Origin: Limosilactobacillus oris DSM 4864
GTDB taxonomy: Bacteria > Bacillota > Bacilli > Lactobacillales > Lactobacillaceae
Direction of reading: 5' to 3'
NCBI RefSeq assembly: GCF_001434465.1
Contig: NZ_AZGE01000008.1
Span: 1 to 64,000 of the forward strand
DNA length: 64,000 nt
This document shows, piece by piece, positions 1-64,000 of the stretch. The position numbers were made by a program, and so were the translations under genes. Every line of letters starts with the position of its first letter. Position 1 is the stretch's first letter. Under the pieces are notes generated by a model. That model was not told the origin of the DNA. It made no database searches and saw only the letters and a list, made by a program, of their open reading frames with translations.

Positions 1-32
1 CCCTGCGAGGATAGGACGTTGCCACGCTTGAT

Positions 33-105
33 GCTGACTTAGCTCAGTTGGCAGAGCACGTCATTAGTAATGATGAGGTCGGAGGTTCGAATCCTCTAGT
101 CAGCA
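33..105 (+). tRNA. tRNA-Thr (anticodon AGT)
   Basis: A complete cloverleaf can be folded by eye. The 7-bp acceptor stem pairs GCTGACT (33-39) with AGTCAGC (98-104), followed by discriminator A at 105. The D stem is GCTC/GAGC, the anticodon loop is TTAGTAA with anticodon AGT, and the T arm contains GGTTCGAATCC. No CCA is encoded. A rho-independent terminator follows at once, so this is a single tRNA or the end of a transcription unit that begins before the window. Confidence 0.95.
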
Positions 106-122
106 TTTCATAACAGTGAAAG

Positions 123-166
123 GCCTGTATTAACAGCGTTTAATGTTGCTGATACAGGCTTTTTTG
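123..166 (+). terminator. Terminator after tRNA-Thr
   Basis: GCCTGTAT (123-130) pairs with ATACAGGC (152-159), with a further CAGC/GCTG pairing inside, and is followed by a run of six T. It ends the tRNA transcript. Confidence 0.85.
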
Positions 167-432
167 TGGTCCTTTTGGTAGGTGTTTTAACACACTCTTA
201 ACACGTTTTGCCAGGCGGTGAATATTTTTGCCTAAGTGAAACACTAGAAACGTTGCTATATCAATTCTGGTCGCGTGTTAAAATGTGTTAAGATACTTAG
301 TTTTGAGGTGCTTTACTCTGCTTAAAGTTATATATGCTAGAGTGTAGAATTGTCTTTGATACCTGTCTTTTTTATTGCCTTGAATCATTAGTACCTGGTC
401 AAAATTTTGCCAAGCCCAGTACTAATGATAAT
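167..432. other. AT-rich intergenic stretch with hairpin
   Basis: No gene is seen here. CATTAGTA (386-393) can pair with TACTAATG (420-427), with CTGG/CCAG just inside. A near copy of AGTACCTGGTC (390-400) occurs at 437-447 as AGTACCAGGTC, so this hairpin shares sequence with the terminator at 433-471 and could compete with it. The region lies downstream of the minus-strand SMR gene. Confidence 0.4.
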
Positions 433-471
433 AAAAAGTACCAGGTCTCTAAATAATAAAGCCTAGTACTT
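433..471 (-). terminator. Terminator of the SMR gene
   Basis: Read on the minus strand, AGTACTAGG pairs with CCTGGTACT and is followed by TTTTTATT. It sits about 20 bp after the stop codon of the SMR gene. Confidence 0.7.
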
Positions 472-493
472 TGACTAATCCTAATAATAGATA

Positions 494-814
494 TTAATGA
501 CCATCTGCAAGGGTGGTAATGACGACTCCGATGACGATCAAAATGATTCCAAAAATTTGTAACCCCGAAGTTTGCTCATGAAATAGGAAGAGTGAAACTA
601 AAGCGGCTAAAACAATCCCAGCGCCACCCCAAGTCGCATAAGCAATATTGAGCTTGATGTCTTTTAATGACAAAGATAGAAAAAAGAAGCATAAACCATA
701 TGAAATTAAAGTCCCTAGTGAGAAACAAAGATGGGTAAAACCATTAGATAATTTCATCAGATTAGTCCCAATCAATTCCATAATAATTGCTAAAGCAAGT
801 TCTAAGTAATGCAT
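494..814 (-). CDS. SMR-family multidrug efflux protein (EmrE-like)
   Basis: The 106-residue protein is the usual size for small multidrug resistance transporters. It has four predicted membrane helices. The first contains the family's essential carboxylate (Glu13, in LALAIIMELIGT), and the third has the AYATWGGAGIVL motif typical of EmrE/QacE. Members work as dimers that swap protons for lipophilic cations or related small molecules. A ribosome site (AGAGGTG) precedes the ATG. It is monocistronic, with its own terminator. Family assignment is firm; the substrate is not predictable, and a guanidinium exporter or a paired-SMR role cannot be excluded. Confidence 0.88.
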   Translation of the reverse strand: MHYLELALAIIMELIGTNLMKLSNGFTHLCFSLGTLISYGLCFFFLSLSLKDIKLNIAYATWGGAGIVLAALVSLFLFHEQTSGLQIFGIILIVIGVVITTLADGH

Positions 815-974
815 TTTATAACACCTCTTTTTAATTTAAAAGTATTATATCGGCGAAAAGAGTTAACAACTTATTGATGTAAAATTTAGTATAGAATGTT
901 AAATAGAGAATCAAATTATTTGAAAACGAATGAAAAAGTGAAATTCCATATTCAAACCAAAGGGTAAATTTAGT

Positions 975-1844
975 ATGCACAACTTAAATTTTATTACAGA
1001 CTTAGCAAGTCCTGATCTAGACCCGTACGTACGACTAACGGAGGCCCAGCTCTTTCATGCCAAGGGTACGCAAGACGGGTTATTTATTGCAGAAAGTCCC
1101 AAGGTAATTGAACGAGCTCTTCGCGCAGGTTATCAGCCGGCTTCCCTTTTAGTAGAAGAAAAAGTTTTAGACCGTGATTTGGCTGACCTCGATCATGAAA
1201 TGACTATGAATCAGACAGAAGGCTTAGGACAGACACCAATTTACGTTATTAATGATCAGCAAATTCGTCAACTAGCCGGCTATAATCTTTTGCGAGGTGC
1301 GCTTGCTGCAATGTATCGTGTGCAGCGTCCAAATCTTGCTTCTTTGTTTAAGTCGATTTCGAATCCTCATCCACGGATCGCAATTCTGGAACGAGTGGTT
1401 AATCCCGCTAATATTGGGGCGATCTTTCGTTCAGCAGCAGCGCTTGGCATTGATGGGGTCATTGTAACCAGTGACTCTGCTGATCCTCTTTACCGGCGTT
1501 CTTCGCGGGTCTCAATGGGGACTGTCTTCCAAATTCCCTGGACCTATATCGATGCTAAAACCTGGCACATGGAAGGAATTGACCTTCTGCATCGTTTTGG
1601 TTATCAAACGGCTGCCATGGCACTGCGTCATAATACTATTAGGATTGATGATCCACGGTTGGCTAAATTAGACAAGTTGGCCATTATCCTTGGATCAGAG
1701 GGCCCCGGTTTAGAAGAACAGACAATTACCCAGAGCGATTTTACAATTAAGATTCCGATGGCTGTAGGAGTCGATTCTCTGAACGTTGCTGCCGCTTCTG
1801 CACTGGCATTTTGGGAGCTTGGCAATCGAACACAGGATAATTAA
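975..1844 (+). CDS. TrmH/SpoU-family RNA 2'-O-methyltransferase
   Basis: The 289-residue protein shows the three SPOUT (trefoil-knot) motifs: ERVVNPANIGAIFRSA (about residues 138-153), ILGSEGPGL (about 239-247) and a final KIPMAVGVDSLNVAAASA. An N-terminal substrate-binding domain (residues 1-110) is the kind seen in rRNA- and tRNA-modifying members. It would transfer a methyl group from S-adenosylmethionine to a ribose 2'-OH. The target RNA cannot be told. The ribosome site is weak (AAAGGG). A truncated dehydrogenase gene follows 21 bp downstream, probably in the same transcript. Confidence 0.88.
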   Translation: MHNLNFITDLASPDLDPYVRLTEAQLFHAKGTQDGLFIAESPKVIERALRAGYQPASLLVEEKVLDRDLADLDHEMTMNQTEGLGQTPIYVINDQQIRQLAGYNLLRGALAAMYRVQRPNLASLFKSISNPHPRIAILERVVNPANIGAIFRSAAALGIDGVIVTSDSADPLYRRSSRVSMGTVFQIPWTYIDAKTWHMEGIDLLHRFGYQTAAMALRHNTIRIDDPRLAKLDKLAIILGSEGPGLEEQTITQSDFTIKIPMAVGVDSLNVAAASALAFWELGNRTQDN

Positions 1845-1865
1845 TAAGCTTAAGAAGGTTTTAGA

Positions 1866-2312
1866 ATGTTACAATCAATCAAAAACAAATCAGCAATTAT
1901 TACCGGAGCATCTTCTGGAATTGGTAAAGCAACTGCACTAGCTCTTGCCTGTGAAGGGGTCAATCTTGTATTGACGGCTCGTTCAGCGGACAAACTAGTT
2001 GCTATTTGCAGAGAATGCATGAAGTATAATATTCAAGCGTATTATTACGCTGGAGATATTACTGACGAGCAAACTTTAATTGAGACGGTCAAGCTAGCAA
2101 AAGAGAAATTCGGTAAAATCGACATTTTAATTGCTAATACTGGGATTGGTCTGGTTCAAGATTTTCTTGATAGTTCAATGGCGGACTACGATCGGTTAAT
2201 GAATACTAATATGCGTGGTGATTACGCTATTTGCTTGCATCCTATCCGGGAAATGGCTAAGCAACATGAAGGTCAGGTGATCATTACTTCATCAGTCAGA
2301 CGAAGAAATTAG
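1866..2312 (+). pseudogene. Truncated short-chain dehydrogenase (SDR)
   Basis: The start is normal: an AAGAAGG ribosome site, then an N-terminal Rossmann fold with the NAD(P) motif TGASSGIG (residues 13-20) and DIT at about residue 64. Similarity stops after VIITSS, exactly where the catalytic Ser and the YxxxK motif should follow. It ends after a few unrelated codons at 148 residues, against about 240-250 for the family. The break at about 2294 joins it to a fragment of another gene, which suggests a deletion or insertion event. The product would lack the active site, so it is called a pseudogene. Confidence 0.8.
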
Positions 2313-2544
2313 TCAGCTCAAGGATACAATTGCCCAAAACAATCAATTCTTAGCTGGTCATGACACCCGACTGGCCAACTACCAAAAGCAATTAAATAAT
2401 GACTTAGATAAGCTCAATCGTCCAGAAAAGTATTACGTAATGAATAATCTGAATCCTGATAACTACTTAGTAATCTCAATTTTTCTGTTGTGGAATAACT
2501 GGAAACGAAAAATACCCCCTAGAATTGGCACTTTTATTATTTAA
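2296..2544 (+). pseudogene. 3' remnant of an unidentified gene
   Basis: An open frame with no start codon of its own begins at the junction with the truncated SDR and runs to TAA at 2542-2544. The first half is polar and helical, with regularly spaced Leu/Gln/Asn (for example DEEISQLKDTIAQNN), so it looks like a coiled coil. This could be the dimerisation helix of a MerR-like regulator, but that is a guess. It appears to be the tail of a gene whose 5' part was lost in the event that truncated the SDR. Confidence 0.4.
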
Positions 2545-2563
2545 AGTGTCAACCCTAAAGGGG
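2515..2563. repeat. Imperfect inverted repeat, hairpin
   Basis: CCCCCTAGAATTGGCACTTT (2515-2534) faces AAAGTG...CCCTAAAGGGG (2543-2563), giving a long imperfect palindrome. It may be a terminator for the lost gene or part of an insertion-sequence end. A sequence at 2607-2630 (GGGGCTGTGCCAAAAGTC core) resembles the terminal repeats of some IS families, but no transposase is present. Confidence 0.45.
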
Positions 2564-2759
2564 ATTGTGCGGAATGCCCCAATCTTATCTAATTGTGTAA
2601 TGAATATGGGGCTGTGCCAAAAGTCCTTTTATCGTCACGCTCCTTTTTTGCGTTCCGGCTCGGCGGCCGCCCAATTACTAAGGCCTTTTCTTTTGAAATC
2701 AAGCCTTTAGATGATAAAATTTATATAACAATAATTATATTAATGAGGAGTGATGTTTA
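2564..2759. other. Scarred intergenic region
   Basis: No convincing gene. It holds the IS-end-like GGGGCTGTGCCAAAAGTC at about 2608-2625, a GC-rich patch (GGCTCGGCGGCCGC), then an AT-rich stretch just before the GAGGAGTGATG ribosome site of the next gene. The short open frame 2525-2710 has no ribosome site and no recognisable protein character, so it is not called. Confidence 0.35.
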
Positions 2760-3413
2760 ATGATCAAAGTTGGAATAATTGGTGCTTCGGGCATGGCCGG
2801 GCGCACGATCTATAAACTGGCGGCCGCGACACAGGACCTGAACCCGATCGGAATTGTCCGCCACGAGAAGAAGGCGAAGGAGGTCCTAGGGGATGACGCC
2901 CAGCTCCTCAGCGGCGACATTTTCGCGATGACGGATAGCCTCCTGTCACGGTTTGACGTAATTATCGATGCTTTCGGAACCAATCCGGCAGACGCGGACC
3001 GGCACCTCAAGCTGGCCGAAAAGCTGATTAATTTGGCCCGTAAAAACAAGATTCGGCTAATTTTCATCTTGGGTGCGGGGAGCCTGCAAACTGGGGAGGA
3101 CGAACACCTCTTCGTAGATGACCTTGAAAAAATACCGGCTTCCTCCAGCTGGATCAATACGCCGCGCCAGCAGTTAAAGGAGCTCCAGTACCTGGAAACG
3201 ATCACGGATGTCGACTGGGTCGGGATTTCGCCAGCGGCAACGTTTGAGCCGGGGCCGGCGGCAAGCTATCAACTTGGTAAGGATACATTACTCTACAATG
3301 GTCAGGGTGAATCGAAGGTAACCACCGGGACAATGGCGGAGGTAATCGTGAAGGAAATCCTCGTACCGCAGTTCCACCAGGAGCGGTTTACCGTGGTTAA
3401 CACGGGCAAGTAA
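2760..3413 (+). CDS. NAD(P)-binding Rossmann-fold protein (NmrA/YwnB-like)
   Basis: The 217-residue protein begins with a dinucleotide-binding motif, GIIGASGMAGRTI (residues 5-17). Its further layout is that of atypical short-chain dehydrogenases: DVIIDAFG near residue 65 and ILGAGSLQ near 104. These proteins act as NAD(P)-dependent reductases or redox sensors; the substrate is unknown. The ribosome site GAGGAG lies 8 bp before the ATG. It is monocistronic, with a strong terminator downstream. Base composition is clearly richer in GC than the preceding 2 kb, so this gene seems to mark the edge of the native backbone. Confidence 0.7.
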   Translation: MIKVGIIGASGMAGRTIYKLAAATQDLNPIGIVRHEKKAKEVLGDDAQLLSGDIFAMTDSLLSRFDVIIDAFGTNPADADRHLKLAEKLINLARKNKIRLIFILGAGSLQTGEDEHLFVDDLEKIPASSSWINTPRQQLKELQYLETITDVDWVGISPAATFEPGPAASYQLGKDTLLYNGQGESKVTTGTMAEVIVKEILVPQFHQERFTVVNTGK

Positions 3414-3474
3414 ATTGGTGGGATGAGGAGGGGGAGTTACCGCACTTCTCCACCGCTAGCCGTTAGAAAAAAGC

Positions 3475-3524
3475 AAACAGGTCTCCAGAGTTCGGCGCTG
3501 CCGAGCACTGGGGACCTGTTTTTA
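3475..3524. terminator. Bidirectional terminator
   Basis: AACAGGTCTCCAG pairs with CTGGGGACCTGTT, with a nested TTCGG...TGCCGA loop stem, A-rich on the left and T-rich on the right. It can serve the plus-strand reductase and the minus-strand kinase. The loop AGAGTTCGG-N3-TGCCGAGC recurs in the hairpin at 49538-49588. Confidence 0.85.
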
Positions 3525-3549
3525 GATAATAGTGAAGCGGCCGCAGCAA

Positions 3550-4902
3550 CTACTTCTGCGGAATAATAATACTTTGCTCTAGCCAGTAGTTGTTGGAGCT
3601 GACTTCATGCTGGACCTGGGGATAACGGGCCAAAATCATTTGTAAATTCTTTAGGCCAAGACCATGGCTGCTTTCCAGATTGCTGTGGTTATTAGAAAGC
3701 TGCTGTAAGTTCAGTGCCTTTTCCCGGGTGGAGTTGCCAATCACAATCCACTGCTGGTGGTTCTTAACGAACAGGGCGACGCTGACCTTCTTATCCTTCG
3801 ACTGCTTGGCGGCCTTAATCGCGTTGTCCATTAAGTTCGATAAAATCCGGATGAGGTCCAGTGGCGCCACGGTGTTAGTGAACTTGACCGGTTCACTGAT
3901 TTCCACCATGACCTTTAAGTTATCTTCCAAGGCGCTGAGGACTTTATTATAGAGCAGGCTCTTGATGTCCAGGTTGAGGACGTTCTTCAATTGCCCCAGG
4001 ACACTTTCCTTTTGGGTGACGGTCTTTTCAGACGGGGTAATCACCTGGTTCAGCACCTTCTTAGCTTCCGCCACGTCGTTGTTTTCCAGACTGCCGGTTA
4101 GGCTATACAAAATATTCTTGTAGTCATGGCGGAAGTGCCGCAGTTCATCGTACATTTCCTCAATGTGGCCGGTGTAGTATTGGAGGTTATCAACTTCATC
4201 CTGCAAGCTGACGGCCAGTGCCTTGTAGTGGTAGTAGTTGGTAAAGGCCTTGATTGCTAGCAGGGCCACGACGCCGTAACCAACCGTGACCGCAATCGTT
4301 ACCGGGAGCTTAGCGGGGTGGCCACCACCGTTGACCCGGTACATGTAAAAGAGGAAGGTCAGCATCAGGAGGTTAATAATCCAGGCCAGGATGGGGTACT
4401 GGATTGCCACGACGTCCGTATACCGGGCGAAGAGCTTCTCGGTGGCGACGATAATCCCGTACGCGACCAGGAAGGAGACAATGATTTTCGGGGTTCCCAG
4501 GATATAGTAAACAAAGTTGTAGTCGGGAACTTTGACCACGACGTTGTACAGGGTGGTAATCAGCGAGCCAACGCAACCGAAAGTAATCAGTAGGATAAAA
4601 TTGGCGTAGATATACTGGGTTCCAATAATGTTAAACGAAATCCGCCGGTGAATGATAAGATAGTAGATGATGATAAGCATCAAAACAATTGCCAGCAGGT
4701 TGCCGACCAGGCTGATGGCGAAGGCGTACAGGAAGCCCGCGATGATAAAGTACCACCAGCGAAAGTGGATATGACTGAGGCGGCTGAACAACAGCAGGTA
4801 GGCACTGCCGTACAATAAGTTAAAAATGATTGCACTGAAAAACCAGTACAACATTGACGGATAAAACTGTGGGAGCAGTGCTGGAATATTGAAAAATTGC
4901 AT
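3550..4902 (-). CDS. AgrC-like sensor histidine kinase (GHKL, HPK10 type)
   Basis: The 450-residue protein has about six membrane helices in residues 10-225, then a coiled linker and a kinase core. The core has His259 (FRHDYKN), the N box around Asn360 (NLMDNAIKAA) and a G box HGLGL (residues 413-417). This is the layout of peptide-pheromone sensors such as AgrC and PlnB. It would autophosphorylate on His259 and pass the phosphate to a LytTR regulator. The only such regulator here is at 7332-8084, 2.4 kb away and on the other strand. No pheromone peptide gene was found beside it. The AGAAGGAA ribosome site supports the start. Confidence 0.85.
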   Translation of the reverse strand: MQFFNIPALLPQFYPSMLYWFFSAIIFNLLYGSAYLLLFSRLSHIHFRWWYFIIAGFLYAFAISLVGNLLAIVLMLIIIYYLIIHRRISFNIIGTQYIYANFILLITFGCVGSLITTLYNVVVKVPDYNFVYYILGTPKIIVSFLVAYGIIVATEKLFARYTDVVAIQYPILAWIINLLMLTFLFYMYRVNGGGHPAKLPVTIAVTVGYGVVALLAIKAFTNYYHYKALAVSLQDEVDNLQYYTGHIEEMYDELRHFRHDYKNILYSLTGSLENNDVAEAKKVLNQVITPSEKTVTQKESVLGQLKNVLNLDIKSLLYNKVLSALEDNLKVMVEISEPVKFTNTVAPLDLIRILSNLMDNAIKAAKQSKDKKVSVALFVKNHQQWIVIGNSTREKALNLQQLSNNHSNLESSHGLGLKNLQMILARYPQVQHEVSSNNYWLEQSIIIPQK

Positions 4903-4942
4903 GAGTTCCTTCTAAAAATAATTTACGGAAGCGGGTGGCGCG

Positions 4943-5692
4943 GTGAAGATTTGTCCGAAGTGTAATGGAATCAACCCAGGCCAGGCGGAATTTTGCCGCC
5001 TGTGCGGGGCACAGCTCCAGTATAAGCTAACGATCAGGTGTCCCCACTGTGGCCGCTTGTGTTCGTTAGACCGAAAACGGTGCCCTAATTGCGGGACCCA
5101 ACTTCCAACCATTAATGGTAAACCTAAACTGAAATTATTGTCACCCCAAAGTTGGCTGAGCAACAAAAAGTTGTTTGTTAAGTTGGGGGTGGCCCTGCTG
5201 ATTATTGTAGGAATCCTAAGTCTGGTGGGGGTGCTAAACAATTCCACTTATATTTTCCACGCGTCGGCCGTACGGAAAATTCAGCTTAGCTACCAGAATC
5301 AGCACCGGCAAACGGTTCTTAACGAATATTACGATGTGCGCACGAGAAACCGCAACTACGCCAACTATTTCGGCGGCAGGCATAGTTACTGGCACCAGCA
5401 GCGGGTGTTCAAAAGCACCGCTTACTACTATGGCACGGGGAAACAAGGGTATGATAACCTTTGGCGGCAGCGGCATGGTCGTCCCCTTGCCAAGTATTCC
5501 CTGAGCCAGCAAATCGGTCCGCAACAAAACGTGACCCTGATTGAACATCCTCGGCATCTCACGGTCAAGCTGGTTTCGAGCGAGCGGGACCGGATGAAGT
5601 TCTTGGACCAATACAATGATAGTGGGACCTGCCGTTATCCGGGCAAGAGCGATATTCGCTACTACCGGCTTCGAACACTGACCCAATATTAA
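4943..5692 (+). CDS. Double zinc-ribbon membrane protein
   Basis: The 249-residue protein starts from GTG. It has two treble CxxC knuckle pairs: CPKC/CRLC in residues 4-21 and CPHC/CPNC in 33-51. A single membrane helix follows at about residues 79-99. The remaining 150 residues are basic and rich in Tyr, Arg and His, and should lie outside the cell. Proteins of this form in lactobacilli are of unknown function. It is divergent from the AgrC-like kinase, with only 40 bp between the start codons, so the two promoters overlap and may be co-regulated. The ribosome site is weak. Confidence 0.75.
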   Translation: MKICPKCNGINPGQAEFCRLCGAQLQYKLTIRCPHCGRLCSLDRKRCPNCGTQLPTINGKPKLKLLSPQSWLSNKKLFVKLGVALLIIVGILSLVGVLNNSTYIFHASAVRKIQLSYQNQHRQTVLNEYYDVRTRNRNYANYFGGRHSYWHQQRVFKSTAYYYGTGKQGYDNLWRQRHGRPLAKYSLSQQIGPQQNVTLIEHPRHLTVKLVSSERDRMKFLDQYNDSGTCRYPGKSDIRYYRLRTLTQY

Positions 5693-5697
5693 AATCA

Positions 5698-5746
5698 AAA
5701 AATCCTGCCCGGAAGTGACCAATGGGCTGCTTCCGGGCGGGATTTT
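5698..5746. terminator. Bidirectional terminator
   Basis: AATCCTGCCCGGAAG pairs with CTTCCGGGCGGGATT, with A and T tracts on both sides. It lies between the convergent zinc-ribbon and Asp23 genes. Confidence 0.85.
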
Positions 5747-5765
5747 GGGTTATACTGCTGATTAT

Positions 5766-6170
5766 TTAAGCGACCTTGCCGGCTTTCTGGGAGTCCTTCA
5801 GCTCAGCCTTAGTCTTGACGTCATTGATGTGGAGCTCAAACTTAACCAATTGCAGTCCAGTCATCTGCTCGACTGCCTTGGCAATCTCCTTGCAGGTAGT
5901 TTTGAAAATCTCGGGAGCCGCCTTGCCGTATTCAATCGTGGCGTCCATTTTGATTGCGACCTGCTTTTCGCCGGCGTCAACCTTGATTCCCTTGGTAATA
6001 TCCGTGCCAGCCGTTACCTTATCGGCGAATTCGCTGAACACGTTGCCGTCCAGCGAGATAATGCCGTCGACGCGACTAGCGGTAATTCCCGCGATTTTCT
6101 CAAGCACCTGATCGTCGAAAGTCAGTTGTTGGTCAACAGTGGGGGTCGTACTTTGGTTAGTGTTAGGCAT
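5766..6170 (-). CDS. Asp23/Gls24-family envelope stress protein
   Basis: The 134-residue protein contains the Asp23 core (ITASRVDGIISLDGNVF; VAIKMDATIEYG; TGLQLVKFELHINDV). In Gram-positive bacteria Asp23 is an abundant cytoplasmic protein held at the membrane by AmaP and linked to cell-envelope homeostasis and alkaline stress. It is the last gene of a minus-strand cassette amaP - small membrane protein - asp23. The ribosome site AAGGAGGAAC fits the ATG start. Confidence 0.92.
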   Translation of the reverse strand: MPNTNQSTTPTVDQQLTFDDQVLEKIAGITASRVDGIISLDGNVFSEFADKVTAGTDITKGIKVDAGEKQVAIKMDATIEYGKAAPEIFKTTCKEIAKAVEQMTGLQLVKFELHINDVKTKAELKDSQKAGKVA

Positions 6171-6193
6171 GGTAGTTCCTCCTTGTGGCGCGG

Positions 6194-6385
6194 TTAGTTA
6201 CCGCACTTGTCCAGTAGTTTGCGTGTAAAGTGGTTGAGCGAGTATCCTAGAATGTCTAATGCGTAGCCAATTGCGGCCAAAAACAAGGTGGTGAGCAGGA
6301 TTGCCAACATTGGGAGAAAACCCCAGGCGACCCAGCTGACACTGATAATTAAACCAGCCACCGCGAAAATTCCCGTGAGTTTCAT
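6194..6385 (-). CDS. Small membrane protein of the Asp23 cassette (DUF2273-like)
   Basis: The 63-residue product has two predicted membrane helices (residues 5-24 and 27-47) and a basic tail. A longer frame reaches 6463, but the TAGGAGGTGC ribosome site sits just before a double ATG (6388 and 6385), so the short form is chosen; either ATG is possible. Small two-helix proteins of this kind sit between amaP and asp23 in many lactic acid bacteria. It probably helps form the membrane platform; its exact role is unknown. Confidence 0.75.
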   Translation of the reverse strand: MKLTGIFAVAGLIISVSWVAWGFLPMLAILLTTLFLAAIGYALDILGYSLNHFTRKLLDKCGN

Positions 6386-6395
6386 CATGCACCTC

Positions 6396-6941
6396 CTAGA
6401 CAATGGCGACCTTTTGCTGGTGGTCGTATGGCGTGAGCTTGACCCGCAGCTTGCGCAGGTCAATGTTGAACTGCTGCTTTAAGTCGTTAGCGATGGTGTG
6501 GTGGAGACTTGCCCGCAAGTGCCGGGCGTCACTGCGTTGGGAAAGCATCGCCGTGATGGTGACGTCAGCTTGCCGGTGGCGCCGGTGCATTTTAACCCTC
6601 GCCGCGGCATTGTATAGGTCATACGGTGCCAGTGAGAGGCGGAGACTTTTCTCTACTGCTCCCCGGTCGATGTTAACCTGGTAGGCACCATCGCGAACAA
6701 TGGTCAGTTGCTTGACCGTAGTTGGTCGAAAAATGGCTGTAGCGATTGTCCCCACTGCTAAGATGATGAGGTAGATGGCGAAAACTACCAGTGTGAGCTG
6801 GCCTCCCGGTGTTGCCAGCCAGTTTATGGCGAGCCGGGCCGCCGCTTCACTTTGAAAGTACCATAGCAGGATCCCGCTGCCGGCGATTAGCGCCGGGATT
6901 AAGAATAGCAGGGTGACCCACCATTTTTGCCATGCTGCCAT
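6396..6941 (-). CDS. amaP: Alkaline shock membrane anchor protein AmaP
   Basis: The protein has 181 residues from the ATG at 6941; a GTG at 6950 lies inside the AAAGGAG ribosome site and is less likely. It has two N-terminal membrane helices (about residues 8-28 and 48-68), then a soluble domain with the pattern of AmaP (a basic HRRHRQADVTI stretch and a closing LRKLRVKLTPYD). In Staphylococcus aureus AmaP anchors Asp23 at the membrane. Its position upstream of asp23 in one operon supports the call. Confidence 0.8.
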   Translation of the reverse strand: MAAWQKWWVTLLFLIPALIAGSGILLWYFQSEAAARLAINWLATPGGQLTLVVFAIYLIILAVGTIATAIFRPTTVKQLTIVRDGAYQVNIDRGAVEKSLRLSLAPYDLYNAAARVKMHRRHRQADVTITAMLSQRSDARHLRASLHHTIANDLKQQFNIDLRKLRVKLTPYDHQQKVAIV

Positions 6942-7331
6942 CGGTCTCACTCCTTTCTGTCTTGCCGGTGTTCTGTCGATGGTTTAACTATACCAGCTTT
7001 ACGACTGGGGAGGGTGGTTTGCCGATGATCTAAAGGGATAGTTAAGCAGTCCAAGAGATAATTAAGCTGCTGGTCGTCTTTTCTTCACAGTCATACAGAT
7101 GACTATAATTCGTCTATTAAGTGATAATACTTCAGGCCGCTGCTTGCCTAGGGTCCTGGTTGCCGTGGTCAATTTAAACTGCATTGAGCGTCAGCACAAT
7201 GCATTCAACTGACGTTTTAGTTCATTGAGCTGTAAAAAAATAAGAAGTTAAATCCGAACCCCGATTAAAGCAGGAATAGTCTGATATTATTATGGTTAAT
7301 TGACTTATTTGTGGGAGGAGGTAACGACGAA
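6942..7331. other. Divergent intergenic region, amaP / LytTR regulator
   Basis: This 390-bp stretch has no gene and must hold two divergent promoters. A TATAAT lies at 7104-7109 on the plus strand, and TGATATTAT about 45 bp before the regulator start is another -10 candidate. Neither has a good -35. On the minus strand TATAGT (near 6988) could serve the amaP operon. Two stretches resembling inverted CGTTNANTGA sites (7205-7214 and 7222-7231) are only 17 bp apart and are not claimed as operators. Confidence 0.35.
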
Positions 7332-8084
7332 TTGTTAGACGTCTATATTTTAGAAGATAATCCGGTTGAATTATCGCAGATTGATAACTACGTTCGTCAG
7401 GTTGGGCAGCAGCTGAAAATCCAGTTAAATATTCACCTGTTTTCAACATTGGCACAAATTAGCCAGTCATTGCCGGAGCCTTCGTTGCGCAACGTTTATA
7501 TTTTAGATCTTGAAATCGGTGGTGATGATCAGGCCGGGCTGAAATTTAGCCAAAAGATCCGTCAGTATGATTTGGCTGCATCAATTATTTTCCTGACGGT
7601 CCACGACGAATTACTGCCGACAACTTATCGGTACCAAGTCGAAGCACTCGATTTTATCGTGAAAAACCCTGAAAAGGTCGCGGCTTGTCTGGCCCGGGAC
7701 TTAACGAAGGTCTTGAAAAAACTAGAAATGCCGCACCGGGGGCGGACAATTGCCCTGCGGAGCCACTATGAAATCATGAAGGTCTATGTAAATGACATCC
7801 TCTGCTTCCAGAGCAATCCGGATAATACCCATGCTTCGTTCATGTATACCACTAACAACCAGCGGATTCCGATTAATATGTCGCTGCGTGAGCTGGAGGA
7901 ACAGGCTGACGAGCTCTTCCGGGTTCACCGGAGCTACCTGGTCAACGTTGCCAATATCCGCAGTCTGAACGTGAAAAAGCATGAGGTGAGTTTCGCCGCG
8001 AGTGAACTGACAGTGCCGGTTTCGCGGCTCAAAATGCGCAAACTAATGGAAATTTTGAACAACTACTCTTCGATTCAGTGGTAA
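7332..8084 (+). CDS. LytTR response regulator (AgrA-like)
   Basis: The 250-residue form starts from TTG at 7332. The AGGAGG at 7316-7321 is correctly spaced for it, while the GTG at 7311 overlaps that site. A receiver domain (residues 1-125) has the acidic pair Glu8-Asp9, the phospho-acceptor Asp59 (VYILDLE) and Lys in FIVKNPEK. A LytTR DNA-binding domain follows (about residues 145-245; FRVHRSYLVNVANI). Such regulators bind pairs of direct repeats about two helical turns apart. It lies directly upstream of the LPQTG surface protein, whose leader has such a pair. The likely partner is the kinase at 3550-4902. Confidence 0.88.
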   Translation: MLDVYILEDNPVELSQIDNYVRQVGQQLKIQLNIHLFSTLAQISQSLPEPSLRNVYILDLEIGGDDQAGLKFSQKIRQYDLAASIIFLTVHDELLPTTYRYQVEALDFIVKNPEKVAACLARDLTKVLKKLEMPHRGRTIALRSHYEIMKVYVNDILCFQSNPDNTHASFMYTTNNQRIPINMSLRELEEQADELFRVHRSYLVNVANIRSLNVKKHEVSFAASELTVPVSRLKMRKLMEILNNYSSIQW

Positions 8085-8089
8085 GAGAT

Positions 8090-8119
8090 CGGCTAGAGCC
8101 TGGCTCCGGCCGCTTTTTT
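8090..8119 (+). terminator. Terminator of the LytTR regulator
   Basis: CGGC...GAGC pairs with GCTC...GCCG around a 3-base loop, followed by six T. It separates the regulator from the next gene, which therefore needs its own promoter. Confidence 0.7.
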
Positions 8120-8127
8120 ATAAAAAT

Positions 8128-8186
8128 CCGTTCAATGATAAATATGACCGTTGACTGCATCATCGATTTTTAGTTCCTTGTACAAT
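8128..8186 (+). promoter_or_regulatory. Candidate LytTR operator and -10 of the LPQTG protein gene
   Basis: CCGTTCAATGA (8128) and CCGTTGACTGC (8148) are direct repeats exactly 20 bp apart. A TACAAT -10 candidate lies at 8181-8186 with no good -35, as expected of an activator-dependent promoter. The same motif, spacing and rough distance to the -10 are seen before the surface gene at 19248. Binding by the adjacent AgrA-like regulator is inferred. Confidence 0.5.
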
Positions 8187-8233
8187 AAGCGGTGTTAATA
8201 AGACACTATCTGATATTGGGGGATTGAAAAATA

Positions 8234-10702
8234 ATGAAAGAACACAAGAAACTGTACAAGTCTGGTAAGCTATGGCTGACGGCAACGGTACTGGCAGTTG
8301 CTGCTGGTGCTACGATGACTACTACGACGGCCCACGCGGATACGACCAGTCAACCGGTCGGACAGCAGGCAAGTGACAAGGACAGTCAAATCGCTGCCTT
8401 GCAGTCCGACGCCAAACAGCAGCAGGCCACGATTAATGACGCCCAGTCCCAGCTGGCAACCCAGCAGGGGAAACTGACGGACACCCAAAAGCAGCTGGAT
8501 ACTGCCCAGGCGGACTACCAAAAGGCCCTTGCTGAACAGGATCAGGCAACCCAAAACGACCCTGACGTTCAGGCCGCCACGACTGCCGTTAACAAGGCCC
8601 AGCAGAAGGTTTCCACGGCGCAGGACGGTGCTAAGCAGGCAGCTGCGGCCTTATCAGACGCACAAACCCGGCAACAGCAGGCTAGTGATGAACTGAGCCG
8701 GGCACAGAGCGGCGGCACCCAGCAAACTGGCTTCCAGCTGCCTGATGGCTACACCCGGGAAAACTACCACAAGCTCCAGGACGCCCTGGCTGATGGCAAT
8801 ATGGATGTCCGCGATGCGTGGGACAACATGGCCGGTCAAAACTACATGAAGTTTAAGTACGTTCATAGCGCGCAGGACAAGCAGGAAGCGGTTGATCCCG
8901 CCCACCTGACGAACCAGCAAAGGATTGAAATCAGCCAGTTCGTTATCGACCTGCTCAACCCCCTGCGGGAAAAAATCGGTGCCCAGCCGTTCGTTGTCAG
9001 CCAGGGTTCCGTTGACTTAGCGCAAGCGGTGGCCGACCAGTATAATGCGGACAAGGTTTACAGCGGGCACGACTACCCGGGCTTAAACAAAGTAGAAGTT
9101 GCCAATGCCCGTGCCTTCCGGGAAGCGGTTGAAGGTCTTGATACCAGTATTAATAACATGGACGACTTGAAGGCTGCCATCTTTAGTGCCATTGATGACA
9201 TGATCTTCCACGATACGCCGGACTGGGGTCACGCGCGGACGCTGCTCGGTTTATTGAATGACACGGACCTGAATAATGAAAGCGACCCAGCGACGCAGTC
9301 CTACCTGGGAATGTCGGTCAGTGGGGACGCCACGAACGGGATGATGATTCACTTTATCCCGACCTACGATGATGTCGATGAGCTGGTAGGTACCCCGGCC
9401 CACCCGTTTGACAAGACGGTCATCAAGGAGACTAAGCAGGACAATACCGCCGCAATTAAGGCGGCTCAGGACAAGCTGGACCAGGCGAACACCGACGTCA
9501 CGAACGCTCAGCGGTCCAAGAATGGTGCTGATGACCAGCTTACCCAGGCCCAGGCAGAGTTGGCGGCTGCTGAACAATCCTTAGTGGCGGTGAAGGCCAG
9601 TGCCAGCGCCAAGACGGCTCAGCGGGTCAGTGATGCGAAGGGCCGGGTAACGGACCTGCAGGGCCAGGTTACCGGCTTGAAGGGCGCCATCGAAAAGACT
9701 AACCAGACGCTTGCGGCTGCCCAGGCCAAACTAGCCCAGGATAATCAACAGCTAGCAGAGCTCCAAAAGCCGCAAGCGCAGCCGGACAACGAAAAGTACA
9801 CGAACCTCGACCCGAGTCTGGTGGTCAAGGTTAACGTTACTGCTGGTGACACCACCATTCCGGCCCCAACGCTGGCCGCCGGTGCCTACATTAAGAATAC
9901 CGATAACGGTACTGCCTCTGCCGCGATGTTCATGGTCCTGGCACAAACGAATGGTGTCTACCCAGAAGGTACCAAGGTGGAATGGGCAGACCCTGCTAAG
10001 GTTCAAAAAGATGCTCAAACAGCTGGAACTTATGATGAAGAGGTTATCTTGGACTTCCCAGATGGGACCAAGTCCAAGGCCTTCAACGTGCCGGGTGTCT
10101 TAGTAGTTGCTGCTAAGCAGACGCCATCGACTGATCCAACGACGCCGACAGAAGCCAACCATACTTTGACGGTCCACTACTTTGAAACTATTGGCTATGC
10201 AGCTGATGGTAGGGAAATTAACAAAGAAGTTGGTAGCCAAACCTTCACCGGCAAACCGGGCGATGTCATCAGTACCGACCAAATTAAGGTTCCTGCTGGC
10301 TACAAGCTAGCCATGGATGGTGTTACTTACACGATTGGCGATAAAGACAGTACGCTTGAACAACCAGTGGTTTCCATCGAGACGCCAACTGATGACCACA
10401 ATAATGAGAATCAGCCAACAACTGGTAATCAGACTAATGGCCAATTACCAGCCGGCGCCAAGGTTGTCAACGGTCAGGTAGTTGACGCCAACGGCAACGT
10501 ATTAGCTGGCTGGATGGTTGTTAATGGTCAAGCGGTACGGAACGGGAGCACTGTTGCTGTGAACGCGGACGGCCAGGTAGCCGCATCCGCTAAGCGCTTG
10601 CCACAGACTGGTAGTAACGACAGCCTCGCACTGGCGGGCCTGGGTGCCGCTAGTCTGCTGGGAATGTTTGGCCTGGCGGGCTTGAATAAGAAACGCGGTT
10701 AA
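8234..10702 (+). CDS. LPxTG surface protein with SEC10/PgrA domain
   Basis: The protein has 822 residues. In order: a KxYKxGKxW signal peptide (MKEHKKLYKSGKLW), a Gln/Ala-rich coiled coil (about 45-160), a SEC10/PgrA surface-exclusion domain with a CAP-like core (about 170-390), a second coiled coil (about 400-510), a Rib/YPDG-like domain (about 517-625; GVYPEGTKVEW), a MucBP-like domain (about 636-710), a low-complexity stalk and the sortase signal LPQTG plus helix and KKRG. It should be covalently fixed to peptidoglycan by sortase A and act in adhesion, aggregation or donor-cell exclusion. PgrA relatives are often on conjugative plasmids; here the setting looks chromosomal. It probably answers to the LytTR regulator upstream. 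Confidence 0.9.
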   Translation: MKEHKKLYKSGKLWLTATVLAVAAGATMTTTTAHADTTSQPVGQQASDKDSQIAALQSDAKQQQATINDAQSQLATQQGKLTDTQKQLDTAQADYQKALAEQDQATQNDPDVQAATTAVNKAQQKVSTAQDGAKQAAAALSDAQTRQQQASDELSRAQSGGTQQTGFQLPDGYTRENYHKLQDALADGNMDVRDAWDNMAGQNYMKFKYVHSAQDKQEAVDPAHLTNQQRIEISQFVIDLLNPLREKIGAQPFVVSQGSVDLAQAVADQYNADKVYSGHDYPGLNKVEVANARAFREAVEGLDTSINNMDDLKAAIFSAIDDMIFHDTPDWGHARTLLGLLNDTDLNNESDPATQSYLGMSVSGDATNGMMIHFIPTYDDVDELVGTPAHPFDKTVIKETKQDNTAAIKAAQDKLDQANTDVTNAQRSKNGADDQLTQAQAELAAAEQSLVAVKASASAKTAQRVSDAKGRVTDLQGQVTGLKGAIEKTNQTLAAAQAKLAQDNQQLAELQKPQAQPDNEKYTNLDPSLVVKVNVTAGDTTIPAPTLAAGAYIKNTDNGTASAAMFMVLAQTNGVYPEGTKVEWADPAKVQKDAQTAGTYDEEVILDFPDGTKSKAFNVPGVLVVAAKQTPSTDPTTPTEANHTLTVHYFETIGYAADGREINKEVGSQTFTGKPGDVISTDQIKVPAGYKLAMDGVTYTIGDKDSTLEQPVVSIETPTDDHNNENQPTTGNQTNGQLPAGAKVVNGQVVDANGNVLAGWMVVNGQAVRNGSTVAVNADGQVAASAKRLPQTGSNDSLALAGLGAASLLGMFGLAGLNKKRG

Positions 10703-10733
10703 TGCCCCGGATAATAGATAAGAAAGCCATAAT

Positions 10734-10784
10734 AAGGGTGGTTGATGAAATCAACGTGCGATTTCGTCAACCACCTTCTTTTGT
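10734..10784 (+). terminator. Terminator of the LPQTG protein gene
   Basis: AAGGGTGGTTGATGAAATC pairs with GATTTCGTCAACCACCTT, a stem of about 17 bp followed by CTTTTG. Confidence 0.85.
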
Positions 10785-10839
10785 CCTCCTTTGCTTGTGT
10801 GCGGATTGCGATGCTGTATTATAAAGAGGAGGTGAGAAA

Positions 10840-11076
10840 ATGAATCCAGAAACGTATCAAGAGTTAACAGCATGGCTTGCGGGCCGGAAGTTTCAGTTGT
10901 TACAAGAGGGCGACGGGTACCACCTGCTTCATCGCGGGCAAACGTTGGCAATTATTACGCCGCCCGACCGCTACCAGGTGATGAATGTCGACATGACTTT
11001 TGCCGAGTGGGTCGAGTTTAACAAGTGCATTCGCAACATCCGCCACTACCTGCTGACACGGGAAACGATGAAATAA
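10840..11076 (+). CDS. Small conserved-looking protein of unknown function
   Basis: The 78-residue protein is preceded by a strong GAGGAGGTGA ribosome site. It is rich in aromatic and charged residues, has no signal peptide or membrane helix, and shows a compact alpha/beta pattern (FQLLQEGDGYHLLHRGQTLAII). I do not recognise the family. It lies 95 bp before rarA and may share its transcript. Confidence 0.6.
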   Translation: MNPETYQELTAWLAGRKFQLLQEGDGYHLLHRGQTLAIITPPDRYQVMNVDMTFAEWVEFNKCIRNIRHYLLTRETMK

Positions 11077-11171
11077 CGGGGATTACCAGGGGGTTATCAG
11101 TGGCAATTGCCTGCAACTTATCTTATTATTAGTAAGTATAAAGCTTTGCGGAATCGGAAGGGGAGGTTAAG

Positions 11172-12473
11172 ATGGCATTTAAGCAACCATTGGCCGACTT
11201 AATGCGGCCGACAACGCTAGAGCAGATGGTCGGTCAGGAGCACCTGCTGGCCCCGGGACGGCCACTGTACCAGATTATTACGGAACACCTGTCGGTCAGC
11301 CTGCTATTGTGGGGACCGCCGGGCTCGGGGAAGACGACCCTGGCCTACGTGATGTCGCAGACCCTCCAGTTGCCCTTTGAAAAATTTAACGCGTCGATTC
11401 AAAACAAAAGCCAGCTGCAAAAGCTCGTTGACGCCCACCCGGACGAGAGTTTCGTCCTCCTGCTCGATGAAATTCACCGGCTGACCAAGCCCCTCCAGGA
11501 CTACCTGCTTCCCTACCTGGAGAATGGGCACATCCTCTTAGTTGGGACGACAACCGAAAACCCGATCATGGCAATCCAGCCGGCCATTCGTTCCCGCAGC
11601 CAAATCTTTGAGTTTTACCCGATCAGCGCCAAGGAAATTGAACCGGTGCTGGTCCGGGCCGCCACAGAACACCTGGGCTTCACGCTGACGGCAGAGCAGG
11701 CCCACGCGATTGCCAACAGCGGCAACGGGGATGTCCGGGTTTCGCTGAATATCCTAGACACCCTGCACGCGATGCACCCGAAGGAACTGACAATGAAGGA
11801 GATCGAGGACTTTGCCCGCAACCAGCACTTTGCCTTTGATAAGGACGCAACTAAGCACTACGATTACCTGTCAGCCTTTCAGGATTCGATCGAAGGTTCT
11901 GATGCCGACGCGGCCCTCTACTACCTGGCAGTCATCCTGAAATCCGGGGACCTGGAGTCGGTAGTGCGGCGGCTCAAGGACTCCGCGGCCCTGGACGTGG
12001 GCTTAGCGGACCCGGCCCGGGCGACCCAGGTAATTACCCTGGCGAATACCGCCCTGGAAATCGGCCTGCCCCGGGCCTCGACCCATGTAGCGATGGCAAC
12101 CATCCTGCTGGCGGTGGCACCCCGGTCTGATTCGGCCATGCAGGCTTACTACCAGGCGGCCAAGGACGCCGAGCACCCGACCAACCACCCGATGCCGAAG
12201 TATTTGCAGGACTCCCACTACCAGGGAGCGGCCAAGTTGCGGGGCGCGGGGGTAATGCAGAACATGTTTGACCTGCCGCACAAGATTGCCCGGCAGGAGT
12301 ACCTTCCAAAGGACCTGGTGGGCAAACACTACTACGTACCGGCGCCGAACCAGGCGGAACAGAAGCTTTACGCACAGTACCAAGCGTTATTCAAGTACAT
12401 CTACCAGCAGCCCTTTATCCCAACTGAGTTTGCTGACCACTTTGAGCACTTCACGAGCAGCCATATTAAGTAG
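11172..12473 (+). CDS. rarA: Replication-associated recombination protein A (RarA/MgsA), AAA+ ATPase
   Basis: The 433-residue protein is full length for the RarA/Mgs1/WRNIP1 family. It has Walker A GPPGSGKT (residues 48-55), Walker B LLLDEIHR (about 97-104), a sensor-1 GTTTENP, then the C-terminal helical and tetramerisation region (LYYLAVILKSGDLESVVRRL; GAGVMQNMFDLPHK). RarA acts at stalled replication forks as a clamp-loader-like ATPase. The start has a GGGAGG ribosome site. Typical housekeeping gene. Confidence 0.93.
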   Translation: MAFKQPLADLMRPTTLEQMVGQEHLLAPGRPLYQIITEHLSVSLLLWGPPGSGKTTLAYVMSQTLQLPFEKFNASIQNKSQLQKLVDAHPDESFVLLLDEIHRLTKPLQDYLLPYLENGHILLVGTTTENPIMAIQPAIRSRSQIFEFYPISAKEIEPVLVRAATEHLGFTLTAEQAHAIANSGNGDVRVSLNILDTLHAMHPKELTMKEIEDFARNQHFAFDKDATKHYDYLSAFQDSIEGSDADAALYYLAVILKSGDLESVVRRLKDSAALDVGLADPARATQVITLANTALEIGLPRASTHVAMATILLAVAPRSDSAMQAYYQAAKDAEHPTNHPMPKYLQDSHYQGAAKLRGAGVMQNMFDLPHKIARQEYLPKDLVGKHYYVPAPNQAEQKLYAQYQALFKYIYQQPFIPTEFADHFEHFTSSHIK

Positions 12474-12504
12474 GGCGGTGGGGGCTGAACCGCTCCTAGT
12501 CAGC

Positions 12505-12554
12505 TTGCGGCCGCGGTTAGTCCGTGTATAATGGGGAACTGGAAAATACCAGTT
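12505..12554 (+). promoter_or_regulatory. Promoter with palindromic operator for the MFS gene
   Basis: TTGCGG (12505-12510), a 16-bp spacer and TATAAT (12527-12532) form a good sigma-A promoter. Just downstream, AACTGG (12537-12542) and CCAGTT (12549-12554) form an inverted repeat around AAAATA, placed on the expected transcription start. This is a classic repressor position; the repressor is not in the vicinity. Confidence 0.6.
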
Positions 12555-12576
12555 ACAATGAGGTGGAGATTACAAA

Positions 12577-13761
12577 TTGAATAACGTAGATAAACACGCA
12601 GTTGCCAAGCGCTGGGGGACGTTTGCGCTGCTGTACCTTGGTTACATGTTGCTGTTTGCCGACCGGACCGTCATGAACATTTCGCTGGCCTACATCGGCA
12701 AGGACTTTCACGTGGGGGCGGCCGCGCTAGGGACCACGGCCAGCGCCTTCTTCCTCGGCTACACGCTGATGCAGATTCCGGGCGGCTACTTGACCGACCG
12801 TTTTGGCAGTAAACGACTGATTATCATTTCACTGCTGGCCTGGTCGCTATTGACGATGGTAACTGGCTGGGCCTGGTCGCTGGTCGCCCTGATTGCCATT
12901 CGTTTCCTATTTGGAATTGCGGAGGGGCCGTACCCTTCGGCCGCGTTGAAGCGGATTTCTGAGAATTATGATAAGAGTGAAAAGTTGCAGGCCACTTCGG
13001 CCTTGATTTCATCGAATTACGCCGGGGCGGCAGTGGCACCCCTGCTGATCGTGCCGATTATCGCCAGTGCCGGCTGGCGAAACGCCTTCGTTTGGCTTGG
13101 CGTGATCGGCCTGGTTGTGCTGGTCGCCTACTACCTGGTGGAACGGCCGATCAAACAGGCGGCGACGAGCGGAGCCCAGCGGCCGAAGATCGAGTGGCGC
13201 AACATCGACTCGCGGGTCTGGGTGTTCGTGGTCATCGGCTTGGCGCTGAACATCATCACCAAGGGGCTGGAGACCTGGATGCCGGTCTACTTCCTGCAGG
13301 CGCGGGGGATTAACCTCAAGAACCTGACCTGGCTGGTGCCGCTGCCGGTGATTTCAGGCGGAATTGCCGCCCTGATTTCCGGCTTCGTGATGGTCCACTG
13401 GTTCAAGGGGCGGGAGCGCTGGATGATCAGCATTGCGTCCTTTTTGACCCTGGCCTTCATGTTCGGCCTGTTTAAGTCCTCGTCGCTGGTCGCGGTGGTC
13501 ATTTTTGACGTGCTGATTTACTTTGTGAAGTCCCTGGCCTTTACCGGGATTTTCAGCTTTACCGCCCAGATCTTGAGCGAGCAGACCTATGGCTCGTCGA
13601 TCGGGATTGTCAACTTTGGCGGCCAGCTGGGCGGCTTCATCGGGCCGCTGCTGATCGGCTGGCTCGTCCAGTTTGCCGGTTCCTACTCAGCGGCCTTCCT
13701 CGGCCTGGTTATCAGTGCCTTGGTTGCCGCGGTCGCCTGTTTGTTTATTCGGAAAAAATAG
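12577..13761 (+). CDS. MFS transporter, anion:cation symporter (sugar acid) type
   Basis: The 394-residue protein has about 12 membrane helices. The DRTVMNISLAYIGKDF segment near the first helix and the GGYLTDRFGSKR loop (between helices 2 and 3) are typical of the ACS family, which carries hexuronates, galactonate, glucarate and similar organic anions with protons. It is read from TTG behind GAGGTGGAGA. The substrate cannot be fixed and no catabolic genes for sugar acids are adjacent. A palindromic operator lies on its promoter. Confidence 0.8.
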   Translation: MNNVDKHAVAKRWGTFALLYLGYMLLFADRTVMNISLAYIGKDFHVGAAALGTTASAFFLGYTLMQIPGGYLTDRFGSKRLIIISLLAWSLLTMVTGWAWSLVALIAIRFLFGIAEGPYPSAALKRISENYDKSEKLQATSALISSNYAGAAVAPLLIVPIIASAGWRNAFVWLGVIGLVVLVAYYLVERPIKQAATSGAQRPKIEWRNIDSRVWVFVVIGLALNIITKGLETWMPVYFLQARGINLKNLTWLVPLPVISGGIAALISGFVMVHWFKGRERWMISIASFLTLAFMFGLFKSSSLVAVVIFDVLIYFVKSLAFTGIFSFTAQILSEQTYGSSIGIVNFGGQLGGFIGPLLIGWLVQFAGSYSAAFLGLVISALVAAVACLFIRKK

Positions 13762-13776
13762 GCAGGAGGCATTATA

Positions 13777-13908
13777 ATGGCAAAACCAACTGAGAAGGTC
13801 CCGGCAACCATTGAAGAGCTGTTCGAGAATTGGCATGGTAAATATCAGATGCCCACAGATTTAAAGGGATGGCAGTCTATGGGAGCCGTGGGAAAAGAAT
13901 TGTGGTAG
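13777..13908 (+). CDS. Orphan MazE/AbrB-type antitoxin tail (43 residues)
   Basis: A short ORF with its own GGCAGGAGG ribosome site encodes 43 residues ending in VGKELW. That closing motif (VGKEIW/VGKELW) is characteristic of the toxin-binding C terminus of MazE/AbrB-fold antitoxins in Firmicutes. The DNA-binding swapped-hairpin domain that normally precedes it is absent, and no toxin gene follows. It is either a decayed antitoxin that acquired a start or a stand-alone toxin-neutralising peptide. It lies 15 bp after the MFS gene and may be co-transcribed. Confidence 0.5.
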   Translation: MAKPTEKVPATIEELFENWHGKYQMPTDLKGWQSMGAVGKELW

Positions 13909-13930
13909 ATTCCTAATTTAATCGCAACTA

Positions 13931-13976
13931 GAAAAAGCCATTGGTGGCGGTACGAACCGTTTGCCAATGGCTTTTC
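13931..13976. terminator. Bidirectional terminator
   Basis: AAAAAGCCATTGG pairs with CCAATGGCTTTT. It serves the plus-strand antitoxin-like ORF and the convergent glutaminase gene. Confidence 0.85.
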
Positions 13977-13984
13977 AGTTATTC

Positions 13985-14905
13985 TTAATACTTAAAAATA
14001 TCCAGTTTCAGTTCCCTGCTAATCATTTCCAGCAGGGCCAAGCCGGCGACACTGTTGCCGACCGGGTTGAGGGCCGGGCTGAAAATGCCGATCCCACAGT
14101 GGCTCGGGGCCGCAGCAACGAGGCCGCCACCGACACCGCTCTTCGTTGGCACGCCGATTTGGACCGAGTAAGTCCCCGATTCGGTGTACAGACCGGTGGT
14201 CATCATTACCGACTTGGTATAGGTTGCGGCCTGGCTTGAAATAAGCCGTTCACCATTCCACGGGGCTACCCCGTCGTTTGCCAGCACGGCCCCCAGGTTA
14301 GCGAGGCTTTCGCAGGTGACCATCATCGAGCACTGGCGGAAGTAGGTGTCGAGGCTGGTCGTGACGTCGTTGTTGAGGCTTCCCCGGGCCTTAAGGTAGT
14401 AGGCTAGCGACCGGTTACGGTCCCCGGTGGCCAGCTCCGAACGGTAAATTTCATGGTCCAGCGTAATCCCCGGGTCGTTGCAGATTTCCCGGCTAAAGGC
14501 CAGAATCCGCTCGAATGGCGACTGGCCGTCCCGCCCTTCAATCAGTGAGGAGATCAGGATCGCCCCGCTATTGACAAAGGGGTTAAGCGGGCGGCTTTCT
14601 CCCGTGATTTCCATGTTCAGGATGGTGTCAAAGGGGAAGCCGGTCTGCCGGGTCCCAACTTGGGAGCTGACCGCTTCCAGGCCCAGCTGGTCAATCGCGT
14701 AGAGCAGTGCGATCACCTTCGACACGCTTTCAATGGCGAAACGGACTTGGGACGCTCCGGCCTGTTCCTTGCGGTCGGTGGTGACGTCAAAGAGGCAGAC
14801 CCCCAGCTGGTACGGGTTGACGTTAGCGAGGGCGGGAATATAGGTTGCCACGTGCCCCTCGTCGATTTTGCTCCAGCATTCATGAATTGCGTTTTTAAGA
14901 TCCAT
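13985..14905 (-). CDS. glsA: Glutaminase A
   Basis: The 306-residue protein is the standard size for bacterial glutaminase A. This is a serine-dependent enzyme of the beta-lactamase-like fold that hydrolyses L-glutamine to glutamate and ammonia. The SxxK motif is seen as ESVSKV (Ser60, Lys63). Other family signatures are RPLNPFVNSGAI, a central NRSLAYYLK block and the closing TKSGVGGGLVA. The ATG at 14905 is favoured over a TTG at 14908 because of the GGGGGAG ribosome site. In lactobacilli glutaminase contributes to acid tolerance. Monocistronic. Confidence 0.93.
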   Translation of the reverse strand: MDLKNAIHECWSKIDEGHVATYIPALANVNPYQLGVCLFDVTTDRKEQAGASQVRFAIESVSKVIALLYAIDQLGLEAVSSQVGTRQTGFPFDTILNMEITGESRPLNPFVNSGAILISSLIEGRDGQSPFERILAFSREICNDPGITLDHEIYRSELATGDRNRSLAYYLKARGSLNNDVTTSLDTYFRQCSMMVTCESLANLGAVLANDGVAPWNGERLISSQAATYTKSVMMTTGLYTESGTYSVQIGVPTKSGVGGGLVAAAPSHCGIGIFSPALNPVGNSVAGLALLEMISRELKLDIFKY

Positions 14906-14975
14906 CAAAACTCCCCCTGCGTCAGATAATTGCTAAATATATAATAGTCGAAAACATCCCGGGTCGCAAAATGTC

Positions 14976-15818
14976 CTAAAGCTCGATCACCCGGACCGTT
15001 CGTTTCCACTGGGCGGCGAAGGTGGGGGCCTGCCACTCGTCATGGCGCTTCTTATGGACCCCGACCGCCTGGTTAAAGTAGGTCAGGCCGTTGCGGGTCA
15101 GCGGGGGATGAACCCCGTGGACGTGCCCGTAGAAGACCGTTTTGACGTTGGGGTAGCTTTCCAGAAGCCGGCCCAGGCGGTTGCTGCCGAGCATGGCGTT
15201 AATCATCTGGTAGAAGCGTTCCATCCGGGCCGTCTTGTTGATTCCCACCGGCTTCGGTGCAAGCAGGTGCTGGCAGGGGACGAAGTGGGTGAGAAAGAGG
15301 CCCCGCTTGTGGTCGCGCTGGGCTTGGTCGAGCAGGACCCTGGTTTGCTGGAGGACCCGGTCCATTCGTGCCTGGTCGGTTTCGTGCTGGTCGATCGAGC
15401 CGTCGAGCCAGTAGACCTTCTTCCAGGCCTCCACGGCGGCCGGCTGCTGGTAATAAGAAGAGAAGGAGTAGTCATACCAGCCGTTGTTGCCAATCAGGCG
15501 CCAGTCGCTGCCGGGCAGGTCCACGGCGCGGTTGTGCAGGTAGCGTGGATCAGCGGTGTGTTCAGCCTGGTCGGCAGTCACGTGGTTGAGCAGGTCGTGG
15601 TTGCCCAGGATGTAGTAGATTTTGGTTTGCGGCACCCGGGCTTGCAAGCGGGCAAAGTAGTCGCGGGTCTTAAGGTAGTCGTTGAAGAGGTCCCCCGCAA
15701 AGAGGTAGTAGTCAACCGACCGTCGGCGTAGCCAGTCAGCCTGTAAATCCAGGGCAGTGTCAACGGGCACCCGGTTGACGTCCAGGTGGTTGTCACTGCT
15801 AACGGCAATTTTCATCAT
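14976..15818 (-). CDS. Calcineurin-like metallophosphoesterase
   Basis: The 280-residue protein carries the full set of metal-binding motifs: DNH near residue 9, AGDLFND, GNHD, a later His in FLTHFVP, and GHVHG near residue 240. It should be a di-metal hydrolase acting on phosphoester bonds. The substrate, whether nucleotide, nucleic acid or phospholipid, cannot be inferred. The GGGAGGTG ribosome site supports the start. It stands alone between glsA and the repeat-controlled ATPase locus. Confidence 0.85.
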   Translation of the reverse strand: MMKIAVSSDNHLDVNRVPVDTALDLQADWLRRRSVDYYLFAGDLFNDYLKTRDYFARLQARVPQTKIYYILGNHDLLNHVTADQAEHTADPRYLHNRAVDLPGSDWRLIGNNGWYDYSFSSYYQQPAAVEAWKKVYWLDGSIDQHETDQARMDRVLQQTRVLLDQAQRDHKRGLFLTHFVPCQHLLAPKPVGINKTARMERFYQMINAMLGSNRLGRLLESYPNVKTVFYGHVHGVHPPLTRNGLTYFNQAVGVHKKRHDEWQAPTFAAQWKRTVRVIEL

Positions 15819-15909
15819 TATTCACCTCCCGGAATAATCATGCCAAGCAGCGGGAAAAAGGTCAAGATACACGACGGGAACAATCTGCTGGCGTTTTTTA
15901 TTCAATGAA

Positions 15910-15996
15910 GATCTAAAGAGATATAAAACTTGCGGGAAGATATAAACAGATATAAAATGAAATGGTAAATATAAACGGATATAAAACGGAGGCGGG
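15910..15996 (+). repeat. Three tandem 29-bp repeats (operator-like)
   Basis: The motif GATATAAA(A)C, or a close variant, starts at 15910, 15920, 15939, 15949, 15968 and 15978. That makes three pairs, each pair offset by 10 bp (one helical turn) and repeated with an exact 29-bp period. The last unit ends at the ribosome site of the ATPase gene at 16001. Such regularity suggests cooperative binding of a regulator or the ATPase itself, either as an operator or as a nucleation site. Confidence 0.75.
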
Positions 15997-16000
15997 CCGA

Positions 16001-17101
16001 ATGAACAATCCTTTTAACCCGAGTTTTGGGATGCAGCCAACGGTACTATTGGACCGTGAGCAGACCTTAGAAACCCTCGTTGGTGACATTAAAGCAATGA
16101 ATACTCCTTACCGGACCACCCTGGTTTACGGGGTGCGAGGGGTCGGCAAAACGGTTTTTATGAACGCGGTTGGTAATCGTCTAGCGGAGGATCCGCACTG
16201 GCTAGCAATTCACCTCATCATTGGTGACAACATGGTGAGCCGGCTGACGGAACTGCTTTACCAGCAGGCGACGAGCAAGGTGCAAAAGCTGTTTAACGGA
16301 ATTGCTGGTGTCGATATTAATATTGCTGGAGTTGGGGTCAAATTTGACCTCAGCAACGGGCAGACGTCGAACTACCAGTATTTATTGATGCAAATGCTGC
16401 AAATCCTCAAACGGGAGGGCCAGCACGTGTTGGTAATGATTGACGAGGCGCAGGATACACCGGGGATGGTGGAGCTGGCATCGGTTTACCAGGTAATGAT
16501 TAGTCAGGGCCTGCCGATCAGCATTATCATGACCGGACTCCCCAAGAATGTTCAGGAGCTGCAAAACAACCATGTTTTGACCTTCCTCCTGCGGAGCGGC
16601 CGCGTGGACCTGTTGCCGTTAAATTACTTTGACATCCGTGCCCAGTACCAGCGGGAGCTTAGCAAGCGGGACCCGCAGATTGCGCCCGCAACTGTCCGGC
16701 GGGCTGCGTTGCTGGCCGATGGTTATGCCTATGCCTTTCAGCTGCTGGGCTTCCTGCTCTGGCGGGCACCAGCCGAACACATTACCGAGCAGACGGTTGA
16801 TGAGGTGCTGCCTGAATACCAGGCGCAGTTAAGCCGCAACGCGTATAGCAAGATGCTGGAAGAGCTGTCGACGGTCGACCAGCAGTTTGTCATTGCGATG
16901 GCGAAGGCGCCAGACTATCCGGTTTCTACGACCTACCTGGGTAGGGTATTGGATAAAAAGCCTGGCTACATTGGAGTGTACCGGCGGCGGTTAATCGATA
17001 GTCAGATCATCACCACGGCTGGTTTCGGCCAGGTTAAGTTTGCCTTCCCGCTATTTAAGGAATTCCTGCTCCAAGACGGGCAGTACCTGGTGGGGCTTTA
17101 G
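16001..17101 (+). CDS. AAA/STAND-like ATP-binding protein
   Basis: The protein has 366 residues from the ATG at 16001 (AACGGAGG ribosome site); an in-frame upstream extension to 15962 lies inside the repeats and is unlikely. It has Walker A VYGVRGVGKT (residues 42-51), Walker B VLVMIDEAQD (about 142-151), a sensor-like SIIMTGLP, and a C-terminal winged-helix-like region (YIGVYRRRLIDSQIITTAGFGQ). This is the plan of Orc1/Cdc6-like and TniB/ExeA-like ATPases, which bind DNA or partner proteins. Its function is unknown. The 29-bp repeats immediately upstream and the large unknown protein downstream suggest one locus. Confidence 0.8.
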   Translation: MNNPFNPSFGMQPTVLLDREQTLETLVGDIKAMNTPYRTTLVYGVRGVGKTVFMNAVGNRLAEDPHWLAIHLIIGDNMVSRLTELLYQQATSKVQKLFNGIAGVDINIAGVGVKFDLSNGQTSNYQYLLMQMLQILKREGQHVLVMIDEAQDTPGMVELASVYQVMISQGLPISIIMTGLPKNVQELQNNHVLTFLLRSGRVDLLPLNYFDIRAQYQRELSKRDPQIAPATVRRAALLADGYAYAFQLLGFLLWRAPAEHITEQTVDEVLPEYQAQLSRNAYSKMLEELSTVDQQFVIAMAKAPDYPVSTTYLGRVLDKKPGYIGVYRRRLIDSQIITTAGFGQVKFAFPLFKEFLLQDGQYLVGL

Positions 17102-17151
17102 GGAAAATGGACACCAGCGTCGGCTTGCCGAAAGCGGCCCAATGCTTTATT

Positions 17152-17176
17152 CTGGTATAAACGAAAACGGTACCAG
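17152..17176 (+). promoter_or_regulatory. Inverted repeat before the 617-residue protein
   Basis: CTGGTA (17152-17157) and TACCAG (17171-17176) flank TAAACGAAAACGG. The centre shares TATAAACG and AAAACGG with the 29-bp repeats at 15910-15996, so both genes may answer to one factor. Confidence 0.45.
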
Positions 17177-17205
17177 TACGATTAAATGAGGGGGAACATC
17201 ACTTT

Positions 17206-19059
17206 ATGTATATTAACGTCACCGCTAAGGCCCAGTCGGTCTTTCGCAATTACCCACCGGTCAAGGATCCGGCGGCAGCTAAGGCCGCGGCCCTTGCCAA
17301 CCCGCTGTATTCCTGGCACGTGACCTACTTTTCCGTCCAGCACCACCGGCAGGTTGCCTTCATTAATGATGCTGCGGACCTGCTGGTGGTCCTGCCAAAC
17401 GTTTATGCGCATGACTACCCGCGCCTGCAGGAGCTCTTTGAGGAGCAGCTAAGCAACCAGCTCCACCGCTTGGGGTTGACGAACCAGCAGATTCGCCAGT
17501 ACCTGAGGCAGGCGGGACCATGGGAAATTAACCGGACGATCAACCGCGGGGTGGTCGGCAACCTAACCCAGGCAATCCGGGATAACAAGCCGCTGGTTGG
17601 CAGTCGGGACCGGCAAACACTGGCGAGCCTGGCGCAGCAGTTAAAGCGTGCGGTCACTGAAGATAATTCCCTGACCAAGACGGTGATCTTTACCGATTTG
17701 CCGGCATGGCAAGAGAGCACAACGCCAGCCGCCCAGCCGGCGGGTGCGGACCGCCGCTTGCAAAACGCGACCAACCAGCTCCGCTACATTGAGGACCACC
17801 GCAGTAAAATTCCCGAAACGGATTACGAAAAAAACGTGGCGCGGATTGGTGAATTAAACCAGCTGTTAATTGATGCCTTCGTTACGGCCAACCCAGACGG
17901 GCTAAGCGCCAAGACCATGCACCGCCACCAGGAGCGGCTGGAATTCTTCCTCAACAGCATTGTTGCCTACCAGCTCGGGACCATCTATGGCTCGACCGCC
18001 ACTGACTTGGAGACACCGCTGGCCCACGGGGCGACCTTTAATGAAATGCGCCAGGTGCGGACGGCCTTAAAGAAGTTCTTCCAGTATATCCATGACCAGG
18101 GCCTGCTAAGCGCTGCGGAGCTGAAGGAAAATAAGGAAGCACTGACCTACCAGCTCATGGACCCGGAACTGGAGGAGAGCAGCATTCTGGACAATTTGGA
18201 CTTTGCTAATTTCTTCAGGCCGGACCAGCTGAGCCTGCCCATTTTTGATGCGGACACGGAGCAGCTGCTTGCCAGTTACTGCGCGGCCTTTGCCAACCTT
18301 TACGGACTGATTTCCTGCGACCAGGCCTACCGGATGATCCTGAAGCAGAATCCCCAGCTGCCGGCCGGTCCCCACCGCATGGCGGACTGGTTTGAGGCCC
18401 ATCGTGGTGACCAGGACCCGGCCTTCATCATTGACGAGGTCGGTGGCGATGTATCAATTATCCATCCGGCGATTTACCGTCAGGAATTGCAGCAAAACCT
18501 GCTGACTGACCAGCTGGGCCTGCCCTTTTATCTGCCGAATAAGGACCAGCTGCTGAAGTACCGGCTTTCTGGCTACCAGGAAGATGTCCTGGCGGTTCAG
18601 AAGTACCAGCAGAGCCTTGAACAAAACGCACACGTGCCGCGAGCAGATGCTTTGCAGTGGACCTCCCGGGTGCGCCGCCTGTTTAATCACCAGTTTATTC
18701 AGTCATTTGACGACAACCAGGCAGCCTTGGAACGGGAGCTGGCCGCTCAGGGCTATACCTGGACGAATCCGGCGGACCGGGAGCAGTGGCGGGCCGCACT
18801 GCGGGAGTTAGTTCCGGGCCTGCGATTGTTTGTCCGCCGCGGCCTGACGATGGCCGAGCGCGACCAGCGAGTATCGGTAATTGATGAAGTCCAGCGGCAC
18901 CAGCAATTAACCCCTGCGGTGACGGCAGAAATCAAGTCGGCCCGGGTCGATCCATTGGATATCGTTATTGGGACGGCCTTCCTCGATGACCTGACCGAGG
19001 AGCAAAAGAACGCCATCGTTGAGCAGCTGAGTGAGCTGGACATTCCAACGTTGGGCTAG
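17206..19059 (+). CDS. Large protein of unknown function (617 residues)
   Basis: There is no signal peptide and no membrane helix. The first 130 residues (MYINVTAKAQSVF; YSWHVTYFSVQHHRQVAFINDA; DLLVVLPN) resemble a small domain found alone in other Firmicutes proteins, possibly DUF6933, but this is from memory and unproven. The middle has a helical, charged stretch (about 185-300), and the rest is helical with many Gln, Leu and Asp. No catalytic motif is recognised. It follows the ATPase gene by 104 bp, with a related sequence motif upstream of both. The GAGGGGG ribosome site is a little far from the ATG. Confidence 0.65.
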   Translation: MYINVTAKAQSVFRNYPPVKDPAAAKAAALANPLYSWHVTYFSVQHHRQVAFINDAADLLVVLPNVYAHDYPRLQELFEEQLSNQLHRLGLTNQQIRQYLRQAGPWEINRTINRGVVGNLTQAIRDNKPLVGSRDRQTLASLAQQLKRAVTEDNSLTKTVIFTDLPAWQESTTPAAQPAGADRRLQNATNQLRYIEDHRSKIPETDYEKNVARIGELNQLLIDAFVTANPDGLSAKTMHRHQERLEFFLNSIVAYQLGTIYGSTATDLETPLAHGATFNEMRQVRTALKKFFQYIHDQGLLSAAELKENKEALTYQLMDPELEESSILDNLDFANFFRPDQLSLPIFDADTEQLLASYCAAFANLYGLISCDQAYRMILKQNPQLPAGPHRMADWFEAHRGDQDPAFIIDEVGGDVSIIHPAIYRQELQQNLLTDQLGLPFYLPNKDQLLKYRLSGYQEDVLAVQKYQQSLEQNAHVPRADALQWTSRVRRLFNHQFIQSFDDNQAALERELAAQGYTWTNPADREQWRAALRELVPGLRLFVRRGLTMAERDQRVSVIDEVQRHQQLTPAVTAEIKSARVDPLDIVIGTAFLDDLTEEQKNAIVEQLSELDIPTLG

Positions 19060-19097
19060 GCAGACTTGAAACTACTAATTTAAATTAGAGGACCTGC

Positions 19098-19145
19098 AAA
19101 GCGGCCTCCCGAAGACGGTTAACGTCAACCTCGGGAGGCCGCTTT
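19098..19145 (+). terminator. Hairpin after the 617-residue protein
   Basis: AAAGCGGCCTCCCGA pairs with TCGGGAGGCCGCTTT, with GACG/CGTC inside. The T tract is short, so termination may be partial. Confidence 0.7.
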
Positions 19146-19149
19146 CGGT

Positions 19150-19209
19150 CGTTAACTGAAACAATCAGCAGATTAATGAAAACGGTGCCGCAAACCAAGC
19201 TCGTATAGT
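19150..19209 (+). promoter_or_regulatory. Candidate LytTR operator and -10 of the first repeat protein
   Basis: CGTTAACTGA (19150) and AGATTAATGA (19170) are imperfect direct repeats 20 bp apart, and TATAGT at 19204-19209 is a -10 candidate without a good -35. The arrangement matches that at 8128-8186. Confidence 0.45.
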
Positions 19210-19247
19210 AGAATTGACGAGAAAATTTAAAATTGGGGGATTACTAA

Positions 19248-22200
19248 ATGACTAAAGAGCACAAAAAACTATATTAAGAAGGGAAAATTGTGGTTAACCG
19301 CGACCATCCTGGCACTGGCGTGGGGAATCGCGGCTGACAACGACAGTGCTGCCGCCGATACGGGCGTTCAGCAGCCGCTGGTGACCGCCGTCGTGGACCA
19401 GGCGCCTGCTGGGGCGACCACTAGCAAACTAAGCACGTCCGCTACTGATCAGCCAACCGCCCCGGCTGTTAGTTATGACCACCAGGACCAGGGTAACTAC
19501 GCAAACCTAGATAGTGTAAAGCTGAACAATCTGGGGGGGGGTAGAAGTTAGCGGCTGGCACGCTACGAACGCCTCCCTTGACCGGCCTACCCACTGGCTG
19601 ATTGCTTACGACCAGACGACTCACACCGAGCTTAGCCGGGTTCAGGTTACCACGCCCGCTAGCCGCCCGGATGTTGCCCGGGTGCACGATGTTTATAATG
19701 CCGGGCAGTCCGGTTTCCAAGGTCAGCTGACCCTGGGCGCTGACCCGATTGCCCGCGGCGACTCGATTTCTATTATCAGCCGGTTTAGTCGCGATGCGGC
19801 CGGCAACCAGGACTACGTTGATTACTGGTTCAGTCCCTTTGCGCTGGACCGGCAAAACGTTGCCTGGCTGGATCAGGTGACGCTGAGCGATGGCCAGTTA
19901 ACGCTAACCGGCTGGCACGCCAGCAATCAGGCGGCCAACAAGGCCAACCATTATATCATTGTTCTCGACAGCAGCGACCATAACCGGGAACTTACGCGAA
20001 TCAAGGTTGCGCCTTGTGCACGCCCAGACTTAGGGCGGGTCTATCCCGGGATTATGAACGCGGACCGGTCCGGATTCCGCGCCCAAATTGCCTTGCCCAA
20101 CGACGTGATTGCCCGCGGGGATACCCTGACGGTCATCAGCCGCTACTCCGGCAGTGCGGATGGCAATAGCGATTACCTTGATTACTGGTTCAGCCCGCTT
20201 GCTTTGGGCCAACAAAACGCCGCCAGCCTTGACGGGGTCAGTGTTGTTAAGGGGCAATTGCAGCTAAGCGGCTGGCACGCAACCAATGCGGCCGCTAGCC
20301 GGCCGTACCATTGGGTAATCGTGCTTGACCGGACGACTGGGCAAGAGGTTGGCCGGGTTAAGGTCAACGCGGCAGTTGCCCGGCCCGACGTTGCGAAGGT
20401 CTACCCGTTGGTCAGCAATGCGGGCCAGGCCGGATTTTCGGTCCAGCTTAGCACGACAAACATGAATTTCAGCCACCAGCTGCAGGCGATTAGCCGGTAC
20501 AGCGGCAGCGCGGATGGCAACAGCGACTACGTTGACTACTGGTTTAACCCGATTTGCGGCAACGAAACGAACCAGGGCTACCTGGATGGCTTTGACCTAT
20601 CCGACGGGCACCAGCTGAAAGTGGTCGGCTGGCACGCCAATGATATTTCTCGCTTGGAAAACAATCACTTTCTAATCCTCTTTGATAACACCGCTCAGCG
20701 TCAGGTTACCGTTACGACCGCGGTTACCGCCAACCGTCCGGACGTGGCGAGAAGCCTACCGAACGTTGTGACGGCCGCCCGTGCTGGATTTACCGGGAGC
20801 TTTGACCTCGCGGCCGCTTCCCTGCCAGCGGGCCACAGCTATTCAGTGGTGAGCCGCTACTCCACCAGCAGTGCCGGAAATGGTAGCGGCGGTCAGTATA
20901 CCGACTACTGGTTTGCACCGGTGACGCTCGACCAGCGGGCTTCCTGGCTGGATAATATTAAGATGACCAGTGACGGCCTCCACGTCGCCGGGTGGATGGT
21001 CGACGCAAAACACAGTGACCGGCAATACGCCTACGCAATCGTAATGAACGATGGCAAGGAGGTGGCCAGAAAACAGCTGACCCTCCGCGCGCGGCCCGAT
21101 ATTCAAAAACTCTACCGGACGACCTTCGGGAGCCTGTACAGCGGCTTTGACGACGTGGTTAATTTGGACCCTGCAATGGTGACTGGCAACCTGCAAGTGA
21201 TCCTGCGCTTTACCGACGATCAAGCTGGCAACGGGAACGCCAGTGACCAGTGGAGCCAGGGCTACGCTGCTAACGTCGGCAACTTTGATACGATCAATGT
21301 CAATGGGAGCGGGATGTACGTCAGCGGCTGGCACGCTGCTAACACGTCCGTAAACCAAAAGTACCAGTACCTCATCTTCCTCGATGCCCAAAGCGGGCAG
21401 GAATTGTACCGGGTTAGTGTTCCCGATGCGAGCCGGGAGCGGGCTGACGTTGGCCGGGCCTTTCCGGCGATTTACAATAGCGACCACTCTGGTTTCCAGA
21501 TCGGGTTCACAATCCCTGACCAGATGCAGCACCATGTCGTTCGGATTATTCACCGCTATAGCACCGATGCGGCCGGCAACCGTCAGTATACCGACTACTG
21601 GTCGGGACCAGTGGATGTCAACAGTTACGCCCAGCGGTTAGTTGCGGCTTGGAGCCAAATTATCAATAACTTTGGTGCCCCGGTCGACATCGCCATTCAG
21701 CTGCCGTCCACGGGTCAGGTGATCTCGTGGACTAACGCACCGGGACACCAATTTATTACGGCCAGCTCGGTTAAGGTCAGCATTTTATCGCTCCTGATGC
21801 ACAATACCGGCGGCAACCTCAACGGCTACCAGCAGGACCTGGCGCAACGGATGATTCGTTATAGCGACAACAATGCCACCTCAACGATTACTGCTAATTA
21901 CCTCGGCGGTAACGGCGGGATTAATGCCATCTTCCGTGCGTTGGGGATGAACTCTTCCTACACCGGCGAGCACTGGGGCTGGACGGTAACGACGGCCGCC
22001 GACCAGTTGAAAGTACTCAACGAAATTTTCTTAAAGCCGCACTCGGACTACCTGAACGACGGTTCCCGCAACTACATTAAGTACCTGATGAATACCGTGT
22101 CGCCAGCCCAAAACTGGGGGATTTCTGCTGGCAGCAGCAACTTCTACATCAAGGACGGCTGGAACTATATCGACAATCCATATGCCTGGAACGTCAGCAG

Positions 22201-22318
22201 CATTGGCTACATTCCGAACAAGTACACGATTGCGATTTACACGGAAGGCAAGCCACTGACAAACGCGCGGGTGGTAATTGAACAGTTGGCCCAGGTAACC
22301 CGGTCGATCATTGGTTAA
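19248..22318 (+). pseudogene. KxYKxGKxW surface protein, six repeats plus class A beta-lactamase-like domain (two frameshifts)
   Basis: If read through, this is a protein of about 1020 residues. It has a KxYKxGKxW signal peptide, six copies of a repeat of about 115 residues marked by GWHATN, ARPDV, SGF and DYVDYWF, and a C-terminal serine hydrolase domain. That domain has ASSVKVS (SxxK, near 21760), YSDNN (SDN) and KDGW (KTG-like), the three motifs of class A penicillin-recognising enzymes. The start codon has GGGGG upstream. A +1 T at about 19274 gives a stop after nine codons, and a G9 run at 19533-19541 shifts the frame again; with eight G the frame would be open. No LPxTG is present. Attachment may be through the repeats. 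It is followed directly by a paralogue. Confidence 0.8.
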
Positions 22319-22331
22319 GGGGGAGAATAAA

Positions 22332-25272
22332 GTGAAGGAACATAAAAAAATGTATAAACGGGGGAAACTCTGGGTCGCGGCAACGCTCTTTGCCCTCGCG
22401 CTCGGAATTCAAATTGGGAGCAGCACAACGACCTCTGCTGACACGGTAACGTCGGCCTGGCAGGCGACCACGCAGACTAGCGTGGTTGCCCAGCCTGCCC
22501 CGCAAACTGTAAACAGCAGTTATAATAAAGCGGATCAGGGCAACTACGCGGCCCTGGATTCGGTTCAGTTAACCCAGCAGGGTCAGCTGAACGTCAGCGG
22601 CTGGCACGCAACTAACGCGGCGGTGAACCGGCCGAACCACTGGCTGATTGCCTATGACCAAACAGCCCAGCGGGAACTCAGCCGGGTTCAAGTGCAGACC
22701 CCCGTTGCCCGCCCAGATGTGGCACGGGTCCACGATGTATATGGAGCAGCTACCGCGGGCTTTCAGGCCCAGTTGGCGCTGACCCCGGCCGCGATTGCGC
22801 ATGGTGACGCCATCCAAGTGGTGAGCCGCTATACCGATGATCTGGCGGGCAACGGCAACCCGGTCGACTACTGGTTTGCGCCCGTTAAAATCGATTCAAG
22901 CAACGCGGCGCACTTGGATCAGGTTCAGCTGAGTGCTAACCAGCTGACCATTACCGGCTGGCACGCAACCAACCTGGCGGCGGACAAGCCCAATCATTAC
23001 CTCATCGTGCTGGATTCCAGTGACCACAACCGTGAATTGGGGCGGATTAAGGTCGATAACGTTGCTCGTCCCGACGTTGCGCGGGCTTTTTCAGGAATCG
23101 TTAATGCGGGGAATTCCGGCTTTGCCGACCGGTTGACGTTACCGGCCGGGGTGGTGAGCTGCGGTGCCGAGTTAACCATCATTAGCCGCTATACCTCATC
23201 GGCGGACGGCAACAGTGACTACGTTGACTACTGGTTTCCGCCAGTCCGCCTGGGGCAGGAGAACGTTGCGAACCTTGATAACATCAGCGTGGTCGGTGGC
23301 CAGCTGGTGGCCAGCGGCTGGCACGCCGCTAATCAGGCCAGTGGCCGCGGTCACCACTACTTAATTCTGCTTGACCGGACCGCGAATAATCAGGAAGTTG
23401 GGCGAATTGAAGTTACCAACCTCGCGTCCTGACGTTGCCCGCGCGTTTCCACTGATTAACAACGCGGCTAACGCGGGCTTTCGGGCCGGCTTTCAGGCCA
23501 ACCGGCTCAATTTTAACCATCAGCTGCAGTTGATTAGCCGTTACAGCGGCAGTGCGGACGGCAACAGTGACTACGTTGATTACTGGTTTCCACCGCTTGC
23601 CGGCCCCACGGAAAATCTGGCGCACCTGGATGGTTTTGACTGGTCCAACGGTCACCAGCTCAAGGTGACCGGTTGGCACGCCAATGATATTACCCGCTTT
23701 GAAAGCAACCACAACCTGATCCTGTTTGATAATACGGCTGGCCGCCAGGTGGCCGTAACGATGAGCCAGCCAGTCGCACGGCCCGACGTTGGCCGGGCCT
23801 TTCCGGCAATTGCGACGGCGGCCCGGTCTGGCTTTAGCGGTAGTTTTGACTTGACAAACTGGCACCTGGACCCCCAGCACCAGTATTCAGTAGTCAGCCG
23901 CTATTCAACGTCGGCTGACCCGAACGGCAACGGCGGGGACGGCCAGTACACCGATGAGTGGCTCAGCTTGCCGCTAGCAAATCGGCGCAGTTTTTACTTT
24001 GACCAGCTTCAAATGACGGCTGCGGGCCTGCGGCTTGCTGGCTGGGCCGTTGATAGCAGCGCACCGGCAAGACCATATGCCTACGTGATCGTGCTTAGCG
24101 ATGGCCGCGAGATTGGCCGGAGTCAGCTGACCTTAACGGCCCGGCCTGATATTGCCCGCCTTTACCCGCAGACCTTTAACAGCCTGAATAGTGGCTTCAA
24201 CACCGTTGTTCACTTTGACCCGGCCAAGGTCGGCCAGCAAATGCAGGTGCTGGTCCGCTTTACCGATGACCCGGCGGGGAACGGCAACGCTTCTGACCAA
24301 GCCAGTCCGATTTATTCAAACAGTGCTGGCTACCTCGATCAGCTGGTTGTTACACCGACTACATTGCAGCTTGCTGGTTGGCACATTAGTGACCAAACCG
24401 CCGGCAAACCCTACCAGTACCTGATTGCACTTGGGCAAAACGGGAGTGAGCTGAAGCGCTGGCGGCTGACCGACCTGACTGCGCGCCCTGACGTCACAGC
24501 CAGCTTCCCGGCAATCCTGGGAAATGACCAGGCCGGTTTTGCCGCGTCGTTTGCGATTCCGGCTAATATGTATGGGCAAACGATCCAGCTGATCCATCGT
24601 TACAGCGATGACCAGGGCGGAAATGGTCACTATACCGACTGGTACGCCGCCCCGTTCTATATTCCAGCGGCGGTGGCCGACCCACGGGGGATTCAGCGCT
24701 TTGCGGGAAACACCTACTACTTTGACCCGACAACCCGCCAGCCAGTGACAAACCGGTGGGTAGATGGGGTCTACTTTGGTGCGGACGGCCGGATGACGAA
24801 CGGTCAGTTCTCAGCCCGAATCATCAACTGGTTTGTGGAACACGAAGGAAGGCTAACCTATTCCCAGCGCGGCGCCCGCAACGGCAGTGACGGGACCGCG
24901 GATTGTTCCGGTTCGATGACGGCCGCCCTGCAAGCGGCCGGGGCGACGGCACCCGCGTACGTTTACGCCACGAGCAACATTACGCCGTACCTGTTGCAGA
25001 ACGGCTACCGGCTGATCTACCAGGGTGATAATGAGTACATCCCCCAGTATGGTGATATTGTCATCTGGGGGCACATCAATAATCCATGGGAGAGCCGCCA
25101 CATCGTGATTGCTAGTGGTTCGTCTGATAACCAGCGGGCGATTTCAGTCTGCTGGCTGACCCAGGGCCAACCGGGTACCGCGGTTCAAGAGGTCGGCTAT
25201 GATTGGTATTGGAACAGCCACGGGCGAAAGTACCAGTACGTCTTTCGGCTGGCTGACCAGGGCCGGAATTAA
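22332..25272 (+). pseudogene. KxYKxGKxW surface protein, six repeats plus Amidase_5-like domain (one frameshift)
   Basis: Translation starts at GTG 22332 behind AAGGGGGAG, 13 bp after the previous stop. The signal peptide is KEHKKMYKRGKLW. The same six-repeat array as the previous gene follows, in the same order of variants (GWHATN, GWHATN, GWHAAN, GWHAND, GWAVD, GWHIS). Next come one choline/glucan-binding-like unit (YYFDPTTRQPVTNRW) and a C-terminal NlpC/P60-related Amidase_5 domain with catalytic-type Cys in TADCSGS and His in SRHIV. It should cut peptidoglycan. The frame is broken near 23425 (a 2-base loss restoring ARPDV is the best repair). One transcript with the preceding gene is likely. 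Confidence 0.8.
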
Positions 25273-25332
25273 CCGCCTTGCTGGTCCGTGACGGTTATCA
25301 ATGAAACGAGAGAGTGGGAAATAACCTCCTCG

Positions 25333-25408
25333 ACAAGGCGTGTGGCTAACCTAGAACGATAGTTGGCACGGAACGGGCCGGCGATCGTTCGTAGGCAAAT
25401 AGCCTTGT
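25333..25408 (+). ncRNA. Structured noncoding element, copy A
   Basis: The element is 76 nt, closed by ACAAGGC/GCCTTGT. Inside are GGCTAACCTAGAAC, a hairpin GAACGAT/ATCGTTC whose loop side carries TGGCACGGA, and CGTAGGCAAAT. Copy B at 38254-38331 (opposite strand) keeps these sequences but changes both stems in a compensating way. Longer arms GTGGGAAATAACCT (25314) and AGGTTTTCCAC (25433) enclose copy A. The family is not recognised. The transcribed strand is not certain. Confidence 0.55.
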
Positions 25409-25473
25409 GGTTACGACACGAAGTTAGCCTGTAGGTTTTCCACGTTATCTTAGTAATAGTTAAGAACTAGCAA

Positions 25474-25508
25474 GAGGCTGGTGAGAAAAAACGTTTTCTC
25501 CCAGCCTC
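25474..25508. terminator. Terminator between the surface protein and degV
   Basis: GAGGCTGGTGAGAAAA pairs with TTTTCTCCCAGCCTC. The T tracts are poor on both sides, so efficiency is uncertain. Confidence 0.6.
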
Positions 25509-25528
25509 CTCGTTTGCGTATTACCGGA

Positions 25529-26365
25529 CTATTTTTCAAAGCCGATCATTAAACCGCCGCTTTCCGCGTAGTAGGAACACAGGGCCCCGCAGGCTGTGAT
25601 GTTAATGATGGCGTTGGGGTAGCGGGCGCTAATCGCACTCGCTAAGCGCGCCGCTTTTTCCCGGCAGTCAACGTGGTCAATGAAGACCCGGCCGCCGATG
25701 TAGCCCTGCTTTTCCATGACCGTAACGATCTTATGCAGCATTCGTTTGCCGCCCCGCAGTTTGCCGAGCAGCTTAAATGCCCCCACATCACTGGCGGTGC
25801 CGTAGACATAGAGGTTGAGCAGGTGGGTCAGCTTGGCAATTGCCGGACTCACCCGGCCGTTATTGGCGAGGTTGTCGAGTTCCGCGAGGACGAAGAGCAG
25901 GTCGGTCTGCTGGATCTGCTGGTTCATGAGCTGGATAATTTCGTCAAAGGGGTACTGGTGGTTGATGAGAATTGCCAGCTGGGAAGCGAGCAGCCTGACC
26001 TGGGGACCGGCCGACTTGGTGTCGAAGACGTGAATCTTGGTTTCGGGGTGGTCCGCCAGGTATAGCTTTGCGGCCTGCACGGCGGAGTTGTAGCTGCCGG
26101 ACAGGGCACTGGTAATAGTCAGGACGTATACCTGGTCTGCGCCGGCAAAGGACTGGAGCCAGGCCCCCACGCTTGGGCAGGCCGAGGATGTGGCCGTCTT
26201 GGTGTTTTTAAGCGCTTGCTGGAAGTTGGCCAGGTCTAATTGGGGGTCGTCTGACCATGACTGGCCGTTGACGATTAGGGTCAGGGGAACGCTGCGGTGC
26301 GGAACTCCGCCAATCAGCGGTTCAAACGAATTGGCACCAGAGTCCGTAATAATTTTAACTATCAT
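25529..26365 (-). CDS. DegV-family fatty-acid-binding protein
   Basis: The 278-residue protein has the DegV/FakB layout: KIITDSGANSF at the start, TSSACPSVGAWLQSF (the ligand-side TSxPS-like motif), ITSALSGSYNSA, and a second domain with a GGRVFIDHVD strand. FakB proteins hold a fatty acid for phosphorylation by the FakA kinase during lipid synthesis; several paralogues per genome are usual. Monocistronic on the minus strand. The start follows a ribosome site in GGGAGATCAACAAG. Confidence 0.88.
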   Translation of the reverse strand: MIVKIITDSGANSFEPLIGGVPHRSVPLTLIVNGQSWSDDPQLDLANFQQALKNTKTATSSACPSVGAWLQSFAGADQVYVLTITSALSGSYNSAVQAAKLYLADHPETKIHVFDTKSAGPQVRLLASQLAILINHQYPFDEIIQLMNQQIQQTDLLFVLAELDNLANNGRVSPAIAKLTHLLNLYVYGTASDVGAFKLLGKLRGGKRMLHKIVTVMEKQGYIGGRVFIDHVDCREKAARLASAISARYPNAIINITACGALCSYYAESGGLMIGFEK

Positions 26366-26512
26366 CTTGTTGATCTCCCATTGGTAATTATTTTTAACAG
26401 CATAGCCATTTTAGCGAAACTTGTCAACGGTTTTTAAAAAACTTATCGTTAAGAGCGCTGTTGACACCGAAACTGGCGAATCGGTAAAATGGGACCCAGG
26501 AGGAATAGCCGA

Positions 26513-26998
26513 ATGAGTGCAGACGAAGTCAATGAAAAATTTAACCTGCCGCCGTACCAGGAGCTGCCAGACATGGGGCTCTACTTGAACCAGGTCGTGA
26601 CCTACCTGCAAAAATGCGTGGCGCCCTTTCCGAGCGTCAAGGTCACCAGCTCGATGGTTAGCAATTACGTTAAGCACCAGTTGGTGACCCGGCCGCAGAA
26701 GAAACTGTACCGGCGCGAGCAGATTGCCCAGCTGCTGTTTATTGTGGTCGCAAAAAACGTCCTGGAGCAGAGCAACTTGTACAAGGCGATTCAAATCCAG
26801 CGCGAAAGCTACCAGACCAGGGTGGCCTATAATTACTTTGCTGAGGAGCTGGGCAACGTTTCCCGGTACGTCTTTGGCCAGCAGGACCAGTTAGAACGGG
26901 TGGGGCATGAGCAGACCAAGCAAAAGCAAATGCTGCGCAATGTGATCATGGCCTTTGCTTATCGGGAATACCTTTACCAGTTCTTTGAAGGGCAGTAA
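26513..26998 (+). CDS. DUF1836 protein
   Basis: The protein has 161 residues from ATG 26513; AGGAGG at 26498-26503 rules out the upstream ATG at 26489. The pattern LPPYQELPDMGLYLNQVVTYL and VTSSMVSNYVKHQLV with YRREQIAQLLFI matches DUF1836. These proteins look like MerR-type winged helices and are probably DNA-binding regulators. Target genes are unknown. It is divergent from degV, separated by 147 bp. Confidence 0.8.
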   Translation: MSADEVNEKFNLPPYQELPDMGLYLNQVVTYLQKCVAPFPSVKVTSSMVSNYVKHQLVTRPQKKLYRREQIAQLLFIVVAKNVLEQSNLYKAIQIQRESYQTRVAYNYFAEELGNVSRYVFGQQDQLERVGHEQTKQKQMLRNVIMAFAYREYLYQFFEGQ

Positions 26999-27089
26999 GC
27001 GATGGGGGCAGCCAATTGTTTACCGGAGGGCGCTGTTAATTAAAAATAGGCGAGTTTGGGAAGAAACTATGGAACGCCTTAATATGAAG

Positions 27090-27130
27090 AGCCGGACGAT
27101 GGATCAATTGCAGATTCACCGTCCGGCTTT
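27090..27130. terminator. Terminator after the DUF1836 gene
   Basis: AGCCGGACG pairs with CGTCCGGCTTT across a 20-base loop that also shows GGAT/ATTC complementarity. Position suits both the plus-strand gene and the convergent gene ending at 27185. Confidence 0.7.
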
Positions 27131-27184
27131 GCTAGTTAGGCCAGATATTTTTTAAGCAGTTTTTGTTCATTGTGGAAGCCGGTT

Positions 27185-27613
27185 TCAAGGCCGAAAGTGT
27201 TCAGCGATGTGCTCGTCAAAATAGCCCAGGTGGTTAACCTCTAACGTTTTGAGGTAGGCCACTAGTTCGACCGCGCCGCTGGGACTTAATTCGTTGACCG
27301 CGTTTAATCCCATCCCCGTCGGTACGGTTTCACTCATTGCGGTTACCTGCCGGTCAGCAGTGACCGTTGCCTGGGAACAAGAAATGGCCCAACGGCCGCC
27401 AACATTGGGAGCAAAAACGAAGAAGAGACTGAAGTCGCTTGCGAGGTAGGCCGGCAGCGCCCAAGCCACGTCATCTAACCGCTGGGGGTACAGGTCGCCT
27501 TGGATAGCGAAGCGGTCAATATTGAGTTCGGTCGGCGCAGTTGTCAGCATGAACATGGTATTTTCAAATTCCTTCATTCCCAGTTTCATCTCGGGGCGGA
27601 TTTCAGGATGCAT
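27185..27613 (-). CDS. Protein of unknown function (142 residues)
   Basis: A soluble, acidic, beta-rich protein with no signal peptide (FSLFFVFAPNVGGRWAIS; LSPSGAVELVAYLKTL). I do not recognise the family. The GAGAATG ribosome region and ATG at 27613 follow the stop of the upstream gene by 11 bp, so both form a two-gene operon. That operon is divergent from the MolA-like binding protein gene and lies at the left edge of the nitrate/molybdenum cluster. Confidence 0.65.
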   Translation of the reverse strand: MHPEIRPEMKLGMKEFENTMFMLTTAPTELNIDRFAIQGDLYPQRLDDVAWALPAYLASDFSLFFVFAPNVGGRWAISCSQATVTADRQVTAMSETVPTGMGLNAVNELSPSGAVELVAYLKTLEVNHLGYFDEHIAEHFRP

Positions 27614-27624
27614 TTTTCATTCTC

Positions 27625-28593
27625 CTAACTAAAGTGTTCACGGTAGTATTGGTACTTTTGACGAATGTCTTTGACCGGGGCGTCTAGGATGTGTTCGCGG
27701 CCCTGATCATCGACTAGGAAGTGCTGGTCTACGAGCTGCCCAAACTTGATCCGGAGGAGGGGAGCATGGCTAAACAGTTCGTCGAGGTTGGTCGTCATAA
27801 TGTCGACGTGGTCCAGGTAGTTGGGAACAACCAGGTGGGTGAAGTCGGTAAAGCAATCCGCAAGGACGTCGGCATAGGCGTGGTCGACGTATTTCAGCTC
27901 ATTGGTTTCAAGCTGGTTGTAATATTCCCGGCTGGTCAATCCGCGCCGGTTTTTAATGTTATGCTGCTCATCGTACTGGTGGGTCAGGTAGGCATCCCAG
28001 TCCCGGTAGGCATAGACGGTTAGTCGGGCGACTAGTTGGCGGCCCTCCTTATTGACGTTTTGGGGAACCATGGCACCTGCCTGATCGATTAAGTAGGGGC
28101 GGACCAGGTGCTGAGCAATCAGGTAGTAGAAGGTATGCGGCCTTAATTCCCGGTCGTGGCCATCTTCGTACAGCTTTCCACTCCCGACCAGGGGCGGCAG
28201 TTTGCTGAGGCTCAGTCGGGTCTGGTTGACGGCGTAAATAATGTCTTCGATTTCCTGGTCAATGATAGGACGCTGGCTGATTGCCTGGAGCAGTCGGGTA
28301 TAAAGACGGGTCAAGTTACCCAATTCATTTTTTTGATTGGGATAGACCCCACCCTGGGATTGGTACTTACGAGTTTCCCGTTCTAATTGGCGCTCAAGTT
28401 CGATAGTCAGCCGCTCTACTTGGACCGGCAGTACAGGGTGGTCAACGCCTTGCCGGGCGATCGTTTGGACAGCCTCCCGGATGACCGGCCGCATTTCAAC
28501 GAAGTCGGGGAAATCAAAAACGTTTTGAAAAGCCTGATCCTGTTTGAGACGGTGGTAGGCTGCTTCCTTAAAGTCATACTGGTGTGGTTTCAT
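27625..28593 (-). CDS. Protein of unknown function (322 residues)
   Basis: It is read from ATG 28593 behind GGAGG; a longer frame to 28638 lacks a site. The protein is soluble and mostly helical, with charged Gln/Arg/Leu stretches (VERLTIELERQLERETRKYQ) and a C-terminal part rich in Tyr and His. No motif is recognised. It shares a divergent promoter region with the binding-protein gene at 28721, where a TAGGG site also lies, so it may be part of the nitrate-respiration regulon. Confidence 0.65.
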   Translation of the reverse strand: MKPHQYDFKEAAYHRLKQDQAFQNVFDFPDFVEMRPVIREAVQTIARQGVDHPVLPVQVERLTIELERQLERETRKYQSQGGVYPNQKNELGNLTRLYTRLLQAISQRPIIDQEIEDIIYAVNQTRLSLSKLPPLVGSGKLYEDGHDRELRPHTFYYLIAQHLVRPYLIDQAGAMVPQNVNKEGRQLVARLTVYAYRDWDAYLTHQYDEQHNIKNRRGLTSREYYNQLETNELKYVDHAYADVLADCFTDFTHLVVPNYLDHVDIMTTNLDELFSHAPLLRIKFGQLVDQHFLVDDQGREHILDAPVKDIRQKYQYYREHFS

Positions 28594-28615
28594 GATCGTC
28601 CTCCATTCTAGCCCC

Positions 28616-28697
28616 ATTATAAGAAAGACCGGCGGCAAATAGAATTAGGGATATTGATGAAAACCCTGATTATCTTTTAACGCGCAAAATAGTATGA
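28616..28697. promoter_or_regulatory. Divergent promoters with TAGGG site
   Basis: On the minus strand TATAAT (28616-28621) is preceded by TTCTAT at 17 bp. On the plus strand TATGAT near 28692 is a -10 candidate for the binding-protein gene. TAGGGATATTG begins at 28646, and CCCTGA follows at 28664. It resembles half of the TAGGG-N4-CCCTA type site seen before narG. Confidence 0.45.
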
Positions 28698-28720
28698 TAA
28701 AGGAGAAGGAGTTGAATGTG

Positions 28721-29740
28721 ATGAAAAAAAGATGCTGGGGGGTCCTGCTAGCAGCGCTCGCCCTTTTGCTGGCTAGTCCCGCTGTCAAGGCAAGTTCGAC
28801 CCGGACGGTTAAGGATATGGACGGGCAGACGGTTCGTATTCCACGCCATGTCCGACGGCTGGCTGACCTGTGGCACGCCAATAACCAGGTCGTTTTGCTA
28901 TTAGACGGGCAAAAAAAGCTGGTGGCCACAACCCCATTAATTAAGAAACAATCCTGGTTTACAACCGTTGACCCGGGGATCAAAAAGGTGACGGCGCCCT
29001 TTGCTGGTAACCAGATTCAAGTTGAGGAACTGCTAAAGACGAAGCCGGATGTGGTAATCGCCGCGGATCCGGCCCAGGTTAAAACGGCCCGACAGGCTAA
29101 ACTGCCAACCGTGAACGCAATGTACACTGATTTTGCCGGTCTGAAACGGTCCGTAACCCTAACGGCCACGATTCTTGGCGGCCGGGCACCCCAACTTGCT
29201 CGACAGTATAACCAGGAACTAGATAGCAACATCAAGCTGGTCAACCGCCGTTTAGAAGGGATCCAGCAGCGCCCAACGGTGGTTCACTTTGTCAATTCTG
29301 CTGACTTGACAAAGGTTGATGGCCGACACACAATCGTTGACCAGTGGATTAAGATCGCGGGCGGGCAGAACGCGATCACCAGGCGGGGCAACCAGGTTAC
29401 CGTGACGGCGGAAGAACTAGTCAAGGCTAATCCGGACGTGATCATTGTTGGCAGCAGCTCTAACCAGGCGGCCCGGCGTGCTTTAAAGAGGGACCCGCAG
29501 CTCCGTCAGCTAACGGCGGTTAAGCAAGGCCGGGTTTATGGGAATCCTCAAGGTACGTTCCCTTGGGATCGTTACAGTGCAGAAGAAGCACTGCAGGTGT
29601 TGTGGGCGGCGCAGAAGCTGCACCCGGCCCAGATGAAGGGAATTGACATGGTTAAGCAGACACAGGACTTCTACGCCCGCTATTACCACTATCAATTATC
29701 GAAACACCAAGCCCAACAGATTTTAGCGGGCGAAAATTAA
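28721..29740 (+). CDS. ABC transporter substrate-binding protein (MolA/FecB type)
   Basis: The protein has 339 residues from ATG 28721 (GAAGGAG site). A signal peptide covers residues 1-26, ending VKAS; there is no lipobox Cys. The body is a helical-backbone class III binding protein: DMDGQTVRIP, KPDVVIAADPAQV, ANPDVIIVGSS, PWDRYSAEEAL. Class III proteins carry siderophores, cobalamin, haem or, in Haemophilus MolA, molybdate. Its place beside molybdenum-cofactor and nitrate reductase genes makes molybdate or another oxyanion the likely cargo. The ATPase and permease are convergent just downstream. Confidence 0.8.
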   Translation: MKKRCWGVLLAALALLLASPAVKASSTRTVKDMDGQTVRIPRHVRRLADLWHANNQVVLLLDGQKKLVATTPLIKKQSWFTTVDPGIKKVTAPFAGNQIQVEELLKTKPDVVIAADPAQVKTARQAKLPTVNAMYTDFAGLKRSVTLTATILGGRAPQLARQYNQELDSNIKLVNRRLEGIQQRPTVVHFVNSADLTKVDGRHTIVDQWIKIAGGQNAITRRGNQVTVTAEELVKANPDVIIVGSSSNQAARRALKRDPQLRQLTAVKQGRVYGNPQGTFPWDRYSAEEALQVLWAAQKLHPAQMKGIDMVKQTQDFYARYYHYQLSKHQAQQILAGEN

Positions 29741-29749
29741 GCCCTAATT

Positions 29750-29798
29750 AAAGCACGGATTAAGAATCCTTCACCGGTTTTCCTAATCCGTGCTTTTG
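29750..29798. terminator. Bidirectional terminator between molA-like and molC-like genes
   Basis: AAAGCACGGATTA pairs with TAATCCGTGCTTT. The stop codon of the minus-strand ATPase gene (29783-29785) lies within the stem. Confidence 0.85.
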
Positions 29799-30580
29799 TT
29801 TGTTGATAAGGCCAGCTGGCAAGAATACCGGCCCAGTTTTGGCAGGTAGACAACGCTAAGTGGCGTCTGATAAACAGCTGTTAATTTTTCCTGGGTCAGC
29901 AGGGCATCCTGACTGCCGACGACAACCTGCTGGTCATTCGTGAAGAGGCCGACTTGCCCGCCAAGCATAAAGGCGTGATCTGGGAGGTGGGTGGTAAGGA
30001 TAATTGCCATCCCCTTGGCCGCTATTTTTTTGAAGAGGGTAATCAGCTCCGCCTGCCGGCCAAGGTCGAGGGCCGCCATTGGTTCGTCTAGAACCAGAAC
30101 CCGAGGTTGCTGCACAAGTCCGTGAATGATGGCAATCAGTTGTTGTTGCCCACCAGATAAGCTGACAAAAGGGATCGTGGCCAGGTCAGCCAGCCGGAAA
30201 CGCTGGAGATAGTGCTGGACGAGGGCTATCTCCGTGGGACCAGGGGTTTGAAAGGGCCTGAGGTAGGCGGCCCGCGCAGTTAAGAGGTAGTCCTGAACGG
30301 ACAGTGTGGATGCGGCATGGTAATCCTGAGGAACATAGGCCAGGTGGTGGGCGATCTCCTGGCGGCTTAACCGGTCGAGGGGTGTTGAAGCGAGGGTGAT
30401 ATTCCCGCTAGCAGGGGGGACTAAGCCGAGCAGGCAACGCAATAGGGTTGATTTTCCCACTCCATTCGGGCCGAGCAGGGTTAAAATTTCGCCGGCCCGA
30501 ATGTTAAACGAAACACGCTTAAAGATGGGGACTTGGCCCGGATAGGCAAAACTAAGTTGGTTAACACTGAGCAGGTTCAT
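29783..30580 (-). CDS. ABC transporter ATPase (FecE/MolC type)
   Basis: The 265-residue protein has Walker A LLGPNGVGKST (residues 35-45), Q-loop YVPQDYH, signature LSGGQQQ, Walker B VLVLDEPMAAL and a switch His in TTHLPDH. It powers import through the permease encoded just upstream; the ATG overlaps the permease stop by 4 bp. With the binding protein it makes a BtuCD-like type II importer, here probably for molybdate, although iron chelates are an alternative. Confidence 0.9.
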   Translation of the reverse strand: MNLLSVNQLSFAYPGQVPIFKRVSFNIRAGEILTLLGPNGVGKSTLLRCLLGLVPPASGNITLASTPLDRLSRQEIAHHLAYVPQDYHAASTLSVQDYLLTARAAYLRPFQTPGPTEIALVQHYLQRFRLADLATIPFVSLSGGQQQLIAIIHGLVQQPRVLVLDEPMAALDLGRQAELITLFKKIAAKGMAIILTTHLPDHAFMLGGQVGLFTNDQQVVVGSQDALLTQEKLTAVYQTPLSVVYLPKLGRYSCQLALSTNKSTD

Positions 30581-31572
30581 GGATACTGGGCCTTCTTTCT
30601 GACGAGGAGGTAAATAAACAGGGGAGCGCCGACAAAACCGGTGAGGATGCTAAGGGGAATTTCCCCAGCAGAGATGGTTCGGGCTAGGGTATCGATAAGG
30701 AGTAAGAAGAGGGCTCCCACTAGTGCAGAGAGGGGCAGGGCATACCGTTCATCAGTGCCAACGAGCCGCCGGGCCATATGGGGGATAACCAGGCCGACCC
30801 AGCCGATGTTCCCGCTAAGGCAGACGGTCGCCGCCGTGAGCAGGGTACCCGCGACGATGACTAGCAGGCGCTCCAGCCGGACGTTGAGTCCTGTGCTGGT
30901 TGCCAGGTGGTCGCCGAGCGAGAGGACGGTCAGGTGCCAGCGGAGCAAGCCCAAGGTAATACCCCCAATCAGTAGCGCTGGCAGAGTGGCCGCAATGCTG
31001 GGCAGGTCAACCTTGGCAAGGCTGCCGAGCTGCCAGTAGACGATGCTTTGCAACTGAGAGTCGGGGTCGGCAATGTATTTTAACAGCCCGAGGATGGCCT
31101 GCATGAAGCCGGAGATGACGATTCCAGAAAGCACCAGGATCAGCATTCCCCGCTGCCCCAGGATCCGGGCGACAAACAGGGTGATGACGACGGCGATAAT
31201 GCCGCCGGCAAAAGCCCCTAGTTGAGTCGGCCAGATCCCACCGCCGGCCAGGATGGCGATTGCTGCACCGACTGCCGCCCCGTAAGAGACCCCGAGGATA
31301 TCTGGGGAGACGAGCGGATTTTGAAAGACACTTTGAAAGGCACTCCCAGCCGCTGCTAGGCCGGCCCCGATTAGCAAAGCGCCGAAGATTCGGGGCAGCC
31401 GGATCGTGTAGAGAATATTGGTAATCGCCGGGTTGCGGGACGGTTGGGTCAAACCGGTCCAGATTTCAACCGGGCTAAGGCTGATCCGCCCACACCCGAG
31501 GGCAATTACCGCTAGGAGGGGGACCAGGATTATGGTGCTGAGTAAAATTAACCGTGGTGAACGCTTAGCCAT
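30577..31572 (-). CDS. ABC transporter permease (FecCD/MolB type)
   Basis: The protein has 331 residues from ATG 31572 (AAGGAAGGAG site); the frame upstream to 31701 overlaps the flavodoxin gene and is not coding. About ten membrane helices and the family motifs RLPRIFGALLIGAGLAAAGSAFQ, NPLVSPDILGVSYGA and GNIGWVGLVIPHMARRLVG identify a FecCD-family subunit. It is the middle gene of flavodoxin - permease - ATPase with short overlaps, so translation is coupled. Confidence 0.9.
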   Translation of the reverse strand: MAKRSPRLILLSTIILVPLLAVIALGCGRISLSPVEIWTGLTQPSRNPAITNILYTIRLPRIFGALLIGAGLAAAGSAFQSVFQNPLVSPDILGVSYGAAVGAAIAILAGGGIWPTQLGAFAGGIIAVVITLFVARILGQRGMLILVLSGIVISGFMQAILGLLKYIADPDSQLQSIVYWQLGSLAKVDLPSIAATLPALLIGGITLGLLRWHLTVLSLGDHLATSTGLNVRLERLLVIVAGTLLTAATVCLSGNIGWVGLVIPHMARRLVGTDERYALPLSALVGALFLLLIDTLARTISAGEIPLSILTGFVGAPLFIYLLVRKKAQYP

Positions 31573-32005
31573 GCTCGGGCTCCTTCCTTGCTCGCTTGAG
31601 TTGGGCGACCGCCTGCCGAGCTCCACTGGCAGTTTCTTCATAGTCAACTCTGATGGGTGCTCCCAGCCGCCGGGCCCCCTGGTCATGCAGGGCCCGGTCA
31701 AAAATTAAGACGGCTCGGGCAAAAGCGGCGTGACCATAATCCAGATCACCGGCTCCGACCACCAAGTAGGATAAGTGCGGGAGGGGCATTCCCTGGACCT
31801 GGTGGAAAAACTGTTCTTCCAGCGGTGTTAAGTAACCGTCGCCATACGTGCACGGACAGAGAACCAGACGGTTGCAGTTAGCCAAGGCGGCAGCACTGGT
31901 TTCAGCTAGTCCGCATCGGGTCATTTGCGGGCAGTGCTCAGCAATTAGTTGGCTGAGTTCAAGGTTATGTCCAAACAGGGTTGAGTATAATATTAATTCC
32001 CGCAT
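31565..32005 (-). CDS. Flavodoxin-like protein
   Basis: The protein has 146 residues from ATG 32005; the ATG at 32017 overlaps the AAAGGA site. The FMN phosphate loop is seen as YSTLFGHNLEL (residues 6-16), and a second loop as CPCTYGDGYLTP, the Gly-Asp-Gly pattern common in flavodoxins. It is a low-potential electron carrier. In this operon it could donate electrons for metal reduction or cofactor maturation, but that is inference. It overlaps the permease gene by 8 bp. Confidence 0.8.
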   Translation of the reverse strand: MRELILYSTLFGHNLELSQLIAEHCPQMTRCGLAETSAAALANCNRLVLCPCTYGDGYLTPLEEQFFHQVQGMPLPHLSYLVVGAGDLDYGHAAFARAVLIFDRALHDQGARRLGAPIRVDYEETASGARQAVAQLKRARKEPEHG

Positions 32006-32136
32006 ATTCGTCTTCATCCTTTCGTTACTTATTGTAGTATAGCACCGGGAATCCGGGACGATTATTAGGGAATTAACCGATTCTAAGTTGCCCGTTTTTT
32101 TGGCATAATGGGAGTGTTGAAAGCGGGTGATTGAGT
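32006..32136. promoter_or_regulatory. Divergent promoter region, flavodoxin operon / moaE operon, with TAGGG site
   Basis: TAGGGAATTAACC begins at 32066, a half-site of the TAGGG-N4-CCCTA type. On the minus strand TATACT lies about 35 bp before the flavodoxin start region. No strong plus-strand promoter elements are seen before moaE, which suggests activation. Confidence 0.4.
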
Positions 32137-32538
32137 TTGTACTATTTACGGATCAGCGATGCGCCGATTGAGGTCGCGCCCTTGTACCAAAAACTGGTCG
32201 ATCCCCAGTTTGGCGGCATTGATATGTTCGTTGGTACGATTCGCCAATGGACGGGCAGTATTGAAACAAAGCGAATTGACTACACTGCCTACCATGGGAT
32301 GGCGGAACGGCAATTAGAAAAGATTGCCCAGCCGATTGAAGCGCAGGGGGGCCGGGTCGTGGTTGTCCACCGGACTGGTCAGTTAGCACTGACTGACATC
32401 GCCGTCTTTGTCGGGGTGGCCGCCCCACACCGCGCGGAGGCGTTTAAATGGTGCCAGTACGTGATTGATACTTTAAAGCAGACGGTACCAATTTGGAAAA
32501 AGGAGTACGATACTGATAAGGTAAGGTGGGGAAACTGA
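32137..32538 (+). CDS. moaE: Molybdopterin synthase catalytic subunit MoaE
   Basis: The protein has 133 residues if read from TTG 32137, 6 bp after GGGTGA; TTG 32131 is the alternative. MoaE features are FVGTIRQWTG, the AYHGMAERQLEKIA block, VHRTGQLALTDIAVFVGVAAPHR, and the catalytic-site KQTVPIWKKEY with its two Lys. With MoaD it inserts two sulfurs into cyclic pyranopterin monophosphate to give molybdopterin. The stop overlaps the moaD start (TGATG). Confidence 0.92.
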   Translation: MYYLRISDAPIEVAPLYQKLVDPQFGGIDMFVGTIRQWTGSIETKRIDYTAYHGMAERQLEKIAQPIEAQGGRVVVVHRTGQLALTDIAVFVGVAAPHRAEAFKWCQYVIDTLKQTVPIWKKEYDTDKVRWGN

Positions 32539-32783
32539 TGGAAATAACGGTTAAATTATTCGCATTTCTCCAGGATCGGTTAGGACCGACCGTGACGGTC
32601 AGGGTGTCTTCACCAGTGAAGGTGGCTGACCTCTTTGATCAAGTGGCCAAGCAGGACCCGACGCTTGGGCCGACCCTGAATAACTCGCGACTGGCGGTTA
32701 ACCAGGAATTTGTGGATGCGGCGACGGTAACGTTGACGCCCACAGATGAAGTTGCAATTATTCCGCCGGTTAGTGGCGGCTAA
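32538..32783 (+). CDS. moaD: Molybdopterin synthase sulfur carrier subunit MoaD
   Basis: The 81-residue ubiquitin-like protein ends in the required Gly-Gly (PPVSGG), which MoeB adenylates and which then carries the thiocarboxylate sulfur. The ATG at 32538 overlaps the moaE stop, behind AAGGTGGGG. The FAFLQDRLG start is typical. It is followed by narK in the same direction. Confidence 0.93.
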   Translation: MEITVKLFAFLQDRLGPTVTVRVSSPVKVADLFDQVAKQDPTLGPTLNNSRLAVNQEFVDAATVTLTPTDEVAIIPPVSGG

Positions 32784-32828
32784 CCACTAACCGTTTTGCA
32801 AGTTTACTTTTGGAGGAGGACTGATTAT

Positions 32829-34020
32829 ATGTCTAATGTTAAAAATGTTGCTCATGGCAGCCGTGCCAATGCGTATACAGCACTTATTCTTTCAACCTTG
32901 GCAATGATTGTTTGTTTCATGTCCTGGTCAAACTTTGCCCCGTTGGCGTCACAAGTGGCTCAGATGTTTCATTTGTCCGTGGCTGAGCGGACACTTCTGT
33001 TAGCGACGCCGGTCTTGCTGGGTTCGATTATGCGGATCCCAGTGGGGATTTTATCTGACCGCTATGGTGGGAAGAAGGTTTACCTGATTTTGATGGCCTT
33101 CATTCTCATTCCACTACTGATGATTCCCCACGTTCATTCCTTTGGGATGCTCCTGTTTGCGGCCCTGCTGGTCGGGATGTCCGGGACCTCCTTTGCCGTA
33201 GGGGTTTCCTATGCCTCTGTATGGTTCCCCGCTGAGCAGCAGGGACTGGCGCTGGGAATCGTTTCGATGGGGAACATGGGGAATGCCGTCGCGGCGATGA
33301 CCCTGCCATACATTTCTAAGACGGCTGGTTTTGATGCTGTATACTACTTTTTGATTATCCTGACGATCATTTTTGGACTCCTGTTTGCCATCTTTTGTAA
33401 GGAAATGCCGGTTGACAAGAGCAAGACAATTGCGGGGGCGCTATCCGTAGCGAAGGATAGCGGGACCTGGTACCTGTCCCTCTTCTACTTCCTGACCTTT
33501 GGTCTCTTTGTGTCCTTTACTAATTTGACGCCTACTTTCCTGACGGGAATGTTTAAGTTTAACCCGGTCACGGCGGGCCTTTATTCCGCCCTCTTTGCCT
33601 TTGTCTGCACACTGGTGGCCAGTGGGTGGCTACTTAGCAGATAAGAAGCGGCCAATGAGCCTTTTACAGTGGACCTTTATTGCAATCATTGTTTTTGGAC
33701 TGTGGATTATGTTGAGCTTCCACAGTCAAGGCCTCTTCATCGCCGGAATCGTCCTGATCGGTCTGTCCGCCGGAATTGGTAACGGGGTTGTTTTCAAGAT
33801 GGTTCCATACATCTCCAAGGGTAATACCGGTGCTGTCACTGGTTTCGTTGGTGCTATGGGTGGCCTGGGTGGCTTTTTCCCGCCGCTGGTAATTGGTTAC
33901 ATCTACCAGTGGACGGGCAGCTACGAACTGGGGATTGGCCTGCTCGTCTTGACGGGGGTCATCTGCTGGTTCGCCCTGTGGAAGCACTACATTCATGGCG
34001 ATGTGCACATCGTTAAATAA
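32829..34020 (+). pseudogene. narK: Nitrate/nitrite transporter NarK (frameshifted)
   Basis: The start at ATG 32829 has a GGAGGAGG site. The product is an MFS protein of about 396 residues with NarK signatures: SWSNFAPLASQVAQMF, GILSDRYGGKKV, and the nitrate signature GMSGTSFAVGVSYASVWFP near residue 120. A +1 shift in the GGG at 33624-33626 ends the first frame at 33644. Removing one G gives VASGGYLADKK and an open frame to 34020, where AGIGNGVVFKMVP repeats the nitrate signature. It would import nitrate and export nitrite for NarGHJI. Either a recent mutation or a sequence error. Confidence 0.88.
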
Positions 34021-34030
34021 GTATTATTAA

Positions 34031-34067
34031 AAGAGACTGGAAGAAGAAATTCAACCAGTCTCTTTTT
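34031..34067. terminator. Terminator after narK
   Basis: AGAGACTGG pairs with CCAGTCTCT, followed by TTTTT. Confidence 0.88.
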
Positions 34068-34110
34068 GAATGGGGCATACTGACCCGCGCGGATTAAACC
34101 GCCAAATTTA

Positions 34111-35016
34111 TTACTGCACCGCCTTCGCCAGTTGGTTAACTAGGGTCAATAGCTGTTTGCGGCCATTGCCGGCGGGCAGGACCTTAATGTCGAGCCGGGC
34201 CTGGCTGAGCATTTCCGTGATGATCTCTGCTGCCTTTGGCCGGGCCGTCATGGTAAATTGGTAGGCTTGATCAAAGGCCGCCGGAGTTGGCCGATGGTCC
34301 TGACCGAAGAAGCTCTTGAACCAGGCAGGGTGGTCCTCAATAGCAAAGAGAAGGGGTAAGGGATACTGCCCGGTCAGGATCGCGGTGGTCAATGTTGTAG
34401 GCTGCTTAAATAGGGTGGCAAGTTCGTTCACCATCGTTCCCGCGCTACCAATGGTTTGACCAATCTGCCCGGCCAGGCTGACCAAGTCGGGCCCCAGATT
34501 CGCGAGTACTGCCGCTTGTTTAGCAGTGATTGCTGCGAGCAAACCTGCTCGAGACTTGACGTCTAGCAGGTAATCAGCAACTTGGAAGTGCTGGTTGTAG
34601 TTGAATTGCAGCCGCTGCAACTGGGCAATCATAAAATCGCCACCGTCAACAGTTAGCTCTTCGACTACCTGGGGTGGATTGCCGACCTTGCCGAGGCGGT
34701 TAACAAATTGTCCCATTAAGTAACTGGCAGCAAAGGCCCCGGCTTTTTGTTGGGCTACTGTCCCCACGGTAAGCTGGTTGGGTAAAAAAGCTGGCGGACA
34801 GGTGCTGGCCCCCAGCGACAACAGTTCTGGAAGCTGAGCAGCCGTAACCTGGTCGACCGTCAAGTCTTCAGCTGTGAATTGACTAAGAGCCGCAAACAGC
34901 TGATAGCGGGTGTGTCGCGCTGCCTGGTCGCTGTTAGGGTCCAGGAGGCGCTGAATTAACGGCGGTAGTTGGCTGACGATGACAGCTAGTCCGCCGGTGA
35001 GACGTTCATCAATCAT
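34111..35016 (-). CDS. Unknown protein, possibly a degenerate class 1 isoprenoid synthase (301 residues)
   Basis: ATG 35016 is preferred over TTG 35019 (AAGGA site). The protein is all-helical. The order GDFMIAQLQ, then VKSRAGLLAAITAKQAAVL, then GQIGQTIGSAGTMVNELATLFK recalls the second half of polyprenyl diphosphate synthases, where a GD, a K(T/S)AxL and an FQIxDDxxD appear in that order. The second Asp-rich motif is lost here (VNELATL). It may be a related but altered enzyme or a non-catalytic subunit. NarGHI needs menaquinol, so an isoprenoid link would make sense, but this is tentative. Last gene of a three-gene operon. Confidence 0.5.
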   Translation of the reverse strand: MIDERLTGGLAVIVSQLPPLIQRLLDPNSDQAARHTRYQLFAALSQFTAEDLTVDQVTAAQLPELLSLGASTCPPAFLPNQLTVGTVAQQKAGAFAASYLMGQFVNRLGKVGNPPQVVEELTVDGGDFMIAQLQRLQFNYNQHFQVADYLLDVKSRAGLLAAITAKQAAVLANLGPDLVSLAGQIGQTIGSAGTMVNELATLFKQPTTLTTAILTGQYPLPLLFAIEDHPAWFKSFFGQDHRPTPAAFDQAYQFTMTARPKAAEIITEMLSQARLDIKVLPAGNGRKQLLTLVNQLAKAVQ

Positions 35017-35020
35017 CAAA

Positions 35021-35995
35021 TCAGTCCTTAAACTTGTTAATTTCGGCAGTTAACTGTTCGGCGACCGGAATAAAGATGTCGGTCAGGTACTTATTAAAGT
35101 CGACCTTGAGCTGTGATGTTTCGGTGAGCCGCTGGGCCCGCTGAAAGGCATCATTGCGCATATTAACGATTAGCGTTTGCCGTTGGTGGCTGAGGTACTT
35201 GGCGAGTTTTTCGTGCCGCGCCTGGTAGCGGAGTAAAAAGTAGTAGAAAATTTCGTAAAAGGTATTATCAAGAACCCAAAAGACGGTGCTGCGGCGGACA
35301 TTGTCACTCATCATCTCCGTAAAGGAGTTGTCACCGAGCAGTTCGTGGTTAGCAAAGGCCCCAGCGGATAAAACAATGGCTTGGACTTCGTGCATATCGG
35401 CCATATACTGACAGAACTGGTCGAGTTCACTATCGTCCAGAGTGAAACCCAGCTGCTCTTCCCGCTCGCTGGCGGCCATTTTGCCAAAAGTAGCTTGATA
35501 CTGCCGATTGACGTCCTTGCTATCGGCGATGAGGTCAGCGCAAACGGTAGTCAGGGTTTGGAAGTTCTTTTGCAAAAACCCGTGCACCGTTTGCCAAACT
35601 AGTTCGATTTGCTGGTTAAAATTACCAAATAACTCCTGGACGGTACCCACCAGCTGCTTTTCGACCTGGCCATCCTCGGTATGGGGCGCGTACTGAACGA
35701 CTAGTGGGAGACTATCATCAGCGTGGTTAAGCCCATGCTTGCTCCGCTGGTCCCGTTCATATTCCTTCAGTTCGTTGAGATCCAGCAAGCCCAGCGGCAT
35801 GATGTTGATTTCACTGTTGGTCGCCATGATTTGCAGGGAAAACGGACTGGTATCAGTCTGGTTAGCGGTTAGTGACTTGAGGGCGTCAAAGAGCTTCTTG
35901 CGGTTGGCAAGGTCGTCTTCTGGGTCCGCGTAAAAGCCTGACGTATAGATGGCCTGGTTATTGTATTCGCGATTGAGTTTGTCTTCAGCATTCAT
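35021..35995 (-). CDS. Unknown protein (324 residues) in the nar/nre cluster
   Basis: A soluble acidic, largely helical protein with no signal peptide and no recognised motif. It has clusters of aromatic residues (STVFWVLDNTFYEIFYYFLLRYQ, about 235-257) and a helical C terminus. The ATG follows AAAGGATC, and the gene starts just after the stop of the 91-residue ORF. Gene order and spacing indicate co-expression with its neighbours. I cannot assign a function. Confidence 0.6.
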   Translation of the reverse strand: MNAEDKLNREYNNQAIYTSGFYADPEDDLANRKKLFDALKSLTANQTDTSPFSLQIMATNSEINIMPLGLLDLNELKEYERDQRSKHGLNHADDSLPLVVQYAPHTEDGQVEKQLVGTVQELFGNFNQQIELVWQTVHGFLQKNFQTLTTVCADLIADSKDVNRQYQATFGKMAASEREEQLGFTLDDSELDQFCQYMADMHEVQAIVLSAGAFANHELLGDNSFTEMMSDNVRRSTVFWVLDNTFYEIFYYFLLRYQARHEKLAKYLSHQRQTLIVNMRNDAFQRAQRLTETSQLKVDFNKYLTDIFIPVAEQLTAEINKFKD

Positions 35996-35997
35996 GA

Positions 35998-36273
35998 TTA
36001 ATGATCCTTTGTACTTGTTGTTTGCATCAGAGCAGCGAGTTTTGCTTTGCCAGCACTGGTCAGTCGGGCACTAGTCAGGTCCATGCCTGCCAGGCTGGTG
36101 GAAAATGAGGTATCAAGCTTGGCCCCCATGATTAAGCCTTCTTGGACCGCATAGGCCGTCGTTTGAAAGAGGTTTGACTGGGGGTTGATTTGCCGCCGGG
36201 TCGAGAACCGCCCCCGGGCAACGTCACTGAGGATTCCCCGTAGTTCATCGTCTTGACTAAGGTTGCTTGCCAT
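35998..36273 (-). CDS. Unknown small protein (91 residues) in the nar/nre cluster
   Basis: The first gene of the three-gene operon, read from ATG 36273 behind CGGAGGGG. It begins with an acidic helix (SQDDELRGILSDVARGRF) and a middle segment with small residues (SFSTSLAGMDLTSARLTSAGKAKLAAL). No family recognised. A TATAAT -10 lies at 36309-36314 on the minus strand. Confidence 0.6.
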   Translation of the reverse strand: MASNLSQDDELRGILSDVARGRFSTRRQINPQSNLFQTTAYAVQEGLIMGAKLDTSFSTSLAGMDLTSARLTSAGKAKLAALMQTTSTKDH

Positions 36274-36308
36274 GATTAATCCCCTCCGAGTAAATAGTCT
36301 TCTCCTTT

Positions 36309-36314
36309 ATTATA
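36309..36314 (-). promoter_or_regulatory. -10 element of the three-gene unknown operon
   Basis: TATAAT on the minus strand, about 36 bp upstream of the ATG at 36273. The -35 region is weak (TTTTAT at 17 bp), which would fit activator control. It lies just beyond the nreC terminator. Confidence 0.45.
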
Positions 36315-36330
36315 GAAAAGAGCTGAGCAA

Positions 36331-36366
36331 AATAAAATCGGGGATTCCGCTAATTTGGAATCCCCG
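36331..36366 (-). terminator. Terminator of nreC
   Basis: On the minus strand CGGGGATTCC pairs with GGAATCCCCG, followed by ATTTTATTTT. Confidence 0.85.
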
Positions 36367-36371
36367 AATCC

Positions 36372-37025
36372 TTAAAAATCAATTAGGTGGTGGTGAATAG
36401 CATACCGAACCAGCTCAACCCGGCTATGGAGGTGGAGCTTGCGGGAGATGTTGGCCTTATGGGCCTCAACGGTCTTCGTGGAGATAAAGAGCTTTTCGGA
36501 AATCTCTCTGTTGGAATAACCGAGGGCCACCAGTGGGAAGACTTCTTTTTCCCGCTTGGAGAGGACGCTATATCCCTTTAAGTTTACGTCGGCACCACTG
36601 GCGTTGATCTGTTTGAGGTCGGACTTGCTGATAAGAATGTTAGCATCGAGATAGTTTTCCCCGTTGACAACGTGTTTGAGGGCGGTGAGAATCTCACCAT
36701 CAGATGAGCTCTTCAAAATGTATGACATAGCACCGTTGGACATGGCCCGGTTGATGTACTCCTGTTCCTCGTGCATGGACAGGATGATGATCTTAACCTT
36801 GGGAAATTTATCATGAATCCGCTTGGTCGTGATTAGGCCGCTTTCGCCAGGAGGCATACTGAGGTCCATGATTAATATATCGATCCCGCCCTGTTCGATT
36901 CGCAGGTAGGTGTCAGTACCGCTAGCCGTACCGTCGACCACCGTAAAACCGGGTTGCTGGTTGACCAGGTAAGAAATCCCCGAACGGACGATGGCATGGT
37001 CATCCGCCACTAATACTTTATACAT
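36372..37025 (-). CDS. nreC: NarL/FixJ-family response regulator NreC
   Basis: The 217-residue protein has a receiver domain with DD (residues 8-9), phospho-acceptor Asp54 (LIMDLSMPPG) and a conserved Lys in YILKSSS. A LuxR-type HTH follows (LSKREKEVFPLVALGYSNREISEKLFISTKTVEAHKANI is split here as LSKREKEVF and SNREISEKLF, then STKTVEAH). It is the last gene of nreBC, 14 bp after nreB. NreC should activate nar and related promoters under low oxygen with nitrate. Confidence 0.92.
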   Translation of the reverse strand: MYKVLVADDHAIVRSGISYLVNQQPGFTVVDGTASGTDTYLRIEQGGIDILIMDLSMPPGESGLITTKRIHDKFPKVKIIILSMHEEQEYINRAMSNGAMSYILKSSSDGEILTALKHVVNGENYLDANILISKSDLKQINASGADVNLKGYSVLSKREKEVFPLVALGYSNREISEKLFISTKTVEAHKANISRKLHLHSRVELVRYAIHHHLIDF

Positions 37026-37039
37026 AATTATCGCTCCAA

Positions 37040-38062
37040 TTAATTTGTTTGCTGGTAAGGAAATTTCACCGTGATGGTTGTTCCAGCATTAGGCTTGGAA
37101 TGAATACTGAAGGCGCCGTTAAGGGCCTCGACCCGTTCATTCATGTTCATCAGGCCGAGGGAATGTCCATTAAAGCCGTGCTGCTGGGGGTCAAAGCCCC
37201 GCCCGTCGTCAAGAACCTCGAGCTGGATGAAGCGGGGGTGGTCCGTGATAATCACATTAATTTCGTTTGGCGATGCGTGCCGCAGAGCATTGTTAATGGC
37301 TTCCTGGCAGATCCGGTAAAGAACGTTCTCGACGTCAGTCGTCAGCTGGTCGGTACTGGCGTTGCCAATTACGTTAATCGTAACTCCAGAATTTTCCTGC
37401 AACCGTTTGGCGAGGGCCTTAACAGCCGGAATCAAGCCGAAACTGTCGAGAACCGAGGGCCGGATGTCAAGGGCCATCCCCTTAATCGCTGCCAGGGTTT
37501 CCTGCAATTGGATTTCGACTGCCTGGCTGATTTGGGCACGTTGGAGGGTGGATAGATCTTCATGGTGTAAGCGCCGGACCCCCATAATGGCGGAGTAGAC
37601 CCCCTGAGCGATGCTATCGTGGAGGTCCTGGGAAATCCGTTGCCGTTCCCGTTCGTGAGCTCGGTTTACATACTGGTTTAGCTGGCGTTGCTCTTCAATT
37701 TTCGTCAGCCGCTGCTGCTGTTCGCGATTTTCTAAGATCAGGGCGAAGACGCCCTTCTTGCTTTCGAGTGGTTTATACACGAGTGAAAAATGGATTTTTT
37801 GTCCTTGAGGGTTCCGGGACGAGATTGGGACCGCCACAAAGTCCATCCGGCTTTTTATCTGGCAATTCGCGCAGTCATTATGGCCGTGCTGCTGCCAAGC
37901 ATTTTTAGCAATTTGGAGAATGTAGTCAGGACTAAGCCCAATTTGATTAGTCAGGTGCTGGGCCAAGCGGTTGCTCAAAACCAGTCCGTCGTTTTGAAAA
38001 ATCATCACGGCATCCGGGGACTGGTCAAAATAGTCTCGAATCCAGTTAATGCTTTCGAGCAT
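37040..38062 (-). CDS. nreB: Oxygen-sensing histidine kinase NreB
   Basis: The 340-residue protein has an N-terminal PAS-like sensor (1-110), the HisKA_3 dimerisation domain with His148 (ISQDLHDSIAQG) and an HATPase (EINVIITDHPRF; DDGRGFDP; GLMNMNERV). In Staphylococcus, NreB holds an oxygen-labile [4Fe-4S] cluster on four Cys in two pairs. Here the PAS domain has only one pair, Cys64 and Cys67 (CANC). Cluster binding may therefore need a dimer interface or be altered. GGGGGAGGAG precedes the ATG. Confidence 0.9.
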   Translation of the reverse strand: MLESINWIRDYFDQSPDAVMIFQNDGLVLSNRLAQHLTNQIGLSPDYILQIAKNAWQQHGHNDCANCQIKSRMDFVAVPISSRNPQGQKIHFSLVYKPLESKKGVFALILENREQQQRLTKIEEQRQLNQYVNRAHERERQRISQDLHDSIAQGVYSAIMGVRRLHHEDLSTLQRAQISQAVEIQLQETLAAIKGMALDIRPSVLDSFGLIPAVKALAKRLQENSGVTINVIGNASTDQLTTDVENVLYRICQEAINNALRHASPNEINVIITDHPRFIQLEVLDDGRGFDPQQHGFNGHSLGLMNMNERVEALNGAFSIHSKPNAGTTITVKFPYQQTN

Positions 38063-38094
38063 GAAAATCTCCTCCCCCTAAACATTCAAGTTTT

Positions 38095-38123
38095 ATCTTA
38101 TAATAATAGTAGTGAAAGCGCAA
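38095..38123 (-). promoter_or_regulatory. Promoter of nreBC
   Basis: On the minus strand TTGCGC (38118-38123), a 17-bp spacer and TAAGAT (38095-38100). It would allow nreBC to be expressed separately from nreA. Confidence 0.5.
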
Positions 38124-38150
38124 TTGATCCGCCAGTCAGAGGAAAGCGTT

Positions 38151-38189
38151 GAGGGCCCGTGACAAAGCCATATTTTGCCGCAGGCCCTC
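38151..38189. other. Hairpin between nreA and nreB
   Basis: GAGGGCC (38151-38157) pairs with GGCCCTC (38183-38189), with GCC/GGC inside. On the plus strand it is followed by CTTTT. It lies between the noncoding element copy B and the nreBC promoter, so it could end read-through from nreA poorly or insulate the promoter. Confidence 0.45.
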
Positions 38190-38253
38190 CTTTTAGTTCT
38201 GAATGTTTTAACAATATCGTGTGCCCCGTCTCAGAGGTCTAGGGGCTAGTGCT

Positions 38254-38331
38254 ACGGAGCAAAATAATTTGCTTACGGACAATCCACTGGTCCGTGCCAG
38301 TGATTGTTCTAAGTTAGCCTGACAGCTCCGT
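38254..38331 (-). ncRNA. Structured noncoding element, copy B
   Basis: Read on the minus strand: a 7-bp closing stem ACGGAGC/GCTCCGT, then GGCTAACTTAGAAC, a hairpin with CACTGG/CCAGTG around CACGGA, then CCGTAAGCAAAT. Length is 78 nt against 76 nt for copy A. The blocks GGCTAACYTAGAAC, TGGCACGGA and CGTARGCAAAT are shared, while both stems differ in sequence yet keep pairing. It starts about 12 bp after the nreA stop. Confidence 0.55.
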
Positions 38332-38342
38332 TTTAACATTAA

Positions 38343-38777
38343 CTAATGAATAAAGCCCTGCAGTTGTTTTACAGATTCCTGGCTAACCTGTCGCTTGCCG
38401 TCACGGTAGCCGGCAAGCAGGACCCCCGTCACAACCCCCATCGTGCTAGATGAAAGGGGAATTGCAGCGGCAGCAGTAAGTGCTTCGGCCCCAGCGATCG
38501 GGGTGTACATAGCACTGGAAAGGGTATATTTAGGCAGGTCGTTGCTATAAAATGGCTTCCCTGTTCGTAAAACCAGCCCGGCAATTCCAAAGCCGCGACG
38601 GAGCGTTATCTTACGAAAGCGTTCATTGCGGTTAACTGCGACAAAACACCATTTGATTGGGTAGGGATACAATTCCGCCTGGAGAGCAATTCCAACAAAT
38701 TCAAAGTCGCTGTGGTGGTAAACACGATTAACTAGTTTTTGATAGTCATAAATCGTACTTGGTTCTTCTGTAACCAT
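38343..38777 (-). CDS. nreA: Nitrate receptor NreA (GAF domain)
   Basis: The 144-residue single GAF-domain protein has the NreA pattern: FEFVGIALQAELYPYPIKWCFV, NERFRKITLRRGFGIAGLVLRTGKPF (shown in parts), and AAAIPLSSS. In Staphylococcus carnosus NreA binds nitrate and, when empty, inhibits NreB. GAGGAGG precedes the ATG. It is the last gene of the moeB-to-nreA operon, separated from nreBC by a noncoding element and a promoter. Confidence 0.88.
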   Translation of the reverse strand: MVTEEPSTIYDYQKLVNRVYHHSDFEFVGIALQAELYPYPIKWCFVAVNRNERFRKITLRRGFGIAGLVLRTGKPFYSNDLPKYTLSSAMYTPIAGAEALTAAAAIPLSSSTMGVVTGVLLAGYRDGKRQVSQESVKQLQGFIH

Positions 38778-38789
38778 AGTGAAACCTCC

Positions 38790-39074
38790 TCACGGTTGCT
38801 GGGGCAACCCCATTGATGGTCCTTGAAAGTACCTTTGACTATTGAACTTGAAAGCGGGATCTTGAAACTGCCGGTAGTGGTCGTAGTCGCGTTGGAGCTG
38901 CTGAATTTGATCATCCAGTTGTTCCAGTTCAGCGTCCCGTTCGAGTGAGCTAAGCTGCTGGTTAACTTCTTGCTCCCGATTTTCCAGCATGGTTCGTCGC
39001 AGGGCAAGGTCGTTTAGGACGAGGGCGACTAGTTTCTGAAAATCCGGCTCGGTAATTTGCTCTTTACTCTTCAT
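38790..39074 (-). CDS. Small coiled-coil protein in the cofactor operon (94 residues)
   Basis: The ATG overlaps the mobA stop (ATGA), so it is translationally coupled. Residues 15-70 form a charged coiled coil (LENREQEVNQQLSSLERDAELEQLDDQ region), and the tail is polar with Pro and Gln. No family recognised. Its tight position between mobA and nreA suggests a role with the nitrate reductase system. Confidence 0.65.
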   Translation of the reverse strand: MKSKEQITEPDFQKLVALVLNDLALRRTMLENREQEVNQQLSSLERDAELEQLDDQIQQLQRDYDHYRQFQDPAFKFNSQRYFQGPSMGLPQQP

Positions 39075-39628
39075 GGAATATGCTCTCCTTGGTCATAGTT
39101 GAGATTAATAAATTCGTGGCTGTCAGGGAATAATAACGGTTGGCAGTGGCAGCAATCAATGATGAAGTGCCGCAGCCGCCAGTCACCGTGTGCCAGCCAG
39201 TTAACGACTTGCCGGTGACTGCATCTGAAATGGGCGATGGTGTAGTGGGCGTGGCCTACGGTCGCTGCAACGGTGTTCGGCTGGGCAGCAATTCGGTTGA
39301 CCGTCGCTGGGGTGAGATTAGGGTAGTCAACCGGTAGCATTTGGTAGTCGACATCGCCGGTCCTTAAACTGGTGGCGGTCGCAATGGCAGCCAGCGGACC
39401 GTGGTTGGCATACTCAGCGAGGTCACAAACGATGGTGATGCCGCTGCCCAGTTGGCTCTTAATTTTACCCTGGTTGGCTCGGTTAGCGCAAACAATAATC
39501 TGTTCACAAGCGCTTAGCTTATTGACCGCGAGCAGGACGTTACTGTACTTTTGTCCCGGTAGCTGACAGGTAGCCTTGTCACGACCAAAGCGGAGCGACT
39601 GACCGCCGGCAAGGACGATTCCAATCAT
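39071..39628 (-). CDS. mobA: Molybdenum cofactor guanylyltransferase MobA
   Basis: The 185-residue protein has the nucleotide-binding LAGGQSLRFGRDK (residues 6-18), a DLAEYANHGPLAAI block and PVDYPNLTP, as in MobA. It joins GMP to molybdopterin to make the guanine dinucleotide form that NarG needs. It overlaps mobB by 4 bp and the next ORF by 4 bp. Confidence 0.92.
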   Translation of the reverse strand: MIGIVLAGGQSLRFGRDKATCQLPGQKYSNVLLAVNKLSACEQIIVCANRANQGKIKSQLGSGITIVCDLAEYANHGPLAAIATATSLRTGDVDYQMLPVDYPNLTPATVNRIAAQPNTVAATVGHAHYTIAHFRCSHRQVVNWLAHGDWRLRHFIIDCCHCQPLLFPDSHEFINLNYDQGEHIP

Positions 39629-40119
39629 GGTTGCGGCCCCTCCTCTTGACGGCGAATTAGATAGTCAAGACACCAGTTGACGGTTTGCTCGAGACCAACC
39701 AATTCGGCAGCGGGATTGGGGGTCAGGCTAGCTGTTGCGACGACTCCAGCCTGGGGGACCGTTTTTAACGTTTCGTCAGGCGCCAACATTACCAGTTTTG
39801 AGTAGTTGGCGGCTTTATGGCCCTCGATGACTACAAGATCATTCTTCTGGCGAAGCCGGTTGACTAAGAACGAGAGCGGGGGAACTGGCGCTTGCTGGTG
39901 ATAAAAGAGCCCTTGGCTAGACTCTAGGACCACCTGATGAGCCCCGGCCCTGCTCATTAGGTCACTGTCTGTTCCGGGAACGTCCATGGCTCCCGTATGG
40001 GCATCATGTTTGATTGCCGCTACCCGCCAACCCTGGGCGGTGAGGGCGCTGATCAGTTTAGTAGTAACTAAGGTTTTACCACTATTCTTGTGACCAACTA
40101 TTTGAAAGGTAATAGCCAT
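39625..40119 (-). CDS. mobB: Molybdopterin-guanine dinucleotide adapter protein MobB
   Basis: The 164-residue GTPase-like protein has a P-loop GHKNSGKT (residues 9-16), AAIKHDAHTG and VVIEGHKAANYSKLV. MobB assists MobA in cofactor nucleotide attachment. It overlaps moeA by about 22 bp. Confidence 0.92.
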   Translation of the reverse strand: MAITFQIVGHKNSGKTLVTTKLISALTAQGWRVAAIKHDAHTGAMDVPGTDSDLMSRAGAHQVVLESSQGLFYHQQAPVPPLSFLVNRLRQKNDLVVIEGHKAANYSKLVMLAPDETLKTVPQAGVVATASLTPNPAAELVGLEQTVNWCLDYLIRRQEEGPQP

Positions 40120-41318
40120 GCGTCTGTCTCCGTTCCAACTTCCATCGGGGTGGTGCTATGGGGAATTAAGGCCAGGCAGGTGGTTGTTTGCAGATTAGCT
40201 AGCGAGCCGGACCGGTTAATCCCATTAGGATAGACCCGGTAGTGACCGTTATTTTCCTGGTAGGTACACCGGAGGTAGCGGTCAAAACCGTTCGTTTTAT
40301 TATAAGGTGCTGCCAAGGTGGCCCGGACCTTCTTAACCCGGCTCAGTTGATGCTGGTAGCGGCGGATTAAAGGCTCCACATATAAGTAGAAACCGGTAAA
40401 GCAGGCGCCCGGGTTCCCGGAGAGGGCCATTACAAAGGTGTGATCCTGGATAAAGGCAGTGGTGACGCTGCCAGGACGCTGTTTAATCTTGTTAAAGAGT
40501 AGCTGGTCAGCGTTGCGGGCAGTATCGCCAAGGTAGTCAAAGTCGCCAACTGAAACACCGCCGTCGGTGATGACGATGTCATGACTGGCAATTTGCTCGT
40601 TGAGGACCTGCTTAATGCGATTTTTGTCATCAGGGAGCTGGACTGTAAAGTCGACGATCCCCCCGTTTTCTTCAATCAGCCGTTGAAGCATTAGACCATT
40701 ACTGTTGTAAATCTTGCCGGGTGTGATCGGGGCACCGGCCGCCAATAGTTCAGTCCCGGTAGCGATGATGGCAATCCGGGGCCGTTGGTAGACGGTAACC
40801 TGATCGATGCCGAATGCGGTCAGAACTGCAAGACCACCGGGATTAAGCTCCTGGTCCTTATCTAGGATGACGTTGCCCTTCTTGACGTCAGTCCCCTTTT
40901 CCGTAATGTTGGTTTTGCTTTCACTAGTCAAAATTCGGACCTTGTTTTCCTGACCCGTAACCGGGCGAGTTTTTTCAATCCGGATAACCTTGCCGGCATC
41001 GTCAGGAACAAAGGCGCCGGTCATAATCCGGACGGCGTCACCTGGCCGGAGAGGGGCCGTCCAAGTAGCGCCGGCTTGAATTTCGCCCCGGACCGTAAAT
41101 TCCTTCGGGAAGTTATGGTCATCGTTGGCTAAGATTGCGTACCCATCCATACCGGCCCGGCGAAAGTGGGGGTAATCGTAAGGAGCAAGGACAGCGGTGG
41201 CGAGGACCCGGTGGTTGGCCCGGGCGGTCGGGATGACCTCAGTTGCGGCCGTTAGCGGGACCGCGGCAACTTTGGCCTGGGCCTGGGCAACTGAAATTGG
41301 TGTTCTTCTAGTGAGCAT
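40098..41318 (-). CDS. moeA: Molybdopterin molybdenumtransferase MoeA
   Basis: The protein has 406 residues from ATG 41318 behind AAAGGAAG; the longer frame to 41678 overlaps moaB and is not coding. Motifs: YDYPHFRRAGMDGYAI, RIMTGAFVPDDA, ATGTELL, GKIYNSNG, TDGGVSVGDFDY and ALSGNPGACFTGF. It inserts molybdate into adenylated molybdopterin. It overlaps moaB by 11 bp. Confidence 0.94.
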   Translation of the reverse strand: MLTRRTPISVAQAQAKVAAVPLTAATEVIPTARANHRVLATAVLAPYDYPHFRRAGMDGYAILANDDHNFPKEFTVRGEIQAGATWTAPLRPGDAVRIMTGAFVPDDAGKVIRIEKTRPVTGQENKVRILTSESKTNITEKGTDVKKGNVILDKDQELNPGGLAVLTAFGIDQVTVYQRPRIAIIATGTELLAAGAPITPGKIYNSNGLMLQRLIEENGGIVDFTVQLPDDKNRIKQVLNEQIASHDIVITDGGVSVGDFDYLGDTARNADQLLFNKIKQRPGSVTTAFIQDHTFVMALSGNPGACFTGFYLYVEPLIRRYQHQLSRVKKVRATLAAPYNKTNGFDRYLRCTYQENNGHYRVYPNGINRSGSLANLQTTTCLALIPHSTTPMEVGTETDAWLLPFK

Positions 41319-41805
41319 GGTGGTGAACTTCCTTTCGTTGGTTGCTGCTTTCAAATAAAAGGTGCTGATATTCGGGGATGATAAGGCGGTCGAGCGCCGT
41401 TTGGCACGCATTCGTCGACCCTGGCAGGCAGTAAGTAAGCTGGTTACGGTAGTTAAAACCAGCAAGTGCTTGGGAGGCGAGTGCCCGCGTGCCGATTTCC
41501 GCCAGCGAAATCTGGCGGAAATATTCGCCAAAGCCGGGGATGACCTTGACCAGGAGGGGGCGGATCGCAGGAATTGTGGTGTCCCGCTGGGCGACTCCGG
41601 TTCCCCCGTTGGTAATAATAATGTCCGGCCCGGCTTGCTCAAGTTGGAGAAAGGCGGCCTGGATATCGACCAGGTCATCTTTGACCAGAATGCGCTTTAG
41701 AATGGTGAATTGATGGCTGGTTAGGCGGTCGGCGATTAGGTCTCCCGATCGGTCGGTGGCTAGTTGGCGACTGTCACTGATGGTTAAAATAGCGGCGGTT
41801 GTCAT
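41308..41805 (-). CDS. moaB: Molybdenum cofactor biosynthesis protein MoaB/Mog type
   Basis: The 165-residue protein shows ILTISDSR at the start, DIIITNGGTGVAQRDTT, and LTYCLPGSTNACQTAL. These are the motifs of MoaB/MogA adenylyltransferases, which activate molybdopterin with AMP before MoeA acts. It overlaps moeB by 4 bp at its start. Confidence 0.92.
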   Translation of the reverse strand: MTTAAILTISDSRQLATDRSGDLIADRLTSHQFTILKRILVKDDLVDIQAAFLQLEQAGPDIIITNGGTGVAQRDTTIPAIRPLLVKVIPGFGEYFRQISLAEIGTRALASQALAGFNYRNQLTYCLPGSTNACQTALDRLIIPEYQHLLFESSNQRKEVHHHAH

Positions 41806-42839
41806 GGTTGACCTCCCTTGCTGACTTCGTTCGCAACTTGTTTGATGCTGGTTAATAAGTGGTTAGCGGCCTCTGGCGTAGCGAGTTGGTACATGATGAG
41901 CCGGCCCGTCCTAAAGAGGCTGACGGGATGGTCCTGCCACTGAAAATGGATGAACAGCGGGCTGGTACCGACCAGCAGAGAGCGCTGCTTCAACCACTCC
42001 TGCCAGCTGACCAGGTCGACCGGGGCAGTTAAGGTCGTGTAAAAAGCGCCCTCTCCGCAGAGCATTTTCAACTCCGGCTGCTCTTGTTCGAGCTTGGTGA
42101 AGAGCTGGTCAGTTGGGGTATGGCAGGTAGGGCAGTCCGACCGCTTTTTGATCTTAAACCGGTTCCAGGTCAGTGCCCAGTTATCGATGGTGTAGAGACG
42201 GCTGAAGTCGATACTTGCCCGGTCCACCAGATAGTGGAGGGCGAGTGAAACCTGGAGCCCAGCGATCACCGGGATGAGGGCCGTGTTGACCCCGATGACG
42301 TCACAATCGGCTTGCTTTAGCTGGTCGAGGTTGGGAAAGAGACAGTTAAGGCACGGGTGTTTATGCGGCGACACGGCCATAACGTTGCCGTAGGTCCCAG
42401 CACAGCTAGCAAAGAGGTAATCAAAGTGCTGGGCGATTGCCAACCGGTTTAGCAGGTCACGGGCGGTGTAATTGTCGAGGCAGTCGAGACAGAGGTCAAA
42501 GGACTGTTTTTGGATGACGTCGGTGGTGAGCGGCGCCGGGATTGCTGTGACCGCCACCGTAGGGTTAATTGTTTGCAGGTGCTCTTTGGCTGCTAGGACC
42601 TTGAAACGCTTCTTGGCGGCGTCGAAGGTTGTGTACAGCGCCTGCCGCTGCAAGTTGCTGACCGTGACGACATCGGGATCGACGAGGATCAGCCGTTTGA
42701 CCCCTGCCCGGACCAACTGGCTGGCGGCATAGCTTCCCAGTGCGCCCAGGCCCATGATGAGGATGGTGGCCTGGCTGATCTTCGCTTGGCCGGCGGGACC
42801 GATCTGGCGGACCCGTTCTTGACGGTCATAACGGTTCAT
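41802..42839 (-). CDS. moeB: ThiF/MoeB-family adenylyltransferase MoeB
   Basis: The 345-residue protein has the ATP-binding GLGALGS (residues 30-36), DPDVVTVSNLQRQ, a DNYTARDLLN block and two zinc CxxC knuckles (CLNC and CPTC). It adenylates the MoaD C terminus for sulfur transfer. The C terminus beyond residue 240 is longer than in E. coli MoeB but has no clear rhodanese Cys. First gene of the minus-strand cofactor operon; GAGGTG precedes the ATG. Confidence 0.92.
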   Translation of the reverse strand: MNRYDRQERVRQIGPAGQAKISQATILIMGLGALGSYAASQLVRAGVKRLILVDPDVVTVSNLQRQALYTTFDAAKKRFKVLAAKEHLQTINPTVAVTAIPAPLTTDVIQKQSFDLCLDCLDNYTARDLLNRLAIAQHFDYLFASCAGTYGNVMAVSPHKHPCLNCLFPNLDQLKQADCDVIGVNTALIPVIAGLQVSLALHYLVDRASIDFSRLYTIDNWALTWNRFKIKKRSDCPTCHTPTDQLFTKLEQEQPELKMLCGEGAFYTTLTAPVDLVSWQEWLKQRSLLVGTSPLFIHFQWQDHPVSLFRTGRLIMYQLATPEAANHLLTSIKQVANEVSKGGQP

Positions 42840-42870
42840 GTCTAATTAACACCTCATTTAAGTAAAAATA

Positions 42871-42884
42871 TAGGTAATTCCCTA
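42871..42884. promoter_or_regulatory. Palindromic site before narG / moeB (candidate NreC box)
   Basis: TAGGTAATTCCCTA fits TAGGG-N4-CCCTA with one mismatch. A further TAGGG lies at 42921-42925. It stands between the divergent moeB and narG operons. NreC of staphylococci is known to use GC-cored palindromes before nar and nir genes; that this is the same type of site is inferred. Confidence 0.5.
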
Positions 42885-42987
42885 GTCGTAGTATAGCAGG
42901 ATTGATGATAGTCTTTACATTAGGGAAAAGGCTTACTTTCAAAGTCTAAGTGGAAGGGCCCAATTTAGTAAGGGAGGTAAGACAACG

Positions 42988-45900
42988 ATGAAGTCGCGGT
43001 TCTTTAATAAGGTTGAGAAATTTAATGGAACCTTTACGCAACTCGAGGAAAATAACCGACGTTGGGAAAAGCTTTATCGGCAACGCTGGGCACATGATAA
43101 GGTCGTGCGGACAACCCACGGGGTTAACTGTACGGGGTCATGTTCCTGGAACGTCTACGTTAAACAAGGAATTATCACCTGGGAGCACCAGGCAACTGAT
43201 TATCCGGAGTGTGGCGCCAATATGCCGGGGTATGAACCACGGGGATGCCCGCGGGGTGCTAGTTTCTCCTGGTATGAGTACAGCCCGGTGCGGATTAAGT
43301 ACCCGTATATCCGGGGACGACTGTGGAAATTATGGACGGCGGCCAAAAAGGAACACGATAACCCCTTGGCTGCCTGGGCCAGCATCGTTGAAGACCCAGC
43401 GAAAGCTAAGGAATACAAGTCGGTTCGTGGTCACGGCGGCCTAATTCGGGTTCACCGAAACGAGGCCTTAGAACTGATTTCCGCTGCCTGCCTGTACACG
43501 ATTAAGAAGTACGGACCCGACCGGATCGGCGGCTTCACGCCAATTCCAGCAATGTCGATGATGAGCTTTAGTGCCGGAGCCCGCTTTATTGCCCTCCTTG
43601 GTGGGGAGCAGATGAGCTTCTATGACTGGTATGCCGACCTGCCACCGGCTTCACCGCAGGTTTGGGGTGAGCAGACGGACGTACCGGAGTCAGCAGAGTG
43701 GTACAACAGCTCCTACATCATTATGTGGGGGTCCAACGTCCCGCTAACCCGGACACCGGATGCGCATTTTATGACGGAAGCCCGGTATAAGGGGGCTAAG
43801 GTAGTTGCCGTTAGCCCAGACTACGCGGAAAACGTTAAGTTCGCTGATGACTGGCTCGCCCCGCATCCGGGAAGCGACTCGGCCGTTGCCCAGGCGATGA
43901 CCTATGTGATCTTAGACGAGTTTTACCAAAAGCACCCGGTGGACCACTTCATCAAGTATTCCAAGCAATTTACTGACCTGCCGTTCCTGGTTGAATTAGG
44001 GCCGAGTGCCGCCAATAGCAACCACTTCACCGCGGGCCGCTTTGTCCGGATCAGCGACCTGGTACATGACGATACGGTGGTGAACCCCGAATGGAAGACG
44101 GTGGTTTACGATACCCGTCAGCAAAAGATTGTTGTGCCTAACGGGACCATGGGGCAGGAATATGACGCTAAGGAAAAGTGGAACCTGGAATTGAAGGATC
44201 AGGAGGGAAACGAAATTGACCCGGCCCTGTCCGTTAACGACCAGGATGCTACGACTACCCAGGCGGTAATTGACTTCCCCGCCTTTAGTAACGAGGGTAA
44301 TGCCGTGGTTATCCGGCACATTCCGGTGCGCAAACTAACCTATGCGGACGGCAGTGAACACGACGTTACGACCGTTTATGATTTGATGATGGCCCAAATG
44401 GGGATTAACCGGACCGGCGATGATGAATTGGCTGCCAAGGATGCTCATGACGCCACCAGCTTCTTTACCCCTGCCTGGCAAGAAAAACGCTCCGGAGTCA
44501 AGGCTGACCAGGTAATCCAGATTGCCCGTGAATTTGCCCAAAACGCTGCCGACCATGATGGCGCCAGCATGGTCATCATGGGTGGCGGGGTCAACCACTG
44601 GTTTAACGCTGACATGAACTACCGGACGATTATCAACATGCTGATGCTCTGCGGCTGTGTTGGTAAGACCGGTGGCGGCTGGGCCCACTATGTTGGTCAG
44701 GAAAAACTGCGGCCGCAAGAGGGCTGGGCTAACATCACCTTTGCCAACGACTGGGAAAAGGGCGGTGCCCGGCAGATGCAGGGAACAACCTGGTACTACT
44801 TTGCCACTGACCAATGGCGGTACGAGGAAATTGATAACCAGGCCCAAAAGTCCCCGGTATGGAAGAGCAAGCATACTTATCTCCATAATGCCGATTACAA
44901 CCAGTTGGCAATCCGGCTCGGCTGGCTGCCATCTTACCCGCAATTTAACCGGAACCCGCTGTCCTTTGCCAAGGATTACGGGACCACTGACCTGGCGAAA
45001 ATTACGCCGAAGTTGGTAGAAGAATTGAAGAAGGGAAGCTTGCATTTCGCAGCTGAGGACCCAGATGCCAACGAGAACCAGCCTAAAGCCTTCTTCTTGT
45101 GGCGGTCCAACCTCTTTGCCTCATCCGGTAAGGGAGCTGAATACTTTATGAAGCACCTGCTGGGTGCGGAAAACGGTCTACTGGCGAAGCCAAACTCACG
45201 CCGCAAGCCAACTGAAATGGTTTGGCATGACCAGGCCGCTACCGGGAAGCTCGACTTGGTTGTCGATATGGATTTTCGGATGGTATCGACCCCGATGTAC
45301 TCTGACGTGGTCTTGCCAGCGGCAACCTGGTACGAGAAGAAGGACCTCTCATCGACGGATATGCACCCGTTTATTCACCCATTCAACGATGCCATCAGTC
45401 CGATGTGGGAGTCCAAGTCCGACTGGCAGCAGTTTAAGCTGCTGGCCAAGACCTTCTCTGAGATGGCCGCAAAGTACCTGCCGGGAGTGCACTATGATTT
45501 GAAGAGTGCTCCGCTCGGTCATGATACTCCAGGAGAGATCGCCCAGCCCCTTGGCAAAATCAGGGACTGGAAGAAGGGGGAGGTTGAACCAATCCCTGGC
45601 AAGACGATGCCGTCATTAACGCTGATCCCGCGTGATTACAGCAAGGTTTATGAGAAGTTTATTACCCTGGGACCAAATGTCGTTAATAACTACGGCTACG
45701 AAGTTCAGGACCAGTACGACTACTTGAAGGACCTCAACGGGGTGGCGGCAGAAGGTATCGGTGCCGGCTGTCCGCTGCTGGACGAAGACGAGAAGGTTTG
45801 CGACGCGATCTTACGGCTGTCGACGGCTTCCAATGGTAAGCTGGCGGACCGGGCCTGGGCAAAGAAAGAAGCCCAGACTGGTGAGCACCTGACCGATATT

Positions 45901-46653
45901 GGCCGGGGCCACGCGGATGACGTGATGTCGTTTAAGAAGATTACGGCCCAGCCGCAGGAAGCTTACCCGACTCCGATTGGGACCTCGGCTAAGCACGGTG
46001 GCGACCGGTATACGCCATTCTCCCTGATGACGGAGCGGAAGGTGCCAACCCGGACTTTGACCGGCCGGGAACAGTTCTACGTTGACCACGAGGTCTTCCG
46101 TGAATTCGGCGAAGGTCTAGCAACCTACAAGCCATCACTGCCACCGATTGTATTGGCACCTGAGGATACCGACGTTAAGCCAGTCAAGGATGAAATTACC
46201 TTAAAGTACATGACCCCGCACGGGAAGTGGAATATCCACACGATGTACTATGACAATCTTGAGATGCTGACGCTCTTCCGGGGTGGCCCGACCGTATGGA
46301 TCAGCCCAGAAGATGCCGACCAGCTGAAGGTGAAGGATAACGACTGGTTGGAAGTCTATAACCGAAACGGGGTCGTGACTGCCCGGGCCGTTGTTTCTCA
46401 CCGGATGCCGAAGGGCTCGATGTACATGTACCATGCCCAGGATAATGAAATCTACGAACCACTCTCTACAATTACTGGTAACCGTGGTGGTTCGCACAAC
46501 GCGCCAACGCAGATTCACGTAAAACCAACGCACATGGTTGGCGGCTACGGCCAGCTGAGTTATGCTTGGAACTACTATGGTCCGACTGGAAACCAGCGGG
46601 ACCTCTACGTCAACGTACGAAAGTTAAAGAAGGTGAACTGGAGTGAAGATTAA
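42988..46653 (+). CDS. narG: Respiratory nitrate reductase alpha subunit NarG
   Basis: The 1221-residue protein is full length. The FS0 [4Fe-4S] ligands are His44, Cys48, Cys52 and Cys87 (HGVNCTGSC...GCPRGAS), all five positions earlier than in E. coli. The molybdenum ligand is Asp217 in YADLPPASPQ. Further cofactor motifs are WGSNVPLTRTPDAHF and GGGVNHWFN. It reduces nitrate to nitrite on bis-molybdopterin guanine dinucleotide in the cytoplasm. No Tat signal is present, as usual for NarG. The GGGAGG site fits the ATG. It overlaps narH. Confidence 0.97.
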   Translation: MKSRFFNKVEKFNGTFTQLEENNRRWEKLYRQRWAHDKVVRTTHGVNCTGSCSWNVYVKQGIITWEHQATDYPECGANMPGYEPRGCPRGASFSWYEYSPVRIKYPYIRGRLWKLWTAAKKEHDNPLAAWASIVEDPAKAKEYKSVRGHGGLIRVHRNEALELISAACLYTIKKYGPDRIGGFTPIPAMSMMSFSAGARFIALLGGEQMSFYDWYADLPPASPQVWGEQTDVPESAEWYNSSYIIMWGSNVPLTRTPDAHFMTEARYKGAKVVAVSPDYAENVKFADDWLAPHPGSDSAVAQAMTYVILDEFYQKHPVDHFIKYSKQFTDLPFLVELGPSAANSNHFTAGRFVRISDLVHDDTVVNPEWKTVVYDTRQQKIVVPNGTMGQEYDAKEKWNLELKDQEGNEIDPALSVNDQDATTTQAVIDFPAFSNEGNAVVIRHIPVRKLTYADGSEHDVTTVYDLMMAQMGINRTGDDELAAKDAHDATSFFTPAWQEKRSGVKADQVIQIAREFAQNAADHDGASMVIMGGGVNHWFNADMNYRTIINMLMLCGCVGKTGGGWAHYVGQEKLRPQEGWANITFANDWEKGGARQMQGTTWYYFATDQWRYEEIDNQAQKSPVWKSKHTYLHNADYNQLAIRLGWLPSYPQFNRNPLSFAKDYGTTDLAKITPKLVEELKKGSLHFAAEDPDANENQPKAFFLWRSNLFASSGKGAEYFMKHLLGAENGLLAKPNSRRKPTEMVWHDQAATGKLDLVVDMDFRMVSTPMYSDVVLPAATWYEKKDLSSTDMHPFIHPFNDAISPMWESKSDWQQFKLLAKTFSEMAAKYLPGVHYDLKSAPLGHDTPGEIAQPLGKIRDWKKGEVEPIPGKTMPSLTLIPRDYSKVYEKFITLGPNVVNNYGYEVQDQYDYLKDLNGVAAEGIGAGCPLLDEDEKVCDAILRLSTASNGKLADRAWAKKEAQTGEHLTDIGRGHADDVMSFKKITAQPQEAYPTPIGTSAKHGGDRYTPFSLMTERKVPTRTLTGREQFYVDHEVFREFGEGLATYKPSLPPIVLAPEDTDVKPVKDEITLKYMTPHGKWNIHTMYYDNLEMLTLFRGGPTVWISPEDADQLKVKDNDWLEVYNRNGVVTARAVVSHRMPKGSMYMYHAQDNEIYEPLSTITGNRGGSHNAPTQIHVKPTHMVGGYGQLSYAWNYYGPTGNQRDLYVNVRKLKKVNWSED

Positions 46654-48202
46654 AGCACAAATTGGGATGGTACTGAACCTTGATAAGTGTATCGGCTGCC
46701 ATACCTGCTCGGTAACTTGTAAGAATACCTGGACGAACCGGCCCGGGGCTGAGTATATGTGGTTTAATAATGTTGAAACTAAGCCGGGGGTCGGCTTCCC
46801 GAAGCGCTGGGAAGATGAAGACCAGTACCACGGGGGCTGGACGCTCAATGCCAAAGGGAAGCTCCAATTGCGGGCTGGAAACAAGCTCAACAAGATCGCC
46901 CTGGGAAAGATCTTTTATAACAATGACATGCCCGAGATGGACAACTACTACGAACCATGGACTTACGATTATAAGACCCTTTTTGGCCCTGAACGCAAGC
47001 ACCAGCCCGTGGCGCGGCCAAAGTCCCAAATTACGGGTGAAAACATGGAACTAACGACGGGCCCAAACTGGGACGACGACCTCGCCGGTTCGACAGAGTA
47101 TGTTCAGCAGGACCCGAACATGCAAAAGATCGAGGGCGATATCAAGAAGAACTTTGAACAGGCCTTCATGATGTACCTGCCCCGGCTATGTGAACACTGT
47201 CTTAACGCCCCCTGTGTGGCTTCTTGTCCGTCTGGCGCGATGTACAAGCGGGATGAAGATGGAATCGTCTTGGTAGACCAAGAACGGTGCCGGGGCTGGC
47301 GATTCTGCATGACCGGCTGTCCATACAAGAAGGTCTACTTTAACTGGAAGACCCATAAGGCGGAGAAGTGCACGTTCTGTTACCCGCGGATTGAAGAGGG
47401 GCAGCCGACCGTCTGTGCTGAAACCTGTGTTGGCCGGATTCGTTACATCGGTGCCATGCTGTATGATGCCGACCGGGTTGAACAAGCTGCGTCAACCCCG
47501 GACGAAAGCAAACTTTATGAAGCCCAGCTGGGCTTATTCCTGGACCCGAACGACCCAGAGGTGGTCAAGCAGGCACTTAAGGACGGAATTTCAGAGGAAA
47601 TGATTGCGGCAGCCCAGAAGTCGCCGATTTACAAGCTAGCGGTGAAGGAAAAGATTGCCTTTCCGTTGCACCCAGAGTACCGGACGATGCCAATGGTTTG
47701 GTACATTCCACCGCTATCACCAGTGATGTCCTACTTTGAAGGACGCAACTCGATCAAGGACCCAGACATGATCTTCCCTGGAATCGACCAGATGCGGATT
47801 CCAGTTCAGTACCTGGCAAACCTCCTGACTGGCGGTAACGTGCCGGTGGTCAAGAGTGCCTTGTATAAGTTAGCCATGATGCGGTTGTACATGCGGGCCA
47901 AGACCAGCGGTAAGGACTTTGACACTAGTAAGCTGACCCGGGTTGGTTTGACCGCGGCCCGGGCAACGTCCCTTTACCGTCTGCTCGCGATTGCGCGTTA
48001 CGAGGACCGTTTTGTGATTCCGCGGAGCCAAAAGGCTGAGTTGGAAAACGCTCAGAGTGAGCAGGGCGGCTTGGGTTACAACGAATGTGAAGGCTGTGCC
48101 TTAGCACCGCAGCACCGGAGTATGTTCCAGAAGGCCGAAGCTGGCAAGTCTACTAATGAGATCTATGCCGACAGCTTCTACGGGGGGATTTGGCGTGATT
48201 GA
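46643..48202 (+). CDS. narH: Respiratory nitrate reductase beta subunit NarH
   Basis: The 519-residue protein starts from GTG inside the narG end (11-bp overlap). It carries the ferredoxin-like clusters: Cys16, Cys19, Cys22 and Cys26 (CIGCHTCSVTC), CEHCLNAPCVASCP, CRGWRFCMTGCP with Trp replacing a Cys as for the [3Fe-4S] site, and CTFC...CAETC. It passes electrons from NarI haem to NarG. Confidence 0.97.
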   Translation: MKIKAQIGMVLNLDKCIGCHTCSVTCKNTWTNRPGAEYMWFNNVETKPGVGFPKRWEDEDQYHGGWTLNAKGKLQLRAGNKLNKIALGKIFYNNDMPEMDNYYEPWTYDYKTLFGPERKHQPVARPKSQITGENMELTTGPNWDDDLAGSTEYVQQDPNMQKIEGDIKKNFEQAFMMYLPRLCEHCLNAPCVASCPSGAMYKRDEDGIVLVDQERCRGWRFCMTGCPYKKVYFNWKTHKAEKCTFCYPRIEEGQPTVCAETCVGRIRYIGAMLYDADRVEQAASTPDESKLYEAQLGLFLDPNDPEVVKQALKDGISEEMIAAAQKSPIYKLAVKEKIAFPLHPEYRTMPMVWYIPPLSPVMSYFEGRNSIKDPDMIFPGIDQMRIPVQYLANLLTGGNVPVVKSALYKLAMMRLYMRAKTSGKDFDTSKLTRVGLTAARATSLYRLLAIARYEDRFVIPRSQKAELENAQSEQGGLGYNECEGCALAPQHRSMFQKAEAGKSTNEIYADSFYGGIWRD

Positions 48203-48773
48203 TTTTAAGCGACTAGCGCAATTACGGCCGACATTTGCTATCTTGTCACGGCTGGTTGACTACCCGACAACGGATACCTTTTCAGCAACGACCCGCCAGC
48301 AGCTGGCAGCAGACCGGGCGCTGGCGCAAGCAACCCGGAAGCAATTACTCGGGTTGTTTGATCAGTTGGCCGCGCCCACTTATTTGGAGCAACAGACTAA
48401 CTATGCTCAACTATTCGAAATGAACCGGCGCTACACCTTGTATATGTCGTATTATAAGATGACCGATTCTCGCGAACGGGGAACGGTCTTGGCCAAACTC
48501 AAAATGCTCTACGAGATGTTTGGGGTGGCGGAGGCAACTAGTGAGCTGTCCGACTACTTGCCATTGCTATTAGACTTTTTGGCCTGCGGCGACTACCTGG
48601 ACGATCCGCGCCGGGTAGATCTGCAGCTAGCGTTAAGTGTGATTGAGGACGGTACTTACAACCTCCTCGCCAACGCGGCAGCTGACAGTGATAATCCGTA
48701 TATTAAATTAATTCAAGTGACGCGGAACATTATTGGTTCCTGCGTGAAAGCAGAGGTGAGAACAGATGCATAA
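48195..48773 (+). CDS. narJ: Nitrate reductase maturation chaperone NarJ
   Basis: The protein has 192 residues from GTG 48195, which overlaps the end of narH and is preceded by GGGGGG at 48182-48187. It is the TorD-like helical chaperone: NYAQLFEMNRRYTLYMSYY is the typical central block. It helps insert molybdenum cofactor into NarG and assemble the complex. It overlaps narI by 8 bp. Confidence 0.92.
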   Translation: MIDFKRLAQLRPTFAILSRLVDYPTTDTFSATTRQQLAADRALAQATRKQLLGLFDQLAAPTYLEQQTNYAQLFEMNRRYTLYMSYYKMTDSRERGTVLAKLKMLYEMFGVAEATSELSDYLPLLLDFLACGDYLDDPRRVDLQLALSVIEDGTYNLLANAAADSDNPYIKLIQVTRNIIGSCVKAEVRTDA

Positions 48774-49458
48774 TGGTTGGTCAATCTTTTTATGGGTTGT
48801 GTACCCGTATGTTATGTTGGCATCCTTTATCATTGGTAACTTTGTCCGTTTTAAGTATTTCCACTGTTCGATTACGGCAAAGTCGAGTGAAATTTTCGAA
48901 AAGAAGAAGTTGATGATCGGCAGTATTACCTTCCACGTTGGAATTATTCTGGCCTTCTTTGGCCACTGCCTGGGGATGCTGGTACCGCAGAGCTGGACGG
49001 CTTTCTTTGGTATTACTGAGCATATGTACCACCTCTACGGTTCACTAATGATGGGGATCCCAGCCGGACTGCTGGCTTTTATCGGGATTGCCATTCTGAC
49101 CTACCGGCGGATGACGGTGATGCGGGTTTTTAAGACCAGTGACCTTAATGACATTATCATTGACTGGGCGCTATTGATTACGATCGCGCTGGGTCTGTCT
49201 TGTACGATTACTGGTGGCTTTATCGACTATAATTACCGGCTGACGATTGGTCCGTGGGTGCGGAGTCTCTTTACGCTTCACCCGCAATGGCAGTTGATGG
49301 CCAACGTCCCGTTGATTTACAAGGTCCACATCCTGTGTGGCTTTGCCATCTTCGGTTACTTCCCGTACACCCGGTTGGTTCACGCGCTGACCCTGCCATG
49401 GCAGTATATTTTCCGCCGTTACATTGTTTACCGGCGGCGGGTTAACACTTCTTATTAA
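48766..49458 (+). CDS. narI: Respiratory nitrate reductase gamma subunit NarI
   Basis: The 230-residue membrane cytochrome b has five helices. The four haem ligands are His57, His67, His188 and His206, each one position beyond those of E. coli NarI. It oxidises menaquinol and anchors NarGH. Most lactobacilli cannot make haem and often lack menaquinone, so the enzyme probably relies on cofactors taken up from outside. Confidence 0.95.
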   Translation: MHNGWSIFLWVVYPYVMLASFIIGNFVRFKYFHCSITAKSSEIFEKKKLMIGSITFHVGIILAFFGHCLGMLVPQSWTAFFGITEHMYHLYGSLMMGIPAGLLAFIGIAILTYRRMTVMRVFKTSDLNDIIIDWALLITIALGLSCTITGGFIDYNYRLTIGPWVRSLFTLHPQWQLMANVPLIYKVHILCGFAIFGYFPYTRLVHALTLPWQYIFRRYIVYRRRVNTSY

Positions 49459-49480
49459 TTTTTTGGCAATAAAAAGGAAG

Positions 49481-49515
49481 CGAAACAGAAGTCGTTACCG
49501 ACTTCGTTTTTCGAC
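49481..49515 (+). terminator. Terminator of narGHJI
   Basis: GAAGTCG pairs with CGACTTC, loop TTAC, then GTTTTTCG. Confidence 0.85.
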
Positions 49516-49537
49516 GCGCGGCTAGTCTTTAGAGAGT

Positions 49538-49588
49538 ACAAATAGAGGCCTAGAGTTCGGTTTTGCCGAGCTTTAGGCCTCATTTGTG
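49538..49588. terminator. Bidirectional hairpin with recurring loop
   Basis: ACAAAT-GAGGCCTAGAG pairs with CTTTAGGCCTC-ATTTGT. The inner loop AGAGTTCGG-TTT-TGCCGAGC matches that of the hairpin at 3475-3524. It probably ends the minus-strand DMT transporter transcript. Confidence 0.75.
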
Positions 49589-49672
49589 TATCGCGCTATT
49601 CGTGTTTTAACTGAGTAAAAGAATTGATGTTCCAGCTCCTTGCTATTTTAAAGCTAGTAATACAACGGCGCA

Positions 49673-49743
49673 GTAGCTTGCTCACAAGTCAAATAGGATT
49701 GATACACGGCGTAGCCATCCTTCCTACAGGTTAGTTGTCCTAC
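49673..49743 (-). ncRNA. Possible divergent copy C of the noncoding element
   Basis: On the minus strand CTAACCT is followed by AGGAAGGAT, which can pair with ATCAATCCT, and then by GAGCAAGC. The order and length recall copies A and B, but the closing stem is only GTAG/CTAC and TGGCACGGA is missing. It lies 12 bp after the DMT transporter stop. No gene is present in 49589-49755. Confidence 0.2.
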
Positions 49744-49755
49744 GCTCTTTTATAC

Positions 49756-50649
49756 CTATGCCCGTTCACGGGTCTTGGTAAAAGTGACGATGGTGCTGGC
49801 GCCGATCACCAGCAGGGCCCCACTAATCAGAGATGGTGTGATTTGAACTGGGAAGAAGAAAGCCGAGTAGATGATTACAATGACCGGCCCAAATGCCCGG
49901 ACAATGTTAGCCTTACCCGCGGAAATAAAGCGCAGGCTAGTGTAGAAGAGTAAGAGGGACATGAAACCGTTAAAGAAGGCTCCGGCAAAGTTAAAGGCGA
50001 CGGCCTGGCCGGAGATATTCTTAAAAGAAGTTCCGCAGGCCAGTGCGTAGCCCACCAGCAGCAGTGCAGACGTCAGGTGGTTATAAAACAAGACGTTGCT
50101 GGGCTGGGCGTCCTTGACCAGGTGCTTGGCAGTGATGTTGTTGGCGGCATACATCAGCGGGTAAATGAAAGCGCAGATAATTCCCCAGCCATTATCGCTC
50201 AGTTGGATTCGGCCGCCGGAAATCAAGAATGAACCGAGAATACAAAGAATAATCGCCAGGTAGTCCCAGCCCTCGATGCGTTCCTTTAAGAAGAGGTAGG
50301 AAAGGACAAAGACGTAGACAAGGTACATCCGGGCGATTAAGGTGACTGTAATCGGGCTGAGGAGGGAGAGCGCTATGTATTGGAGGATAATTCCGACGGC
50401 GTTGGTACCCCCGAGCAGCCACAGCCACGGATTTTTAAGTGTGGTTAGCGAAACCTGCCGATGGCTCAGCAAGACGACGATGAGAACAAAGCCCGCTGCA
50501 AAACAACTGGTAAAGATCCCCCCGATGACCGGACTAAGGCTGGTTAATGAAAATTTATTCAGGACCGGGCTGATGCTGCTAAAGAGTAGTGAGATGAGGT
50601 TTAACTCGACGCCCCATAGCTGGCCCTTATTAATGGCTGCTTGCTTCAA
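49756..50649 (-). CDS. DMT-superfamily permease (EamA type)
   Basis: The protein has 297 residues from TTG 50649, 8 bp after AGGAG; a GTG at 50658 overlaps that site. It has ten predicted helices in two EamA halves, with family signatures FLKERIEGWDYLAIILCILGSF (in part) and GKANIVRAFGPVIVIIYS. Such proteins export or import small metabolites; the substrate is unknown. Monocistronic. Confidence 0.8.
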   Translation of the reverse strand: MKQAAINKGQLWGVELNLISLLFSSISPVLNKFSLTSLSPVIGGIFTSCFAAGFVLIVVLLSHRQVSLTTLKNPWLWLLGGTNAVGIILQYIALSLLSPITVTLIARMYLVYVFVLSYLFLKERIEGWDYLAIILCILGSFLISGGRIQLSDNGWGIICAFIYPLMYAANNITAKHLVKDAQPSNVLFYNHLTSALLLVGYALACGTSFKNISGQAVAFNFAGAFFNGFMSLLLFYTSLRFISAGKANIVRAFGPVIVIIYSAFFFPVQITPSLISGALLVIGASTIVTFTKTRERA

Positions 50650-50901
50650 TGGAGTCACTCCTATCGATTGATTTAATACCCCCCCTATTATTGGCGATTA
50701 GCGGGGGGAAAGCAATCGGGGAAAGACCTATAAATGCCAGCACCGTTTCTACGTAACTGCTGTTTAAGTAACTGGGTGGCTCAACACTTACTATAAATTA
50801 GTAATAACGTCAAATTTATAAAAAGGGGGCTGCACGCATAGATACCGGTGTTTATCAATCGATAAATATGCAGTAGTAGTTACCCAATTCACAAATTCTT
50901 C
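50650..50901. other. Intergenic region with two inverted repeats
   Basis: No gene. A C7/G6 hairpin lies at 50679-50708 near the DMT transporter start. TTTATC (50851-50856) and GATAAA (50861-50866) form an inverted repeat around AATC about 40 bp upstream of the nox promoter, a possible operator. Confidence 0.4.
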
Positions 50902-50929
50902 TGGACAACGGGTAATAGGTTGCTATAAT
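50902..50929 (+). promoter_or_regulatory. Promoter of the NADH oxidase gene
   Basis: TGGACA (50902-50907), a 16-bp spacer and TATAAT (50924-50929). Confidence 0.6.
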
Positions 50930-50978
50930 TACGGTGTGTTAGAAGTAAACACTTATCGAACGATATAGGAGGATGACT

Positions 50979-52319
50979 ATGAAGATCGTAATTATTGGTT
51001 GTACCCATGCGGGAACCATTACTGCCAGTCAAGTACTCAGCCAGCACCCGGATGCCGAGGTGACCATCTACGAGAAGAACGACAACGTTTCCTTTCTCTC
51101 GTGCGGCATTGCAACCTACTTGGGCGGGGTTGCTAAAAACATTGATGATATGTTCTACTCAAGCCCGGAAGCCCTGTCCCAGCTTGGTGCAGCCGTTCAC
51201 ATGCAGCATGAAGTTACCGCGGTGGACCTGCAAAAGAAGACCCTGCAAGTTAAAGACCTGGTCAGCGGTGAAGAAACTGAGGACCACTATGACAAGCTGA
51301 TGGTAACGACCGGTTCCTGGCCGGTAATTCCGAACCTGCCAGGAATTGACGATCCGAATGTTTACCTCTGCAAAAACTACAACCACGCCCAAAAGCTCTT
51401 TGAGGTCGCACAAAATGCACAAAAGGTGGTCGTGATTGGCGGCGGCTACATCGGGGTTGAACTGGTTGAAGCGTACAGCAAACAGGGCAAGCAGGTAACC
51501 CTGATCGACGGCAACGACCGCCTGCTCAGCAAGTACTACGATGCCAAGTACACCGACATTGTCACCAAGGACTTTGAAGACCACCAGGTGACGCTGGCCC
51601 TTGGCGAACTGGTTGCCGGGTTTGAACCAGCGGACCAGGGAGTCGTGGTTAAGACCGATCGGGGGAGCTACGACGCCGACATTGCCATCCTCTGCATTGG
51701 CTTCCGCCCGAATACCAGCCTCTTCAAGGACCAGCTTGAATTCAACGCGGACGGCTCAATCAAGACCAACGCTTATATGCAGACTTCGGACCCGGACGTC
51801 TATGGTGCAGGTGATTCGGTCGCGGTTCACTACAACCCGACGAACCAGGAAGCTTACGTTCCGTTGGCGACCAATGCGGTCCGGCAGGGAATCATTGCCG
51901 GTACCAACCTCTACGGCAATACCATGACTTACATGGGAACCCAGTCGACCTCGGGCCTGCAGCTGTACGACAACGCGATGTCCTCGACTGGGATGACCCT
52001 GGAAAGTGCCAAGGCCGCGGGCTTTGATGCCGATGCTGTGACCTTTGAGGATCACTACCGGCCGGAATTTATGCCGACCAACGCCACGGTGATCGGGACG
52101 GTGGTCTGGGACCGGAGCAACAACCAGATTTTGGGTGCCCAATTTATGAGCAAGTTGGACATTTCCATGTACGCGAACGCGGTTTCCGTGATGATTCAAA
52201 ACCATAACACGATTGACTTCATGGCGATGGTTGATATGTTGTTCCAACCGAACTTCGACCGGCCATTCAACTTCATCAACTTACTGGGCCAGCAAGCTGT
52301 TGCCAAGGCGGTCAAGTAG
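50979..52319 (+). CDS. nox: NADH oxidase (water-forming, Cys-dependent)
   Basis: The protein has 446 residues from ATG 50979; the ATG at 50973 abuts AGGAGG. It has the N-terminal FAD motif GCTHAGT, the redox-active Cys42 (FLSCGIATYLGG), an NAD motif VVIGGGYIGVEL, and VYGAGDS near residue 279. It reduces oxygen to water with NADH and regenerates NAD. A CoA-disulfide reductase-like activity is the main alternative, but the Cys42 context suits Nox2. Monocistronic, with terminator. Confidence 0.92.
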   Translation: MKIVIIGCTHAGTITASQVLSQHPDAEVTIYEKNDNVSFLSCGIATYLGGVAKNIDDMFYSSPEALSQLGAAVHMQHEVTAVDLQKKTLQVKDLVSGEETEDHYDKLMVTTGSWPVIPNLPGIDDPNVYLCKNYNHAQKLFEVAQNAQKVVVIGGGYIGVELVEAYSKQGKQVTLIDGNDRLLSKYYDAKYTDIVTKDFEDHQVTLALGELVAGFEPADQGVVVKTDRGSYDADIAILCIGFRPNTSLFKDQLEFNADGSIKTNAYMQTSDPDVYGAGDSVAVHYNPTNQEAYVPLATNAVRQGIIAGTNLYGNTMTYMGTQSTSGLQLYDNAMSSTGMTLESAKAAGFDADAVTFEDHYRPEFMPTNATVIGTVVWDRSNNQILGAQFMSKLDISMYANAVSVMIQNHNTIDFMAMVDMLFQPNFDRPFNFINLLGQQAVAKAVK

Positions 52320-52367
52320 TAAGAAAAAGCCGGTGCTTGGCAGCGTTACGGCATAAGTTAAGAATGA

Positions 52368-52402
52368 CAAGGACACCCTAGGAGGAATCCTAGGGTGTTC
52401 TT
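52368..52402 (+). terminator. Terminator of nox
   Basis: ACACCCTAGGA pairs with TCCTAGGGTGT, loop GGAA, followed by TCTTGTTATT. Confidence 0.8.
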
Positions 52403-52582
52403 GTTATTCCAATATTGAATATTCTTGTATTCTTAAATTATATGCCGACTGGGGTCATTTACTGATAAAAATGAATTTATATTATGCTATTGTAATTGAT
52501 ATATGACACCGCTAACATAAAAGTATAATGCTTGTTCAATACTTCTCAATGCTGAAGCTACGACCCAGAGGAGGCAATCGCA
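52403..52582 (+). promoter_or_regulatory. Upstream region of preTA
   Basis: AT-rich, no gene. TATAAT lies at about 52527; the best -35 is TATGAC at 16 bp, which is poor. AGAGGAGG precedes the preT start. Confidence 0.35.
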
Positions 52583-53824
52583 ATGACTTCAAAATACGAA
52601 ACGGAAGCGAAAGGCTACACGATGACCACCGTCATGCAGGAAGCGGCCCGGTGCCTATTATGTGAGGATGCACCGTGCTCCCAGGCCTGTCCGGCACACA
52701 CCAACCCGGCCAAGTTTATCCGCAGTGTCCGTTTCCGCAACGTCAAGGGGGCTGCGGAAACGATTCGGGAAAACAACGCCCTCGGTGCAATCTGTGCCCG
52801 GGTCTGCCCAACGGAACGCTACTGTGAAAAAGCTTGTACCCGTGCCAAAATTGACCACCCGATTGACATTGGCGGGATTCAACGCTACGTTACCGACATG
52901 GAACGCAAGGAAAAGATGCAGATTCTTCATGCCGGCAAGGATAACGGGATGAATGTTGCCATCATTGGGAGCGGTCCAGCTGGTTTACAGGCAGCCACGA
53001 CCCTGCGGCAAAAGGGCTACGCGGTCGATATTTACGAAAAGAACGCTAAGGCGGGCGGCTATCTGACTTACGGGATTCCTGAATACCGGCTGCCGGAAGC
53101 GATCGTAGACTATGAAGTTCAACGGATTGTTGACCTCGGTGCCAATATCAAATACAACATGACTGTCGGCAAGGACGTTTCGATGGACTACCTCAAGACG
53201 CACTACAACGCGGTGATCGTGGCGATCGGTGCTAGCGCCGCCAAGACGATTCCGATGTTTGAACATAATATCTGTACGGAGTCTGCAATTTCCTTCCTGG
53301 CCCGCGCCAAGGAAAGCCAGGGCCACCTGGACGATTTGCCAGATAACGTACTGGTCATCGGTGGTGGTGACGTAGCGATGGACGTTGTGACGACCCTCAA
53401 GAAGCTGGGTGTCGACCACGTCACCGACATGGTTTACGAGGAATTTAAGGAGTTCAAGGCTTCTAAGAAGGAGTTGGCCGGCGCCCAACAAGAAGGCGTG
53501 ACAATCGTGGACGGCTACGTGCCGACCGCGGTCCGGGAAAACAAAGTGACCTTCAAGCACCGTGAGATTGACAGTGAGATGACCATTACCGCCGACAAGA
53601 TTATCCTGGCGGTCGGCCAAAAGGTAGACGCAGACGGCCTGGACATTGACATTCAGCACAATGAAATTCCATTCCGGGAAGCCCGGTTCCACACGAAGGA
53701 TCCTAAGGTCTTCGCTACGGGGGATATTGTTGACGGTGATAAGACCGTGGTTGTTGCCGTACAAAAGGGGAAAGAAGTTGCCGAAGAAATCGATCGTGTG
53801 TTAGGGGGACAAGACAATGATTAA
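52583..53824 (+). CDS. preT: NAD-dependent dihydropyrimidine dehydrogenase subunit PreT
   Basis: The 413-residue protein has the GltD-like order: N-terminal Fe-S Cys sets ([29 protein letters not shown]), FAD motif [12 protein letters not shown] (about residues 126-137), NAD motif [11 protein letters not shown] (about 255-265), and a closing [15 protein letters not shown]. It passes electrons from NAD(P)H to PreA. A glutamate synthase small subunit is the alternative, but the partner gene settles it. The stop overlaps the preA start by 8 bp. Confidence 0.88.
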
Positions 53825-55112
53825 GAAAGACTTGTCAATTGACTTTTTAGGGGTCCACTTTGAAAACCCGTTCTGCTTGTCATCTTCACCAGTTGGCAAC
53901 TGCTACGAAATGTGTAAGAACGCCTATGACGCTGGCTGGGGCGGGATCGTCTACAAGACCCTTTCTCCTGACCACTTCGTTGTCGATGAAGTTTCGCCGC
54001 GTTTTGCCCAGCTCACTAAGGAAGATACGCCCTTTATCGCCTTCAAGAACATGGAACAGCTGGCCGAGCACCCGCTGGCGCAAGACCTGGACGCGATGCG
54101 GCGCTTAAAGAAGGAGTACCCAAACAAGGTTCTGATTGCTTCCATCATGGGTGAAACGCCACAGGACTGGACGGACCTGGCAAAGCTGGTTACCGCAGCT
54201 GGGGCCGATATGATTGAACTGAACTTCTCCTGCCCACAGATGACCTCCCACACGATGGGGTCTGATGTTGGGACCAACCCTGAATTATGCAAGAGCAACT
54301 GTGCGGCGGTCAAGCGGGGGACCGACCTGCCCGTCTTAGCCAAGATGACGCCGAACATTACCACGATGATTCCAGTGGTCAAGGCCTGCCTGGCCGGTGG
54401 TGCGGACGGAATTTCCTCCATTAACACCGTCAAGTCGATCACCGACGTTGACCTGGACAACAAGGTGGCCCTGCCAAATATCAACGGTAAGTCCGCCGTC
54501 TCTGGACTGTCAGGGAAGTCGGTTAAGCCAATTGCTCTCCGCTTCCTGCAACAGATTCGGTCTGCTGCCGGGCTGGAACAGCTGCCAGTTTCCGGGATTG
54601 GGGGCATTGAAACCTGGGAAGATGCCGCTGAGTTTATTCTCCTTGGTGCTTCCACCCTCCAGGTAACCACCGCCATCATGCAGTATGGTTACCGGATCAT
54701 TGACGATTTGACTAACGGCTTAATGCACTACATGGACGAACAGCACGTTGACCACCTCAAGGACTTGGTCGGAATTGCCAACAAGAATATCGTGCCGACC
54801 AACCAGCTGGACCGGGACTACAAGGTCTACCCGAAGATTGACTGGGATAAGTGTATCGGCTGTGGTCGCTGCTTCATCTCCTGTCAGGATGGTGCCCACC
54901 AGGCGATGGGGTGGGATGACGACAAGCGGCTTCCAACCTTTGACCAGAGCAAGTGTGTTGGTTGCCAGCTCTGTGCCCTCGTTTGTCCGGTCGGGGCAAT
55001 TAAGCTCGGTCTGGTAAAGATGAAGCCGGGCCGGGAAGGTAATCCAGAAGACGTGGACGCTTCTTCCTTCCAGTTGCCTAATTATGATGAGACACCGGCT
55101 CACAACCATTAG
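53817..55112 (+). CDS. preA: NAD-dependent dihydropyrimidine dehydrogenase subunit PreA
   Basis: The 431-residue protein has a dihydroorotate-dehydrogenase-like FMN barrel ([49 protein letters not shown]) and two C-terminal [4Fe-4S] motifs ([22 protein letters not shown]). With PreT it reduces uracil and thymine to dihydropyrimidines. The E. coli pair does this, and gut bacterial preTA also inactivates 5-fluorouracil. No dihydropyrimidinase follows, so ring opening is not encoded here. Confidence 0.9.
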
Positions 55113-55125
55113 AATTTAAAATAGT

Positions 55126-55168
55126 AAAGCACCGCAAATCGTGGAAAAGCCACAATTTGCGGTGCTTT
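55126..55168. terminator. Bidirectional terminator of preTA
   Basis: AAAGCACCGCAAAT pairs with ATTTGCGGTGCTTT, with GTGG/CCAC inside. Confidence 0.88.
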
Positions 55169-55182
55169 GTAACTGTTGGGGA

Positions 55183-55458
55183 TTAATCTTCAAAGACGCT
55201 CTGGGTGCTACCGGTTAACGTGATCTTGTCCAGACCGTTGTCGAGTTGGTAGTGGTCAGCGTCGTTCTTGTTTAAGCGGTAGCCAGCCCGTTCAAACGCG
55301 GCGGCGAGGTTGGTCATAAACTTTTGCCCCGCGGCAGCTGAATCATAAACCATGTGGTCTAAGTACATTGGCCGGTCGGCGCTCCGCCGGACCAGGGTAA
55401 TCAAGTAAACGGATTGGCTCGTCTTTTTAATGTTAGAAGTGTTTTGCATTAATGACAT
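55183..55458 (-). CDS. Small protein of unknown function (91 residues)
   Basis: It is read from ATG 55458 behind GAGGAGGGG; a GTG-type start farther up is not supported. The protein is soluble, with YLITLVRRSADRPMYLDHMVY and a helix FMTNLAAAFERAGY. No family recognised. A TATAAT on the minus strand about 25 bp upstream may be its -10. Confidence 0.6.
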   Translation of the reverse strand: MSLMQNTSNIKKTSQSVYLITLVRRSADRPMYLDHMVYDSAAAGQKFMTNLAAAFERAGYRLNKNDADHYQLDNGLDKITLTGSTQSVFED

Positions 55459-55596
55459 TTTCTTCCCCTCCTCATCACCAATTATACTGGTGTTCCCCAA
55501 GATTTCAATCAGGGTTGTCCGCTAGGAAAAAAGTTTAAATTAACCCGTTCACTTTCTGAAAAACGACTATAATAGAGAGTGAAAGGAAGCATAATC

Positions 55597-55806
55597 ATGG
55601 AAATTAATGAAGATGCCCTTCAGAACTTCCAGAGTTCGAAGTTCAATTTTGTTGATGCTAAAGGCAACGATGTCGATTTGAGCAACTTGGACGACTCCGT
55701 CAAGTACACCCTGCGGGATGGCGACGCAATTGTCCAAGACGACATGGCCGCTAAGGACGTTGTTGACACCATCAACGACGAGTACGGGAAGACCCTGAAC
55801 GTCTAA
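55597..55806 (+). CDS. Small acidic protein of unknown function (69 residues)
   Basis: It is read from ATG 55597 (AAAGGAAG site), rich in Asp and Glu, with alternating strands (FNFVDAKGNDVDLSNLDD) and no membrane segment. A TATAAT lies about 30 bp upstream. It has its own terminator. It is divergent from the 91-residue ORF. Function unknown. Confidence 0.6.
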   Translation: MEINEDALQNFQSSKFNFVDAKGNDVDLSNLDDSVKYTLRDGDAIVQDDMAAKDVVDTINDEYGKTLNV

Positions 55807-55834
55807 CCGGCCGCTTTAACCAAATTAATTAACC

Positions 55835-55870
55835 AGCATTCCTAAGCCATTAGCTTAGGGGTGCTTTTTT
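55835..55870. terminator. Terminator after the 69-residue ORF
   Basis: AGCATTCCTAAG pairs with CTTAGGGGTGCT, followed by TTTTTT. Confidence 0.85.
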
Positions 55871-55874
55871 GGCT

Positions 55875-57053
55875 TTAAATGATTAGTGGTGGGTGGAATT
55901 GAGATAGGTATAAACTCCAATTGTCTACCAAGATGGGGTTATTGCGAACCTGGTTAGGCGAATAAGAGGTATATTTTTTAAACTGATTAGAAAGGTAAGC
56001 CTGGTCATTAAAATTGAGGTAGCTCGCAATTTCAGCAATACTCATATTAGTTGATTCTAGTAAAACGATTGCCGCATTAATTTTAACCAGCATCTTAAAT
56101 TGGGTGAAAGTAACTCCCATTTGTTTCTTGAAAAAAGCAGAAAAGTAGTTAGGCGAAGTGTTTAGTTGACTAGCTAGCTGGTTGACGGATAAGTTACGTT
56201 GAGGAGTGGAGGAGATTATTCGAACAGCTCGGACGATTATCGGTGGCTGGCCTGCCGTGACGTTATGATTAATTTGTTGGCTTAGGTCGATCAGGTTGTC
56301 TTCAATACACTTAATAACTGCGTGGACACTGGTTTGCTGTTCTAACCTACGGACATAGTAATCATTCAGCCCATATGCTAATTCAAAATTCATTCCGTTC
56401 CGGAGAGCAATTCGGATGTTAGTTGAAATAACAATAATGCCAAAGTCAATTAGATTCCGTAAAGTCCCTTTGTCACTTAAAATGCCGATTCTTCCAGAAT
56501 TATAGAGCAACTTTAAAGCAGTATGGATTCCTGCTGGGTTATTATCCAAGAGAGCGTCATTAACTTGTTTTTCAAAGGCATAATTGACATGAGCCCCGTT
56601 TTCATTAAGAGAAACAAACGCTGTTCCTTTAAGACTCAGATTAACATCAGTTGGATGAAAACACCTTGACCTGATTTTGCGAGGGCGAACATAGGCACCG
56701 AGTAAGTTAATACATAAGTTGATGATAGTAATTAACTGGTCCTGGGAGAATTGTTTAAAATGGCCGTTACTTAATAGAAAAGGAGTAGCAAGTGCTTTGC
56801 TATCGACTGACTTGACTATTAGCGGCCCTAAAAGGTAATAGGTTTCTTTTGATTTAAGAACTACTAGCGTTAGGTTATGCTCCTTTAATTTATAGAGAGT
56901 GATTAACCTTCGTGGAACATGATTATGAATAAATAGTAATGGATTAAAAGTACCAGCTAAAAAATTATCCTTATCTTTTTTAATGAGTTGTCCATTATTA
57001 AGAATACTATATGCGAAATTAGCTGTTGCGAGATATTGCGTTAAGAGATTCAC
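55875..57053 (-). CDS. AraC-family transcriptional regulator
   Basis: The 392-residue protein is read from GTG 57053. The C-terminal 100 residues form a double HTH: LSVNQLASQLNTSPNYFSAFFKK and MSIAEIASYLNFNDQAYLSNQFKKYT (each typical of AraC). The N-terminal 270 residues are a sensor of no recognised fold, perhaps GAF-like. It is divergent from the xylosidase-transporter pair and probably controls it. The gene is clearly more AT-rich than the backbone. Confidence 0.85.
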   Translation of the reverse strand: MNLLTQYLATANFAYSILNNGQLIKKDKDNFLAGTFNPLLFIHNHVPRRLITLYKLKEHNLTLVVLKSKETYYLLGPLIVKSVDSKALATPFLLSNGHFKQFSQDQLITIINLCINLLGAYVRPRKIRSRCFHPTDVNLSLKGTAFVSLNENGAHVNYAFEKQVNDALLDNNPAGIHTALKLLYNSGRIGILSDKGTLRNLIDFGIIVISTNIRIALRNGMNFELAYGLNDYYVRRLEQQTSVHAVIKCIEDNLIDLSQQINHNVTAGQPPIIVRAVRIISSTPQRNLSVNQLASQLNTSPNYFSAFFKKQMGVTFTQFKMLVKINAAIVLLESTNMSIAEIASYLNFNDQAYLSNQFKKYTSYSPNQVRNNPILVDNWSLYLSQFHPPLII

Positions 57054-57131
57054 CCAATCGCCCCTTACATATTTACAATAATTAATACATAACTACAAGA
57101 AAATTAATGGCGTGGCTCCTAAAATAATATT

Positions 57132-57145
57132 CGTAAGCGTTTACA
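57132..57145 (+). promoter_or_regulatory. cre site (CcpA) before the xylosidase gene
   Basis: CGTAAGCGTTTACA matches the cre consensus TGWAANCGNTNWCA at 13 of 14 positions. Its place 44 bp before the start implies catabolite repression by CcpA. Confidence 0.7.
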
Positions 57146-57188
57146 AGTATTATATATCAATTTTGCACGATGATGGGAGCTGTCGTAG

Positions 57189-59201
57189 ATGAAAATTTAT
57201 GTTGATGCTAACGCAGCGTTCGATGGTAATGGTAGTCAAGAACGGCCGTTTAAGTTAATCAATGAGGCGGCTAAAATTGCTGAGCCGGGAGACGAAGTTT
57301 TAGTGTTTCCCGGAACGTATCGTGAAAATGTTAATCCAATTCATGCCGGGAAAAAAGATGCCAGAATTACGTACCGGAGTGTTGAACCGCTTCAAGCAGT
57401 TATCACTGGTGCTGAGCAGGTCAATAATTGGAAGAAATATCAAGGCAACGTTTGGGTGACTAGGGTTAATAACAGTATTTTTGGCTCATATAATCCTTAC
57501 ACCACATTTGTAGTTGGAGATTGGTACTTTGGTCCAGTTGACAAACATACCGGAGCGGTTTATATGAACGGCATTCATTTCTATGAAACAACCACTTTGG
57601 ATGACTGTATTAAAGGTGAAGTCTACACAAGATCTTGGGACCAGGCCAACTCAATCTATAAGTGGTATACAGAGCAGGATACGGCTAAGAATGAAACCAT
57701 TATTTATGCTAACTTCCAAGGGAAGAATCCTAACGAAGAGCAGGTCGATATTAATGTACGCCAAGAATGCTTCTGGCCACAAGCGACCGGGATTGATTAC
57801 ATCACTGTTGCTGGTTTTACAATTAATAAAGCCGCTACTACTTGGGCACCTCCAGCCGCCTTTCAGGATGGGATGATTGGTCCCCACTGGGCAAAGGGCT
57901 GGATTATCGAAGACTGTGATATTAGTCTTAGCCGTTGTGCGGGAATCTCACTAGGAAAATATAAGGATCCTAACAATGACCATTACTTTACCTATAAGCA
58001 TGTTAAAAGCCCAACTCAAATGGAACGAGAAGCTGTTTGCCGCGGTCAGTATGATGGTTGGCTAAAAGAAAAAATTGGTCACCATATTATCCGGCGATGC
58101 AATATCCACGATTGTGAGCAGGATGGAATTGTTGGGCGTCAGGGTGGTGTCTTTAGCGTCATCGAGGATAATCATGTCCACCACATCAACAATATGCAAG
58201 AACTAGCAGGAGCAGAAATTGCGGGAATCAAAATGCATGCGGCAATTGACGTCATTTATCGTCGTAACCATATAGATCATTGCACGATGGGCCTTTGGTG
58301 TGACTGGGAAGCTCAAGGTACGCGGATTACTCAAAACCTATTTGACCATAACTATGCTCCGGCCGGGACTGCCCACCGCCTAGAAGGAGCAATGGAAAGT
58401 CAGGATATTTGGGTTGAGGTTAGCCATGGGCCGACGTTAATTGATAATAACCTGTTATTATCTAAGGATTCCTTGAAGATTCCTACCCAGGGCCTTGGGG
58501 TAGTTAATAACTTGATTCTTGGTTCGTTTACCTATGTAGGTACTGGGACAGACTATCCAGGCAAGGGCGTTTCTCGCCAGCGGTATACTCCGTATCACAT
58601 TCCACACCGGACAGAGGTTGCTGGTTTTTCAACTATTCTTCATGGCGATGACCGTTTCTACAATAATGTTTTTGTACAGAAGTGGGCACCAGAAAAGAAT
58701 CCTGAGGATAATGAAGAGGTGGGGACGTTTGTTTTTGATGACTACCCAACCTATGACGAATGGTTTGCGCCATTTGAAAAACTTGCCGGTCGTGCTGCTA
58801 AGGAAGATGATATGGCAAATCTTCAGCCATACCACATGGGGCATTTGCCAGTTTGGGTAAGCGGCAACGTGTACTTAAACGGTGCGAAGGCGTGGAAGAA
58901 AGAAACTAATAATTTAGTTGTTCCTGATAAAAAAGTGACTGTTGAGCTTATTGACCATAACGGTAAGCCAGCACTCCAGACCAACCTTTATGATGTAATT
59001 GGCAACTTTAAAAACAATATTATTAATTCCGATGTTTTAGGCAAAGCCTTTGAGCCAGAACAGCGTTTTGAAACACCAGATGGTGATTCAATCCAAATTA
59101 GTGAAGACTACTTTGGTAATCATCGGGGCATTTCAACGATTCCAGGCCCATTCGCCACTAGCGACGCGGCGGGGAAAGACTTATGGAACGAAGAGTTTTA
59201 A
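57189..59201 (+). CDS. Beta-xylosidase, GH120-like right-handed beta-helix
   Basis: The 670-residue protein opens with YVDANAAFDGNGSQERPF and PGTYREN, the calcium/beta-helix start of secreted-type parallel helices, but has no signal peptide and so is cytoplasmic. Size and motifs fit GH120, known from Thermoanaerobacterium XylC and Lactobacillus brevis. The candidate catalytic acids are Asp372 (LWCDWEAQGTR) and Glu410 (IWVEVSHGP). It would release xylose from xylo-oligosaccharides. The permease gene follows by 70 bp and the AraC regulator is divergent. Confidence 0.8.
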   Translation: MKIYVDANAAFDGNGSQERPFKLINEAAKIAEPGDEVLVFPGTYRENVNPIHAGKKDARITYRSVEPLQAVITGAEQVNNWKKYQGNVWVTRVNNSIFGSYNPYTTFVVGDWYFGPVDKHTGAVYMNGIHFYETTTLDDCIKGEVYTRSWDQANSIYKWYTEQDTAKNETIIYANFQGKNPNEEQVDINVRQECFWPQATGIDYITVAGFTINKAATTWAPPAAFQDGMIGPHWAKGWIIEDCDISLSRCAGISLGKYKDPNNDHYFTYKHVKSPTQMEREAVCRGQYDGWLKEKIGHHIIRRCNIHDCEQDGIVGRQGGVFSVIEDNHVHHINNMQELAGAEIAGIKMHAAIDVIYRRNHIDHCTMGLWCDWEAQGTRITQNLFDHNYAPAGTAHRLEGAMESQDIWVEVSHGPTLIDNNLLLSKDSLKIPTQGLGVVNNLILGSFTYVGTGTDYPGKGVSRQRYTPYHIPHRTEVAGFSTILHGDDRFYNNVFVQKWAPEKNPEDNEEVGTFVFDDYPTYDEWFAPFEKLAGRAAKEDDMANLQPYHMGHLPVWVSGNVYLNGAKAWKKETNNLVVPDKKVTVELIDHNGKPALQTNLYDVIGNFKNNIINSDVLGKAFEPEQRFETPDGDSIQISEDYFGNHRGISTIPGPFATSDAAGKDLWNEEF

Positions 59202-59271
59202 TCTTACCGAGCAATATGGCTAGTGAGTGGAAATTGAATGAAAGAATAAGTTTTTAAAGGAGCAATAGAAA

Positions 59272-60528
59272 ATGGACGAAAGTAAGGGGCATTCTACGCC
59301 AAACGGTGCAGAAACAACAAAATTTCCTTTTCGATTAGGATTCGGTCTACTTTTTGGTCTTCTTGGCTGGCTGATACCGTACTTAGGGGTTAATTCAACA
59401 CTCTTACCAGCTAAAATTCAGCAAATTGCACCAGACCAAAAGGTTCAAATTGTGGCATTACTCGCTACCATTGCGATGATTGTTGCTACCATTGCTAATA
59501 TTATTGAAGGGGCACTATCTGACCGAACTGTTAGCCGATGGGGGAAGCGTAATCCCTGGATTGTACTGGGCTTAATTACGACGTTAATCTGCTTTTATTG
59601 GCTGACTAAGGTAACCACAATCAAAGGGATTATCATTAATTGGTCGTTATTTCAAGTGGCGTTGAACATGATGGTAGCACCAATTGTTGCTTTCATTGCT
59701 GACAAAGCACCTAAGAAGTATCGAGGATCCATTTCTGCTTTTTACGGAGTGGGGATGAATATTGGGACCCCGGTAGGGACGATGATAGCTTCTCGTTACC
59801 TGACCAAAATCAATAGTGGTATCTATGCTTTCATGATCTTTGAAGTTATTTTTACTATTATTGGTTTGCTTCTGGTTGGGGATGGCAGTAATAAAGGAGA
59901 AAAAGTTAAGGAACTTCATGGCTCCGAATTGCTGGAGGCATTTATTTTCCCAATCCACGGTGATGTTCGTGATTTTTACCTGGCAGTTTTTGGCAAGTTA
60001 CTGTTTGTCTCGGCGCAATTTGTTATTACCGGTTACCAGTTATATATCTTTGTGGATTACATGAAGCTCTCGTCAGCATCGGCAGCTCATAACTTATCCG
60101 TTATGTCAACGATTCTTCTGATTACAGGCGTTTCCTTTGCGATTATCGGGGGTCCGCTGGCAGACAGGTTCCATAGTTTGAAAGCGTTAGTTGCAGCTTC
60201 AACTGTTGTTATGGGAATTGGTGTCGCTTTTCCGGCGTTCGATGCGGCGCCATGGACAATGTTCGCGTATGCGGCACTAAGCGGTGCAGCAATGGGAATG
60301 TATAATTCCGTGGATCAGGCCCTCAACGTGTCTGTTCTCCCTAATCCGGATAATGCAGCCAAAGACTTAGGGATTGTAAACCTGGCGAACTCGCTGGGGC
60401 AGGTCTTTGGTCCCATTATGGCTTCCGTGATTATCGGCGCGGTCGGCTATAAGATGATGTTCCCAGCCGCTGGTTTAATGTGTTTAGTTGGGGCAGGTTT
60501 AATTATGCTGATTAAGAAAGTTCATTAG
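59272..60528 (+). CDS. MFS permease, probably for xylo-oligosaccharides
   Basis: The 418-residue protein has 12 predicted helices, DRTVSRWGKRNPWIVLG in the 2-3 loop and GPLADRF in the second half. This is the pattern of MFS/GPH-like sugar carriers. The AAAGGAG site fits the ATG. It forms an operon with the GH120-like gene, so a xyloside substrate is likely. AT-rich like its neighbours. Confidence 0.78.
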   Translation: MDESKGHSTPNGAETTKFPFRLGFGLLFGLLGWLIPYLGVNSTLLPAKIQQIAPDQKVQIVALLATIAMIVATIANIIEGALSDRTVSRWGKRNPWIVLGLITTLICFYWLTKVTTIKGIIINWSLFQVALNMMVAPIVAFIADKAPKKYRGSISAFYGVGMNIGTPVGTMIASRYLTKINSGIYAFMIFEVIFTIIGLLLVGDGSNKGEKVKELHGSELLEAFIFPIHGDVRDFYLAVFGKLLFVSAQFVITGYQLYIFVDYMKLSSASAAHNLSVMSTILLITGVSFAIIGGPLADRFHSLKALVAASTVVMGIGVAFPAFDAAPWTMFAYAALSGAAMGMYNSVDQALNVSVLPNPDNAAKDLGIVNLANSLGQVFGPIMASVIIGAVGYKMMFPAAGLMCLVGAGLIMLIKKVH

Positions 60529-60548
60529 TTAGAAAAATGATAACTTAC

Positions 60549-60612
60549 AGGCCCAATAATTGATTCTTCTTTTTTGATAGTTTATGGGAAGAATAATTAT
60601 TGGGCCTTTTTA
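60549..60612 (+). terminator. Terminator of the xylosidase operon
   Basis: GGCCCAATAATT pairs with AATTATTGGGCC, with ATTCTTC/GAAGAAT inside, followed by TTTTT. Confidence 0.88.
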
Positions 60613-60693
60613 GTGCCATAGAGCAACCTTGACATTGAAAAAGTAAGTAGTATCATAACCAACGTGAATTAATTCACGAGAGGAGAAAGAGAA

Positions 60694-61239
60694 ATGGATA
60701 CTACTGAACACGCCTCACAATGGCGGATTTTTTGGAAAACCGTTTGGTACGGGATTATCGCCGGGATGATTTCGGGAATGGTTAAGATTGGTTGGGAAAA
60801 GATTTTACCGCCACGGACGCTGGCCCGGGATGCTACGAACCCGCCGCAGCATATGCTGCAACAACTCGGCGCTTCACCGAGCTTCACCCACACCTACGTT
60901 TACTACTCCACGGATCAAAAGGTCTTCTGGGTAGCGCTAATTCTTCACTTTAGCTTTTCGATTTTCTTTGCCTGGCTGCTAATTTACCTGGCCCAGTACA
61001 ATCGGACGAAGTGGGTTGCCATGTGGCACGGGGTCCTGTACGGGATTTTAATCTGGATTATCTGGCACGTCATCTTGATGCCGGCGCTGGGCACTACTCC
61101 CGCTCCATGGGACATCCCGTTCGATGAACACTTCTCAGAATTCTTTGGCCACATCGTCTGGTCCTGGTCGATTGTGGCAGTGGCCTACTTTCTGATTGGC
61201 ACCCAGCACGTTAAGACACTGACCAACAAGTACTTATAG
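60694..61239 (+). CDS. YagU/DUF1440 membrane protein
   Basis: The 181-residue protein has four predicted helices and the family block GMVKIGWEKILPPR with NPP near residue 50. E. coli YagU is an inner-membrane protein linked to acid tolerance. It returns to backbone GC content. GAGAGGAG precedes the ATG. Monocistronic. Confidence 0.82.
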   Translation: MDTTEHASQWRIFWKTVWYGIIAGMISGMVKIGWEKILPPRTLARDATNPPQHMLQQLGASPSFTHTYVYYSTDQKVFWVALILHFSFSIFFAWLLIYLAQYNRTKWVAMWHGVLYGILIWIIWHVILMPALGTTPAPWDIPFDEHFSEFFGHIVWSWSIVAVAYFLIGTQHVKTLTNKYL

Positions 61240-61248
61240 AATTAACCG

Positions 61249-61284
61249 GCATTTCTAGGTCACTGACTTAGGAATGCTTTTTTA
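61249..61284 (+). terminator. Terminator of the YagU-like gene
   Basis: GCATTTCTAGGTC pairs imperfectly with GACTTAGGAATGC, then TTTTTTA. Confidence 0.8.
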
Positions 61285-61344
61285 TATTCATTGCTAAGCA
61301 GAAATCACCCGAGCAACTAAACTGCTGCCTGGGTGTTTCAAGGA

Positions 61345-61782
61345 TTAGAGGCGTTTGTAGTATTTGTAATAAATGTCGCCTTTAACTGGGTAGTCAGGAA
61401 TGGTTCCAATTAGCTGGTAACCCTGCTTTTCATAGAATTTGGGTGCGCTGGCCTGGGTTGTGTCAACGAAGCTGATGACGCAGCCTTCCTGTTGGACGGT
61501 ATCTTCAAAAATATGGATGAGCTTTTGACCGATTTTGCTACCCCGGGCATTAGGGTTGACGTAGAGCCCCTCGATAACGGCAGAGAGGTTGACATTATCA
61601 ATGTGCCCATAGATTTGGCCCATGCTGGTATCGCCGTCTGTGGCGCTAAAGGCGAGCTCTTGAGAGAACTGCTGCGGTAGTTCCGAAATATCTGTGGCAC
61701 CGTATTGTTTGCTGAAGTAGGCACTGAGTCCTTCAAAAACGTCCTTTCGAGTTCGGTCAAATGCAGTTTGAATAATTTTCAT
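61345..61782 (-). CDS. GNAT-family N-acetyltransferase
   Basis: The 145-residue protein has the GNAT core: VIEGLYVNPNARGSKIGQKLI with the acetyl-CoA pyrophosphate loop R/GxxGxG (as RGSKIG), and FYEKQGYQLIG near the end. The substrate is unknown. GAAAGGAG precedes the ATG. It is transcribed from a strong promoter at 61922-61951 through a structured leader with an intrinsic terminator, so it is subject to attenuation. Confidence 0.85.
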   Translation of the reverse strand: MKIIQTAFDRTRKDVFEGLSAYFSKQYGATDISELPQQFSQELAFSATDGDTSMGQIYGHIDNVNLSAVIEGLYVNPNARGSKIGQKLIHIFEDTVQQEGCVISFVDTTQASAPKFYEKQGYQLIGTIPDYPVKGDIYYKYYKRL

Positions 61783-61800
61783 CTAAATCCGCTCCTTTCA

Positions 61801-61894
61801 AATAAAAAGAGCCCGGCTAGCATTAACTAACCGAGCTCACTCGACATCTTCTTCAACAGTCCCCAGATGGGGGTTCGCCTTACGAGGCACTGTT
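61801..61894 (-). ncRNA. Structured leader RNA with terminator before the GNAT gene
   Basis: On the minus strand ACAGT pairs with ACTGT (61855-61894) and encloses two hairpins, GCCT/AGGC and CCCC/GGGG, making a three-way junction. CATC upstream can pair with GATG downstream, leaving GGAGA opposite TGAAGAA. A terminator follows (GAGCtCGGttAG with CTAGCCGGGCTC, 61809-61838) ending in TTTTTATT. The architecture is that of a riboswitch or attenuator; no known class is recognised. Confidence 0.65.
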
Positions 61895-61921
61895 CTCCGA
61901 TGAAAAATTATTTACATAGCT

Positions 61922-61951
61922 ATTCTAATAGAAGTGATTGAGTGCTGTCAA
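61922..61951 (-). promoter_or_regulatory. Promoter of the GNAT leader
   Basis: On the minus strand TTGACA (61946-61951), an 18-bp spacer and TAGAAT (61922-61927). The start would fall about 20 nt before the structured leader. Confidence 0.75.
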
Positions 61952-61956
61952 TAAAA

Positions 61957-62712
61957 TTATTTTTTGCCTTCTTCAAAGACCGCAAACGCCCTGACGGGGA
62001 AGCCCGGGGCCTTTTCTGGCTTAGCAACGGAGATGAAGATTACAGCCCCGGTGGCCGGTACCCGGTCTAAATTATTGAGCAGTTCGACCTGGTAGTGCCC
62101 GTGAGACAAGACGTAGTATTCGCCGACCAGGCCATTCTGTTGCTCGGTCGCGGTATCCGTATCAAAGGTCTCGTGGCCGTTGGCGGCAGCGTGCCGGGTT
62201 TCGTAAATGTACTTGAGGGCGTCGAGTGACCAGCCGGGGTAGTGGTTTTGCCCGTGAGCATCCTTGTTTTCAAACTTTTCTTGGGATGGCCAGCGCTTTC
62301 CCCAGTCGGTTCGCAGGGCTACAAACGAGCCGGCCGGGATTTCACCGTGCTTTTTCTCCCAGGCTTGAATGTCCTTAACGGTCAGGCTCCGGTCGGGGTT
62401 CTCCGCGACTTCCTGGTGAAGGTCGATGACAACTAGCGGGAGCACCAGGTCCTTGAGCGCTAGATCTTCGACGTAGCGCTCGTCATCTTTGTAAAAGCGG
62501 ACGGGTGGATCGATATGGGTCCCGTACTGGCCAGGGAATGTGTATTCTTTAACGAAGAAGCCATCCGCGTGGGTGAACAACGTCTTAAATTTGGCCGGCT
62601 GGAATTCGGGGAAGCGGGGGCTTTCCGGGCCAAACGAATGGGTTAAGTCCACCCAGGTCTGCTCCTTTAACTTACTAACCAATGTTTGAACTGAACTTGC
62701 TTGTACTGACAT
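61957..62712 (-). CDS. Cyclase-family metal-dependent hydrolase (kynurenine formamidase-like)
   Basis: The protein has 251 residues from ATG 62712; the ATG at 62721 abuts AAAGGA. It shows the cyclase/formamidase pattern: DLTHSFGPESPRFP, then the metal motif GQYGTHIDPPVRF (HxGTHxDxPxHF with Tyr and Arg replacing the first and last His), and a later SHGHYQVE. The metal ligand set may be altered. It is the second gene of a T-box-controlled operon after a MetE-like gene; the reaction is unknown. Confidence 0.78.
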   Translation of the reverse strand: MSVQASSVQTLVSKLKEQTWVDLTHSFGPESPRFPEFQPAKFKTLFTHADGFFVKEYTFPGQYGTHIDPPVRFYKDDERYVEDLALKDLVLPLVVIDLHQEVAENPDRSLTVKDIQAWEKKHGEIPAGSFVALRTDWGKRWPSQEKFENKDAHGQNHYPGWSLDALKYIYETRHAAANGHETFDTDTATEQQNGLVGEYYVLSHGHYQVELLNNLDRVPATGAVIFISVAKPEKAPGFPVRAFAVFEEGKK

Positions 62713-62730
62713 TTTCAACATTCCTTTCTG

Positions 62731-63852
62731 TTATTGCCAAACCTCATCGGCGATTTCCTTAACCAGTTTTAACTTGGCCCATTCCTGCTCCTCGGTCAGA
62801 ATGTTGCCTTCTTCCGTGGAGGCAAAGCCGCACTGCGGACTCAGACAGAGGTTCGTCAACGGGACGTGCTCGGCGGCTTCGTGGAGCCGGTCGATGATCT
62901 TTTGCTTATCTTCCAACTCACCAGACTTGGAGGTGATCAGACCGAGTACGATCCGGACGTTAGGACGCTGGTTCCAAATGGTGGCCAGTGGTGAGAAGTC
63001 ACCTGACCGGTCGTTATCGTATTCGAGGAAGAAGCCATCGTAGTTGAGCTGGGCCAGGTACTTGGCGACGGGGGCGTACCCGCCAGAGAAGAGGAAGGTT
63101 GACTTGAAGTTCCCCCGGCAGATGTGGGTGGTGAGGGTGAGGTCGTCTGGCAGGCCTTTGAGGGCGCCATTGATGACGGTCACTGCATCTTCCGCCAGGC
63201 TGGTGTACTTGGCGTGCTCTTCCGGCTGGTCCTTGGTCTCATTGAGTTTGCTGATGAGGAAGGCCCAGGTGGTGTCGTCGATTTGCAGGTAGCGGCAACC
63301 AAGGTCATAGAAGTGCTGGATCGTTTTCCGGTAGGCCGTGGCGAGGTCGGTTAGGTAGTCGGTCCGCTGGTCATAGAATTGGGGCCAGTTGTCGGAACGG
63401 TTATCACGGAAGAGCAGGGTCGGTGAAGGAATCGTCTGCTTGGCGATAACGTCGTCGCCGGCTTGCTCCTGGGTGTACTTAAAGGCAGCAAAGAAGGGGT
63501 GGTCAGGATTGTAGGCGACGCGGCCGGAAAGTTCGGCGTTGTCCGTCCGGGTCTTGGCACCGTGGAACTTGTAGCTTTCCCGGTAGTCGTACTTTTTGAC
63601 GCCCTTTAGGCCCCAAAGGAAGTCGAGGTGCCACCAGCTGCGGCGGAATTCACCATCGGTCACCGCGTGCAAGCCAACTGCCTTTTCCTTTTGGATGAGG
63701 TCGGCAATCCACTGGTTCTCAACGGCGGTCAATTCTTCCTGGCTGAGTTGACCGGCTTGAAACTTTGCCCGGGCGTCCTTTAAGGCTTGGGGACGGAGAA
63801 AACTGCCAACGATGTCATAGCGAAACGGTGCGGTTAAGGTTGATTGAGTCAT
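62731..63852 (-). CDS. MetE-like (cobalamin-independent methionine synthase family) protein, short form
   Basis: The 373-residue protein corresponds to the C-terminal catalytic barrel of MetE; the N-terminal half is absent, as in YxjG/YxjH proteins. Opening SFLRPQALKDARAKF and TDGEFRRSWWHLDF are typical. The zinc-site residues are His and Cys in THICRGN, Glu in FFLEYDNDR and Cys in LSPQCGF. It probably moves a methyl group to homocysteine. The T-box leader upstream indicates amino-acid-starvation control. Confidence 0.88.
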   Translation of the reverse strand: MTQSTLTAPFRYDIVGSFLRPQALKDARAKFQAGQLSQEELTAVENQWIADLIQKEKAVGLHAVTDGEFRRSWWHLDFLWGLKGVKKYDYRESYKFHGAKTRTDNAELSGRVAYNPDHPFFAAFKYTQEQAGDDVIAKQTIPSPTLLFRDNRSDNWPQFYDQRTDYLTDLATAYRKTIQHFYDLGCRYLQIDDTTWAFLISKLNETKDQPEEHAKYTSLAEDAVTVINGALKGLPDDLTLTTHICRGNFKSTFLFSGGYAPVAKYLAQLNYDGFFLEYDNDRSGDFSPLATIWNQRPNVRIVLGLITSKSGELEDKQKIIDRLHEAAEHVPLTNLCLSPQCGFASTEEGNILTEEQEWAKLKLVKEIADEVWQ

Positions 63853-63895
63853 AGTTGTTTACCCCTTTCAAGACAGATGGGTTCAAGTCTGGGAA

Positions 63896-64000
63896 CTAAA
63901 AAACGTCCCTAGGAAAAGCGTTCTGTTGCTCTTCCTAGGGACGTCACTCCGTTTACGGAAATTAACGTGTTACCACCCTAATTTAACCAGGCTTTCCAGC
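63896..64000 (-). promoter_or_regulatory. T-box riboswitch (3' part) before the MetE-like gene
   Basis: On the minus strand the T-box sequence AGGGTGGTAACACG (63966-63979) is followed by a terminator, ACGTCCCTAGGAA/TTCCTAGGGACGT (63903-63944), and a T run. The specifier stem lies beyond the end of the window, so the cognate tRNA cannot be read; methionine is expected from the downstream gene. Confidence 0.9.

What the first reader, a model, noticed from the sequence alone, without database searches (positions are those of the whole stretch)
25333..38331. Small structured noncoding element in two copies with compensatory base changes
Copy A (25333-25408, plus) and copy B (38254-38331, minus) lie 13 kb apart on opposite strands beside unrelated genes. 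They share GGCTAACYTAGAAC, TGGCACGGA and CGTARGCAAAT in the same order and nearly the same length (76 and 78 nt). Both are closed by 7-bp stems of different sequence (ACAAGGC/GCCTTGT versus ACGGAGC/GCTCCGT). In the inner hairpin CGAT/ATCG becomes CAAT/ATTG. Conserved unpaired blocks with changed but still paired stems are the mark of selected RNA structure. Each copy sits just after a gene stop. I know no RNA family of this form. The transcribed strand is unresolved, because wobble pairs favour plus for A and are ambiguous for B.
Basis: partly seen in the sequence, partly recalled or inferred. Interest (0 to 1): 0.72.

Follow-up and report, generated by a model that had tools for sequence, protein, structure and literature searches.

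The report
Dispersed element that replaces gene terminators
The two copies belong to a family of short folded DNA elements scattered through many lactobacillus genomes, where each appears to take the place of the stop-transcription hairpin at the end of a gene; the fold is kept by paired mutations, which is unusual for such a small mobile element.

Summary
A (plus) and B (minus) belong to a dispersed family: 31 of 50 same-genus genomes (Limosilactobacillus), 521 matches, 20 in the own genome, and two further genera. Rfam has no match. On 22 short forms 27 of 39 pairs change on both sides, 0 of 500 shuffles; G-U cells outnumber A-C cells 74 to 12, so the folding strand is plus for A, minus for B. 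At 6 of 6 readable empty sites the relative has another terminator-like hairpin instead. Copies sit at gene 3' ends in either orientation (tandem pairs 28 sense, 24 antisense), against a plain 3'UTR RNA. Ends resemble IS1182-type terminal repeats of the genus; stem-loop replacement is published for IS1272. Best reading: a MITE-like, terminator-replacing element with an unusually constrained fold. No IS1182-type, Y1 or RT gene was found in the own genome, so the mobiliser is unproven.

The parts
25312..25326 (+). Copy A: 5' end, GAGTGGGAAATAACC (terminal-repeat-like; 5' arm of helix P0 is 25314-25326)
   Evidence: R3 match starts at 25312; alignment of 21 copies shows this as the 5' edge of shared sequence; moderate likeness to IS1182-type ends (11 of 17)
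25333..25408 (+).
   Evidence: covariation; R1 94.2 bits, R2 93.3 bits
25409..25443 (+). Copy A: 3' arm of P0 (25409-25413 and 25436-25443), split by the 3' arm of optional helix P3 (25414-25435); the P3 5' arm is mostly missing in A
   Evidence: Alignment of long and short forms; P3 pairing convincing only in G061 and G027
25444..25473 (+). Copy A: linker
   Evidence: Alignment
25474..25508 (+). Copy A: terminal hairpin H2, intrinsic-terminator-like, GAGGCTGG...CCAGCCTC
   Evidence: Sequence and fold; a hairpin plus T-rich tail lies in this region in 80 of 95 copies on this strand
38254..38331 (-). Copy B core: P1 arms 38331-38325 and 38260-38254, P2 hairpin about 38311-38274
   Evidence: leave-one-out model R2 32.2 bits, E 7.6e-6; full-hairpin model R3 only 14.9 bits, E 0.19
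38192..38346 (-). Copy B: possible remnant of P0 (arms about 38346-38332 and 38213-38192) around the core
   Evidence: AATGTT/AACATT paired in the fold; the rest read by eye, so weak
38151..38190 (-). Copy B: hairpin in the place of H2; T-rich tail only on the plus-strand reading
   Evidence: Sequence; terminator test negative on the element strand, positive on the reverse

Best explanation
A and B are members of a dispersed, MITE-like element family of Limosilactobacillus and relatives. SHOWN: about 20 copies in this genome; a conserved, covarying hairpin (P0-P1-P2) folding from one strand; a terminator-like hairpin (H2) at the 3' end of most copies examined; location at gene 3' ends; at six sites the element stands where relatives have a different terminator-like hairpin. 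INFERRED: the element moves by stem-loop (inverted-repeat) replacement, in which a target hairpin is exchanged for the element, as published for IS1272; its ends are terminal repeats read by an IS1182-type transposase acting in trans; H2 and the long hairpin take over termination for the host gene in either orientation, so insertions are tolerated. The strand-specific fold is kept because folding as a single strand matters for the element's spread or for the transcript end; which of these is not known.
For: Copies: 31 of 50 genus genomes, 521 matches; family-wide sample 12 of 301 genomes, 2 of 40 genera; order-wide sample with R3 5 of 395 genomes, 2 of 80 genera, the second being G091, which was in no training set. 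Structure: 27 of 39 pairs with double changes; G-U 74 against A-C 12 cells. Replacement: six sites; the six hairpins of the empty alleles, trimmed by hand, each fold better than all of 200 shuffles, z -4.2 to -8.8. Hairpin plus T-rich tail in the H2 region: element strand 80 of 95, reverse 75 of 95, both 67 of 95; control 11 of 60 random, mostly coding stretches, one strand. Gene context: 3 of 96 copies between divergent genes against 127 of 494 background gaps. IS link: IS1182-type ISs (DUF772 plus DDE_Tnp_1_6) end in GAGGCTGGGAATTAAC or GAGGCTGGGAAAAAAC (by eye); of 13 hand-picked element 5' ends, best matches to six hand-picked IS ends were 16 of 17 (G071), 15 (G027, G061, G010), 14 (G006, G025), 13 (G004, G091), 12 (G066, G063, G056), 11 (G000), 10 (G008) (shifts up to 2 allowed). 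IS1182-type ISs begin where H2 should be in L118, L144 and L151 (by eye). Published mechanism: PMC5678879 (passages).
Against: No PF13751, PF05598, Y1_Tnp or RVT_1 match in the own genome, and no PF13751 or PF05598 match in G008, which has most copies (83). IS1182-type presence is only mildly enriched: 12 of 31 element-bearing against 3 of 19 other genomes. GAGGCTGGGA-type terminators may be common in this group anyway (recalled), which weakens the end match; 33 (G000) and 36 (G008) of 2000 shuffles match as well, and G091 matches the second IS type by only one base more than the first (13 against 12). Strand-specific covariation deep inside is not expected of an ordinary DDE-transposon MITE. 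At one of the six sites (copy 62) the short allele resembles the element's linker by eye, so a deletion is not excluded; at copy 53 a short repeat (AAATAG) flanks the element. B fits the full model poorly.
Confidence: 0.58

Rival explanations
1. A structured RNA (3'UTR element or 3'UTR-derived sRNA) selected for a host function such as mRNA end stability, dispersed because useful.
For: Strong covariation on one strand with G-U tolerance; two internal-loop columns show T/T or G/G in 21 of 22 rows; terminator-like hairpin downstream; an element follows the same gene in species with 68-71% flank identity.
Against: In tandem gene pairs orientation is 28 sense to 24 antisense, so many copies would not be transcribed on the folding strand from the adjacent gene; presence is polymorphic between close relatives. 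No expression data here.
Confidence: 0.17
2. Spread and homogenisation by recombination or template switching between terminator hairpins, without a transposase.
For: Orthologous copies L075/L094 are 78.9% alike while within-genome medians are 93.4% and 94.7%; L076/L101 71.4% against 94.7% and 88.3%. Mosaic edges that keep resident hairpin bases at copies 53 and 67. Resident hairpins at copies 18 and 67 share GAGGCTG/CAGCCTC-like arms with H2. No known mobiliser in the own genome.
Against: At the other four sites the resident hairpin has little sequence in common with the element (by eye). Between close relatives orthologous copies are the most alike (L094/L125 98.7%, L078/L090 97.4%), so homogenisation is not fast.
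Confidence: 0.17
3. REP-like element moved as single-stranded DNA by a Y1 (RAYT/IS200-type) transposase.
For: Strand-specific fold; Y1_Tnp in 31 of 50 genomes.
Against: No Y1_Tnp match in the own genome; 21 of 31 element-bearing against 10 of 19 other genomes; none in G032 (36 copies), G061 (32), G057 (18), G071 (17).
Confidence: 0.04
4. Non-autonomous retroelement or group II intron relic moved by a reverse transcriptase.
For: RVT_1 in 14 of 31 element-bearing against 2 of 19 other genomes; the position beside terminators recalls group IIC introns (recalled).
Against: No RVT_1 match in G000 or G008; no intron or other RNA-family match.
Confidence: 0.04

Closest known systems
IS1272 / IS1182 family, stem-loop-replacing transposition (PMC5678879, passages seen)
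   Same: Target is a stem-loop, targets share no sequence, target is replaced, no duplication; IS1182-type ISs of this genus resemble the element in their ends.
   Different: IS1272 is an autonomous IS with a transposase; this element is about 160-240 nt, without a visible gene, with a long internal covarying hairpin. 'MITE' does not occur in that paper's main text.
BOX, RUP and SPRITE repeats of Streptococcus pneumoniae (PMC3049150, passages seen)
   Same: Small dispersed repeats with predicted RNA structure, BOX modular; SPRITE terminator-like and enriched near gene 3' ends.
   Different: Different sequence and layout; the paper reports TSDs for BOX and RUP and no comparable empty site for SPRITE, whereas here a hairpin is replaced. 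'Pseudoknot' and 'compensatory' do not occur in its main text.
Bacterial MITEs in general (review PMC10969869, passages seen)
   Same: Short, non-coding, multi-copy, intergenic, transcripts predicted to fold.
   Different: No clear flanking duplications; the internal fold is kept by covariation across genera. 'Lactobacillus' and 'IS1182' do not occur in the review's main text.
REP / RAYT elements (recalled; papers seen only in the listing)
   Same: Extragenic, palindromic.
   Different: Longer, carries a terminator-like hairpin, and not tied to Y1 transposase presence.

Membership tests
MITE | Short, non-coding, many dispersed copies | tested here: met
   521 matches in 31 of 50 genomes; lengths
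MITE | Terminal inverted repeats shared with an autonomous IS | tested here: inconclusive
   Ends 10 to 16 of 17 alike to IS1182-type ends of relatives, hand-picked; no such IS found in the own genome; the two element ends are imperfect repeats
MITE | Presence/absence polymorphism at orthologous sites | tested here: met
   Six sites
MITE | Target-site duplication | tested here: not met
   Read by eye: none at five sites; at copy 53 AAATAG lies on both sides but is also close to the element's own linker
IS1182-type stem-loop replacement | Target stem-loop removed on insertion | tested here: met
   Six of six readable sites; copy 62 could also be a deletion
IS1182-type stem-loop replacement | Dependence on an IS1182-family transposase | not testable with these tools
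   Only a correlation: 12 of 31 against 3 of 19 genomes
Rfam RNA family | Score above a curated gathering threshold | tested here: not met
Structured noncoding RNA | Covariation of paired positions beyond shuffles | tested here: met
   no phylogeny-corrected test (R-scape not available)
Structured noncoding RNA | Transcript from the folding strand | not testable with these tools
   No RNA-seq
REP/RAYT element | Y1 transposase in the carrying genome | tested here: not met
   No match in G000

The most novel reading that the evidence does not exclude
The conserved one-strand fold is itself the working part of the mobility: a folded single strand (RNA or ssDNA) of the element is recognised and guides replacement of terminator hairpins, giving a class of mobile terminator cassettes that spread by structure rather than sequence and become homogenised within species.
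Probability: 0.18. Interest if true: 0.82.

Novelty: new variant of a known kind. Interest (0 to 1): 0.57.

Why it matters
If right, transcription terminators in a genus of gut and food bacteria are a replaceable niche: a small element swaps itself in for the resident terminator, in either orientation, and still looks like a terminator. It offers a natural series of empty and filled sites to test stem-loop-replacing transposition, which in the papers that I looked at is described for IS1272, and it poses a clear question: why a mobile element keeps a covarying, strand-specific fold in its interior.

Tried and rejected
Exact-block pattern in 56 genomes, the own one among them, and in genome contigs found nothing beyond the own genome: too narrow. 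Rfam at both thresholds: nothing above gathering. Y1 and RT mobilisers: not supported. Phage collection: no match; plasmids: 2 partial matches of about 50 bases in two L. fermentum records. A strict hand-made terminator scan gave 47 of 95 (element strand) and 31 of 95 (reverse), control 28 of 170; it allowed one mismatch and no bulge, so I replaced it by an energy-based scan; both are told. P3 as a general pseudoknot: arms pair beyond every shuffle only in G061 (2 sequences) and G027; G006 is moderate, G010 and G000 are near the shuffled mean, so P3 is not claimed for the family. Integron attC was considered by eye and dropped (recalled motif does not fit). Prior description: I saw only the listings (titles, abstract starts, capped lists), none of which shows a paper on this element; subscription journals are mostly not held. 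PMC2267715 (passages) names one L. johnsonii family, Lac-1, within coding sequence.

Rows dropped before counts: one search used 98 copies (67 from long stretches, 31 from single loci; orthologous copies not removed; crude ORF calls; the background includes the element-bearing gaps); 96 have a neighbour called on both sides. Searches used 95 (three with gaps or too short). Of the gap candidates I read six sites; L085/L117, L104/L085, L117/L085 and L125/L075 were too diverged or not empty, and the L111 and L126 rows repeat sites already counted. Model scans were capped per genome (96 candidates, 16, 9). G091 was not among the R1 matches.
Full report
WHAT WAS GIVEN. Two 76-78 nt stretches, A (25333-25408, plus) and B (38254-38331, minus), said to be copies of a structured noncoding element. 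Both are there as described. A lies between the convergent genes of an Amidase_5-domain protein (stop at 25272) and a DegV protein (25529-26365, minus). B lies just after a GAF-domain gene (38343-38777, minus), upstream of a histidine kinase gene (37040-38062, minus).

HOW MANY. The exact blocks occur twice in the own genome, but a 121-nt query around A gives 24 matching pieces there and matches in 23 of 50 same-genus genomes; the same kind of query around B finds only itself in the own genome and weak matches in 3 others. A covariance model R1 built from 21 sequences, A and B among them (A2), finds 521 matches in 31 of 50 genus genomes (my sum of the per-genome column; at most 96 candidates per genome were scored): 20 in the own genome, 36 in G032, 32 in G061, 83 in G008; 19 of 50 have none at E 0.01. 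In a family-wide sample 12 of 301 genomes in 2 of 40 genera match (at most 16 scored per genome). A longer model R3 found a third genus (G091, 7 matches) in an order-wide sample: 5 of 395 genomes, 2 of 80 genera (at most 9 scored per genome). The genus is Limosilactobacillus: named hits include L. reuteri WF-AA1-C and L. balticus BG-AF3-A, with contigs of the same length as contigs of G064 and G020. B is a true relative: a model built without it (and without the diverged L039) scores B at 32.2 bits, E 7.6e-6 in the window; the full-hairpin model R3 gives B only E 0.19.

ANATOMY. Some copies carry two further arms that could form P3; the pairing is convincing only in G061 and G027. For A the unit is 25312-25508.

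STRUCTURE. On A2, 7 of 14 predicted pairs change on both sides in some row. On 22 short-form elements (A4), the 39-pair structure that I drew from those rows is formed in 92.3% of cells; 27 pairs have a change on both sides (7 of 7 in P1); 0 of 500 shuffles reach any of the five measures; slid controls pair 30-44% of cells. The rows are related and the structure was drawn from them, so this is not a phylogeny-corrected test. G-U cells number 74 and A-C cells 12: the strand that folds is plus for A, minus for B. Two loop columns show T/T or G/G in 21 of 22 rows (my reading), a non-Watson-Crick covariation, with the same caution about relatedness.

WHERE IT SITS. For 98 copies, crude ORF calls give 41 between convergent genes, 28 after the upstream gene in sense, 24 after the downstream gene in antisense, 3 between divergent genes, 2 with one neighbour missing; background gaps of 100-800 nt in the same loci, element-bearing ones included: 272 tandem (141 and 131), 127 divergent, 95 convergent. 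The rule is a gene 3' end, not an orientation. A hairpin plus T-rich tail lies in the H2 region in 80 of 95 copies on the element strand and 75 of 95 on the other (67 both), against 11 of 60 random, mostly coding stretches; a stricter scan gave 47 and 31 of 95 with control 28 of 170. Several of the negatives on the element strand come from G018, and B is negative too.

WHAT IT DOES TO A SITE. Six sites could be read with and without the element in close relatives. In each the empty allele has a terminator-like hairpin, different at each site, and the element with H2 stands in its place. The six hairpins, trimmed by hand, fold better than all 200 shuffles each. At copies 53 and 67 bases of the resident hairpin arms survive around or inside H2, which suggests that the hairpin was there first. 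At copies 18 and 67 the resident arms are themselves of the GAGGCTG/CAGCCTC kind. No clear target duplication is seen; at copy 53 AAATAG lies on both sides. At copy 62 the short allele shares letters with the element's linker by eye, so a deletion is not excluded there. Some positions are old: L075 (G000), L094 (G066) and L125 (G018) follow the same gene, as do L076 and L101, yet the elements are only 78.9% and 71.4% alike between G000 and G066 against within-genome medians of 88-95%: concerted evolution or repeated replacement. Between closer relatives orthologous copies stay alike (L094/L125 98.7%, L078/L090 97.4%).

WHAT MIGHT MOVE IT. No Y1 transposase or reverse transcriptase match was found in the own genome. 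I recalled the IS1272 paper and looked it up: PMC5678879 (passages) describes stem-loop-replacing transposition with targets that share no sequence and no duplication. IS1182-type transposases (DUF772, DDE_Tnp_1_6) occur in 15 of 50 genomes by PF13751 and 14 of 50 by PF05598; 12 of the 15 are among the 31 element-bearing genomes. Their ends, GAGGCTGGGAATTAAC or GAGGCTGGGAAAAAAC in one type and GGGGCTGTGACATAAGT in another (by eye), resemble element 5' ends: of 13 hand-picked ends, best matches run from 16 of 17 (G071) to 10 of 17 (G008), with G000 at 11; the G091 end matches the second type 13 of 17 and the first 12 of 17. In L118, L144 and L151 such an IS begins where H2 should be. Against this: no such transposase was found in the own genome or in G008, and for G000 and G008 33 and 36 of 2000 shuffles match as well. 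So replacement of terminators is well supported, the IS1182 link is plausible, and the role of the internal fold is open.

NOVELTY. No Rfam family reaches threshold, and none of the papers listed or 65 is visibly about this element (titles and abstract starts only). BOX, RUP and SPRITE of pneumococcus (PMC3049150, passages) are the nearest dispersed repeats in kind. I file it as a new variant of a known kind: a MITE-like element that replaces terminator hairpins and carries a covarying fold.

Noticed in passing
window 22311-25272: The repeat-rich Amidase_5 protein upstream of copy A is preceded by an ORF with the same kind of repeats in another, overlapping frame (22311-23432 and 23371-25272), which suggests a frameshift or a sequencing error.
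   Followed up: no
window 32796-34020: A transporter-like gene seems split over two overlapping frames (32796-33644 and 33595-34020) near what look like molybdenum-cofactor and nitrate-type regulatory genes (named by eye, no search).
   Followed up: no
L009, L061, L064, L072: Elements sometimes come in pairs: L009 has sequence resembling part of a second, inverted copy across the terminator hairpin; L061, L064 and L072 carry partial second copies (by eye).
   Followed up: no
L125-L133 (G018): Several G018 copies lack a detectable hairpin plus T-rich tail on the element strand; at L125 the sequence after the element appears deleted up to the next gene.
   Followed up: partly
G063, G018, G065, G066, G061: Reverse transcriptase (RVT_1) matches number 11 to 31 per genome, some of them fragments, which looks like an expansion of group II introns.
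   Followed up: no
L187, L199 (G061): IS1182-type ISs are followed by T-rich sequence directly after their right terminal repeat, as if the IS ends themselves act as terminators.
   Followed up: partly
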